DNA of 64,000 bases, from NCBI RefSeq assembly GCF_000003605.2, contig NW_003121417.1:216198-280197 (forward strand), given 5' to 3'. Position 1 is the stretch's first letter. Every line of letters begins with the position of its first letter. This DNA is from Saccoglossus kowalevskii. Taxonomy: Eukaryota; Hemichordata; Enteropneusta; Harrimaniidae. The notes beneath the pieces were generated by a model. It was not told where the DNA came from. It did not search any database and saw only the letters and a program-made list of their open reading frames with translations. Positions 1 to 64,000 of the stretch are shown one piece after another. A program made the position numbers and the translations under genes.

Positions 1-724
1 TCTGCGCATTAGTTCAGAGCATCCATGTGCCAAGTTTCATTGAAATCCAATGAGTGGTTCTTCAAAAATCAGTGAAACAGTCATAGAACAGCTTAAAATC
101 AGTTAATTATCATGCAAATTAGGTAATTAATATTCATAGATTTTTACCCAAAACTAATCAAATCTGCATATTGGTTCAGAGCATCCATGTGCCAAGTTTC
201 ATCAAAATCTAATGAGTGGTTCTTCAAATATCAGTGGAACAGTCATGAAACAGCTTGAAATCAGTTAATTATCATTCAAATTAGGTAATTAATATTCATA
301 GATTTTTACCCAAAACTAATCAAATCTGCGCACTAGTTCAGAGCATCCATGTGCCAAGTTTCATCAAAATCCAATGAGTGGTTCTTCAAATATCAGTGGA
401 ACAGTCATGAAACAGCTTGAAATCAGTTAATTATCATTCAAATTAGGTAATTAATATTCATAGATTTTTACCCAAAACTAGTCAAATCTGCGCACTAGTT
501 CAGAGCATCCATGTGCCAAGTTTCATCAAAATCCAATGAGTGGTTCTTCAGATATCAGTGGAACAGTCTTGGAACCGCTAAAAATCAGCTAATTGTCATG
601 CAAATATTCATAGATTTTTACCAAAACCTAATCAACTCTGTGCATCTTCCCAGAGCATCTATGTACCAAGTTTCACGAAAATTTGATTAGTGGTTCTTGA
701 GATAACGGTGGAACAAAAAAAGTG

Positions 725-855
725 ACATACATACATACATACATACATACATACATACATACATACATACATACATACATACATACATACATACATACAT
801 ACATACATACATACATACATACATACATACATACATACATACATACATACATACA
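725..855. repeat. (ACAT)n microsatellite
   Basis: About 32 near-perfect copies of a 4-bp unit, placed between the tandem array and the terminal hairpin of the HINE-like element. It generates false Cys/Met/Tyr/Val open frames on the minus strand in all three phases. Confidence 0.97.
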
Positions 856-872
856 GACAGGGTAACTGCAAA

Positions 873-903
873 GACTCCCTTTTGTGCTTCGCACACGGGA
901 GTC
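873..903. repeat. Terminal hairpin of HINE-like copy 1
   Basis: Outer stem GACTCCC (873-879) pairs with GGGAGTC (897-903). An inner stem GTGC/GCAC closes on a TTC loop. The same hairpin ends copy 2 at 27656-27687, with one extra T in the internal loop. The outer arm equals the left terminus of copy 2 (ACTCCCGTGTGC at 26060). Confidence 0.85.
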
Positions 904-3900
904 AAAAATTGGACTGTTTAATGCAGCATAATAAAAAGTTGGCACTAAATACCAAATCTAGGACACTCAATATACAGTCTAGCATAGGACAAAATATATC
1001 AGGATGAACAGTAAAATAAAAAAGTCAAATGAACAAATCAAATATTAACCTCATATTCATCTATAATTTATTGCTTCATAGAATATTCGTTCAACACCCA
1101 CGTAAATATAACATCAGTATTACCGCATTTTATCTCTTGTAGTTTGTGGGGCTCTACTAATACTTTTATGCACGTGTGAGCAAAAAAATTAATCCCCATA
1201 AGCAATTTAAATGCACGTTTGTTGTATTGCAATACACTGGTGTTATATTAAACCGATCGGTGACGTATGCTTGCATGCAGTGTGATTCAATTACGATGTG
1301 AGTAGAGGATTACTTCGCTGTAAAATCTACCGGGCTGTTGATACGACTGCATCTGTTAACTGTTTACTTCGCGTTCAGGCATTACATGCCTGGCACGAGT
1401 GAGTCGCCAAACAATCAGAGCTCACCTTACAAGATTATTTAGTTCTGATTGGTTGCTGCATTGATCAAAATAGAGCGCAACGCGACTTGGATTATATTGG
1501 TTAGATTTAAGTTTGAATTGCTGTACCCCCCGTGTACGAATTACACGACTTGAGCCTGTATCAATACCGGATTGACGTGATGAATAAAATAGTGTGATTG
1601 GGACTAACAATCAAACATAAACTACATGCGTAAACTTAGAACAATTTTTCCTTTCTCTATGTACATTACTGACTATAGCTGTCAGAGAACGCAGATGGGA
1701 TATACGTAATTCGCCAATATATCGACTAGTAACCAATCATTATAAAAAAAATGATGTCAACAGGATGTCAAAAAATTAGACCTTCGCTAATGCTAAATCT
1801 TTCTGGTTAATTGAAAATTGAATGTAATTATTTTAGAAAAAAAATTCCCAGGGTGACATTGTTTTTGAAAGCTATGTTCCTATCATGCCTTTTTCTCACC
1901 ATCCATCACAACGCTTTGCGATAGATAAAAAAAATGATTTCACCACCCTGTTCCCCCGTCTATCATCAATAGCGTATCGGGCGTGTTACTTCTCGTTATT
2001 TGTAATTGCATGTTCATCGCCATATGTGCTGAACACTGATGAATAGAACGTGTCTTTGAAATCAGTCAACCAATTTAACATTCTGCACATTTTAATTTTA
2101 ACACGAACTAATTCATCGAATTGTGCTTTTGTGAACGTTACATATTGAAGTTTGTAAATTCTGTCTACTGAATACGTGTAGCCATTCTAACGTACAATAC
2201 CATTCAATTATAAGATCGAAAGATTAATGGCTTTCCATAATTTCACTTCAGTAACTTTATGTATACTCCTTTTTACGTGCACCTTGTAAAGATTTCGTTT
2301 TCTATTTCACTGAAACTGATGCTTTAATTGAAATGTTACACAACACTAACCATCCATCGCCAGAAATCTGACTCATAGACGAGTTAATCACAAATACGCA
2401 AACTTCTTGATTTCCAAGAAAATGAGATTCAGTCGACGATCTCTATACTCGCTACGAGTATTTTTTTTTTGCACATTTGCACATTAGAAGAAATCCCGTA
2501 TGAGACATCACTGCGGAGATAGAATGCGATATCCTGTAAAGGGCAAAGCTGAGCGTCATCTGTCTTTCGGCGGAACACCTGCGTTGCTACTGCTTTATGT
2601 CTTCGCAAGCTTTAATTGAGGACATTACTACCTAATATTTGTTCGATCGGATCAAATCAATAAAGACTGTTACTCGACACTAGCGTGAATTATTTGTCGT
2701 CGTAATTTTCTATTGGAAATTTTAATTTATTTACGAAACTGTTACTTCTTTGAGGTTTGGGTAGCATGTTTTCTAAGTTTGTAGTGATGTCGTATAATAG
2801 CTTCACAGTGTCTCGACGACGTGCGGATATTGTCTCAACATGTTTTTTTCTTTTCACGATAGTGTTTATTTATTTATGTGGTATTTGCAATCTGCATCTA
2901 CGAGACAACGTTTGAATGCTAGATGGAAATGCTACATTTTATAGCAATGCCATTAAAATGTGTTCTGACATTAGCGGTCGCTTTAGAAACCATGCACGTA
3001 CTTGATTTATGAATGCAATTACTGCTCCGTAGATGGATCTAATCAGACACTCGGTGATATATGTGACTTTATTGTACACGGGGTATGGCGTGTGTTTGCA
3101 CTTCCATATTATTGTTCTTTTCTTAACACTGCGCATATTATATAACCCCATAAATTAGTATATAATCTATCATTTTATGGTCGCGCATTAACAATTGCTC
3201 AAAGAATGAGTCTTCTGCCTGGCGTGTTGACTATACCCAAGTGACGATGTCTACTCCATCTCGTTTGCGGCGTTAGTCTGTTCACTCTTTCAATTAATCG
3301 CGAATGTATATTCATGAACGCGTGGGAGGACTGGTCTGAGGCAATATTGTACTTCTTTTCATTGAACTTGTTTATACTTGACTTGTTTTCATGTGGCTTT
3401 CAAGGACGAAAACACATCTTCCCATGTTATGGTTCGCCCCATCCTTCCCGTTAAAAACTTACATATGAATATGGTTGCTGTAGCAACAAGACGTATATTT
3501 GAGAAGTGACATTGTAGTTTTGAACAGAACATCTTTCCGAGCATGTCGTTATTGTTGTGGATGATTTCACTTTCCACTAGCATGATTATAATTGGTTTTA
3601 TATAATTTCAGCAATCGGGGAAGTACAAATGACATAAATCCTCATTAGGGGTTATCTTTCCTTAACATTTAACAAACACATGCGCCATGGCATCACTATG
3701 TCTACCCACTAGGTGAAAAATATAAATTTTAGGAGACGTACAATTATTCTCAAAGCTCGAGCTTCTGCTATCAACTGCCAACCATCTTCAATCACGTTAA
3801 TCACTGTTCAGAATGTATTTTTTCGAATAATCAAGAAGATATTATCGAACGCGCAACCCTGATCGTTAATCTATAAAACAAACGCAGTGTTGTTTGATAC

Positions 3901-6480
3901 TAGCATGTTATATGTGTAAATATGCATTCTTTGTATATCATGTTTCAAAAATCGAATACATAATCAGTAAAACGATATATATTTAGACACATATAGATAC
4001 ATTAAAAGAAATGTTTTTTGTTTATTTCTCTGTCACCGGTAATTTACGCTATTATATGTACGCGCAATGGACATGCATTTGATATGGTCATTCAGTTTAA
4101 ATTAATCAACTCGTATAGTAATATTTAATGTCTCTGTCACTTTTGTATATACTAATACATGTAATCCCTGAAGGCGATGTAAATTGTGCACACGAATTCC
4201 TATAAACATGCAAACCGTGTTTGGCATATATAAAGATCCCCTTACATGTACATATTAATTACAATGTGTTAATCTGCAGATGCACTTCGATGGCGCTGGT
4301 ATAACTCTTGAATCAAATATATTCTAAGACTCTTAGACTTTTGCGCTTACCGAACAGGTACAATTCAAATTGATTTGTATTACTATAAGAGCATGCCACT
4401 TTTAATATGTAGATCCGTATCCATACAAATAATGACATTTATGCAAATCATTGCCAAAAGCTAGCACGGTTTCTAAGTGTTATTTCTCCATTACTAACGA
4501 ATAATGCTCTTACCATTTACTCGAATAAAATTCCTTCTATCAATTTGAGCAAGTTACCGACTCTCGTAATCACATAAATGAGTTTTTGGTTACGGGCATT
4601 TGCTCTGTATACAGTAAAACTAATATCACATCGAAGCAAACTCGAGAATTATTTATGATCCTAAAATGCCATCGAACATCCATGAACCCAGAACAATAGA
4701 TCACAAGCATAAACCGAGGGACTCACATTGCAATGAATATAACATAAAACAGTACTATAATATAAATTGTATCATTTTATGTGAAATATAATTTAGGCGC
4801 ATAATGACATTGCATTATACAGCGTCAGAAAATCTGTATATACAGCAGGAAGTCCACTCAACAAACATGAATAAAACGTAACCCTAATCCACTTGTTTGT
4901 CGCTGGTATTTGCGTATACATCATCTTAAATAACTAAATGACACATACACCCCATAGCACGGCCTGTCCCAGAGTCTGCGCAAACCCAATAAACACTGTA
5001 CGGATTTATGAAGGTGACGTGAAGTCATAATATTGCAGATTAACTCACTTGAGATAAGTGTAGAATAACGTTTGTGTTCAATGCAAACGAAGTTGATGAA
5101 TCACAACCATATATCAACGTGTTTGCTTTTCTAAATAATTAATTTTCTCACAGTATTAACAGAGCTGCTAAATACATTGGTTTTACATCAATAATAAAGC
5201 TTCATGTACACAATAAATTTTGATTTAGATTGATGCAGGGTGATGTCACATATGGGGCGAGATGTCCTCAATCATCTTGAAACATATTATTCCTTATAGT
5301 TGTATTCCCACTTTATATGACCTGCAGAACACCAATCCCTGACACCCCCAATAGCTTTGAATAATGCACAGTTCATGATAAAACTCATACAATATAATCC
5401 AGAAGTCGAATTTACAAGTCTCTCTTAAAATAAAATAAAATAAAATAATATAATGTGACATTGAGCGATAGCAACAATACGAAGTATGTTTGACTTGGTG
5501 ATTAAAATCTACGCCCTTCTGTGCTGGCTAGTTTCAGTACTAGTGCGGCAATGTTTAAGAAAATAACAGTAGTCAGTGGGAGGCGTTCTATATATAAAAC
5601 AATAACTAGGGAGGCAACATTAATAGAATGTCTTCAATTGACGTATCTTTCTCTTCCTGAATGTTATCATGTTTGTTAATGTTTGTCAGTCCGTTTATTG
5701 GTTTGTTTTTATTGCATAGTGTATATCATGGGTTTATTTTATTAGTGAACTTCCGGAGATTGTAAAATTAACTACTCCGAATCTAACACTCTTACGCGAA
5801 ATTTCTTTTGTTGTGCTAACAATAATCACATCGACATTTTAATTTATTTTGTTATTAAATTCAATTAATAAAATATACCAGCTGGTCAATGTAATACGTA
5901 ACAGCACGTATTTGTCTATAGTATGTGCAAACTACGATTTGAATGAGTTGAAAACGTTCTTCCTTCCACGCTTTAATGTCAGGTACACGAATCGACTTTG
6001 TATCAACACACTTGACAATAACCGTAATTTATACAAAGTACACGTACGTGATTAGTGAGTTCATTCACCAGCGAATATAAGTGAACACTAGATGTCCTAT
6101 TTTGTTTCACATTAAATGCAACCCTCGCGTTTACATAGGTTCTCATTAATGATTCCCGGGAAAGAGATAATATATTTTCTTTTCATCAGAGCTCTATTTA
6201 CGATCTCTCATATTTCATCTCAAAATGTGTTGACAGTATCAAGATCATTGTGTTTTAGAAAAGTTCGCTGCTTTACTATTTCATAATTAAAATACGACGC
6301 GATGAGACTCTGTTCATTGAACTCGTCACATCACTTTCAACCACGAGTGTTATATCCGTGCATTGTATATCACAGTGGGTGGCGATGTGTCATAGTCTTA
6401 TAAGAGCAAACACGTTTGATTGATTTATATTTGACTCATTACCATTTGTCATTTCTGAATCACTTCATCTTTGTTCAATC
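904..6480. other. AT-rich non-coding DNA
   Basis: No supported gene, array or RNA. The longest open frames are about 70 codons, have no splice-like borders and run through AT-rich text. Only a short (AAAAT)n run at about 5427-5448 stands out. Confidence 0.7.
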
Positions 6481-6482
6481 AG

Positions 6483-6605
6483 GAATTCTTGAGTTATTCT
6501 CCCGTAGTCCGCCCGCACATAACGTGCCCTCGTTGCCGACTGGCGCCAATTGTTGGGGATCCACCTAATCGCATCCAACTCTCTGAGATGGGTCGACCAA
6601 TTTAA
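6483..6605 (+). CDS. Weak candidate terminal exon, unknown product
   Basis: A pyrimidine-rich stretch ends in CAG at 6482 and is followed by an open frame of 40 codons to a TAA at 6603-6605. This segment is visibly richer in GC than the DNA on either side. The peptide holds a CPRC motif and several prolines but matches no family I can name. The minus strand is also open across the same interval, so the openness may reflect base composition alone. There is no neighbouring exon to join it to. Treat it as a lead only. Confidence 0.2.
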   Translation, partial: EFLSYSPVVRPHITCPRCRLAPIVGDPPNRIQLSEMGRPI

Positions 6606-9040
6606 ATTAAGCTTGGTGTGACGGAAATATATATTGGGCTGCAGCACGTCATGTTTGTATATATTTTCCGATTTAATATGGCCAACAGGTGGTCATTTCG
6701 TTTTGTTTATTATTGTATATTTATATTAATTAAGTATGTCCATTGGTGATGAGTTGAGCCAACAAGTCATAAAAACATTTTATATTGTGATATAGACTTA
6801 GGTTATGTATTCCGTTCAAACATGGCCAACCAGCGACCTCAAATGAATTATCATCATGTCAATCTTAATTGAAAATATCCAAAGTATCTACGTTTTTTCT
6901 GGACGTGTTCATATAATAAGGTTTGAAAATATTGTATCAGATAACAAAGCAAAGTTACACATATCTCATGATTAACTTTCGAGCATACGCATTGATTAAA
7001 ACTTGCGTGTGCATGCCAGAGAACCGACTGCCCGACCGCCAGTCGGCTACATTTTATCAGAAACATCCTTCCACCTACCATTTCTTTTAAACACATCTAC
7101 TTACATTTTCCATTTTTGTAAATATCAGTCACTCATTTGAGCTGTATGATAAAAATATTTGACATTGTTAAAATGTAATGTCATCTTTGTATACCATATT
7201 TGTATACGCGCGTGCGAGTCACAATTGGCCTTACATGTTACATAATATGTAATTGAACAAGGAAATAACGGCGAGTACACGGCATAGTAAATACTATATT
7301 GAATGAAAGTGAACAGTGTGTGTGTGTGACAGTGTGTGACTCGAACCGAAGCTCGCGTACAGCACCTAATTATAAATCGCTCAGTCTTGGCAAGTCTTCC
7401 GCTCGGATACAGTGCATCCCCTCAATATATTTAGACGTACCGAGACGTGAAGCCAGGCGATTTGGTTCCGTAAGCGAGCGTCGGTTCGAGTCATGCATGA
7501 AGTACATATTTACTTTTATTCAACATGCCATGTTGGCAGCTACTATGAGTTTAAATGTACTTCGGTACTCGCAAACATAACATTTCATTTTTTTTATTTT
7601 TCAACAAATTTCCCAAGATTGATATACATCAGCTTTGTCAAATTTGTTTCTGATATCGGTACATTTCCAGTTTCCATGGATACTAGTATTGTTAACATAT
7701 TCATTCCAATTAATGACAATAACGTTAAAACATTATTCCAATTATGTATAATTTTCTGTTTACGACGAATGAGAGGGTAATTAGAGAACAAATCCCGAAT
7801 TGCAGTGTAATCAATCACTATGAAATAGTGAATCAATATATTCAGTTGAATTAAGCCAACATGAAACAACGCAATTAAGGTATGTTCGCTCTAACTACTT
7901 ATTCGAATCAATGATGGGAGTATTAAAATCCGTCGTACATTCGCGGTTTCGTATTGCGATTTCCGGTGACTCCCCATTAAAATGGTTATGTTTAACGTCT
8001 ATAACTGAAGATAAACTTGTGATCATTTTTTTTGTCGTAATCATGACAATACCATATGCAACTCGTTTTCACGAGTCTCTGGGGAATACATTATATAGCC
8101 TATTACTATCGAATAATTGCTAACCGGAAATCTGCGTATATAACTTGTATCATCACTATTATAAGTACTGACAACACTGAATGGGATATTTAATATATAG
8201 TATTATGCGATCTTTATATGACCACGCACCATTCTTTACACTTGTTCTTAAATTGTCTGTATTTTCGTTTACCGATTACTAGAACAATTATCAAACTTCG
8301 CGTTCACATGAATTAAACATGGTTATTGAGGAATGCGTACTCTTAGACAAGTTGATCAACACTCAACTCAAGTATATAGTCGCTTATTCATAGTAGTTTG
8401 TACAAAACTATTAAAATTCCTTTATTTTACATCAAATCAAAAGTTAGTTTTTAATTTTACTGCTCATGATGTTACAAACCAATTTACTACTCATAATTAT
8501 TTGCCGTTTTTTCCCAGTCAATGTTTTTTTTCACTCATATGCATAAGTAAGCATGTGTAAAAATGCCACCACCGACTCCTTCCAGAAAATGGGCATTTTT
8601 GTTCGCAACCACAATCCAATAAGAAGCTGCGTGTTGTTACGACAGTAGATTTCCCTATACCTTTTTATGCATACATTACATTACCGTTGAGCTAAACTGA
8701 CTTGCAAACGAAGTTGCTAAGTATATATTAAATTAGAGAGCGTAAATCGCCGTCATAAATGCAATAATATTGCATAATTTATCCTCATCAATATTTTTAC
8801 CCTATTGTATATACATTTAACATGCTCACGTAATGACAAGTTACTTTCTCCTTCAAAAGAAAGACTAAAGTTTGTAAAAATTTGTTCACCAATGAAACAA
8901 TGTCTTTATATTTAAACAATATCTCCAAAGCAACTGAATCAATCTCTCCTAAAAAATAATGAGTTGGTTTATGTTTAAAGAACAACTCCTACGTAAAAAC
9001 CCAAGACAACGAGATCCAGATCTCAACTAACCTCTTACCT
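6606..9040. other. AT-rich non-coding DNA
   Basis: Nothing supported. Open frames near 7299-7580 and 7493-7869 overlap on both strands and have no recognisable motif. A GTTCGAGTC box near 7489 has no tRNA fold around it. Confidence 0.65.
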
Positions 9041-9560
9041 CAGGAGATGTAATCATTCTCGAAATCCAAAATCGACGGGTACGACATATTTATGACAGAC
9101 ATTTTGATGAAATGAAAAATCATTTGCGAAATTGTTGTTTTCATGGGAACTGGATGTACATCTCTACCAATATTCAATAGATAGACCATTGCCTCAAGAC
9201 AATCTTGCCAGCAAATTCATCTTTGCTTTTTCCATCTATCATTATATTTTTTCAGTTGTAAATGAAAAATAACTATTGTTTCAATGGCATATCTGAATCT
9301 CTACTAAAATCTAATGAATCAAGGGCAATCCTTCCTGAATTTTTTTTATAAAATTCCATCCAGTGGTTTTTAATTATAAATGAAAAACTATTCCCAGAAT
9401 TGCCGTTTCTATAGAAACCAGATCCGCATCTCTACTAAAATGTAATCCACCGGTGCGTATCAAGGGCACCCTCCTCAAAATTGTATGAAATATAAATGAA
9501 AAAAATTACTTCCAAAATTAATGTTTCTTTGGTAAACGACTCCTCATCTCTCCCAACTCA
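9040..9560 (+). repeat. Decayed tandem array (units of about 130-150 bp)
   Basis: The phrases 'aaatgaaaaa', 'tctctactaaaat(c/g)taat' and 'tcaagggca' recur about every 130-150 bp, each unit diverged from the next. The phrase 'ccatccagtggttttta' resembles the 'ccaatgagtggttctt' phrase of the arrays at 1-640 and 26-27 kb, so this looks like an older relative of the same class of array element. No terminal hairpin remains visible. Confidence 0.55.
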
Positions 9561-11589
9561 ATGGATTGGTCGTTGCACATCAACAGCAACACACTATATG
9601 TCATTTCATCCGTTATAAGTATTACAAAACATAGATTTGTGATTTCACACATTCAGCAAAACATGCATACATTCCTTCATGCTTATTATAGGCAGGCGAT
9701 AAGAGATGATTTGACTAAAAATCGATTGAATGTGCACGTCGTTTTTCCAAAAGCACACGAAATATGAATAGCATTACTCAGTCACAATATCAACTCACGT
9801 ATCTTATATTTGCAGGGAAGATGATTGCGTTTTCACTATGTATTCAGCCCCGAATGAATAGAATCAACCATACGATGCTATATTCGCCGTTAGATGGAAC
9901 GACATTATGTTATGAAAAGAATAAAAAAAAAAATTCTGTTTTTCTGACACCGATAATAAATATTTATTTTTCCTGCCGGATAGATTTTTAGATACGTTTC
10001 CATAATGCATGCGTTACAGCTTTCATCTCAAGAGGCATTAAAAGAATACCGCATATTATATAACGCGTTGTTAAATCATTTATTCACATTTTGCACAAGT
10101 CGATGAATATTATAATTTCCTGTACAAACTCTAACTATACAATTCTTGTTGATTGGAAAATATGCTGGCTTCTCACCGACCAAGTCGATATCGTAAAAAT
10201 TATGGTACCACAAATGATTGCAAAGAATAAGGAACAGGATCAATGCTGCCGGTGTGAGTGCATTAAGGTAGCAAAGTACGTCACGGCAAATCCTTAATTA
10301 CTTGTTAATATTAATCTCGTAATTTGGTAGGCCAAAAAATAAAATTTCATAAAAAAATCACTAAACAGCATGTTCTGGCATTCTAGCCATGGCCACAACT
10401 ACCACATTGAAGATATACCTCCACACACGTTGCAACTTTATCAGGAGAAGTAGACGTAATATTATAACAGTTGTTTACACAACTGTATATGACCACTATA
10501 TATATTTTGTCTACATGACAATCTGCGGTCGATTGGAAACGAGTAATCAATCCGAAATTACGGCTGGTTGCAGAGATCCGTGGCAATTGAAATGTTACTA
10601 AATAACATTAGGATTATATTCATCTAAAATCATTCACTGGTAGCGTAACATAGTCAGTCAGTGTCAAGGTCATGGTATTTATGCGAGTTTGATAAGACAA
10701 TTATCGGCCGCCTTCAAAATGTACACACTTGTTCACCATGAGGTCGGGGATACCGGGTTTGTACATTGAGAACAAAAGGTCACAGGCCAGCCCATGCACA
10801 TTTTTATTTATCCGCGCATAGGCTATGACAGCATAAACGACGGTTACATGAAATAGTCATTTTTCGCTTATATACAATGAGTGACACAGACTATTGACTA
10901 GCCTCAACAGATTATAAAATTAGGAAATAAATTCAATGCTTATCAACAAAATACATGATCAATCGATGTAGCATAACTGTCTTTCAACATTAAGGAATCC
11001 TTCAGCACTCACAATTGGTCGGTGCCTCTAGGTTAACCGATCTAGTCCTTTCCCTTCACTTCTATTTTTATAACCCATTAGCCATAACCTCTCTCTGACC
11101 GTATAATTGTTTCTGTCATCGCATTAATTGTGATGAATGGAAAGTAGTGACAGCACTTGACTGTTCCATGCCTTAGGATATTCGTTGGGGTACGTTTATT
11201 TTTGCAGTATCCCGACTTTGGCAGTGCGATTATTTATAAATTTACAGAGATCTCAAACGTGATATGAATTGACAATATGGAGATTCGTAATTATTTATGT
11301 ATTATTAATCTGCAGATAAGTCATTCAACTTATTGTGGAACAATAACTTGTGATGCTATGTGTTCATAATGTATTTTCGGTCACTTCGCCCGGGATATAT
11401 GACCGCAGGATAAACGCATCGCACGACAGGGCGAGTTGTAAGTAGGGTACTATGCGTTTATGTCTAATGCTATTCTCAAGTTTTGAAGATTTTGCATTCA
11501 GCTTTCTGGTTTTTTTTTATTGTATACTCAATACACGAAATACTTACATGTCACTGTTTGGTGGCCTTGTTGTTTTACGTTTATTCCAG
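9561..11589. other. AT-rich non-coding DNA
   Basis: No supported gene. A perfect TCAAGGTCA (10664-10672) matches the extended half-site of ERR/FTZ-F1 nuclear receptors but stands alone. A 70-codon frame at 10389-10601 begins in a good start context (ccATGGcc) but has no other support. Confidence 0.6.
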
Positions 11590-11727
11590 TTTCAGTGGAG
11601 GCGGCACCGCCGAAAAAAATGCGCGACGACTTGCGCCTACTGGGCGCAAGGAATGGTGAGCAGATCTCGCCCCTACTCATGCAAAATTCCGAGCCGCCGC
11701 CTCTGGGTTATAAAACATGTATAGCAG
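11590..11727 (+). CDS. Candidate internal coding exon, phase 1-1, unknown product
   Basis: A T-rich tract ends in TTATTCCAG at 11589, a good acceptor. The open segment that follows is much richer in GC than its surroundings and runs to CAG|GTAGGA at 11727/11728, a good donor. The length is 138 nt, so it can be skipped or included without changing frame. The peptide (about 46 residues) has PPKKMRDDLRLLG in its first half and SEPPPLGYKTC near its end: charged and Pro-rich, with one Cys. An alternative acceptor lies 6 nt downstream (TTTCAG). An alternative donor (AATG|GTGAGC, 11655/11656) would give a 66-nt exon, also in frame. No family recognised. If real, the surrounding window lies in introns of a plus-strand gene. 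Confidence 0.42.
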
Positions 11728-14431
11728 GTAGGATAAGCACATGTACGCATGTGCGGCACCATGGCAGCCTACAAGCAAAATGAATTTCATCGTAAAATTC
11801 CCCATCACGCGCTGAAATTGTTTTTTTTTTTTAATTTAGACATTCTTCATAAAGAGTGACATACTTTATGTCAGAAGCTGTACAATAGGATGTATTCACA
11901 CGCTTAGATCAGTGACGAGGAGAACGTGGGTATCAATATATTAAATGATAATATGTTTCAGGTCAACATAAACGGGAACATAGCATAAAGGGAACAGCAA
12001 TAACACATGTGAGTTCAATGTATGAATGCTTAGTTGAAAAGGCCACTTTCACAGCAATGTCAAAATGTGTACTTAACCTTAAATTATCCTTTTATACAAA
12101 GTGCACGTTCGTGATTTGTAAATTCAATTACTAGTCTATAAATGAAAATAATGAGTGACTGCTAGGTGCCATATGTTTCTATGCCATGCGTGAAACGCTC
12201 GTGTTCGCGCTGCTTCATTGTGCGTTTTTTCAATGGAGAAATGATTGCATATTTATTGTTATTGAAAATGCCATTTTCATCGTTAGGCAATACAATTTCC
12301 AAAAATAAATTATATCATATATTCTTTTTGCGTGACCACTGACAGACAATTGCGTATGCTCACTTGTGTTCATCTTCCTTCGTGTGTACTCAAGTTAAAT
12401 TAATATGAGTAGTCGACAGAAAAGGCAGGAGTTGAAGAAGATTGAACAGTAGTTACTGTCACATTACATTTGTCACGTAAATTGTTTCGTGTGCCGTGTG
12501 AAGCTCTTTCGGTAATTGCGCAGGCACATTCATGGACATGGATTAGTTTATAGAAACTATAGGAAACGTGTAATTTCGTCTGTAAATATATTGTAAACAT
12601 ACAAAGTATTTTATTCAGTGCGCAACACAAATTGGGCACTGCTCAAAGTCTACCGTGTAAGGATACGCTTTTCAATATTGGGTTGCCTGTATATACACAT
12701 TGTATATTGAGGAACAATCCTCAGCATGATCGAATAGATACGACATAACATCAGACATTAATTAGATTAAAAATATGTATGAAACAGAAGACGTAATGTC
12801 ATACTTACACGATGTTCACATTCGAATCTGCAAACAAATCCCAGAAAAAAAACACAGAATACAACGAATAAACCTAACTGTCTGGAAAGCATGCAAATTA
12901 CACATCTATTAAAATACATGACATTGTCTAATGAGAGAGAGAGAGGGAGAGAGAGCGAGAGAGAATGATATATGCCCCGCTAGGTATACACATCTAGAAA
13001 ATTATGTCATCTGTTCCAAACAAAATGAGCCCATCATGCCTCAATATTATATTGATCTTAATTGAAAATCAAATACTTCCCATTATTTAAACATATTGGT
13101 CTGCGCCAAGCAAGTAATACTGGTACCATACTTGCGTACAGTTTACATACTTATGCCCAAGAACAGACAATTAGTGGGCCATATAATTATGGTATACGTA
13201 TAAAAGGATCACTTGCTTGTTAAGACTGTTTTTATTATCTGTACTGTATGGCAGATTTGTTATTATCGAACAAAATTTATAGCAGATTATGTGAAAATAT
13301 GCCCCCTGAAAAATTCATTCGCGTCTGTGGTTTGACGCAACCTTTGACCTGTATTGCTATCAGTTAAACAATGTTCGAGAACGGTTGCGGTGGCACTGTG
13401 GGTACATCGAAGTTATTGATCGCATGCCTGTTATCACCTGATATATGAGGAAAATCATGATACATACTCATAAGTAAGCCATTCGTATGATTTAATAGCG
13501 TTGATGAATAGCGTTCTAGTCACCAAGCTACTTGGGTGAGAGTGCCTACACGGAAATCTGCTATTTAGTGTTCTTAATAAAGCCTCTATCAATCGACACT
13601 AATGCGATGGTAGACATACACTATCCAAGATTACAGCCGGAGATATATAGCCGCGGTGCATTGTGTGAAGACAAACATATCTTACCGAATGACTATTATC
13701 TATGCGTATGTATATCATTATGAAATCAGCTGCATATCGGAAATGACGTATATACAAATAGGGCGCATACATACGTGACCCTGCAGTAACATTTCTTGGA
13801 ACAAACAAAAACAGATTATAATTGATCGAACGACCTTTAATTTGCCTTCACTTAGTACTCCCCACAGGTGCAAATATTGTATCCAGAAGGTATTTCGTGC
13901 CGATTTGTTATATGTGTAACAACCGTTAATAAGAATTAAAAGACAACATTGCGGGAGTGTAATAATTGGTCTATACCGGTCCACTAAACAGGTCAAAACT
14001 CAGATAATTTTTTTGTGCTTAGTTTAATTAATTTCTTATTTCTATGTACCCATCGCATACATCGTAACACATTATTGATTTGCATATTGCGAGTGCGCGA
14101 GTCGAGTGAATAAACGATTTCCTGAGAGTCCTGCGTATTTCACGTAATTGATATATTGGGGGTATTATAGTCGTTACATTGCGCATGTATGCGACTTGTA
14201 TCGAACACGCGCTGACTGTCTTGGACAAAGGCCCCCTAACACGCATGGATGACAGGGACCAAAGTTTAAGTTTAATATTTTATATTAAGTTTCATTTCTG
14301 AGTGCACTGGAAAAATACATTAAGAACAATAAATTTAATGTGAAATCGATTAGTCAATATGGACAAGCGCCTTACCACTGCAGAGAAACGCGCCCCCTAC
14401 CACACCACAATGATTGATCTTAAAAGTACAA
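11728..14431. other. AT-rich non-coding DNA
   Basis: Nothing supported apart from a (GA)n run at 12933-12964. Overlapping open frames on both strands around 13532-13996 show no motif or splice-like border. Confidence 0.65.
12933..12964. repeat. (GA)n microsatellite
   Basis: An imperfect GA dinucleotide run of about 32 bp with two interruptions. Confidence 0.9.
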
Positions 14432-14596
14432 GTTAAAGCGGGGGAGTCACCAGCGCGTGCGTCAGATGGCCATAGCGTGTCACTGTTTACAAACAAATTT
14501 CTGCTCGTGAGCCTTTGCGTTTTTAGCATGTGTTGTTATCGTCGTTGTGGACTCAATTCCCGCGCGTGCGCAGGTGGCGACCCTCCCGTTTTATAA
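14432..14596. mobile_element. MITE copy 1, imperfect terminal inverted repeats
   Basis: The left end (ttaaagcgggggagtc) is the inverted counterpart of the right end (gaccctcccgttttataa). The inverted match continues inward through the GCGCGTGCG blocks. The same element recurs at 53113-53277 with matching interior phrases (gtcagatggccatagcg, ctttgcgtttttag, gtgttgttatcgtcg). It is about 165 bp, with no coding capacity. I could not define a target-site duplication. Confidence 0.75.
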
Positions 14597-17022
14597 TAAA
14601 ACGGCCGCACATTGACTAGTTTGAAAAAAATACAAATACTGAATCCCTGGTTTTACAAACAACATGTAATATATAAGTACACGCTTGTAAGCCACGTATT
14701 CATGGTTCAGCACGAACCATCAGCACAGTTTGGATCGCCTACGGGACAATTCTGCTTACCAACAGTGACAACATGCTACTTCGAAGAACACTTAACGCGG
14801 GATTCGAACTCCACAACAGTATCATCAACCTTTGAAAAAAAAATCCTGATCTGATGATTATTAAAATTTCACAGTATGTTCATGAATATTTTAGAAACAC
14901 TTATATCTCGTCGTACATGTACCATATATGCAAAACATGAGCCGAAATTCGTATGTAAAGTTTCGATCACGATTTCACAAAATAAAAGTTTACAGATTGA
15001 TTATGAAAAAAAAACCTACAATATAAAAGTACATACAATCGAAAACTACCTAATCCATCCAAGTGTTCTGTGCAGAAAACCAATTAGTATACGATCGATG
15101 CCCCAGTAGTCGAACTGAGCGTCGCCATTTCAACAGTTTTATTACGTCTTGCCTAATACGGTTAATGACCTTCGCACTCGACCAAGGCTGATAATTTTAG
15201 TGTTTTAATATTTGTTTATGTAGTATGTGTTTTTTTTCCTTAAAACTAATGATTGTAGGTTTCTATAAATACATACTTGGCTATGGTATATTATTCCATC
15301 AACCTAATATTATAATATTTTATTAGACATTCTTATATTTTACACCGAGTCAACATGAAGTTATTGCATAATTTATGTTACAGTACGCATATTTGCGAAT
15401 TTGTTTTAAAAATTTAAACCCTTACTGTAATGGCCTCAGCTGTGTGGAGTATGAGAGAGAAAAAATACACCATGATGACAAAACACAAAATTTAGTATGA
15501 GAGAGTGTCCTGTACTAAAATATGATCATAACGTATTCACTTTAATTGCTGAGAAAGCAATGTCACAATTAGAGCCATTTGCACTATTTTTCACCTAGGT
15601 GTTATTTCAACATGATTGAACGTATATTTAGCTATTGTAACAGATGATTAACAATACACGCGTTATCTATCTTTGTCCCAATATCAATAGTATAATCCCA
15701 GAAATTTCTTGTATGTTTAGATAAACTTTTTGCAGTATTTATATATAAAGCTCCTGGTGAGAGAGGTACTTGTATCTTACGAAAGAGTGCTGTCGAGTTT
15801 CAATATTTATGTAGTTGTGTATTCATATATAAATATATTCTATTTTATTTTCTCGGCGTGTGTGAATCACTATAATATATGACCATTGAAAGTCATCAAA
15901 ATCAATATTTTGAACACTATTGAATTTAAGTTAAATGAATTACTCTGATGATAATAAAATGCATAGAATTAAAGTTACTGCATATTTTCATGACGATCTC
16001 TCAAGCAATCAAACACTTTTTGAGAACAATACAATCACCTCAAAACCGTCACTGATATAAAATTATATTAAATCATATTGATTCGTACAATAAGGATAAA
16101 CAAAACGTCAGGCTGAGTAGTTTTCAAAACCTTGAGTTCACTCACGTTTATATGCCTATCGAAAATAGTGATTGACACACGACGAGATAAAAATAAAATA
16201 TACAATCATTTAGGTGTGGTCACAAACTTCCAGAACGTCTATAGCAAAACAAGTGTGCCTAAACATGCAAATGATTAATTAAAGTTCAATGGATCTCTTA
16301 AATTTCCACGTAACATTAATGATATAAAATCCCTCCTCCTCAGTTATATAACGCCTTATGTACGATATCTGATACAAGTATCTTTTTCACAAACCGTTAT
16401 AATATTATAGTGAAACGTGCAAGAAAAGTGTTGTAATAGTTCTTCGCTTTCAAAATGCACACAGACTTGCCACATCGATGTGAATAACGATTTGCTCAAT
16501 CCAGACTTACAATGCTAGTCATAACATATTCTGAAGCTTGATCCACAATTATAATGGAACATATCCAACCAATGGAATCAGATGTAGGTTTATAATTTGC
16601 TGTCTTTCAGCTGCTTAATCAAACGTGATAGGAGCTTCAAAGATCGTATTCAAACATGATCACAACAAATTACACTACTTAGATAAACACGGAAAGGAAA
16701 GTGCGAAGAATCGTTAATGGGATGACCTTATACCCCAACACATTTCTCATGAGACGTCTCTGATATACAAAGTTTATCTTACCAAAAATAATAAAGATGT
16801 TGTTGAAGGTGTAAAAAATACATTTTAATAAAAGTCTTTTTATAATAATAATAGTACTGTATATTATCAGAAATTATCATGTATTATTTTCGTGCAGACA
16901 TTATTTGTATATTCTGCACTATGTGTCATAAACTTATCTGTGTATCTGCTCGATGGTATGCGTTCTTTTACTATTATTTGTATTCTGTTATTTAGAATGA
17001 GTATATTTACTTGCATGTATTT
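14597..17022. other. AT-rich non-coding DNA
   Basis: No supported gene. A short palindrome (ATGGTTC, five bases, GAACCAT) lies near 14702. A GTTCGAATCC box on the minus strand near 14800 is isolated. Confidence 0.65.
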
Positions 17023-17184
17023 GGTACCTCGTGTCTATCAAACCAGATACGTCGTTCGATTGTAGATAAAACGTGTTTTCGGGCTGTCAAACATTCAGCG
17101 TACTGAATGATTGGAAGGTAACATGTAATATTAGACGTCTACCCCCAACATACATGGAAACGTGTACGTGTTACTGACGTGTTT
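17023..17184 (+). repeat. Left arm of the 162-bp inverted repeat
   Basis: Begins GGTACCTCGTG and ends ACTGACGTGTTT. It matches the reverse complement of 18533-18694. Confidence 0.9.
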
Positions 17185-18532
17185 ATTTATTCAGTGCAAC
17201 TATGCACCAACAATTGGTGAAATGTGTTAACTTTGACAGTACCTAATTTTGTTGAATTCGAAATTGGTAGATATAAGCACAATGTGCTGTTAATTACATG
17301 TAATGTTACCGTGACGGTCCAACATTTGAAATAAATACTACGACTTACGTTTTTAAGATTGAAATTACAACACATCTAATTATAGAAAGTTATCAGTCAA
17401 TCAATGAATTGCGATGGCTTATACAGTCCAGAAGTATTTGTCTTTATTCGTGTATCGATATTTATCTTTTTTAAGATTAAAACAATACATATGTATATAG
17501 GCTAGTACACCTTTAAACGTCTTAATATAGATATTATTTTTTATTTATATTTGAGTTATTGCAAGAACAACATCAATCAGCATGAGAAACATTTAACTGA
17601 GAGAAATCGCAAACAAACAGACAAATGCAAACATAATAGCCTAGGCTCTGTTGGGTGTAAATATCGGATTCCATTGAAACGAATAAACGGTATGTTTTCA
17701 AATAAGTTTTCAAAGGTGTAAATGATTAACTATCCTAATATCAATAAAGAATTACTCAGTAAAAGATCCTGACATTTAATATTAGTTGACCTTCTGCCAT
17801 GCAATTTACGATTGCTTTAAAATCGCGATGGTTTGCCATTTATTTATATGGAATTCGTAACGTTATGAATACACAAATCAGCTCAATTATTTTATTGTGC
17901 GACCCTGGATCTAATCGACAGTTATTCGAGAAAAATCGTAACAGCTGCGCCAAATAGCTGTGTACATATAACTAATGGAATTCATACTCGTGTTCATTAA
18001 CCCGGGTGAGCTTAAATTTTATTATTTAACAAATAATTCCCGAATACATAACTCTGGTCGTATCGATCGACATACAGAGGAGGTTGGTGCAATCACGTTT
18101 TCCCTTCGTGCTGGTTTTGCGGTATGCTTAAGATTGCCATATCATTTTACAGCTCAAACACCATCTCGTGATGGGGCGCTGTTTTTTTGTTTGAGATAAT
18201 AAAAAGATAGTGTTATATTTTGACGCTAGGTGAATACGAGATAAATTTGAATCTTCAACTCTCAAGCAAAAACAAATGAACAACAGATAATTACTAAGAA
18301 TACATACTGATAGTATTGCAGCACGTGTGGGCGTGTCAAGAATCTTATTCAAGTGACTATAAAAAGAATTAACGTTGAATCTACCATAACGTCTAAAAGA
18401 TTGTGAAGGTTGTTTGGCGCAGAAGAGAAAATTACATTTGTGTGAGGTTTCAGTGCAGGGCGTAATCGGAAGAACGTAAGCAACACATTTTATACGTCAT
18501 TAATCATTTCAAAAAACGTCAATAACATTTTC

Positions 18533-18694
18533 AAACGCGTCAGTGACACGTGCACCTTTCCGTGTATGTTGGGGGTAGACGTATAATAGTACATGTTACC
18601 TTCCAATCATGCAGTACGCTGAATGTCTGACAGTCCGAAGGCACGTTTTATCTACAATAGAATGACATATCTGGTTTGATGAACACGAGGTACC
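18533..18694 (-). repeat. Right arm of the 162-bp inverted repeat
   Basis: Reverse complement of 17023-17184 without gaps. Confidence 0.9.
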
Positions 18695-19277
18695 CGATAT
18701 GTCGTAAAACTCTGGTTCTTACCCTCTTATATCACAGAAGCTATATTTACATACAATTAGTGGGCAATTTCATTGTGACCTATAAATGGGATTACTAAGG
18801 TTGATCGACAATTGTTACTTACATATTGTGAGCAGATGTCATTACACTAATCGAATATTGACCGAAGCGAAAAAGTTAATGCAACTACATTGCGTTTAAA
18901 TGAGGGATATGGTTGTGTAAGTGTATTGATATTGGTTGATCAATGGGTGAAATGGATTGCATTTTGTACAAGAGTTGGTGATCAAATTATATAACAGATG
19001 TCGTGGGTTTATCAATTGCACTAGGCTTCCAGATAGATTGACATCCTATTCGTTTCCTTTGATGGATAAGCTTATATATCATTGATAGACATTATACTAT
19101 AAATATATATCCTGGATTATTGTGTTATGTTTTACTAATCGCGATCATTTCCCACATGCGTGTGTTTCATAAAATATTGATACTGTGCATATGTCCTCAG
19201 CTACTTGAAGGTAATATTATTATCATGATAAATACGTCTTATTTCGTAGAAATTCGTATCAATTATATTGGCAGCTT

Positions 19278-19281
19278 TATA

Positions 19282-19355
<74 letters not shown>
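19278..19355. repeat. (TA)n microsatellite
   Basis: About 78 bp of AT dinucleotides with two short interruptions. Confidence 0.95.
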
Positions 19356-19358
<3 letters not shown>

Positions 19359-19468
19359 TCGTTTTTGCATGACACAACATCGTACGTGTATTTAGTTTTG
19401 TGTTGTCAGTATGATCTTTTTACTGAGCAGACCAATATGCTATTCAACAAGTCATTGAAAATGACACA

Positions 19469-20391
19469 GTCCCCGTAAAATTTTTGAAAGTTCTCTTTGT
19501 GCTTGTCATATTAAAGTGGAGGGGTTGTCGCGAGCGTGTCCATGAAACTTGAGTTCCAAGTGGCGTATACAACAGATTGTTTATTTACATCAAAACACGT
19601 GTTCCGTGTAGCAGTAATATGGCCAAAAATAAAAGCAGCCGTTATTCGGCCACCTTTGATCTGATTATGAAACACACTGGTATGTATGATGTATGTGCCG
19701 AATACGAATGAAAATGGTACATAAACTGTGGAAATATAGTAGTAAGGCCAAACAGTCAGATGGCTGTCAATCTGCCATCCTTGAGCAGATTTTGAAACAA
19801 GTTGTCATGGACATGCATCCTAACATGTATAAAGTACATGTATGTGCCAAATTTGAATGAAAACTGACAGAGCACGTCCAAGATACCACATAAAAAAAAA
19901 GATGACTGCCAGTCAATGGTCATCTTTGATCCACTTGCGAAATAAATTGTCATGGACATGGATTCTAACATGTATAATCTATGTACTAAATTTGAATGAA
20001 AAGTGACAAAGCATGTCAAAATATGACATTTTCAAAATCAAGATGGCTGCCAGTCGGACATCTTTGATCCAATTGTGAAATAAATTGTCATGGACATGTA
20101 TCCTAACATGTATAATCTATGTACAAACTTTGAATGAAAACTGACAAAGCATGTCCAAAATACAACATTTTCTAAAAACAAGATGACTGCCAGTCGGCCA
20201 TTTTGAATCGAATTGCTAAACCACTGCATGTCCATATGTCCAACATCAAGTACTAGGCACATGCAAAGAATGAACGGAATCAGTCCAAGGAATTCTGAGA
20301 TATGACTCCGAACGGACGCACGGACGCACAGACGCACGGACGGAGACCGAATTATAAGTCCCCGTTATCGGACTTCGTCCGAACGGGGACT
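19469..20391 (+). mobile_element. HINE/Helentron-like element, second family
   Basis: The left terminus AGTCCCCGT (19469-19477) is repeated by the outer arm of the right-end hairpin (AGTCCCCGTT at 20357, AACGGGGACT at 20382-20391). In between is a tandem array whose equivalent points fall at 19706, 19855, 19994, 20132 and 20268, giving units of about 136-149 bp with phrases 'gctgccagtcgg' and 'tttgaatgaaaa'. A GGACGCAC-type microsatellite (about 20313-20346) separates array and hairpin. The unit text is unrelated to the family at 1-903, but the architecture is the same. The end reads ACTAAT, compatible with a CTRR-type Helitron end. No coding capacity. Confidence 0.65.
20357..20391. repeat. 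Terminal hairpin of second HINE-like family
   Basis: A 10-bp outer stem (AGTCCCCGTT/AACGGGGACT), a two-base bulge, a 5-bp inner stem (CGGAC/GTCCG) and a TTC loop. The loop and two-stem design match the hairpin of the unrelated family at 873-903. Confidence 0.9.
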
Positions 20392-21343
20392 AATAAAATA
20401 ATACATTGTTGTATTGTGCTCCAGGGCGTAATTTTCAATATATCAAACCAAGTGAATGGACGACGTCGATGAGAACGAGAGTTAGACTTTCCCCAAGGTT
20501 ATTTATTCAGGAAGAAAATGGTTCATTTTTGCGTCATTATTCCCTAATGATTCAAGATATGTTAAATATATCTCTTTTGACGACAAATATATCCATGTGT
20601 GGCGTGTGAATTAAGTTATTATTGCTGTAGTTCAATTACCTAGTTAAATAGCCCAATAATGAATTTAACTCGCGTTAAATAAAATACCAGCACTAATTAG
20701 CTGCTAATTATGATTGTCGCTAATTGCCTGACCTTTCAATTTGCATACATTTTTTCACTGACAATTATTTTACAAGATTAATGATAGGAGTTTTACTTTC
20801 AATATGTCATAGCATGGGGGTTGAGCTGGTCAGTACGGTTGCCCGATCAACACTCAGTTCAACTCCACTTCAGTGGGTTGACCAGAGATGTATATACGGT
20901 GAGAGAAAGTGAACAAGTTATAAGGGTTATGACCTAATTTCCTTATGTAAATTGGTTCCTAAAGTTTGTTATGACGTTTGAACCTGTATCCGGCCACGTG
21001 CATGTTATACAAGAGGAAGGATTATACTGCCCTCTACAGTTGTATGTATGTAGATATGTTTAGAATTGATCGGGATCGGTACATTGTTCTTCTGTAAATA
21101 ATTGAATATCCGAGAGAATCGCTTTCTTTGTGTTTAAATCGGCATTACTGACACATATCCAAACGTAGACATGACACACGCATTTTGAACTCTCAACTCG
21201 GCAAAAACGTTTCGCCTCCGAAAAAAAGACACAATTCCCCATTACGCCACGTCACAATGTCCCAAACAACCGCGCAGTGAATGCGCTCATTGACTAGTTG
21301 GACATGCGCAATTCGAATCTCCGACGTCTCAGCTCACACATAC
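20392..21343. other. AT-rich non-coding DNA
   Basis: No gene supported. Three TAAT/ATTA homeodomain-type cores are crowded at about 20692-20722. Confidence 0.6.
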
Positions 21344-21725
21344 TTGTATTGCAATATGTTCCGAGGACTTCATTGGATTAACTTTTAATATAGTTGAATT
21401 AACTTTTAATATAGTTGCGATATGAACTCGATTAAAACGCGTTCCTATATAGGGTTGCGTTTTAATTGGAGTTTAATTAAACTCAATTACAATGCAATAC
21501 AATGGAGAATTGCATTTTAATTAAGTTTAATTAAACNNNNNNNNNNNNNNNNNNNNNNNNNNNNNNNNNNNNNNNNNNNNNNNNNNACTAAACCTAAGCT
21601 ACGCAAAACGTATTAATAATCGAATTAACTATTAATATAAATTATGTTTTCCGAGGACTATGAAAAAGGTCCTCGGAAGTAGGTATATATCTGTATTTTT
21701 GTCCTCGCAACATATAGCAATCCAA
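21344..21725. mobile_element. Inverted-repeat element interrupted by assembly gap
   Basis: The left end (ttgtattgcaatatgttc at 21344) is the inverted counterpart of the right end (21701-21725) over about 25 bp with few mismatches. Both ends include the block CCGAGGAC, which recurs as a third inverted pair at about 21649-21680. The interior is rich in TTTAATTAAA-type self-complementary text. About 330 bases are visible plus the gap. MITE-like; no coding capacity. Confidence 0.55.
21537..21586. other. Assembly gap (50 N)
   Basis: Exactly 50 N. It sits inside highly self-complementary AT-rich DNA, which may be why the assembly broke here. The true length is unknown if 50 is a placeholder. Confidence 0.99.
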
Positions 21726-21742
21726 ACACACCAAAGTTCAGA

Positions 21743-21763
21743 TGTGTGTGTGTGGGGGGGGGG
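21743..21763. repeat. (TG)n-(G)n simple repeat
   Basis: A short TG run followed by about ten G. Confidence 0.85.
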
Positions 21764-24700
21764 ATTTCCATTGGTGTGGTAGTTTTTGCATTCGTCACTG
21801 GCAACATGAAGATTAAATGGGCAGACAACGCATTCAGCGTTTTAAAGTGTACCTTTTACCTTATAAGTTTTAATATATGTAGATTAATAATAATTAGTGA
21901 CGTTTAGCAACATGGAACACGATTGTTTGTTGGTTGAACAAAGAGATTAAACACTGAATGAACATATTCTGAAACACAATCTATGTGGGTTGCTGTCCAA
22001 CTCTATGGGCTGTGCACATGGTGCTATGAATCGCGTTAGGATAGAGTATTATTGAATGTATTATTATTGTTGATGAACATATACTTACCAAGGATCTCCT
22101 GAATCGAGCTGTGCTAATGCGACCGTTAAATATATGGTGGTCCATCGCCACACTTGGACAACGTAGAGACACACGTTGGTTTCATATTAACTAGGCCAGT
22201 GAAAGAAGAACGGAATTTACTATTTAGACTGTTTGGCTGACGTGTGAATTTTGGAGTCACCCGGGCCACCCATCATTCAGTATCTAAATTGATTTTTGTG
22301 GATTCGATCTGTTCTTTAGTGATGTTGGCATAGATGTGGAATAAAGTTGTCTGGGTATTTTTCCGAGCGCTGTCTGTCCTACAATTATAATATCCATCTT
22401 CATTCCCAAACTTGTTTTTATAATAGAGAGGTAAATGTATATGCTTGTTATTGCTATCACCTGTTTCGGTCCTTGTACAATTTTTTAATGTATTATATCT
22501 ATATTTTTTCAAGATATTGTTAAATTTTCACCTCAAATTATCTTCTTATCATAGTTACAATAACACAAAAAATTTTCATCTGATATTTTTCAAACTGGAA
22601 TCTTACCAATTACTATAAAATATCCACCAGGTTCAATTTTAATGTGACTAGCATGTATAATTTTTTAAGTTATGCGTTAATATTTGTACAAACTAAAACA
22701 TTTGTCAGACATAGCAATATAAATAAGTACACACAACGAAGACATTTATACTGATAATCAAAGGAATGTTAGTAAAATGATCTTTACGATCTATTTTCAT
22801 TTTACCGCCAAAAAATGACAAGAGCTCTTCCCGTCAAATCATTTAATCACTTTTGATTAAATGTAAAATCGCTGTATTGTTTGAGAACGTTTTATACAAT
22901 TAATGTTATATCATTCTGTATTATTGTGATTAATAGTTGATAAACATGAATTTTAATTAATTGTTGGTCATAAATAATACCATTATTTACATTGTAATGA
23001 ATTACGTTCACTATTGACACTTCAGGATAACCAATGTATGCTTAGATGTATTGCTGCTCTAAAGAAAATTTATGCAATTTATGTTTTCTTATACTATAAG
23101 GTACGTTGATATTAATACGGTACATGTAGTATTAATTGAAAAACTTGAGACATCAATTAACCAAACCTAATAGTTCGTGTTCGTTTTTGGTTAGAATTTT
23201 ACCCATCATTTTCACGCAAAATACAAATATTTAAATGTTTTATATAAAAAGATATAAAAAATGTTTAAATATATCATTTATTATTTCAGGAGTTATATTC
23301 CCACTTTTTTCATGCAAGGAAATAATCCCAAGAGACAACGAGTGTATCGCAAGATGGTGCCCATCTTGAATTCTTATTTTATTTTAATTTATATCTTTTT
23401 TCTCAACGGGCAAGGTTGTAATAATTGTGCTATGTTTTTTTTCTCTCATTCATTTTTTAGAGTTATCGATTAGTACCACAGTGACATAAGTAACATACAC
23501 AAATATCGCACATTGAAATAATTAAATAAACTGTAACTGTGTCATAAAACTGTTGATGATGTATTGTACACAGTGGTAGTAAGAATTTGCACTCATTGAA
23601 AACGGAAGAAAATAATTTTGTTATTGAAGAGTGGGTAAAAGTAATGATTTTGAATGGTCTCTGTATTTTTAAAGTCTTGTGTATGATTCAAAATAAAAGC
23701 GCAATCACCCGTTACTAGTATATGTATAAAATAGTTCCTCGTCGACGACATCTTATTACCACACCAAGAAGAAAAGAGAGGCACAGTAGTTGTGAAAAAC
23801 TAGGGACATTTTGAAAGCAACGTGAAGCTACTTCTGGTTTGAACATACCCGCCATAGTTCGCAGAAATCACGAGTCTAGTTTGGGAAATGTACTAGGGAT
23901 GTCACTGACAGGTAATACACTACATGCACTCTGCGTTAAGACGTCAGTTTATGCAATCGTGGGGTCAGGTTAACCTAAATAAAGTCGAATTGAAAGTTCA
24001 ATGTTTGATTACTGGGTTACCTTCATTAAAATGAAAAGCCATATTTATATAGGGATGGGCATTAACTATTTGAATGCAAGCCGATGAATGCGTGTCGTGT
24101 AATCCAAACCGCTCGACAGATACATTAGTTGAAACACGATCCTTTCTAGTCATACAAGTTGGGGGATGGTGTATTACTTTTATAATTCTACGACGTTATT
24201 TGCGGGGCTTTACCACATACAAAACTACCTTGTTGTCGACTAAATAACAAACCTTTAGTGCTGTTCCGCGAGGTGCAATTACACGCTTTTTACCCTACTG
24301 CAAAAAAAAGGTGATCTTCACATATAACTAAGTTCTTGAGCGTATATATCTTTAATGTTTTTGAAGTATGTTCAAATCTAAAACGATAATGTTCTCGTAT
24401 CTTGGAGAACATTTATGTCTAGTGTGTGTGTGCGAGATACTAGAATGAAACCCACTCAAGAAGCAGTTGTTATTCAGTAAAAATTTTATCTTTTAATAGA
24501 TGTTCGCCAGTATTTCAATTACCCAACTACTATAATACTTTTTCCCCATGCAATAGGCAATTTTGCCCATATAGCTCTTACCGTGAGTGGAGACACTACG
24601 GTCGAGGAGCATTAGTTGCTACGAGAAGCCGACTTGTATAGGCGGGATTTTTTTCCCACATACTGTTACCCAGTGAAGTGTGGAAAACGATCTCCGAGAT

Positions 24701-26059
24701 TTTGTTTGTTGAATGTATCCAACAGAAGCACCCGTTATATACCGTTTTTTCCTGAAATATATATATATAGTGTTTGTGGTCAACACTAACGCACAAGCGT
24801 TCTATAATGAGGATGTGCATGTGGATTCCAAAGCGGGAGACAGCTCGACGAACAATTTATTATAATATTTTGAGTGCGTAGTAGTATACAATGTCATTGT
24901 TGAATATAGAGTTATTTGTTAAGAATGCCTTTGCACAATAAATTATGAAACTTGGCCAAAACAGTGATATTATGGTGTGCGTGTGTGCTACAATTGAAGA
25001 AACGCCTATATCCACGTATTTTAACCAACAATTATTATAATTATTTTGATTGCGACAGTGCGTACGTCCGAATATCATACTATTAACTATGTAACTATTT
25101 TACAACAGGCGTTGTACATGTGATCGCGCGTGTTTACGGTTTGGGCGCGCGGAGTTACCTGTTGGCAGGTCCAAGAAGAATAAAAAAATGCTTTTGATCG
25201 CTGTATATACACGTGCATGAGTTCCAGTCAACAAAACAGCTTACAGATAACGTTACAGAATATCGCGATATATAGTGTTTATTAGTGAACGAAATTCATT
25301 ATACATATTAATAGACATTTGCATGCTGGTTGAACGAGAATTTGATTGGCTCGTTCTTCGATAATTAGAAACCGTTACGTTAACGCAATGCTATAAATCA
25401 ATGTCGTGTTTTAAAAGGATAGTTTGACGTTGACCCTGATCCCCCCAAAACGCGATATATGTAGCAATGGTAATACAGATATCGCAATAAGCTCAAAAAT
25501 GGTTGCGTTGTAGTGTAATACGTATTAAACGCAGGATATGCTGGCGTATTTCTTGCTTAGGGCTTGATGCGACTCAGGAAACGACAAATGCAGCAGCGCG
25601 ACCGAGGAGCACTTCCTCCCCGTCCACTTAATACGAGACTTTCAAAATCGAAATCGAATCGAATCGAACAACAATACTACCTCGTTTGTAAATAGCATGG
25701 GTTCTTATTTTTACGTATAAGAATCTTGCAAAAAAGTATTCGTCTTTTTATGCCCACTTAAAAACAGTGAAATCCCGCGTTGTAAAGGAATAAGAGGTTT
25801 CCCAGTGTCTTAAGCTTGTTAGACAACTTTCAATCTCATAGAACATTTCCACATGTAATACACCAATACACTAATCGGTAACACAAATTAAAATCTGAAC
25901 ACGTAATGTGAGATGACGTATATTAATCTATGGAAACATTAAACAATCAATAAAGACGATACACTGCAAGCTGCTTCAATTGTATGGCGAGAACTGACCA
26001 TTGACCGTAACGTTGAAAAAATCTCTTTCAAAAAAAAAATCAAAGAAAGCTTAGAAAGA
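21764..26059. other. AT-rich non-coding DNA
   Basis: No gene, RNA or repeat structure I can support. The open frames (about 60-80 codons) are AT-driven. A small (AATCG)n run lies near 25650-25667. Confidence 0.65.
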
Positions 26060-27686
26060 ACTCCCGTGTGCTGAGAGTATTGAAGACACATTAAAAATTA
26101 ATTCAAAATTACTTGTACATGAGATATTGATGGAAAAGCTGAAAACTAATTATGTACATCAGGTAACTAATATGAACAGAACAGAACAAAAAAATTATGA
26201 ATTATTATGTTAATTAGAGAATTAATATAAACAAATTTTAACCCCAAATTAATCAGGCCTGTCTATTGTCCTAGAGCATTTATGTACCAAATTTTATTCA
26301 AATGTGATGATCAGTAAGTGAGATATCAGTGTTAATTAATTATGTTAATTAGGTGATTAATAAGCATAAATATTTACCAAAAACTAATTGGCTTTCTGCA
26401 TAGTTCTCTTTATAAATTTCATTAAAATCCAATTTGTGGTTCTTTATATATCAGTGGAACATTATGCAAATTAGGTAATTAATATCCAATTAAAACTAAT
26501 CAGGTCTCTGCATAATCCTAGAAGATCTATGTAGCAAGTCTCATTGAAATATGATTACTATATATCAAATCTGAAAATTAATTAATTATGCAAATTAGGT
26601 AATTAATATATACTGATATTACCCCAAAAACTATCAGGTGTGTGCAGTGTCCTATGACATCTATGTACCAAGTGTCATTGAAATGTGATGATTACTACTT
26701 GAAATATCAAAAGCTGAAAATTAATTAATTATGCAAATTAGGTAATTAATATGTACTCATATTACCTTAAAAACTATCAGGTCTGTGCAGTGTCCTATGA
26801 CATCTATGTACCAAATTTCATTGAAATGTGATGATTACTACTTGAAATATCAAAAGCTGAAAATTAATTAATTATGCTAATTAGGTAATTAATATGTACT
26901 CATATTACCTTAAAAACTATCAGGTCTGTGCAGTGTCCTATGACATCTATGTACCAAATTTCATTGAAATGTGATGATTACTACTTGAAATATCAAAAGC
27001 TGAAAATTAATTAATTATGCTAATTAGGTAATTAATATGTACTCATATTACCTTAAAAACTATCAGGTCTGTGCAGTGTCCTATGACATCTATGTACCAA
27101 ATTTCATTGAAATGTGACAATTACTACTTGAAATATCAAAAGCTGAAAATTAATTAATTAATTATGCTAATTCGGTAATTAATATCTACTGATATTACCC
27201 TAAAAACTATCAGGTTTGTGCAGTGTCCTATGACATCTATGTACCAAGTTTATTGAAATGTGATGATTAGTACTTGAGATATCAGTGGAAAAGCCGAAAA
27301 TTGATTAATCATTATGCAAATTAGGTAATTAATATTGCACAGATTTTTACCCCAAACAATTCAAATCTGCGCATTAGTTTGGAGCATCTGTGTGCCAAGT
27401 TTCATCAAAATCCAATGAGTGGTTCTTTAGATATCAGTGGAACAGTCATGGAACAGCTAAAAATCAGCTAATTATCATGCAAATTAGGTAATTAATATGT
27501 ATGGATTTTTACCAAAACCTAATCAAATCTGTGCATTGGCCCAGAGCATCTATATGCAATAAGTTTCATCAAAAACTGATGTATGGTTCTTGAGATATCA
27601 GTGGAACAGACGGACACACATACACACACACACATACAGACACACTAACTGCAAAGACTCCCTTTTTGTGCTTCGCACACGGGAGT
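26060..27686 (+). mobile_element. HINE/Helentron-like element, copy 2 (both ends present)
   Basis: The left terminus ACTCCCGTGTGC (26060-26071) matches exactly the complement of the right end (27675-27686). Inside is a tandem array. Four units of 143 bp are nearly identical (equivalent points 26641, 26784, 26927, 27070); the next point is at 27217 (147 bp), and then come units that match the 162-bp type of copy 1 (points 27366 and 27528). A CA-rich microsatellite (27607-27645) and the terminal hairpin (27656-27687) follow. No coding capacity. The near-identity of the central units points to recent local amplification. No clear target-site duplication, as expected for Helitron-class insertion. 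Confidence 0.75.
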
Positions 27687-27687
27687 C
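27656..27687. repeat. Terminal hairpin of HINE-like copy 2
   Basis: GACTCCC pairs with GGGAGTC, the inner stem GTGC with GCAC, loop TTC. Nearly identical to 873-903. Confidence 0.9.
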
Positions 27688-27717
27688 AAAAAGATCCCTT
27701 GTGCGGTAAAGGTTTAC

Positions 27718-28056
27718 CATGGGCTTTCGCGGTCCGAAATCGTACGTCTTTCGCATAGCAGAAAAAATGCTATTCCATGCTGTATGTAACACATGTAGTA
27801 TGGAGGTGTGTCTATTATTTCGAACATTCTGCCGTTTCTGAAAAGAACCCGATTCTTCGCATTCGGAATGTGATCTTTGAGTGGGCGAATAATATATGTT
27901 GTCTTTATCGCGGTGTGAACGCCGGTTTCGGGGACTGATCATGATCCGGGACACGTATCGCCAAACGGTCTCCTGGATGAGTTTCGATTCATATGCTGAA
28001 TATATTACTGTAACCGAGTAGGTAGTATGACCGGCACCACTTTGACACCATGACGC
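27718..28056 (-). CDS. Weak candidate exon in a long open frame, unknown product
   Basis: The minus strand is open without a stop from 28083 down to 27598, about 162 codons, the longest stop-free run I found. Its last part runs into the HINE tail and is not coding. Within it, a CAG at 28057-28059 and ATG|GTAAAC at 27718/27717 would bound a 339-nt, phase 0-0 exon. The acceptor lacks a good pyrimidine tract. The peptide is basic and Ser/Arg/His-rich in the middle and carries no family signature I recognise. The HINE insertion end lies about 30 bp beyond the proposed donor. Confidence 0.22.
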
Positions 28057-28311
28057 CTGTGTTGCGTACTGTCGGGCGGCATGTTATATAAATGCATCGC
28101 ACATGTCAGGTTTCTCACCACATGAATCACGCCACGAGTAATTGATTAGCTCCTTAGACAAGGATAAAGTCATGGATGTTTTACACATTGCATTGAGTAT
28201 ACGAGTCGTGTTTCTAATATAGTACTGTCTAAACCTTTTATATAATTCCTATACTATTAATTTTCACGTGGAACAGTGTTCCAGGGGTTCATTTATTACT
28301 GTGACACCTAT

Positions 28312-28404
28312 TATCCGTATGCAAATTATAACCTTGAACGGTTACATTGATATTTGCACGAATAAACCTGTAACCGTGAAGGTTTACTAATTTACATACG
28401 GATA
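28312..28404. repeat. Stem-loop of about 93 bp (possible small MITE or RNA hairpin)
   Basis: The arm 28312-28345 (starting tatccgtatg, with ggttac at its inner end) pairs with 28370-28404 with few mismatches and one small gap. The loop is about 24 bases. Confidence 0.6.
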
Positions 28405-31400
28405 TAGATGGATGTATCATTCACATGCAAAACGTACGTAAATAATGTAATGAAAATTACATTTGTTTTAATATGTACAATTACAATTTGTTAAAACTGT
28501 TATGTTACAAAGAATAGACATCTTTTATCATTCGACTATCATAATAGCATTAACTTGAGTTCAAAATGTAGGTTACCTTTATATCGGCTTTCCCGTGTCT
28601 TTGGACGGCTCAGTCGAGATTACAGGGTTTGGTGGTTGACAGACATTATATACTAGTTTCCCCGCGGAAAGTCTCCTCTACTACGTTTGCATTGGTTCAT
28701 TGCCAGTATAATTCTTTACCGTACATACAGAGCAGTCGCTGTTATAACCTGAACAATAGTAAGGATAAGAAAAAAAAAATACGTGAACATACAAAAACAT
28801 GTGTGAATTATGAATTAGAACATTTCACACGTGATTATCAGTACCAGTACCACTGTGTAAAAAGTGTGCAATTGCATAGGTTTAATTCGTTTCTGAAATA
28901 ACTTAATATGGGTCTATGTTTGCAGACAGCCAGAACTGAAATGACTTGTACACGCATTTTAGCAGAACGTCGAAAATGAGAGGGACCTAGCTCGAGTCAT
29001 TCCATTGGAGCGTGTTCGTTCCATTAGAGAGAGGTCTCAGCGATCAGGTGACAATGTCATGTGATCAACTCAGCAGACGGAGATCACCTGGCCAATGCTG
29101 GATACACGACATAACGGCAAATGTCGCTAGGTTTAGCGACTTCACTAACCGTTACAATTGAATTTGCTCGTTTGGAAGCCGTTTTTGCGACAGCCATGAT
29201 CGACACACTGTTTATATACGAGGTTTCCCTGGCACCATACGCGCTCATGACTGTTAGCCGGTGGCCATGGAATAAAAACGCGCCCATGTCAGGACATGGC
29301 ATGGCGTGCACAGACTACTAATGTCTCTGTGTTTCATGTAATTGACGTACAAACTATAAAAAACAATTCTAGTTCTGTTAGTCGAAAATGGTCGTAACTG
29401 AATATGGGCTATGCATTGAGTGCTAAGGACTATACGCTTTCCAATCAGGCGCAGTTTCCTGTTTCTCCGACGCTTCGTTTTCGTGTCACTGTCAAAATTA
29501 TTGCTACCTTTTACTTAACAGGGACTAAATGGTCTCTATAAAACGATAATCAGGATCGCAAAAAAGTCAACTGATTTGAAACACTTGCCGGACGTCTCTC
29601 TCTCTTCTGAAATCCGCCTCGGTGACCATGGGCTGGTCCGGAATCTATTTCTTTCAAAAGTGTTGCGCCAGGTTTACGTTGTCGACGTTTCTCTTTAAAC
29701 CTAGTCGTTTTTTTTTATGGACGAGGGCAGTTTTTTTCCAAAAAAAAAACATCTAAGTTTAAGTGATGTCGCACCTTCGGATTGATTAGAAACGTGTGAA
29801 TACATACACTATGGCTATACGTTTCACTGCAATTGCCCACAACACAACATCTAAAAACTCTCTCTCAAAAAACAAAAACAAAATAGACAAAAAACAAGAA
29901 AAAACGCCGACCGAAAAATGTATATCGTTTAAAAGTATACTGAACGACCAGTGTTATTACGGCTCAGGGGTATGACTTCCTCTCACATTTTGTCATTTGG
30001 TGGCGCACTTTCGGCGAGAGTCGGAAATCCGGAAACAGTCGACCGTTTCACGATAGGTGGGCGTGGCTACAATACGAGAAATATCCCAAATTTACTTGGA
30101 TAAGAGTAATCATTTTCAGCAAAAAAATCAATAACTACCCTTTTCAGTGGGACACAGATCTAAAATGGGAAACGTGAGGGTGGGCATTGCACAGGCACTT
30201 TAAACACAGATGCTATAGTTAACGATTCATACTACAGTTTTCGCAAAAAAGCCATGTTGATTTTAAATTTGCTTTTCGTGATATATGTTTTTCAGTGGCA
30301 TTGGTAAATAAATTGTAACATTTATAAGTATTTTTTTCAAATAATAATGTTTTATAAATTAGAAAATATTTTTTATTTCAGAGATGTTAATACGTCTGGG
30401 TTTCGAAATGCTTCAAAGCTTTGTCGCGGACTAATACCAATCAACGTTGTTAACTATTAGTGAATTAATGGGCTGAAAATAGTTCTCTGTGAAAATTTTA
30501 AAAATGGCCGTGACGCATATAACATGGACTAGTAACAGCAACTATATCTCCTGCATTTCGGACAGAAAAACTGCTGTGTTTTCTGGAAATCATGGATTTA
30601 GTAATTTTGACATGGTTCGGCAATGTGTGAGGCTTGTGTAAACAAATGACTGCCCAGTATGCCCAAGCTTTCGTCTATGGTGAATGAAGATTATGAATGA
30701 GAAAACAGGCAGAATGTTTTATTCAAAACTGCGGTAACATTCGCCCCCCCCCCCGTAAGCCGTTATACACATGTTTACAAGTCAGTACTCGGTGAAATGT
30801 TAACTTTTAATTTGAGACTCGAATTCAACTCAAATCAACTAAAATTACACGGTCTATTAGCATCAAAGTGAGTCGATACGTTGATCCGTTCAAAGCCATC
30901 TGTCTGGTCGACTGGTGATTTAGTGTACTTATACCCAATTACCCGTTAGACAGACGGTATCGACCGACTGTAATCATTCGCGTAATGCGATCTCTTGATA
31001 CAGTGGTTATGAGCTTATATAGCTGATGTCGTCTCGTTGAAATGATGACAATTTGAGTAAGGCCACATTAGTTGGTACGCAGTCCTTACCTCATTCGTGG
31101 GTGTCTTAACATTGTCAGAATCACCTGCTACGCATGGGAGATTTTTATTAAACTGGTTCTTAAATGCATAATGTAGCTTTGTGACGTATGCTTGACGATT
31201 TCATGAAATAATAGTCACAAGATTTTCAACAAACATTACAAATCCTCGAAACCGTTCAACCACGTAACATAAATGTTAGTCTAGATTGTCTTTAACACAG
31301 ATGTCGGTTTTTTTGTTTCTCGGAAATGGCCATAATGGTTATGGAAATTTTACTTGCATACAGTAAGACGCTGTGATATCTTGTTTATTAAGGAAGATAA

Positions 31401-33373
31401 TTCGGTATTCTGTGCACATTTTCATCTTAATATCGCATCAGCAACACACGTCGGAGATTAGCCAGTCAAAATAGGTTACAAGGGATCATTGGTGTAGTGT
31501 TCATTTCATCATTATAAGCATCATTATAAGCGAAAACTTATAGTGAAATTGGTGTCAATTCTTGAACACTCATTGGTAACTGAACTTTGTTCGTAAACTG
31601 AGAGTTTAAACAGTAATAAAAAAATGTCTGATGTTTATTGCATAATTGTAAAAAAAATAGCAGGAAATAATTTTCAAGCTGACGAATTCGAATATATTAT
31701 ATGCAGCACGCACGAATTAAATAACAATATATATAAAGCGTTCATCCATGCTTATTAAGAGGTACCCACTTTTGTCTTTTGAAATGGAGAGATTTGGCGA
31801 ATATTTTACATGTTACTTCTTATACTGCTGACGTTTCAAAGGAGCACATTGCAAGAAATCACTTACTTTCTATAGTATGGTAAATCGATTTAATTCGCAT
31901 TCAATCATCTAACAAACTGAATTGTTGAGAAGCATCGCATCCGGAAATGTCAAGAGGCAATTAAGCAAGTGGTTCGGGAGTTAAATTTATTCGAGGAGCT
32001 TAAAGATTCCAAAGACGGCAAACAAGCTAGTGGTTAAGTTTCATTAAATCTTCATAGGCTTGCCACATCACCAAACCTTAGTTATATAGATACTAGCGTC
32101 TTCTTTAGATGAAACAACGACATCATCTATGCTCATACCTCTAGACTTGCACAATAAACTATATGCAAACGTAGGTAACAAAATACAATTTAATACTCTG
32201 AGATAAGTCAGGGATTAGTATGTGTGGGTGAGACCTACAAGCTGCCGTGTCTTTTCTACCAGTGCACTCCTATAGGCGATTGGAGGATCGGGATAAGAAG
32301 AGAAATTGAATGCCATATAATCTTAAGCGAATGCTTTGCATAAATTAATGCAACATTGAAAAATTCATATACTAGTACGCATGGAATAAGAGAGAGATTC
32401 ACCCACCTAGCTTATCCTGATTAGCCAGAAAATGGATTACTAGGATTTCAATCGAAAAGAAAGGGAAAATCCAAAAGTGCGCACGACGCAGACAATATGA
32501 ATTACATACTGTCCATGGCGCCCCGGGAAGTCTTTGCTTAAACTCGCATTCTAAGAAGAAAACAAGTTGGTATGCTTTACATTTTGGCAGTTCTTCGTCT
32601 ATTATTAATTGTTTTGAAGTTTTGCATGGTAAGACAACTGTTGTGATGCTGGTGTATAATTACGTGCTGTCATTATGAGCCCAATTTAGGTTTTAGTGTG
32701 TTTAAGGCTGACTTGTTACATTTTTGCTGATTTCTACATGGGAAATAATATATGGGAATAGAGGGGGGAATTAGAGGTCTCAAAAATCTAGTCCACCCCT
32801 GCCACCCACCCCGGAGTATTTCATATGTGGCCAGTATAAAAACATAACAATCTCACAAATGTGCATTTCCGAACTGTATGTAAATGTATGCAAATTAAGA
32901 TCATTCGTCTCCTATTTGCATTTGACTTGTGATTAAATCTCGTAAGAGTGTGCGATTACTACTTATTTGTACTGTTTCATGCACGTGAGAAACATTTATC
33001 ATCTGAGAGCCCCTTTTCAATAGCGTCCGTGATAGAAACACAAATGCGTGATGATGAATAACTTTAAATAACTTTTATGAGCCCCGAAGTGTTTGGACTA
33101 CTATGCTATTATTTGACAACTCGTGTTTTAAAATATTATTTTCAAAAGAATGTATTCAACCGCACAATCTTTATAACGAGAAATCGCAATCGATATTGCA
33201 AACATCGACGTTATTGTCCGCCAGTACTTGGAACCTCGACGGATTTCATTAAGTTGAAATTACTTGCTTTCAATCACAATACACATTTACATGTAACGCA
33301 TTTCCATATTATCAGATCGTTATCGAAAAATGACTCCGTCACAATCCTTGAACGTATTAGCTAGTCTGTGGTG

Positions 33374-33374
<1 letters not shown>
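28405..33374. other. AT-rich non-coding DNA
   Basis: No supported gene. Opposed open frames at 29084-29321 cover the same GC-richer patch and cannot be told apart. A KLF-type GTGGGCGTGGC lies near 30058. A C-run lies near 30743. Confidence 0.6.

Positions 33375-33439
<65 letters not shown>
33375..33439. repeat. (AT)n-(GT)n compound microsatellite
   Basis: About 42 bp of AT followed by about 23 bp of GT. It produces a spurious Ile/Tyr/His/Thr frame on the minus strand. Confidence 0.95.
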
Positions 33440-34759
33440 ATTTACCATCTAGATAATAACCTTTTTCAAAGGCGTAATGTATTACGTGATAGAGGCATCG
33501 TGCGACAAGGTGAGCACAACACATATACGTTATAATTATCACATTTTCAAGGTTGGTTTTAGTGGATAACAGATAAACAAAATGATGCAAACACAACAGT
33601 TGGAAAAGCTCCCGCGTAGCAATACATTTTTCTATAGCAATATGGTAGAGGGCGGTTGTTCAACAAAGTGACGAACGGATGTAGATTGTCAGATTTCCCT
33701 GGATAATCTGAGATTTAAGAAATGGAGGAGGATCCTTCCTTACATTAGCGAAAAACAATTATTCTTGGCGATCTCAAACATATGGGTTTATTGGAGAATG
33801 GTTTAGAATCCAGCCTCGACAATGCGAGTTTACGTATCCATTAAAATGTGCAAATGTATCCTTCAATGAAAGCTTCAGTAAATGGCATAGTATCACTTCT
33901 AGTATAAACATGCATTGTGAAACGTGCCCCGAAATTAAAAACCCCAAACAAATATACGGCCGAAGCTAGTCTTAAATACATTAACATATTCAAATCTAGG
34001 ATCTTGAATGAACTTATGTTGAAAACAGACTGATTATTTTTGTTTTGCTTAACGTTTTTTATTTGTGGGTTCGTGGAGACATGTTACAGGGGGGTGGGAC
34101 GATTCACTCAGCTGGAGTATAGTGACTATGATCTAAATGGCTGTCCGACACAATTCGCGGTAGGTCTAGCAGGGAGTTTCAATTAATGTCAAGAAAAGTC
34201 TGTCAAATGGAGTGACAAAAAAGGCAGATTAAGGTACTGTACGCATATCATTACACAATGCGTTCTTGGACTTTTCGAGAGATGTTCTTTTATGTGTAAC
34301 TTACGTATTTTGCGTGTGTTTTATGCGATGACATTTCACTATGTACTTGTTTCTATTGATTTATACAATTCTGTAAACTATTTTAAAATAGTTGTACGGG
34401 TTGAATCTGAACATAAATACACTTAAATATCGTATGAAAATTACCATCTCTGATCAGTCTGCAGGGACGTTAAAGAATATACACACAATTGAAATTCGGC
34501 CGGTGAGGGCATGCTTTATTTTGATACAAGCCATGTGCAAAGACGTTGTATTAAACCAAGTATGGTTTGACCGATAGTGGCGTACTGTTTGGTCATTCAA
34601 ATTAAACTGATTCCGTATATTTCGAAAAATTGCCACTACGGCTAACACGTACCATTGTATGAATATGACATTTAAAGCTTGACAGCAACTTACCATTGTT
34701 CTGCCACTTTAGCTCTGCCCATATAGTAACAAACTTTAATAATCAAAACAATCAATTTA
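33440..34759. other. AT-rich non-coding DNA
   Basis: No supported gene or repeat. Two overlapping opposed frames at 34392-34696 show no motif. Confidence 0.6.
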
Positions 34760-34805
34760 TACATATATACATATATACATATATACATATATACATATAT
34801 ATATA
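34760..34805. repeat. (ATACAT)n / (AT)n microsatellite
   Basis: A regular TACATATA pattern passing into pure AT. It abuts the left end of the LTR-like unit. Confidence 0.9.
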
Positions 34806-34843
34806 TGTCGCATACGACTTGTTTACCACTTCCGTGTGACTGA

Positions 34844-34856
34844 GAATGTTCTAGAA
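34844..34856. promoter_or_regulatory. Heat-shock element 1
   Basis: GAATGTTCTAGAA is a perfect three-unit nGAAnnTTCnnGAAn site for HSF, about 170 bp upstream of the TATA box. Confidence 0.6.
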
Positions 34857-34935
34857 CCGTACTGTGTCTGGGTGGAATTTTTAGAAGTTGGTTGAATAGG
34901 TAATAGGGCACTGTAGAAGGCAATAGAAGGTAATG

Positions 34936-34948
34936 GAACATTCTAGAA
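34936..34948. promoter_or_regulatory. Heat-shock element 2
   Basis: GAACATTCTAGAA is a second perfect three-unit HSF site, 92 bp from the first and about 78 bp upstream of the TATA box. Confidence 0.6.
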
Positions 34949-35013
34949 ATTTGTAGTAAGTTCCAGACTCATTATGTATGCTGATGTAATGGTCTAATCA
35001 TAGACAGTGTGGG

Positions 35014-35022
35014 TATATATAA
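35014..35022 (+). promoter_or_regulatory. TATA box of the LTR-like unit
   Basis: TATATATAA lies downstream of both heat-shock elements. A start about 30 bp further on (about 35045) would leave roughly 250 bp of transcribed leader inside the unit. Confidence 0.5.
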
Positions 35023-35299
35023 GGGAGTTGTTCAACACTGAGTTCAGATCAGAGATCTCGTTGAATTGAGTTGGAATTTAAGTATCTCTAGTTATTGGAG
35101 GTTTGGAGTTTTACCGAGTTATTGTACTTGATGTTTGCAGAGTGTAATAATACCAGTGCCAGTTGAAACCTCATCTGTTGACTCCGTGTTTGTATGTTAT
35201 CATCGCCGCCAGGGAAGTCTTTATGTTACTGTTGCCATTTTGGTATTTGAACCATCACACCTGTACTATACCAATTACGGTAATATTACGTTGCGTGTG

Positions 35300-35302
<3 letters not shown>

Positions 35303-35365
<63 letters not shown>
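35303..35365. repeat. (AT)n microsatellite
   Basis: About 63 bp of pure AT immediately right of the LTR-like unit. Confidence 0.95.
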
Positions 35366-35367
<2 letters not shown>

Positions 35368-35526
35368 CTAGTGTCCCGCCCTCACCCACTTGTCGCCAGG
35401 CAACCAGACACAAACAGGCTATCGGACCAATATTTCGGATCCGAAGTGGACAACGGGAGAGCATACATTTTTCCTCACTGTATAAAAGGGGGCAGCGCTA
35501 TCACAAATAATGAGACCTTAATAATT

Positions 35527-35838
35527 TCAAACAATGAACAGTATATTATCAAACAACAAGTCGTGAATGACACTGCCTTCGCTAGTTGTCATTCTAAAGT
35601 TGCATGGACATAAATTGGCAAACGTGATTTCTATGGCATTTTCAAGTTTATAGCACTCTCCAGCCAGGTCAGCATTATTCTCAGCAAGGAAACCAGATAG
35701 CACCAAACCAGTACAACAGGTAAAATGACAAGGAAGTATACAAATCATATCTGCAAATATGTCAGTGTTGTGTCTGTTTGGATAAACTAGTTTGTGGCCC
35801 TGGATTAGTTTCAATATCTCTAATAAGAACAAGATTAC
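35527..35838 (-). CDS. Open frame overlapping the 2A leader, unknown product
   Basis: A frame of about 100 codons runs from a T-rich AG border (about 35839, CTTGTTCTTATTAG) to a TGA at 35527. It uses mixed codons rather than AT runs and has eight Cys, including a CHFTCC cluster and CPC. It lies in a different phase from the 2A-like leader that it overlaps at 35762-35838, so the two cannot be read together as they stand. Either this frame is a chance antisense-like opening, or one element has decayed out of phase. No family recognised. The opposite strand is also open in parts (35366-35613 and 35765-36091). Confidence 0.25.
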   Translation of the reverse strand, partial: VILFLLEILKLIQGHKLVYPNRHNTDIFADMICILPCHFTCCTGLVLSGFLAENNADLAGECYKLENAIEITFANLCPCNFRMTTSEGSVIHDLLFDNILFIV

Positions 35839-35911
35839 TTCTCATACGACAATGATACAAATAAAGTGCAAAAATCCAGAAAAATATTATCAAGTTTTTA
35901 TTATCATACAT
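35762..35911 (-). CDS. Hydrophobic leader with 2A-like ribosome-skipping motif (LINE-type ORF start or host leader)
   Basis: From an ATG at 35911 the minus strand encodes 49 residues: a hydrophobic stretch (residues about 7-19, LIIFFWIFALYLY), then RSNLVLIR and DIETNPGP (35818-35795), then 11 residues to a TGA. DxExNPGP preceded by Leu/Val/Ile-rich sequence is the signature of 2A peptides, which make the ribosome release at Gly-Pro and continue. In animals they occur at the N-terminus of CR1/L2-type LINE ORFs and of some sea-urchin NLR proteins, where the leader can also act as a signal sequence. Here the frame stops soon after the motif, so this is a remnant, or a first exon whose continuation I cannot place. 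No reverse transcriptase motif is visible nearby. Confidence 0.55.
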   Translation of the reverse strand: MYDNKNLIIFFWIFALYLYHCRMRSNLVLIRDIETNPGPQTSLSKQTQH

Positions 35912-36383
35912 AATATTAACAAATCGTGTGAAATTTCATTTACAGAGAAACACATATTTATGCTTTGGTTGACAGAACTTCTCAAAGTAAAAAAAGAGGA
36001 CCTGCGAAACTTTATACAATTGTCAGACACGCAGCGAATAGTACCGGTATGTTTTTGTAATACATGCAGTTCCAGTGGCTTTGCTTTCTGAGAAAAAAAT
36101 TCTGGCTCTGCACCTGAAAGATTTAATTAAAAAGGATATTTGAGTATTTTTAGTACGAAAAAATATTACTTAATAAATGTATACCAGCCAGAAAGATCGA
36201 TCGCTAGTTTCTCACTAAAGTCAGGACACAAAAGGATAAATCAAAGTTCATAATAAATACCATAAGCACAGTTTCTTACCTTTGTGAATATAATCTATAT
36301 AAGCCTTGTGCAAAGAACGATACAGTCCCGGAATACAATATCCTCATACGAAAACGACGCCGATTTCCTCAGCGGTTAGATTG

Positions 36384-36393
36384 GCGCATGCGC
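36384..36393. promoter_or_regulatory. Perfect NRF-1-type palindrome
   Basis: GCGCATGCGC is the full NRF-1 palindrome, unusual in such AT-rich DNA. No transcription start is identifiable next to it. Confidence 0.4.
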
Positions 36394-36531
36394 AATACGG
36401 TATGCCAGCTCTCTTGCGAGATGTCGTTAAAACTCGTATTTTTCTGGCAAATTTCGGCATTTTTACTAGTAAAATGTTGAAAATCACAGAAAAACACAAT
36501 GAAACTTTGGCGAATCAAAAAAATACTTGGC

Positions 36532-36566
36532 GTGCATATGTATGGCGTTGAGAATTACATATGCAC
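36532..36566. repeat. Perfect 11-bp inverted repeat
   Basis: GTGCATATGTA (36532-36542) and TACATATGCAC (36556-36566) with a 13-base loop, about 45 bp upstream of the GACGGACGG tail. Confidence 0.8.
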
Positions 36567-36610
36567 CAACTTTGAAAAACATTGGACAGAGCATATCAAA
36601 GTTATAAGAG

Positions 36611-36665
36611 GTAACAGACAGACGGACGGACGGACGGAACCCAATCTATAAGCCTTCGGCAGACA
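36611..36665 (+). repeat. HINE-like tail remnant: (GACG)n and TTC-loop hairpin
   Basis: A GACGGACGG microsatellite (36611-36638) is followed by a small hairpin GCC-TTC-GGC (36652-36660). This order and the TTC loop match the two well-preserved array families. The body upstream (about 36470-36610) carries 'accaactttgaaaaacattgg' type text but no clear array. Confidence 0.45.
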
Positions 36666-37615
36666 TAAATCACAGCTACTACTACACAGTTGTGTCTGAA
36701 ACAGCGCTCAATGCATAAAAATGTTTCTACAGTTCAGTGAAAACAAGCAATCAAATGTCTCTTAAAAAATATATCACTGTACATACTATCAGTCAGTACC
36801 ACGCTCAGCACCAGTACAGTTTCGATCAGCTACCAACTGCGTGCAACTCCTTATATGGCAATAATCTTAATGACGTCACAATATTTACTAATCGTAATAA
36901 CGCATGCCACAAGCCTCGTACAGAATAATAACAAATCACAAGTTCGAAAAAGTCAATAAATGTCAAAGCTTACACACATCAAACTAAATCAGTGGAAACC
37001 AGCAACCATGTTGTTAACATATTTTTCGTTCAACTTGAGCAAGTGTCCAAAATTCGCACGCTGGCGAATATAATTTTGGCGGCAAACAAACCACAAATGA
37101 AAAATGTAATGCTTGCACTCAGGATCCAACACGGACAATATCTCAGCACAACAACTTTGAAACAATAATTAACCCAGGGAAACCGAAACAGGAGAGGTGG
37201 GGAAATAACCCAGGGAGAGAGTGATTTCGAGCTCGCTAATAAACGGTTATTACATCACATCCAACTCGTCGTCGACCTGAGTATCACTACAGTTTATTAT
37301 TGTGACGAATGTGATACTCGGTTATGGTGAAGTCGGCCTATCACACATGTATCAGATGGTTTACCTCAAAGTCTTCTTTCGATTTACTCGCTTACCAGCG
37401 AATCCCACGCCGTCTTGATCACTCGTCAATGTCCCAAGTTTACCACACAACAGCAGGCAAACGATCGGGGTTCCAACGTTAGCCTCGTGTTTTGTAGGAG
37501 AGCAACGTCTTTCAATCATGAAAAGTTCCTATCGCAGGATCCAGGACTTCCTCAGTCTCACAGCTGACTCCAGCGGCGTCTCGGATGATTCCCCTTCTCT
37601 GCCACAAGTGTTCAG
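36666..37615. other. Non-coding; CRE at 36871
   Basis: No supported gene. TTTATT at 37293-37298 gives an AATAAA on the minus strand about 320 bp beyond the stop of the 37616-37972 frame. Confidence 0.5.
36871..36878. promoter_or_regulatory. Full CRE palindrome TGACGTCA
   Basis: Perfect CREB/ATF site. One of five in the window. Confidence 0.45.
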
Positions 37616-37972
37616 TCAGAAATCAATGCAGTTATTCGCCTGATTTTGATGAATCTTCACTCCGCTCAAGTTCAGATTTTCCGGCCATTTCTCTGTCCTA
37701 TTTTTAGCACGTTCCTTCAACCAATCCGACAACTCGCCTCTCCAGGTCAAAGGTCGGTCACTCCATTTAGCATACACAAATCCAAATTTAGAAAAGACAT
37801 CCCCAACCCATGTCTCTCTCCTGTACACGGTGAATTCTAACAATCTAAAATAAGCCACATAAAATAACACTCGAGAAACACCATGGCAATCAGTTTCCAC
37901 ATAAATACTAACCCCCCAAAAAGTGACCCACACTCGGTAAATGAACCGGTAATAGAACAGCATTTCGCCCAT
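37616..37972 (-). CDS. ATG-initiated 118-residue open frame, unknown product
   Basis: A continuous frame runs from an ATG at 37972 to a TGA at 37616. Codon use is balanced and the segment is richer in GC than its flanks. The first half is aromatic and hydrophobic (RFIYRVWVTFW near residue 10; a VLFYVAYF stretch follows). The second half is charged and Trp-rich, with WSDRPLTW and ending NNCIDF. An AATAAA lies about 320 bp downstream at 37298-37293. No family recognised; a single-exon gene, a terminal exon or a decayed element frame are all possible. The frame has no paralogue in this window. Confidence 0.32.
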   Translation of the reverse strand: MGEMLFYYRFIYRVWVTFWGVSIYVETDCHGVSRVLFYVAYFRLLEFTVYRRETWVGDVFSKFGFVYAKWSDRPLTWRGELSDWLKERAKNRTEKWPENLNLSGVKIHQNQANNCIDF

Positions 37973-37975
37973 CAC

Positions 37976-39141
37976 TTAACCACTGAATAATAATACACTC
38001 AGTTACCTAGTCAACGCTAATACTACGTGGGACACTAGCGAATATATTCATGAGTATTTACATATTAGATTGAGGAAAAATTTATTATCCAGCATAAAGT
38101 ACAAGACAACACCTAACAATTTGCAAAGCTTGTTATATCTAGTAATATCTAGGCAAATCTAACCCCGATTTTGAATGCAACCTAAATGCCTGCTGAAGAA
38201 TCAAACAGAAACAAATTCACGATCTAGCGCATTACAACAACAAAATAAACTGTTTTGTTTTATTCATTAAATATAGACAAGCTACAAAATGTCCTGTATT
38301 TTACCCAAAAATATGACCTTAGAGAGTCACCTAAAATAGAACGTTTAAACTTAGTTTTGGTTAGGAATATTACCAGAATATGTTTTTATTCCAATAAAAC
38401 TTAAAGCATACATTTGTTTAAGATAGTCAAATCATTTTGTTGTATAATACATCTAGTAAAACATAATTATACTAGTATATTGAAATGACGTATATAGCTG
38501 ATTTTGTATTGATACTGCGTTTGTGCTTAGAAATACCTGTATATTGTATAAATAAACCAAAAAGCATGCAAATTTTTTCATTGAACGTATACTTCTATGC
38601 TACTTGCCAAGGAAAACTTTTACTATTTTACGATAAGTTGTACCCTATTATTTGTATTAAAATGCAATATCAAACAAATTTGTTTTAACTGAATAAGCTA
38701 GTAAATGTTCAAAGTTATCCGTATTCGACAATGTCACTGAATGTTATATCGTTACAGTGTTTGCAATAACCTGCAATAAAATAGTAATAGTAATTGTTAT
38801 TTTATTTTTCCGTTTACTAGCTTCCCTGTCTTTTTATATTTGCCCTCGAACCTTTTTTGGGTATGTGAACGCGAACTTAATATACACGATGTAATTCTTT
38901 TTATTAATCTATGTCAACTAAGAAACCAACGACACATACAACTCAGAAACATTATGAATCTTATGATGCACAAACTATTAAGTATATATTATATCATAGG
39001 CAAGCCCTAAGTTCCATTACACCGATACACCATATGCGTTCAGTTTAAGGCGACTCGTCTTGTTCTTCAGCAATTCGGTTATGTTCTTGCTATTTTTCCT
39101 GGAATCTAGATGTTTGCTGACTCGGTAATAGTGTTGAACAA
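37976..39141. other. AT-rich non-coding DNA
   Basis: Nothing supported. Confidence 0.65.
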
Positions 39142-39391
39142 TTACACGCGTTGAGTCAATATCATTTCATTCATAGCACTGAATACAAATGAGGCAACAG
39201 TAGTGACGGCTATAAAACACCAGTACAGAAAAATGGGCCGGCGATGCATTGAACTGCGATGCATAATCTCAATTCGCTTCAACTGCGCCTGTCGACGACG
39301 GTTTGGATTTATGACCAAATTCAGAGGGCGCAATTCACCCGATGCATACAAGTTAATTTCTGTGCTGACCAGTTTCCATCCCTCAGCGTAA
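39142..39391 (-). CDS. Candidate terminal exon with one membrane segment, unknown product
   Basis: On the minus strand GCTTTTTCATTGCAG forms a good acceptor ending at 39392. An open frame of about 83 codons follows to a TAA at 39142. The peptide begins YAEGWKLVSTEINLYASG, has a basic middle (PNRRRQAQLKR), then a hydrophobic stretch of about 20 residues (IFLYWCFIAVTTVASFVFSA) and a short tail MNEMILTQRV. Base composition is higher in GC than the flanks. It would be the C-terminal exon of a single-pass or multipass membrane protein. I cannot name the family. Frames on the plus strand across the same patch are shorter and lack splice-like borders. A GCGCCCTCT motif (39322-39331) lies inside it. 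Confidence 0.33.
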
Positions 39392-40005
39392 CTGCAATGA
39401 AAAAGCATCCCCAATGTGTTAAATTCTGCGTTGTATATATAGCCAAACTACGAAAGTCATGTTCAATATAATGGTGCTTGCGTTAGTTTCAAAACCATCA
39501 CTCAAATGAGCGTGCGTTTTAAATTATTGGTACGCACTTTTAATTCAAAATACATGTCTATTTATGTTGCGCATTGTCAATTTCTTCGAACTTGTGGTTT
39601 GTTGAAATACTTCGAGCTCAGTTATAGTTGAATGTGCCACCTCGTTTTACATACGCAATTTAGCTGTTCCGTCCGCTAATGTGGCATATGAACGTTTACG
39701 CCTTGGTCCATTACGGGCACGCATCATAACCCCGAGAATATATGGATTGGTTGTTTTATATACATGTGTAGCTTGTCCATAAATCTATGATCATTGAGTG
39801 ATTTGACTTGTTTTCGACATATATTTAGTTTTAATATTATTTCGGAGATATATGTTGATCGTGAAAAGTATGAGAGTAATACGTTTTCTTACAATTGTTG
39901 CTTACCATATGTTATGTAAAAACATCAGCAGTGCAACACAGTATTGCCGTCATTCAATAATATGAATCAGATACACGTCTTAACTTTTATCCTCCTCGTT
40001 TTTAG
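39392..40005. other. AT-rich non-coding DNA
   Basis: Nothing supported. Confidence 0.6.
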
Positions 40006-40160
40006 GGTTGCCATTGTTTGAAAAAGCACTGAAATTTTCTCTTCTTAACGCCCACAGCGTGCGTGGCATACATAGGAAGGGGACCGGAGTGTTTACTGAA
40101 ACTTTTCTACCGTCATTTTATATCATCTGTTGGTGCAACTTTCGAAGAAGCAGTCTATGA
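40006..40160 (+). CDS. Very weak candidate exon
   Basis: A strong pyrimidine tract and AG (CCTCCTCGTTTTTAG, ending at 40005) are followed by a 50-codon open frame to a TGA at 40160. A second pyrimidine-rich AG lies at 40056-40057 inside it. Other frames here and downstream (40063-40323, 40253-40648) are also open, so base composition may be the cause. No family recognised. Confidence 0.15.
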
Positions 40161-40767
40161 ATTTATTTTGCGCTCAGTTTCCTTAGAATCGTATTTCAAC
40201 CATTCACTGATATCTTGTGTACTTGAAATAACGCGTGTGAATATATCATACATTGTGCAATCAATCGTGGCATTCAATTGTCGAGGCCAACAATATAATA
40301 TTAAGGCGCCCTCTAGAAAATAAACCATGGATGCATTCGTTTAATTTGTGTCGGAGTGACGATAACGGTAAACTTTCTTTTATGGAACGCCAGAATTGTT
40401 TTATACCATCATTCGTCATATGCTTGTGTTTTGTCAATTTGTCGTGTTCTTCCATTCGTCGTTGTGTTCATTCGACTTGCGAGGCCTGGCCGATTTTTTC
40501 TTGCTGCTGGCGCTGTTGTAAATTGCTCCGTTACGCAATTTTACAGAATTGTTTGCACGAGAGGCAAATTTACCGCATGAATCCATGGAACGTGCGTGTC
40601 CCCTGCTCTCCTGAGATGGAATATATACTCAATACACTGGGAAATTGAACCATCGGCAAAATTAGGGGGGACATCGGCGAACTTCTTCTCCATTACATTG
40701 TGTTCAATCATCGTCACCCAAATCGGTCATTGCGGGCAACAGTTGATAATTATTTTTTTTTCTGCAG

Positions 40768-40930
40768 AACACCCCAAGCCATTTCATTGAATCAATATCA
40801 GGAGAAGGCGGGATATGCAGCACTTTGCATGGATTATCCCGGACTTTCCGCAAAATGGCTTGCATTAAGAACAGCGCCATCAGCCGAGCAAATTCGGACA
40901 GACATATCCTCATACGACGAATGCACATAA
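40768..40930 (+). CDS. Weak candidate terminal exon, unknown product
   Basis: A near-ideal acceptor (a run of nine T followed by CTGCAG, ending 40767) opens into a GC-richer segment. One frame reads about 53 codons to TAA at 40928-40930 (QEKAGYAALCMDYPGLSAKW near its start). A second frame stays open past this stop and the minus strand is open too, so the coding frame cannot be chosen. The acceptor is the best evidence. Confidence 0.2.
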
Positions 40931-40959
40931 TGACGAATGAACAGCGAAGTACATATAGT

Positions 40960-41150
40960 ACTACACAGTGACGGTGGCACCGAGGGGGGGGGGGTGAGGG
41001 AGTGGTCGTCCACAAATGTTAGGGGGCGTCGCCCCCCTCCTAATCGAGCTTTGTGTCAGCTAATTTTGCCCCTCACAATGCAGGAAATAGCGTTTCAGAG
41101 GGTCTAGATTTCAGATCTCGTCCTTCATGCCAAATTCCACACAGTTTTTG
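40960..41150 (+). repeat. Fragment of a dispersed GC-rich repeat
   Basis: A G-run (40983-40994) and the palindrome GGGGGCGTCGCCCCC (about 41023-41037) are followed by 'atgcaggaaatagcgtttcag'. This combination resembles a repeat I know from several marine invertebrate genomes; no end structure is visible here. Confidence 0.35.
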
Positions 41151-42041
41151 CGTTCCATGTTATTTTCTCAAATGTGTCTTTCAATCGATCATTCCGATCA
41201 CTAGTGGTAGAATATAAGGTGGTTCTACTGAACGACGTCAGCGAATGAACATTTAAGTTGGTTAATTATTCAGATATGCCACATTCTATTTGACGGACGG
41301 CACACAAGCTTCTTATGAACATACGACAAAACTAATCTTAACATGTAGGATGCACTGTTCCAAAAGTTCTTGTTGCTGTTATATAAATTGATACTCTGTT
41401 AAATGGTTTATAATGTTGTAGCACACCGAGTTTAATAGTAATAGTTATTTGGAGATTGGGACTGATGGCAAACTCCTATCATTGTCTTTGTTGTTTTCGA
41501 ATAACGTAACTATAACTTGTAGTAATACTTATACCTGCGAAAGGATAGGTTAAGTTTTTCTAGGAAATAAATGCCCGTATAATGAAGTCTATTTTTTTTT
41601 CTCTGAAAGAATTCCATTATTACAGTCGAATAATGTACGCAGTTGTACACGTTGCTAGGATATTCTCAAGCACGGTCCTCGAGTGTCGTGGTAAGGAAGG
41701 GCAGTAAAACATCAGGGTCGGCGGAAATCAGCTTCTGATGAGATACGTATTCTCAGATACCGACCTCAGTCGCGGCATATCGCACTTGTGTAGTTGTGGA
41801 AATGATTAATTGCCCCTTGACCATGAAAAAAATGGCAGGTGTGGTCATGCCATGTCTGCCAGTACACTACGATTTCTTATTAGAGAAGTTAAAACATGGA
41901 AGTAACATATAATAAACTAAAAATGGAATTATTTATTTAGCAGTTGTTTTACTTGATTTATGTCACCGTTGACGGTTTCATATATTCAAATATACAGGTG
42001 TTTTATGGCCACTATTTGTAAATTCCCACGCGACATTTGGT

Positions 42042-42049
42042 TGACGTCA
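42042..42049. promoter_or_regulatory. Full CRE palindrome TGACGTCA
   Basis: Perfect CREB/ATF site set in a locally GC-richer patch (ccacgcgacatttggttgac upstream). Confidence 0.45.
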
Positions 42050-42716
42050 CGCGGTTTCGCCTAATCAATATTCATTCACCCGACCTCCCCATGGGATGTA
42101 ATTAGCTAATTTTCTTCACTGCACAGACCTACGAACGACGGCACAGTTAACGATAAGAACGTGATGGGAAAATTAAATATGCGAAGGTGTTTGTTACGAC
42201 GGCGTTCACCCGAGTTGATTTACGTTTTTAATCTGTTTGTTAGCTGAACAGCGCCCTCGCTTTAAATCATGATAACACTTAATAATATGGCGTGGAAGCG
42301 TGTGTCCATTTAATGAACGCGGTCCGCAGTTATTTGTTTCTGATATATGTATATTTGTATATTTAATGTTTCGTTCGTAGCTTGTCGTAAAAAAATAACT
42401 AATTTAAGAAGACATTCTTGTTATTGTAATGAAAAACCAAGTTGGTGTCTGGTAACTAATAGCATGTAATCTTCGCCTGAAGGTATGTTGCTTTGCCAAC
42501 ATCAAAGTAATTGTTTTTCAACCAGATTCACCATTTTGTGAATAGGGTCGCGAAATCACGACTAAAACCTGTTACGCCTAAACATTGAGAAACTACGATA
42601 GATCAGTATAAAAACCGACCCACAAAGGCGCATTTACAGGGCGATCTCTTTTGGCTAGGCTAAGCATCGAATCCATGTCGACCCTTGCCGCCACATTGGA
42701 ACTTTTGCGTTTAATC

Positions 42717-42741
42717 ATAGACCCTCTTTTAGAGGGTCTAT
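42717..42741. repeat. Perfect 25-bp palindrome
   Basis: ATAGACCCTCT and AGAGGGTCTAT (11-bp arms) flank a TTT loop. An AGAGGGCGC-type motif follows 27 bp later. Confidence 0.85.
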
Positions 42742-43007
42742 AGTTTAATCTAACTAAGTGACGAAAAGCGCCCTCTGCGTTTTCTATAAATACGAATTTA
42801 TAAGGAGGTTTTACGAATATTTCTAACTATATAGCGCCATCTATGCTCACTCACCACATATTTTCACAAATACTAATAGATGATTCATAAATACAAATTT
42901 AGTAGATATTATAAACTTATATTACAGGAATTTGATGAATAGATTGTTTAATAATTGTATTTAGTAGTGGCAACTTCACAATGCTTTAACGGTGAGATAC
43001 ATCCCCA

Positions 43008-43141
43008 GTGATCACATGATCGTGCCAACGGCAGCAGCGATTGGCTGATCGCATGTTTACTCGCCCTTAGAGTTTTAATGTAGAGTTTGCGAAATTTTGT
43101 AACAGAAGAAGGAGAGAAGTTGGCAGCGAGGCGTGACGTCA
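43008..43141. promoter_or_regulatory. Candidate regulatory module: E-box, CCAAT, CRE
   Basis: Within 134 bp lie TCACATGA (43012-43019, an M-box/MITF-TFE type E-box), an inverted CCAAT box (ATTGG 43040-43044) and a full CRE TGACGTCA (43134-43141) running into CAGCTG. This grouping is typical of a proximal promoter or enhancer. No TATA box or confirmed start is visible. The minus strand beyond the module has an open frame (42948-43223) that I do not support as coding. Confidence 0.4.
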
Positions 43142-43599
43142 GCTGAAGGTTTGGGGGAATAAAGCTGGACTTTGTATTCCTTTGGGTCGAACCTGATCGA
43201 GCATATCTACGTGTAAGTGTCAACTGCGAAACGAGTCAACGTTCACTGAACACAACGCTGAATTCTGTTTTTTGTTATGTATTATCGTGATGCATGATAT
43301 TATAGGACATTTTTTATGATGGAGAATAAACATACAGAAAATTGGTAATTAGTATACTAAATAGATATTTGTTAATGTTGTTTTTAGATATCAATCGCCA
43401 CATTCAAGTATTATGAACCTAAGTTTTGATTCATTTGAAGATACAAACAAAACATGGCGAACACAGTAAATTTTTAAAATATCATGAGACAAGTAACTGT
43501 ACAACTTGATATGCATGTATTACGTTTAAACCCATTCAATTCATTTTCCAAATACATTCAAAGATACACAATGAGTATGCTAAAACAGAAACAAATAAA

Positions 43600-43735
43600 T
43601 ATGCAAATTACCTAATTAACATGATACGTTTACACACAAATATAATTAGGTCTGATACTCACGATATGGATATTTCAATTCAGATAGTGGCTCTTATGAT
43701 ATTAGTTAACAAAGTTTGACATATAAACGTGGATA
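43600..43735 (+). repeat. Single degenerate unit related to the 143/162-bp arrays
   Basis: The order 'atgcaaattacctaattaa', then 'aattaggtctgatactc', follows that of the 26-27 kb array unit (atgcaaattaggtaattaat ... caggtctgtgcag) with many changes. Confidence 0.3.
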
Positions 43736-45095
43736 TGATGAAGACGGACATATTTCGGTAAGAAAATAACTCTAATTTGTACCATGTACACGCATGAGCC
43801 AAAAATTACGTTATTCCGAGAGAATGTAACAGAGTGCAAATAAGTTTATCCCGAATTATGAGATTGACCAGTACTAAGGTAGGCGGCCAAACACATGCCG
43901 CCGATAGGATAATGGCCGGGGTCCAAATGCTGCTGGCGCATATTGAACACTACTGATAGTTTTACCATTGTGGGCTCAAGAAATGCTTTTAATTGAACAA
44001 AATTAGAAGAAAAACGGGAATCATGGGCGAAATTTGTTGGTTTCAAAGTCATTTAGCCACCAGTTGAGACATGAGGTGGGAGGAGGAGGGGCGTCGGAAT
44101 ACACATTATGAACGGTAATTATTAGAACAGGTTGCAAAGTGACCAGAAATGAAAAGAATCACCACTCTCGGTCTGAATATAAAAGTATACATGTAAATAG
44201 ATTAGTTGGGAAAGGGGATGGGATCGAGTGAGCGAGGATAGCAATAGCGAGTTCAGGACTGAGACTGGACAGGCGTGTGAAATAAGGTGTCAACGCGAGA
44301 TATGGCGGCGGTGGTGAGATAATCGTGTGAATGCAGTGTCACAATACATGTCATTATCGGGGGTGAGCAACCATAACGAGGACAGGCTTATCGTTTATAA
44401 GGATGACTATTACATCAATTATTGATTCACAATCATGCCAAAAAGTGTTGTAATTCGCCCTACTACATCTCCTACTCCCGATTTCGCGCTGATGATTTCG
44501 TTTAAAGAGGTGTTGCGTCTCTTTTGACGTGGTCTGAATGGCGAACGAGCGTTCATTGTGCACACTGAGATTAGGTAATCAGATTTCTTTATTCCCATGC
44601 GAGAGCTTTCGTTTTGCTATTAATTTTCGCCTTCTCAGATCGTCACATCTTTTTGTGATTTTCTAGACACGTTTGGCGATTAACTGATATAATGATGTTC
44701 GCGTTTATGTTGATTTCATTACTCAAAACGTCTTAGTAAGCAGGTGTGGAAATACAATTTGCCGTTTTCTCTTCACTGACTGCTTAATCAATGCAAGGAC
44801 GTCGACAAGGGACTAGATGGATTTACTTCCGTCTCCCCGGTTTCAGACCATCTTATCGGATATCAGTGGTTGAATCATTTACTCAATGCGATGTGTTCTT
44901 TCACGTCTCCTAGTTAGTTATCGACAATGGTCAATTGCTTCTGTATTTGAGCAACATGTACATTCAAATTGACGTTTTTTAGGGAATAACACTGTCCGAT
45001 CGCACGGTTTCGTATCCGTTCTTTTCACATAATGTGGTGTCGGTAATTAGCTATGGCATTATACCTTGACAAATGGGAAATGGATGCTAATAAAA

Positions 45096-45112
45096 TCGCC
45101 CTCTAGCGGCAG
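45096..45112 (-). promoter_or_regulatory. Best CTCF-like site
   Basis: On the minus strand CTGCCGCTAGAGGGCGA matches 12 of 14 positions of the bilaterian CTCF core (CCASYAGRKGGCRS). It is the strongest of about ten AGAGGGCG-type motifs in the window. Confidence 0.45.
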
Positions 45113-45776
45113 CCAATTTCAAAAGACGAGGCCAAAATGAGCTTCAGTTTGGCGTTTAGCGGCCACAGATTTGCCCCGCTCTGTTCAAAGGACTCATTGA
45201 ACCATGACGAAGAATGGCACGGTGTGTAATAATGAGCAGGTCTCAGAGAGACGTGAACGAAATGTACCGGGCCACTCAATTGGTATTCAACACAGGTTTC
45301 TGTCGCGTAATGATGATTTTGTCTGATTACAAAAGAACGTGAACAGACAATCAGTGTGTACATCATCACTGCAGTCGCCTACCCCGTCGCCATCCTCACT
45401 GTCTGCTTGATCGCTATCTCATGTCAGTTTCCAAACCATCGTTTCGAACAAGGTTATCTTTATCCCGTACATGTGATATTTTCATAAATTCACCAGCTTT
45501 GGTTCTGGTTCCTTCTACGGAAAATAAAAACTAGAATTTGCTGATAATACTTCGATAGGCAGTAATTGACCACTATTATTATACTTCTGTGACCGTAACG
45601 CTTTTGGTTACAGCGTGCCGTAATGTTGCGGTATTTTACGGAGTATTTCCATCCTACCATATAAGGAAATGCGAATTCCAAACATGGAATGATTACGCGC
45701 ATAAGACGCTCGCAGGATTCTGTTCTAAACATTTTGGATTTCGGCATGGTGTATCCTTGGAAGTAAAAGATGTATA

Positions 45777-45910
45777 ATAATAAGGTTATTAAGTGGATAC
45801 CTCAAAGTATACACTCAGACAGTACGCCGTTGGTTCGACCTCCGCTGTCGATACTGTCACTGTACTGTCTTCGTGAATACTTTGAGGTATCCTCGTAATA
45901 ACCTCATAAT
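45777..45910. mobile_element. Palindromic MITE-like element, 134 bp
   Basis: The left arm 45777-45824 and right arm 45862-45910 are inverted copies with about 7 mismatches in 49 positions. Shared phrases are GGATACCTCAAAGTAT and AGACAGTAC. The loop is about 37 bp. No coding capacity; the ends fade into AT text, so a target-site duplication cannot be read. Confidence 0.75.
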
Positions 45911-48900
45911 ATTATTAGAAATTAGCATGTACATAGTGACGTTCCAATTTGAGGGTGTTCCAGTGTGTCATTTCCGCCATCCAAGTTTCATTAATTCGGC
46001 AGTCGTCTCAACATTATACCTTGAGAAAATTCCCACTAAAGGCCTGTATTCACTGTGATGAAATCCAATACAACAACACTAGCTCTGGTGCGTTTCCTTG
46101 GTAACAGAAACACTAAGACGCGTGCCGTCCGTTTTACACCAGCATAAACTGTCCGCGCTCTGACCTAAATTGTAAACAAAATTTTGTGTGAACACGCACA
46201 GTAGCATAAACAGTGGCACAAACGCCCTCTATCCCTCTATCGGGAATGCGTGTCCACTCTACCTACCGCTCTGGTCAGTGGAGCGAGTTGTCTCGGAAAT
46301 AATTGGATGATATAAATGAAGTCCTGCTACCGATTTCTGTTTGGTAATAATATATAATAACCGTAGTGCTCGGGTTCGAATATATCAAAACACGGTCCTA
46401 ACTGCAGAGGGCGTTTTTACTGTTCTGTGATCGCAATCTATTCTCGGGGGCGGAGCTACGTCACAAGACGTTCCACTTTGCTAAGACGCGCACCACAGTA
46501 CATGCATTTCTATGTGCTCTGTTCGCGCTGCTGTGGAATGTCGGTCGAGCTGGTGGAAATTTGAAAAAACAACACAGACTCAACTTTGAAGTAATCCCGA
46601 ACAACTAAATTTATATATGTTACACACGTAAGGCGAATCTTATCACACTGTTCAGGGGAGTCTCAACAACCATCCCAAAGTACCATTTTCTGTGAGTTGT
46701 TGACCTTTGTTTTCATCGCGAGGGTTGCCAGGCGGTGAAAATGCCCGGATGTCCGCCCGAGGATATACGCTGTTGCAGGGCCAGTGCGAACACTGGTGTA
46801 CTCACTGGCTAGACAACGGTCACGTGTATATCTAATCTATGTGAACCAGGTATATATTTTCTACTGGCGATAAATAATGTGGCGGTTTTCAGTCTTTATA
46901 ATTGGTTATTTAGGACCTCTATCCTATTGAATCTACGCAATAATCACGTGACTAAGAGGTAAGAGATTACCGTATGAGCGGAATCATTTCGTTTAGACTT
47001 TTTTATTCAGATTTTGACCTCATATGCGTGAACTGACATTGTCCGAAATCTTTTCATGCTGTAGATCAACTGATCATGCTGGTGACAACAAATTATAAAA
47101 CCTTGACCAAAAATCCTCCAGTAGATCATTTAAAAAAAACACAACACAGAGTCGGGTACCGGTATGATTTGTCTGCTATTTTATACACGTTTCTTACGTC
47201 ACATGGGACACATATTAACAACATTAAAATGGAATTAACAAAAGCCAATCAATCAAAATTTGTATACAACTAGTTATCCAGTACAACATGACCAGTTCCG
47301 TATGATAAAGCAGTGAAATAACTTCCGATATCGCCACATTATGTAATACATATTTATAAACTGGTTCATGCAATGAATCAACACTTTGACATCATAGCTG
47401 ACACACTCAAAATCATACACGTGGAGTAACAGTCGTCATATGATCGATACAACAGTTTTTGAATTCTCAAGACACGCGCGTGTGGGACGTTTATTGCCAA
47501 TGGTCGAACATCACCGAACTCTCTTTGGAATCGGTTATGATGGAGTTTTCATCATCTCTGGGAACCCTCAGTAACTACATCTCGCGTGGGTTGTCTGTTC
47601 GGTGACGGAAGTTCGGGTCGAAAAATGGACTGTACATTACAAAATGAATATTCGTTGTAAAGCATTTTTCATTGAGATTAGTCTGACATGCACACCACAC
47701 TCCCGAGTTGTCGTCTACTGTACGTTCACTGAGTAACCCCCTCATTTGAATTTATAGCCTGAGGGCGACCGTTTTACTCGTGTTAAAACTGCATCCAAAC
47801 GCATCTCGAAAATCGTACTTACTAGTTTAGTTGCATCAGAAATTTGCGGGCCACATTTTGCTGACTGCCAAGTGGTTACAAAATAAATCGATGCTCCAAC
47901 TTACTTACACATTCTTGTGTGGGCTTTGGTTACTGCGTGATCTCGCGGTGTGACCAAACACACAATAACACACTTATGGGTGGTTCTGTACAAATTGAGT
48001 GTTACGTGAAATTATTATATAAACCAGTTCATACACAGATGCACGTTCAAATAGATAACATAAAAGATTATGCGCCAATATACGCAACATACGCATATTA
48101 AATAAAATCAATCAAATAATAAACAATCAAAATTATAACTATGCCAGAATGATATAAATCATTATAATAAACCCCCCAACCGAATTGGGAATATCAAGTG
48201 GCGTTTGTGTGTGCGCGTGCTATGTTACGTTACCAAGTGTACTTCAGTATTTTCAACGACTCACCGTCGTAATTCACTGCTCCTGTTTCTCAACGTCTTC
48301 CTGGTCGCACACACCACACATGGGCACAGGTAGTTCACAGCGCACAAAACACGCGCCTTCCCGGAGTTTGGTTAAACACAGATGTCAAATGAGAAAATCC
48401 GCCACGTGTAACACAAGGAAACAGTTTATATATACACCAGCCTCTGCACTATTATAATTGCAAACCATATGTTGTCCCAATTCACCAGTCAGCGACCCCC
48501 ATACAAAGGTGCACTTCAATCAGATCGCGTGCGCGTGCACCTGCTCGGTGCCAATTCAATCACTTCCCACCAATGTATAAACGCGTGTATGGTTAATCAG
48601 ACATGTAACAGGCACACCACCCTTCAAAGGCTACGCCTTTCACATCCAAGGGGGTTGTTCACTCATACAGCTTCCAATTGCATACTCTGTATTATTACAT
48701 TGTGCGAGTCATTTTTGCTTCGACTAGGCACAATATGTTCTACAATATGAAAGCGATCTATGTTTTTTTTTACGTCTGTCCACCTAGACATTTCCAGTTT
48801 CATAGTATAGTGTTGATTAAAGCGCGGTGGTCGTTGCGCAGCGCGTGTTCGAATTTCATGTAAATAAACAATGTATTTTACACGCGTTGTATACGTCGCT

Positions 48901-49440
48901 ATGAGTCACATATCGAACAGGACGCGGCACGACGACCACCGACTCGCAATCACGTAATCATCACATCAAGGCTGCACACCGCAAACTTTATAACACTTCT
49001 TGACACTGAAATTAAATATGTGTTATACAATCGCATATTTGCCCCTGCACGTTCGGTATTTCGAACACCATTGCTCTGATAGTGGCGTCATATTGGTGCC
49101 TTTTTTAATGTTACAGTGCACTTCAAACGCTGACATTCTCACTTCTGTTTCACTCAGAATCGTTCCCACTATAACCACATAAAACCACATTTCTTCCACT
49201 CTTAACTCGTTCAAATATTCTAAAATTAACAAAACTCGGACAGTATTTTTTAATATCATTCAACACTGGTGCACGATTTACCTTTGTCATAGCAAAATGA
49301 TTACAAAAACGCACGTGCATATTTCTGTCGTCGATTTCAAATATACACATGCGCATACCAGTAACAGGAGGTCCTGGAGCTCTACATACAATCCAAACTA
49401 TCATAAGTCCGTCACAGTAAATGGGAAACGTGGCGAACTT
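45911..49440. other. GC-richer non-coding DNA with scattered regulatory motifs
   Basis: No gene can be supported. Besides the GC box and CTCF-like sites at 46222 and 46405, frames at 48185-48863 are open on the plus strand in several phases without motifs or good borders. TGACCTTTGTTT near 46700 combines a nuclear-receptor half-site and a SOX core. Confidence 0.5.
46446..46464. promoter_or_regulatory. GC box adjoining CRE-like site
   Basis: GGGGGCGGAGC (46446-46456) is a strong Sp1/KLF box and is followed at once by TACGTCAC, a CRE variant. The surrounding 46.0-46.9 kb is GC-richer than most of the window. A promoter is possible, but no start or first exon can be assigned. Confidence 0.4.
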
Positions 49441-49535
49441 ACATAGTATTTTAATTTGCTCGAAGAAGCACAACCTTTCCAATATGGCTAAGATTAACCG
49501 TCCATCGTTTATTGTCTATTACACACATGACGTCA
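49437..49535 (-). promoter_or_regulatory. Possible minus-strand promoter with first-exon donor
   Basis: Reading the minus strand: a full CRE (49535-49528), then a YY1-type element (AATATGGC on the plus strand, 49481-49488), then a consensus donor GTAAGT (49442-49437). The order and spacing (under 100 bp) would fit a TATA-less promoter and a short, mostly untranslated first exon. I cannot identify the next exon. Confidence 0.28.
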
Positions 49536-51063
49536 TACCTATAATCGTTGGCGCGCATTTTATAACATCAGGTATCAAGAAGGTTTTGATATGTACAGCG
49601 TATTGTAAAAGCTACTAGTTAATTTCAAATTATTAATTTACATGAAGAGAAACATGAACACGGATGCCCACTCATCCATGTTGCATATATATCAGTGTTA
49701 GAGACGTGTGGCCTTTTCAAGAGGAAATTACATCAATTATGTTTCACTAAGTTTGCTCGTAGGATTGTTTATCCACCCACATTCAGCTTTTTTTAAACAA
49801 TCAGTAAGACTTTATTTTCATTTGGGCTTTAGCTCGTGTGCGTACTAATGTGCTGCGGTTGTGTGCCTATAATTGTATCACATGCCTTGGTGGCGCCACG
49901 CAGTGTCATATAGCGGTAAAATACACATAGGAATATAACCATCGCACGAAGACTTTTCTTGAATATGAATTTCGACCAGAGATTTTTGAGGGTGCAAGCC
50001 GAGACATTATATCGTTAGAAAAGTCCGAGGCGAGAGTCTTTGTGTCAATTAAAAGCCATCGACCATAGCATCCATAGTGTATTAGCATTTCATGGTTTCA
50101 GACCAGAGAAAGAAATAAGCACGCAGCTATCTCCAATACAGACTGTCCTTATTGTAAATGTACAGCCTTTATATAAAGAGAGAGTTACATAACTAACCAG
50201 TTGTTCAAATACAGGTAAATTGTAATTATGTGTACACGTCTGTTAATATGTAAATTACTACACATCTATTTTTTTAAACAATTGGTGATTCATATAGAAT
50301 ATTCTCAATGGAAAGTGGAACCATGCCGTTATTTTCAAAGGGAATATAGTATATAGTCCTGAAACTGTTATTACGAAATGCGTGAATGGATACACGTGTG
50401 TGTAATCATTATTTTGTCTACTGAAATTATGGCAGATTCTGCTCGGTGAAAAACGTATGAATATTCATATTCTATTTTATATTCTAATACGGAACAAAAC
50501 TGACATCGTGTTCTGTGTACATCGAGCTAAGGAACAGATATTTACAAGTTTGTACTTGATTGCCTTCCAGTTTTAACACCTTAGACCAATCAGAGAGCAG
50601 CTTGTTTTATGACACCTTTTTTCCGGCGTATATTATTCTGGCTTGTATATATGGATGTCGCAAAAAAAAACGTGGCACAAAAATTATTGTCATGACAGTT
50701 CCCCCTGGGAATATCGTTTTACAATGGATGCATACATCGAGAACACATTACATTGTTCATTATCTCGTCTCTTTACACGTGCCATACGCCGTTAAACATC
50801 GAGTTATGCGTTCGATGTGCTCAGTGAAGTACACTGTGTACTCGTTTCCAGAAAAGTATAATTGTTAATGAACATACGGAACTGTGCATGCTATTTTGTG
50901 TTACTGTACTGTGCTGTATGGGTAAAATAAATAAAATAAAAACACGAGCACATAACAGTAAAATAACACACTTTGAAACACCGTAAGCTGGCCGGTGACT
51001 ACGGTTCGCACTTATGGGATACCAACCCGCCTTAAAGACGAAGGAAATTCCTGTTTTAAATAA
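49536..51063. other. AT-rich non-coding DNA
   Basis: No supported gene. A 102-codon frame at 50560-50868 (plus) has a KKKRGTK stretch but no start context or border that I trust. Confidence 0.5.
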
Positions 51064-51791
51064 TCGTAGCCAAGAAAAGAGTCTTCCAATTTTTCACACG
51101 TTTATAAAAAAATGCGAAACGTGTTGATTTTACGCATCGTATCATCTGCCGTCTACGTAATCTCAAACTCAGGCATTTGGTTTATAATCCGAGAGTATTC
51201 ATGAGTTTTAATCCTCGTCTTGATACTGCGATTAAAAATCCCCAGAGGATCACTGGAGCCTTTGTTTTGCCGCTTGTTACGGCGGCTGTATCACAACCCC
51301 CGCGCTATGCGCACAAACATACAAAATATGCCTTGTGCCTGGCAAGACAGAAAATGTTTTGAGCGACAGAATGGTAAGATACGCCACCGCAGATCCCCAT
51401 CTATTTTTTAATAACTGTAACTTCATAACAATCCTAGGAATAAGGTGGCATTTTCAGGCAAGATAAATATGTCAGACAGTGTCCAGTTTTTGTGGATAGT
51501 GGCTCACAAGCACGAATCAGAAATTGTATTCCTTTTAAATTTATAAAGCGGTAAATTCACCTCGTGAGAAAAAATGCAGTTCAAAATATAGGTATCTGGT
51601 TACATTTCCTTTTAAACTTGAAATAAGGGTTGATTTTGTCATTTTATTTAGTGGGGATAGAATCGTGAATAACCTTGGTACTGAGCTGCAGAATATACCA
51701 TGTATGAATGTTAAATCAGCAGCAGTTTTATTCGTGACTTGGACAAGGTCACGAACTCTGGTGATTCTTGCATCCACAAAGTGCCTCATGA
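51064..51791 (+). repeat. Diverged direct duplication, copy A
   Basis: It aligns in order with 53488-54170. Shared blocks include 'cgtagcc(a/g)agaa', 'gcatc(g/c)t.tctgcc', 'cacgtaatctca', 'ttttttaa', 'cataacaatcct' (as 'tataacaatcct' in B), 'tcagacagtgtcca' and 'ctccacaaa' (as 'atccacaaa'). Small gaps and many substitutions separate the blocks. No coding frame is shared between the copies. Confidence 0.6.
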
Positions 51792-53044
51792 GCATATTAT
51801 ATGGGGCATATTACATGCTTGGTTAAATAAAGTAGCGAGTGAATCTAAACACAGAGATAATCATGGTAGCTGCACATATGAATAGCAATATCTAAGGCGC
51901 ATAGTGCATATGCGCGTTGAGAGTTACGTAACATATTGCCCACCCCTTCTCAGGGGAGGGGAGTATCAGAAGAAACCAATGTCGATCTTGCAAAAATAAC
52001 TTGTGAAACATTTTCTGGATTATCAGGACTACGTCGATGGGCGGTTCAATGCTATGGAAAAGATATAATAAGTGCGTGGTAAACAGGCTATATTTTGTTC
52101 AGTTGCTCACTGTTGACGCAGGTTCTAATGGGTATAAGTTCGGATATTCCCAAAATAAACACCTAAAAGTTTTAACACCACGGGTTTTCATTTATGTAAG
52201 TGTTGTTGTTACCCAAAATTACATGAAATAGTCAGGCTTCATGCGTGAGGCTAAAACAAAAGTATGTTTCAATTTCGATGCCATCAGCATTCTCCTACAT
52301 TATCACGTGGTTTTGTGTCTTGTATGAGTGGCAGCAATATTCGTCACTTTGCCAAAGTCAAGAAACACTTTAAGGCTTTCTGTTATTATACACATGTTCC
52401 TAGATTTGCCAAAAATCGACAGGAAATTCTTAACCATTTTATCCAAGATATTCATGCGTCCAAATGCGGTGATCTCTTCAAGATTCTGTTCAGTGATTGG
52501 TTAATCCTGCACTGCATTCTATTGATATGTAAATGAAGTCAGTGATTCTTGTTACAGTGTTTGCCGTTATGTAAGTTTTATAAAATGAACACAAATCGAT
52601 AACGAAGAATAAATGTGACTATTAATAACATCGAAAACATGGCAAAGACTCGGCATTCAGTCAAAGAGTGTCATTGCCTTAACGATTTTCAAACAAAATG
52701 TATTATATTTTATCTGTGTTATATTTATTGTTCAAATTCTGTAGAAAATAAGAAAGACTCATCTTACCATAGGCATTTACTCATGTCGTTGAATTCGATG
52801 AGATATACGCTTTCGGACTGTGAAGCGGCGCCTCCTTTAGAATTTGCCGAACAAAATACCGAGAATTACTCCATGGCACGTGACTAATTTGCATAGTTAT
52901 GCACCGTTGTATGCGCAGACATTGAATTTGGAAGTCTTATTATTCATATAACAATAATTATAGCGGAGAAAATATACCTTTGCAGTTAAAGTTATGCAAG
53001 GAATTCCAAAAAACACCGGCTCGCACTAAAGAGGTACCATGTCC
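51792..53044. other. AT-rich non-coding DNA
   Basis: Between the two duplication copies. Frames at 52264-52536 and 52615-52887 are about 90 codons but show no motif and no splice-like borders. Confidence 0.5.
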
Positions 53045-53074
53045 CATGGAGGTAATAAGATTATTACCTCCATG
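53045..53074. repeat. Perfect 14-bp inverted repeat
   Basis: CATGGAGGTAATAA and its complement TTATTACCTCCATG with a two-base centre, 38 bp left of MITE copy 2. Confidence 0.9.
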
Positions 53075-53112
53075 CATGTCCTCTGCTGCCATGTTCCGAG
53101 GATAAATAAACA

Positions 53113-53277
53113 TTTGAAGCGGGGGGGGGGGAGTCGTCACCTGCGCATGCGTCAGATGGCCATAGCGAGTTATGTTTACAAACAAACGTGAGGCTTTGCG
53201 TTTTTAGTGTGTGTTGTTATCGTCGCCTTGGGACTCAATTTCCGCGCGTGCGCAGGTGACGACCCTCCTGCTTCAAA
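53113..53277. mobile_element. MITE copy 2, imperfect terminal inverted repeats
   Basis: The left end TTTGAAGCGGGGG and right end (CCTCCTGCTTCAAA) are inverted, and the match continues inward: GAGTCGTCACCTGCGCATGCG against CGCGCGTGCGCAGGTGACGACCC. It is the same element as 14432-14596. The G-run at 53121-53131 is longer than in copy 1. No coding capacity. Confidence 0.8.
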
Positions 53278-53487
53278 GCACAGAACAAATACATATACGC
53301 ACTGTTGCAAGTGTGAATAAAGATAACCTACCAAGAGTATATAAAAACCTCTGTGTATGATCTAAAATCTCTCTAGTGAGTGTTTTAAACTTGCTAATGA
53401 CAATATACCGGTATATGTAATGCACATGTGTTTGTGAGCATCGGTTTTAACAACCTAGACAAAACACATTTCAGTTTTAAAGCAGTT

Positions 53488-54170
53488 CGTAGCCGAGAAG
53501 AGTGCCTCTCAGTTCTTGTCACAATTATAATAGAATGCGAAGTGTGTTATCCTGGATTTTACACAACGCATCCTCTGCCATCCACGTAATCTCAATCGAT
53601 TCATATTCCTTTAACATTCACATTCGGTTTTATACCTTGACGTGATGCTGAGAAAACAATCCCAGAGGTTTACTGAAGCCGCTAACTTGCCGCTTTTTAC
53701 GAGAACTGGTGTAAATTGCAACCTTAGAGCGATGGTATGGTAAAATCGTGAACCACCGAAGAAGTAGGCGAAAGTCTGGTTGAATCAGTCGCGACGTGAT
53801 GTTATTAAAATAGTGAAGCAAGTCGCTATTTGATCACAAACCATTTATCTGAATTGTTCACACGAGTTTTGAACAAAAATCTCGCCGTTGGAAAGGCATT
53901 ATGGGAAATACACTACTGCAGACCCCCGTATTTTTTAACTGGTGCTTTATAACAATCCTGGCAATTGGGTTTATCGTTTTCAGGCAAATCAGACAGTGTC
54001 CATTTTTGTAGGTGCAGGGAGACCACGGATTAGATATTTATAGATCGTGCCTCTTTCAAACGTATACAGTGATACATTCAGTCGAGAAAAAAGTGCAGTT
54101 CTAAGCCACGATGTGAATGAGGTTAATAACAGTTGATTTGGTTATTCGCACCTCCACAAATTGTCTGAGT
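53488..54170 (+). repeat. Diverged direct duplication, copy B
   Basis: Counterpart of 51064-51791, about 2.4 kb downstream in the same orientation. It is slightly shorter through scattered small gaps. MITE copy 2 lies between the two copies but just outside copy B. Confidence 0.6.
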
Positions 54171-55034
54171 GTAAAAAGATCGTTTCTTATGTGATGTAGA
54201 ATGAGTGGATTGTTAAAAAGTGCCCATTAACAATATCAGCAAGGTTACTATCTGTGATACACCCTTTTCATAAAGAGGGCGCTTGTGCGAACTATGACCT
54301 CAACGATCAGATTATTAAAAACAAGAGCGCGCCCTCTATAATACTCGCTGTGAACAAAGGAATTTGAGAAGTTGATTTTGTGGTTCACTTTTGCCATTCT
54401 AGTTTAACTTACGTTATTCCGACGATAAACACCACGAAGGTCCAACCTCACACTGTTGCGTGTCATAGCCACTATGATGGGTGAAGTGGGGGCGCAATTA
54501 ATGTGTGTCAGAGACTGGGAGTTATGAGGCGAATGTATAAAATGAAACGGTCACCGAAATCGGAGGTAAGAAGCGTGTTAAAGAGATATCTGTGATTTAT
54601 TCCATCAAATGACTTGAGTTGGGTAAGCTGACATAGCCCAAATTAATGCCATCATGAATCTTGGCACTAGAGATGCGCGCGCAACACGTACCCATCAATG
54701 ATTTCACACTGTGATAAAATATTTACACTAAATGCTGGAGAAAACGATAAAGCCACCGGCGCAATTAACAGTGCCACGAGAAAAAGTTTTCAATTTTTTT
54801 TTGTCATTCGATACAAAAGAATGGGTTTCATATAACAATTCATAAGATATTCAAATACACTATATTTTCCGAAAGCATCTCGACAATCACTAATATTAAA
54901 TGTTGCACATGCTATTAAAGATCCGCCATGAAATTACCAGACCTGGCTTGTTGTGTTAAAGTATTGGAAACTGCGGTAAGCTTTAAGGTGTCTAGCCAGT
55001 ATTACGGCAAAATTCAAATCATTTTTCTATAAAT
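54171..55034. other. Non-coding DNA with two CTCF-like motifs
   Basis: AGAGGGCGC-type motifs at 54273-54282 (plus) and 54329-54338 (minus) are only 47 bp apart and convergent in orientation. A GAG|GTAAGA donor-like site near 54567 follows a short ATG frame but has no further support. Confidence 0.45.
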
Positions 55035-55371
55035 CTACAAAAGTCCAGCATCCTTTGATACTGTTTTTGGATATGGGTGTTTGATGGGGCGATGGCGAAA
55101 GGGGCGGGTGGGTTGTACCCTCTCTTCCTCAATTGAACTATTTTCAATTGAACTATTCCCATCGTTGCGCATTTTGAAAATTGGATCAGTCCTATTTTCA
55201 TATTTCATGTTCCATCTTTCATTTGTATCTGTTGTGTCATCGTCATTGTTAGTCAATGTGTCAGGTAGTTTTATATTACCTTTCACCTGTTGCATACCTA
55301 CTGGGTAAGACGTCCTTAAGACCTCCTCACCCCTATCCATGATCCTAAATTGTCCCTCCAGTATCCCTCTC
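55035..55371 (-). CDS. Candidate C-terminal exon, acidic then basic, unknown product
   Basis: The minus strand is open from an AG at 55372-55373 to a TAG at 55035, about 111 codons. The peptide starts RGILEGQFRIMDRGEEV, has a polar acidic middle (TNNDDDTTDTNERWN) and a basic Pro-rich end (PTRPFRHRPIKHPYPK). An in-frame 15-bp tandem duplication gives a repeated SSIE. The polar, low-hydrophobicity composition is unusual for a chance frame in AT-rich DNA. The acceptor is T-rich but weak. An acidic-to-basic tail could come from a nuclear host protein or from the C-terminus of an element-encoded protein; I cannot decide. Confidence 0.32.
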
Positions 55372-57456
55372 CTATTTTAATAAAATAATTTTAATTTAAT
55401 ATGCCTCCCTTCAGCAAGCGTATCAACTATCTGAAGTGGCATATACAATTGCACTGAGGGCTGGAGTGTCAGGGTTAGGCTTTAGGTTAGAGGTGGGGCC
55501 TTAGGAAAGTCTTTCCCCTTACTCCATTCACTCATATGCACTAAACGCATTGCTGCTGTTGTCTGTCAAGCGATGCTATCAGAATCCCGAGGGCGTCCAC
55601 ATTTACTGCGGCGAACAATGCACTTATGCTACCTTTACAAACATCGATCAACGAACTCTAGATCTGTCAGGTGACACTGCGGACTACTCATCACCTCATA
55701 TGCCCGAGAGGACGAGTAAACACCGACTGCACGTCTGCATCATTACGCATTTGTTCAGACATCAAACGATCGACGCCGTGGTGCGTACGCAATTAATAAA
55801 GAGTACGACCTGGCCAGAAGAGTAAAAAAAACATACATGTAGTATCCCGCGCAGATAACAATCCAAATTATACACAAGGCATGTATCCACTGTATGACAT
55901 CCAATTAGTACCCATAATACTGTTTAATTGCTCCATGTGAGACATATAAGAAAAGAAAGGACGCAAATGAAATTTTACAGCATCCGCCGTGTATGCCTCG
56001 TTAAAGACATTCTAATTTGGTAGATACTCTGTGATTTGCCGTAACTGACCTACAGTAAAGTTTGATTGCATGGAAGCTAATTTGGTGTTTCCCCCCAATT
56101 TGTTAGTCATCAAAAAAAGCACGAGATTTATGCCTCTAGTTCGTGATTCTCGTTAATTAGATTTCTTTTACAAAGATAAAACTCCTATTTTGTGCCAAAG
56201 ATCTTGCTTCTTTCGTAACTGTCATCTCTACTTGTAATAGTTGCTGTCACCATGGGAACGTGATTGCCTGTTCAATGTATATTATATTCCATCAGGGATA
56301 TACACGTTAATGTCAATTTTAATTAAATTTTAACTGAAAAATACTTCACAATAACTAAGAAAACAAAAAACATGTTTAGCGATTGGTAGTTTAGCGCATA
56401 CCAAATAAGTATTATCTTTTTAAAAATGCATTAAAATAATAATTATATAATCAATTATTCAATCACATTTCAGACTGTCTGAAGAAAAACAAGTATTTAC
56501 ATAGGGGTAAATAATTTGTATTATTGAAATAGATGCATATCTTTCTCTAAATTCAGAGGAATTGACACACAAATGCACACAGTTCAATTAATTTTACGTT
56601 ATACATTCTGTTTTGTTAAATACTACACCTGGATGATTTCAGAATGCATCTATTTGTGGTGAACTTTGGACAATGTGTTTCATATTTCACATCTGGTTTA
56701 TTATTGAATAGATTTACATTTGCATTCAAGATACTTATTTTTCACATTCACATATTTTTACGCGCGTAATTTTTGGTATGGCATTTCTTTATCTAACATT
56801 CATTTAAAATATAAAAAAATAATTCTCCACGACGTGTAATTCCGATATTCGAAATCATAGCAGTAGTTCTTTGCGGGGCAGTCCCAGAACGTCTGTTATT
56901 TTTTTTCGTGGACGTCCGGGATTCGCAAGTTGGCTTGAAGCATACATAAAACGCAGAAGTTGCGTAAAAAAACAACATGTCAACAAATGCTGCACTTTGA
57001 TTGGCCTTACTGTAAAGTGCTATGGCTGGGTTACCAATCAGACACGATCTTATAAGTAGCTTGGTGTTGACTCGGGTTTCGTCTTATAGGATTGGTGATG
57101 TAACATTTCATGTGATATCTTAACTCGTTCATAAGAATATTTTCTTTGAAATAGAAACGTGTACTGGGAGGTTCTAGCATTCGACAATTACAGCGTTGGC
57201 TGCCTATCTAGACATATCCCCCTACCGTCAACACCGCTGTATACGCTATTAAACTGATCGCTCCAAATACCTGAACCGTGACACAATATCCGTAAATTAT
57301 TCTAAAAATGCGGTTTTGTCGTCAAATATGTTAGAGAGAAAACTCATGCATAATGAAGGCGCAATTTGCAGTGTGACCTTTTCCCGAACCGACAATAGTG
57401 TGTTGGCAACTCGGAAAATACTCCCAGTACGTCTGACAAATGAACTCTACGATGTG
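55372..57456. other. AT-rich non-coding DNA
   Basis: No supported gene. The 91-codon frame at 55550-55825 has no motif. Confidence 0.55.
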
Positions 57457-57722
57457 TCATGGAATTTGCAGCAATCGTGTCATGAATGCAAGCGCCCCCG
57501 TTAGTTCTACGACAGACAGTATGAGTAAGACGAAGAGACCGATACCGTTAATTAACAGAGTGTATTGGGCGCCTTGGATCAGACCTCCGTTCCGCAACAG
57601 CCCGTTAATTAAACATAGAGGTGAGATGAGGAGTACTCTAATGAAACTACTTATTCCGCAAATTTGCTGAGCTGTTGGTATTTTACTGTGGCTCGATCTA
57701 TCGCTGGTCTTGTGTTGTCACA
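57457..57722 (-). CDS. Very weak candidate: hydrophobic open frame
   Basis: The minus strand is stop-free for about 88 codons and ends in a TGA at 57457. The second half would encode a strong membrane-like segment (LLINGIGLFVLLILSVVELT). There is no ATG near the left border and no convincing acceptor. The plus strand is open as well. Part of the hydrophobicity comes from a repeated TTAATTAACGG. Listed as a lead only. Confidence 0.13.
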
Positions 57723-58845
57723 GCGAACGTGATTAACGTAACCCTTGTTGTACAGAACCCCTATTGGTCATTGGTCAATGACTCGTAGATATAACACCTG
57801 ATTTATGTTCGTTTCACAGTTGCGCGCCATTACAGATCACGTGTTCAGCTCATCCAGTGGAGTAGCCTTGCAGCTACGACGCTCGTCGATAATCTCTTAT
57901 TTCTGAAGGAAAAATGCTAACCTAAACACCTCAGTTCACGAGTTAGTCACGTGAGGAAATCCGAATGCTAAATATGTGCTGAACAAGATATCGCAAGTAA
58001 TTTGTTTATTATTCAACCAAAGAGAATACAAGTTTCATCTTTAATACGAACGCCACGGGTGACACATTTGTATGATTCGAGATACGATGATTGTATTCCC
58101 TCATCATAAACATGCCATCTCCGGCTGTTAAAGAAACATATGTTTATTCATAACTGGCACAGTGTTGGGTTTCCATGAACGCAATCTCCAATGAAATGCA
58201 ATACCACGAACGTGTTTGCAATCAACTATACTACAAAACTCCCTAATCATATTTATTGTATTAACACTCGACAGAGATTATCTCCTACAGCGTATTTATA
58301 TATATGTATGTACTTAAAGATATGAACATAGTACCCTTAGTGTACAAGCTGACTGGTGCTGCTCTGTGTTATCGATACTAGGACCGATCATGCGCAGTTC
58401 AGTATGGGAGGGGGTGCGATTCGATATTACAACGCGAATGATGGCAAGCTGAAGGGAAATAGCGATTAACCCAGATTAGGGAACACATGTGGCATTTCAT
58501 ATGATATGTCGACACACGATTCTGCCGTGTCAATAGTCAGTCATGTTGTCAGATGTACACCGAGGTGACAGGTGAACGGATATAAACGAGCTTTCCCTCT
58601 CTTCGATTAGTATGCACGTTATGCAAAAACAGCCACAGTTGGGTTGAGTTATTAGGATGGTGGGAATTCTTACCACGGCCTCGTTGCACACACCACTGTC
58701 AGTCAGTCACAGTTATTATCGTCTATACGAGGTTGGAATTTCTGAAAAAAATGTATTGACTTAGGAATTGATTTGTTATTTAGTGAATAGTTAGTTTGGG
58801 TGACATATTGTTGAATTGAGCACCCCAGCCACTTCAAAAATGTAC
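57723..58845. other. AT-rich non-coding DNA
   Basis: Nothing supported. Confidence 0.6.
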
Positions 58846-58849
58846 TTAA

Positions 58850-59517
58850 GGATGTAGTAGAGGATTTTTTTTCTTTGAAAATATCAAATTAACTTTTTTT
58901 TTCATATTCTCCTATAAGCATATATAAAATGCATTCAACTAGAAAAAAACAATTGTAGCGATGGTTTAGGAGGGCAATACATTTAGATTAAATCTGAGAT
59001 ACAGTGTGTTTTATGTGTTTTTTTGTGATTTTTCCACGCATAAGAAAACGTCAGTATTTAGGGTTAGTCTAAAGAGTTGATCTCGACTCCCAGCTGCTCC
59101 ACGATAGTGATTTTTGGCATAGGTGTTCTCTGATAGCTGCTAATAAAATCTGTCAAAGGTAGTTTGTCTACTACTTTGACTTTAGAAAATACGACACAAC
59201 TCTCCCCGTTGTGAACTCTGACATGGGGTATCATATTTCAAAATAACGTTGAAGACGTTTTTGAAAAGCGTTATGAGGTCAAAATCTAGATCACGCAACA
59301 GTAGACGAACTGGGCAATTGAATTCAAACGTTTTACAGTATCTCTAAGTAGCACGAACATCATTTCTGTGGTCTTATTTCGGTTTCTTCGAAAATAACAT
59401 CTGTTTGTACAGTGATCACGTGATTACACAGCTCCAGTTTTGTTGTTGGAATATTTATTTCATAGTACGTCCGAAATGTGCTATTCAATTGCAGTAGCAA
59501 TAACCTCTACTACATCC
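58850..59517. mobile_element. TTAA-flanked MITE (piggyBac type), 668 bp
   Basis: TTAA (58846-58849 and 59518-59521) flanks exact 14-bp terminal inverted repeats GGATGTAGTAGAGG and their complement. TTAA duplication is the hallmark of piggyBac-superfamily insertion. No transposase frame is present, so the copy is non-autonomous and must have been mobilised in trans. The interior is AT-rich with two inverted short blocks. The TIR start GGATG differs from the CCC start usual in piggyBac, so the superfamily assignment rests mainly on the TTAA. Confidence 0.65.
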
Positions 59518-59521
59518 TTAA

Positions 59522-61558
59522 CACAGGCATTAAATACACTTACATGTTTATATCAAGATTTGTCTTGGCAAACAGAGATCAACAATATTATCAACATGAT
59601 ACTCCAACATTTTACTATGTGTAACTGGTTACACTAGTTCGGACGAAGTGTAGCGTCTTGCTCGTCTAATTCATTGCGTCTGTTCGTTCTTTCGTCGAAG
59701 GCAATAAACTATACATTTCTTGCATGGTCTGTTGGAAAGTCGACTAGCGTCCATGTTTTCTATGTCCATTCTCAAGAACGCAAGGGCGGATTTTGCGACA
59801 ATGACGTTCTCTTCTTGTTTGCGACCTATTTCAGATAAACCATATTTCAATTTGGGTTCACTGAACACATTTGTGTAACAAAATCCATAGTATTCAATAC
59901 GTATAGTGCGTTGAATCTAAACACGGTATTGCACGGTATGCACAAATATTATAAACAAAAGACCCCCTTACTACGCCGTTTACATTGATATCGAAGTCAA
60001 TAAATACCATATATCAACAAATCAGTACACAATAAAGGGAATATATAATGTCACAACTCTGTTGTTATCCCTGTAAACATTCCATTATTGTATATATTTT
60101 GGGCAACACTGATGGGCATATTTGTTATAGATTTAATGTGTTCCCGCAATTTATATTTTGCGTATTCCGGATACTTTTTAGACCGTATTAGATACATTTA
60201 ACACAGGGCAAGCAATCCCGGCCATTGATCAATAATTGTGACACAAAATGAGTTTTACTTTCCGCATCTGCCATCATCTGAAATTAAAACTGTCCCGTTT
60301 TAAAATCCCGCTCCTCCATCAAATCCTCAGTATTATAACAAATTTAAATAGTAATTTTACCATGTTATTATCTGTATTGAGAGCAATTGTGATCAGAATA
60401 TGTGTTTCATGGAGTACGTGACATCGATGGATTGATGACACCCAATTATGATAGTAACTATTTCTTGTTCGCGATGCACCTGACTAATATAGATTGCAGT
60501 GAGAATTACACCTGGGAATTTAACCATAATGACTCTTACAAATTGTCGATCTATTAATAGATTATGCAAATTGATATTATTGAGATGATGATCCGCGTTC
60601 TTTGAATAATAAATTATATAATAATTGCTCGAGTGTACCTCAATGTTGTCATGTATTTAAATTTTAATTAGATGTACCATTACTCAGGCTGGCGTAATAC
60701 ATTCAAATATTTATTGTTGCGTTAGTGCGCAATATAGTCTCCTGGTGCAAATGTTTGCTCGCTTTCTGTTACTTGTGTTCTGAAAACCATTTTCTAATGC
60801 TGTGGATTTAATGACTTTCAATTGTCGTGAACGTCTCTCACGGGAACGGACACATGTCGAAAGGGGACTACTTGATGGAATAGAATACATGATTGTTGAC
60901 AACAAACGAGGTTATGTTTCATGAAATGAATCTTGGTGGATTGATGAGTTTACGAGCTACAGTCAAGGAACACTCTATATCGTGTTTAGCGATATAACGT
61001 TGTTTGGCTACAGTTGCTTATTCATGATGGAAATCGACAACAACACATACTTCAATGCAGTGGTTTCATCAACCCACAGTACTGACATTGATTAACATTA
61101 CACATTGATGTTCATTCAATATTTACATAGTTAATCTTTAGGATATATAAGTCAATCGGCATCGGTTACGTAATCATTACCCAATTACAAGTAACCTTCA
61201 TAATTTCAAATTACGATATGGTGTATTCCGTTGGGACACTCCGTCGCAATAGCAATCAATCAGTTTAACCGAATTCTCCAATCTGCTGTTTTCACTATCC
61301 ACAATTACGCAGGATTAATGATGCTCGAAAACGTACTTTAGAGAACTAAAACAACCGTGGTTACTGCGGTAAGAGCCAACCTATCTAGGAAACTATTTAT
61401 AGCTCTAGCAGTAATAACATATACGATGAATAAATGTTGTTGAGTGTGCGTTTTTCTGTTAAGTAGTTTGTACTCAGTTTTTAAAGTGATATACACGAAA
61501 AATAAAGCGATGTTTAGCAATGTATGTCTAGCATCCAAAACATGGCACATAAATGATG
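59522..61558. other. AT-rich non-coding DNA
   Basis: No supported gene, array or RNA. Confidence 0.6.
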
Positions 61559-61650
61559 GGTGATGTTGAAACCGAAATCGTCATTCAACTCAGAAGCCAT
61601 TAAGCGCGGTCTTACAGTTAGATGACAATTTCGGTTTCAAATGCCCAGAG
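61559..61650. repeat. Stem-loop of about 92 bp (possible RNA hairpin)
   Basis: The arm with TTGAAACCGAAATCGTCAT (from about 61566) pairs with the arm ending in GATGACAATTTCGGTTTCAA (61621-61640), about 25 bp with two mismatches. A looser extension lies outside and a loop of about 25 bases inside. The size would suit a pre-miRNA; no known miRNA seed was recognised. A small MITE is the alternative. Confidence 0.5.
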
Positions 61651-64000
61651 AAAGTATTCCACGTTCTTCGTGTAATTGAGTGTTCGTATGCGAGGGATTT
61701 TTCCACACAAAAACGACGAATTCAGATGATAATTTCAGCGCCTGGCTTAATAATTGCCCCTACGAATTGTTTGACTGGGATAGTTTGGTAGTTTTTTCTT
61801 GATTTGTAGAAAACTGAAAAAAGGCGTTTCACAACTTGTCTCTTTATTTAGTTTCATGTCGTATTCAAGATGGTGACCCCCATATAGTAAACAACGCATT
61901 TATTATCACTTGTGTGCCAGCTGACTGTGTATAAATAGAAGACTATTTGTTGATTGGTTTCATTTCATAATTCGAATTTGTTTCATATACGGACGAAAGT
62001 GAATCTCTCTAGTTTGAATACAGTTTTTTTTGCAAGTGATGTCATGCCTGTATTTAATAGGGGTTCTATAATAAGTAAGCCTTGAAATAGTGAATACAAT
62101 TTTAACGATGACTAATTGGTACTGAAATGGCGAACTGCTACATTTGAAGTGAATAAATAGCTGGACCATTTTTTCTGCTATATTGCGAATACCGGTGTAC
62201 TTGAACCAGCTTTATTTGGAACATTCATGCTGATTACTATTTAATTTAAAAAATGACTAATCACCATTTGTTATTTTTGTTAAAAGTTGGAGACTTAATG
62301 GTGTTTTGTATATAATATAGCCCTGCTTTTAAAGTAACATTGTCGAGTTTAATTCCTGCAAAACATTCACCACAGAAACGGCTGCCACTTTTAGAAGAAT
62401 GACGTGGTATGGAGAATTGATATGTTGTGTACTAGTATAATGCAAACAGCTGCTGAGCGCGTAGACACGAGCTTTATTACACTTCCTGGTATGCCTCGAT
62501 ACTTCCCTTACGTCATACTTGCATTCGGATGCATTGCTGAAACAAACGTTAATTTTCTATTATATAAGAATTCAATTAGTTGATTTAATCTAGCTTCAGC
62601 TGATAGCAAAGCGAGCTCCATGAATATTTAAAACGCTTGAATCCGTTCATATGGAAATATACATAACCAAACGAAATGACGTGGTACTATGTAAACGACA
62701 GTACCGCTAATTATACAACATTTGATGATTTGCATAATTGATCGTATAAATCAACGAAAGACTAACAATACTGAAGATACTATTTATTACAGGCACAAAA
62801 CGAATGTAAATTACACATAGGATTAGAACTCACCACTTCGAAACATCTTATAATGAACGCGGGCCTACAATGATTAGATTAAACATGGATATTCTGACGT
62901 CACAAAAAATGTGCAGAATACATTTCTGCATATATACAGAACCAGGTATTTCATAATCAGAACGACTTAACCAGTTACGATTAGTTATATTCTCATTTAC
63001 GATTTCGTGATTCATTATTATATACCGGCCAAGTAATTGACAGCGCGGGTAATCATTCAGCCACGGCGTTGCAGCTGGTGATTTCTAGCATTAATTTAAG
63101 ACAAGCCATAGTGTTACTGACCATAATTTACCCACTGCAACATTAAAAGCAGCTGGCCTGAAAGTGTCCGTGTGCCGTTGACAGGGTGGAGTTATTTTAA
63201 GCAGTGATGTTATGAAATAGGCTTGTGGTTCTGGCTCATGAGTGGTCGTGGGAATAGATAGTGAAAATTAAAGAATGATTTGTTGATTGAGAATTATGTT
63301 GACTATGCCTTGTACTTAAAAATAAATAACGCAGCCAGTGTATAAGTAGCTAACACTGTTCTCAATCGTAATAGCAATCAGGTAAAGCATCTGTTTCTAG
63401 TACCCATGCGCAGAAGTAAGGATGCTCGAGAATGTACGTGAATATTTGATAATTGATCAAAAAAATGTCGGTTACACGTAATAACCTGCCGACCTGTTTT
63501 TTTTAATTAGTAAAGCTTTGAAAAAATAATGACCATCGATACATAACACTTGAAATGAAATAGCCTTATGGACTGCCATATGTCTTAGATCAGAGTAACA
63601 TTTAATGAAATGTACACTCTGTAAGAATAATAGTTCTGTTCACAGTCGACTTCGCTGCAGTTTCAATAAATTAAAACAGAAATACAAAATATAGTCGACA
63701 ATGAAGAAACAAAAATAGTGAGACAATCACAAATATCCAGTGAATACAAAAAAACTGTGTGGTGTGCTTGAAAATTGCAAAGCGTCATGAATATTATTAT
63801 TTAAAAAGTAATATTACATTGTTGAATAATTACCCCGTGTTTGTTTCGTTGCTATGTTTTATTTCGATAGCGTCTACATAATTGATAGTGCCTTTCTACA
63901 AACAGAGAGTGAAATAAACTATAGCTCATCATGTCTAAGTGAGGTTATTTGATTGTTAGACTGTGCCACGCCTAAATTATTTCCCGCAGTGATTCTCGAG
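61651..64000. other. AT-rich non-coding DNA
   Basis: No supported gene or repeat. A full CRE lies at 62895-62902. Confidence 0.6.
62895..62902. promoter_or_regulatory. Full CRE palindrome TGACGTCA
   Basis: Perfect CREB/ATF site in otherwise plain AT-rich DNA. Confidence 0.4.

What the first reader, a model, noticed from the sequence alone, without database searches (positions are those of the whole stretch)
35762..35911. 2A-like ribosome-skipping motif behind a hydrophobic leader
The minus strand encodes DIETNPGP (35818-35795), an exact DxExNPGP 2A signature, after a Leu/Val/Ile-rich stretch and a membrane-like N-terminus that begins with ATG. A chance match to six fixed residues is unlikely in 64 kb. 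In animals such leaders are known from CR1/L2-type LINE ORFs and sea-urchin NLR proteins, where they may double as signal sequences. Here the frame ends 11 residues later and no downstream domain is visible.
Basis: partly seen in the sequence, partly recalled or inferred. Interest (0 to 1): 0.7.

Follow-up and report, generated by a model that had tools for sequence, protein, structure and literature searches.

The report
Relic 2A leader in mobile repeat
A short stretch of animal-like DNA that spells a ribosome-skipping signature turns out to be a dead remnant of a protein start, copied around its genome inside a mobile element of an apparently rolling-circle kind, which is a setting where such signatures do not seem to have been described.

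Summary
DIETNPGP is at minus 35818-35795, in a 49-codon frame that stops 10 residues later. Alone it looked like chance: Arg instead of Gly before the core, upstream score among coincidences. The host-genome search, answered only, overturned that: 53 matches in 572 Mb. The window copy (36664-35555) belongs to a dispersed repeat whose ends resemble non-autonomous Helentrons (HINEs): T-run, subterminal repeat with inverted repeat, (GTCY)n tract, 3' subterminal repeat and palindrome (PMC4067079, PMC7492417 passages). Diverged relatives carry a canonical 2A (LLLSGDIESNPGP, VSGDIETNPGP) leading into a conserved domain, HQGS...STCMTNS. The window family lacks about 209-218 bp directly after the 2A, which breaks the frame. 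Copies show no coding constraint; the octamer is exact in 10 of 21. So: a real 2A by descent, dead here, not LINE or NLR as far as seen. A 2A-led ORF in Helentron-like elements may be new; 0 papers in the library hold both 'helitron' and '2a-like'. No autonomous element was found.

The parts
35555..36664 (-). Window copy of the dispersed repeat (non-autonomous Helentron-like), with an internal deletion near 36198
36651..36664 (-). GTCTGCCGAAGGCT, inverted repeat next to the 5' subterminal repeat; the T-run and 5' subterminal repeat are missing in this copy but present in L025, L033, L034, L040, L041
36614..36637 (-). (GTCY)n tract
35762..35911 (-). 49-codon relic of the leader frame
35795..35818 (-). 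DIETNPGP, relic 2A core
35785..35794 (-). 10 bases left between the core and the next homologous codons; 219 bases in relative L044
35770..35784 (-). Codons for YPNRH, out of frame with the leader; homologous to the domain behind the 2A in relatives
35575..35582 (-). GCGAAGGC, 3' subterminal repeat
35560..35571 (-). GTCATTCACGAC, 3' palindrome with one mismatch against other copies

Best explanation
The window holds one dead copy of a dispersed, non-autonomous repeat with Helentron-like ends. The repeat carries the remains of an ORF that began with a hydrophobic leader and a 2A, so that ribosomes would have released the leader at NPG and continued from Pro into a conserved domain. In the window's family about 209-218 bp just after the 2A were lost, which broke the frame; copies then drifted without constraint. 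Shown: multicopy repeat, its ends, relatives with canonical 2A plus domain, the deletion, the lack of codon constraint. Inferred: skipping in the ancestor, rolling-circle movement, and that the 2A-led ORF was a Helentron's own gene rather than captured.
For: Genome search: 53 matches. Twenty fetched copies plus the window were compared; most share a 3' end about 355 bp after the leader start and, where complete, a 5' end. 5' motif in 5 of 21 (T-run and subterminal repeat) and 3' motif in 15 of 21 by exact pattern. Features match HINE descriptions in PMC4067079 and PMC7492417. Relatives: L044 scores +10.7 upstream, within the genuine range 10.2-17.3; L045 is intermediate at 0.4; the window -7.2. 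L044, L045 and L048 have canonical 2A before the domain; L055 has GGDIVTNPGP; L057 has a window-like FRDIETNSGP and still has the domain. L057, L059 and L061 align at DNA level on both sides of a stretch of about 200-218 bp that the window family lacks. Codon positions 1/2/3 differ by 0.315/0.265/0.389 between L044 and its relatives but hold 23/29/15 variants in the leader of 21 repeat copies.
Against: No autonomous element with Rep/helicase was found; that family search was unanswered. No consistent target-site pattern was seen by eye; one copy (L034) has a possible 7-bp duplication. The domain is unnamed: 0 PDB sequence matches and no Pfam search was left. The codon-position contrast is biased, because those alignments were made in the coding frame. 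The exact-pattern test finds no HINE ends in the stretches held around the 16 relatives tested, so their link to the repeat rests on those that align to it at DNA level (L045, L046, L048, L049, L057, L059, L061). The window copy itself scores like a coincidence upstream of the core.
Confidence: 0.83

Rival explanations
1. Same history, but the 2A-led ORF was not a Helentron gene: a host gene or another mobile element's gene fragment was captured and spread. (Not exclusive of the best explanation in its other parts.)
For: Helitron-type elements capture sequences (PMC7492417, passage). L044 and L051-L056 show no alignment to the repeat around the leader, only short or distant pieces.
Against: Many decayed copies of the 2A-domain ORF (68 matches) suggest an element-borne gene; Helentrons are reported to carry extra cysteine-protease ORFs (PMC4067079), though my likening of this domain to one is recall.
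Confidence: 0.35
2. The repeat is not Helentron-related but another non-autonomous class (MITE-like, or the 3' part of an unrecognised retroelement).
For: Target-site behaviour was not established; several copies lack the 5' end.
Against: The set of HINE features, including (GTCY)n, is present.
Confidence: 0.13
3. Coincidence: the octamer arose by chance in non-coding DNA. This was my reading.
For: Upstream score among coincidental rows, Arg at p11, unremarkable hydrophobicity.
Against: Homologous relatives with canonical 2A and a following domain.
Confidence: 0.02
4. A working host leader at this locus, spliced to a distant domain.
For: ATG and hydrophobic stretch.
Against: Poor donor in frame (23rd percentile of 3,930 GT sites), frame broken by the deletion, no codon constraint among copies.
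Confidence: 0.02

Closest known systems
HINE, non-autonomous Helentron (Cg_HINE of oyster, HINE-Mo of mite; PMC7492417, PMC4067079)
   Same: T-run, 5' subterminal repeat plus inverted repeat, GTCY-type tract, 3' subterminal repeat followed by a palindrome, dispersed internal-deletion derivatives
   Different: Carries a relic 2A-led ORF; autonomous partner and TT target not shown here
StopGo/2A of the Leu-rich class (motifs 2 and 6 of PMC12846837)
   Same: Relatives L044 and L045 have the canonical core with Ser-Gly before it; L044 scores as a genuine leader
   Different: The window copy has Ile-Arg before the core and no downstream product
2A leaders of non-LTR retrotransposons (fetched: L007, L008, L012, L014)
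   Same: Open N-terminal stretch, Leu-rich run, 2A, then the main ORF
   Different: Those continue 252-1,065 residues and carry or precede an RT frame; here a different domain and element
Sea-urchin NLR 2A signal leaders (PMC4981915)
   Same: Short N-terminal hydrophobic leader ending in the 2A; in L044 the stretch from Met to the final Pro is 24 residues, against 26 there
   Different: No NLR domain

Membership tests
HINE / non-autonomous Helentron | 5' subterminal repeat behind T's, with complementary inverted repeat | tested here: met
   L034, L040, L041 in full by pattern, L025 and L033 in part; the window copy keeps only the inverted repeat; hairpin folds in L034 and L041, the two folded
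HINE / non-autonomous Helentron | Microsatellite near the 5' end | tested here: met
   (GTCY)n at 36637-36614 and in copies
HINE / non-autonomous Helentron | 3' subterminal repeat and palindrome within the last 60 bp | tested here: met
   15 of 21 copies by pattern for the repeat, palindrome seen in most 3' ends printed; weak stem in DNA folding of two copies, not formed in the window copy, which has a mismatch
HINE / non-autonomous Helentron | Insertion in TT without target duplication | tested here: inconclusive
   flanks viewed by eye only
HINE / non-autonomous Helentron | Autonomous partner with Rep/helicase/endonuclease | not tested
   search unanswered
StopGo/2A sequence | Core D(V/I)ExNPGP | tested here: met
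   window and L044, L045, L048; exact in 10 of 21 repeat copies
StopGo/2A sequence | Suitable upstream context | tested here: inconclusive
   met by L044, intermediate in L045, not met by the window copy; a cardiovirus-type tail printed in PMC4231674 matches 10 of 11 window residues p9-p19
StopGo/2A sequence | Downstream product | tested here: not met
   window frame ends 10 residues after NPGP; met in relatives such as L044
StopGo/2A sequence | Peptide-bond skipping | not testable with these tools
   needs a reporter assay
2A-bearing LINE | Endonuclease and RT in the element | tested here: not met
   no Pfam hit above cut-off in scanned window stretches; 20 frames from five retroelement contigs gave three matches with E up to 1, one the motif itself
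NLR 2A leader | NACHT/NLR domain | tested here: not met
   none in the scanned window stretches

The most novel reading that the evidence does not exclude
A 2A leader is a standard part of an accessory ORF of Helentron-type rolling-circle transposons in this lineage: skipping separates a hydrophobic leader from a protease-like domain, the first such use in a DNA transposon.
Probability: 0.42. Interest if true: 0.65.

Novelty: new variant of a known kind. Interest (0 to 1): 0.45.

Why it matters
Printed accounts seen here place 2A in viruses, non-LTR retrotransposons and sea-urchin NLR genes. A 2A-led ORF tied to Helentron-like elements would add DNA transposons, suggest a further route by which 2A leaders spread, and give a testable set of natural leaders. 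It also shows how a decayed leader can pass for coincidence until its genome is searched.

Tried and rejected
First reading, now dropped: coincidence. It rested on motif statistics, a p1-p11 profile of six genuine leaders (+10.2 to +17.3 leave-one-out) against nine coincidental matches (-16.1 to -0.3) with the window at -7.2, slid profiles (window 0.7 at best, coincidental rows up to 4.9), and plain hydrophobicity. Limits: L002 was left out as a duplicate; five of 6 genuine and 6 of 9 coincidental rows were found with a pattern that demanded Leu/Phe at p7 and p9; three coincidental rows are related genes; 'genuine' and 'coincidental' are my labels from context. Of 9,627 shuffled windows at least one scored higher than the window; a Gumbel fit gives 1.7e-3.

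Pattern scans: exact octamer, 2 viral contigs with one phage-like protein; GGN plus core, 2; Leu/Phe pattern, 0 in viral and 11 in prokaryote contigs, five of them retroelements and six in bacterial-looking contigs, one of these in a 211-codon frame that may not be a gene. Relatives in viral contigs: none for the leader or for the L044 protein. Rfam and tRNA scans of the window found nothing. Pfam hits under every cut-off were taken as noise. Pfam not run on: minus 1-3000 and 63901-64000, plus 1-13000 and 57901-64000. L018 was misoriented and dropped; codon counts for the repeat are only.

Papers not held: PMC3708506, PMC3894237, PMC12338488.

Full report
What is there. Minus-strand 35911-35762 is a 49-codon frame with DIETNPGP at 35818-35795 and 10 residues after it. 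It is the only NPGP in the window; no second copy lies in the window. Per window the match is improbable, but the hydrophobic features are ordinary for this AT-rich DNA.

How the reading changed. From the window alone I favoured coincidence: the residues before the core scored like nine coincidental matches and unlike six genuine leaders. The genuine set came from retroelements met by chance in a prokaryote collection and one printed sea-urchin leader. The host-genome search, unanswered 11 times, then answered: the window is G000:C1415:216198-280197 of a 572-Mb assembly, and the peptide has 53 matches, 45 with E below 1e-3; the tool calls such counts lower bounds. I withdrew the coincidence reading.

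The repeat. I fetched about 10 kb (6 kb in one case) around 20 of the 53 places. With the window that makes 21 copies. Most share a 3' end about 355 bp after the leader start; the most complete reach about 2.0 kb before it, giving about 2.4 kb in L039. The window copy runs 36664-35555 and lacks over 1 kb that L027 and L039 have upstream. Complete 5' ends read T-run, AGCCTTCGCAGAC, a short spacer, GTCTGCCGAAGGCT, then (GTCY)n; 3' ends read GCGAAGGC, then GTCATTCATGAC and CTTGTT, with small variants. This is the layout given for HINEs in PMC4067079 (passages and section 7 read) and PMC7492417 (passages). The 5' end folds into a hairpin in the two copies folded; the 3' stem is weak. Pairwise divergence over the leader and 3' part (about 385 bp) is 5-29%, median 9.7% over 210 pairs.

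No constraint here. In the leader of 21 copies, variants at codon positions 1, 2 and 3 number 23, 29 and 15 over 49 sites each; after it 48, 47 and 50 over 65 sites each. The octamer is exact in 10 of 21. So the copies carry a neutral relic.

What it is a relic of. Weak matches led to diverged relatives. L044 has ...MQLYLYYMRMILLLSGDIESNPGPTSN... and its frame runs 155 residues more after NPGP; L045 and L048 have MRSTLFVSGDIETNPGPQ and MRGTLFVSGDIETNPGPQ and DNA alignable to the repeat. Searching with the L044 protein gave 68 matches. Across those read, the part after the 2A keeps a pattern HQGS, STCMTNS, WNS, LY...YPNR, STYLQ, DL. L057 keeps a window-like FRDIETNSGP and the domain, so the Arg before the core probably predates the deletion. 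L057, L059 and L061 align to the repeat on both sides of about 200-218 bp that the window family lacks; from core to YPNRH there are 10 bases in the window and 219 in L044, a difference not divisible by three, which explains the early stop. Codon-position divergence between L044 and its relatives (0.315, 0.265, 0.389) suggests past constraint, with the caveat that alignment in frame favours this. Most relatives hold stops too.

Function. Inferred, from established StopGo knowledge: in the ancestor the leader was released at NPG and the domain began with Pro, or stayed fused and membrane-directed as shown for a sea-urchin leader (PMC4981915, abstract, part of Results and passages). In the window nothing of this remains. 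The domain has no PDB sequence match; its likeness to a cysteine protease is my recollection, and PMC4067079 reports OTU-like cysteine proteases in Helentrons.

What is not settled. No autonomous Helentron was seen; target-site behaviour was not established; whether the ORF is a Helentron gene or captured is open (0.35 for captured). In the library, 0 papers hold both 'helitron' and '2a-like'; a broader listing showed none on both among the 10 shown of 316. The library lacks most subscription papers.

Other literature: PMC12846837 (abstract, sections 9, 10, 14, passages), PMC8623073 and PMC4231674 (passages), PMC2885027 (abstract and first part).

Noticed in passing
L005:2-7387 (minus; contig VGXS01000063.1, labelled a Planctomycetota MAG): A 2,462-residue open LTR-type polyprotein (RT, RNase H, integrase) carries two near-identical 2A-like modules, one before the RT and one between RNase H and the integrase zinc finger; one paper search listed three papers, none titled on this.
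   Followed up: partly
L007, L008, L012, L014: LINEs with Leu-rich 2A leaders in contigs labelled bacterial or archaeal, most likely eukaryotic contamination.
   Followed up: partly
L001 4941-4963; L002 1191-1213: Exact DIETNPGP in a long phage-like structural protein, an example of the octamer without 2A context.
   Followed up: yes
L054, L055, L060: A second family of 2A-domain relatives with LTCQVK and a GTEHQ-type stretch; L055 has LLLGGDIVTNPGP, a changed core.
   Followed up: partly
L046 1963-2457: A 165-codon open frame with a C-x2-C...H...H run next to a decayed copy, possibly another mobile element's gene; seen by eye.
   Followed up: no
window 1-605, 26492-27335, 27306-27609: Related 143- and 162-bp tandem arrays at distant places, up to 86% identical; HINEs are reported to carry such arrays (PMC7492417), so these may be further HINEs.
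   Followed up: no
window 17023-17184 and 18533-18694: 162-bp inverted pair, 89.5% identical.
   Followed up: no
window 30000-30203: 94% identical over 204 bp to a stretch of L018, another dispersed repeat.
   Followed up: no
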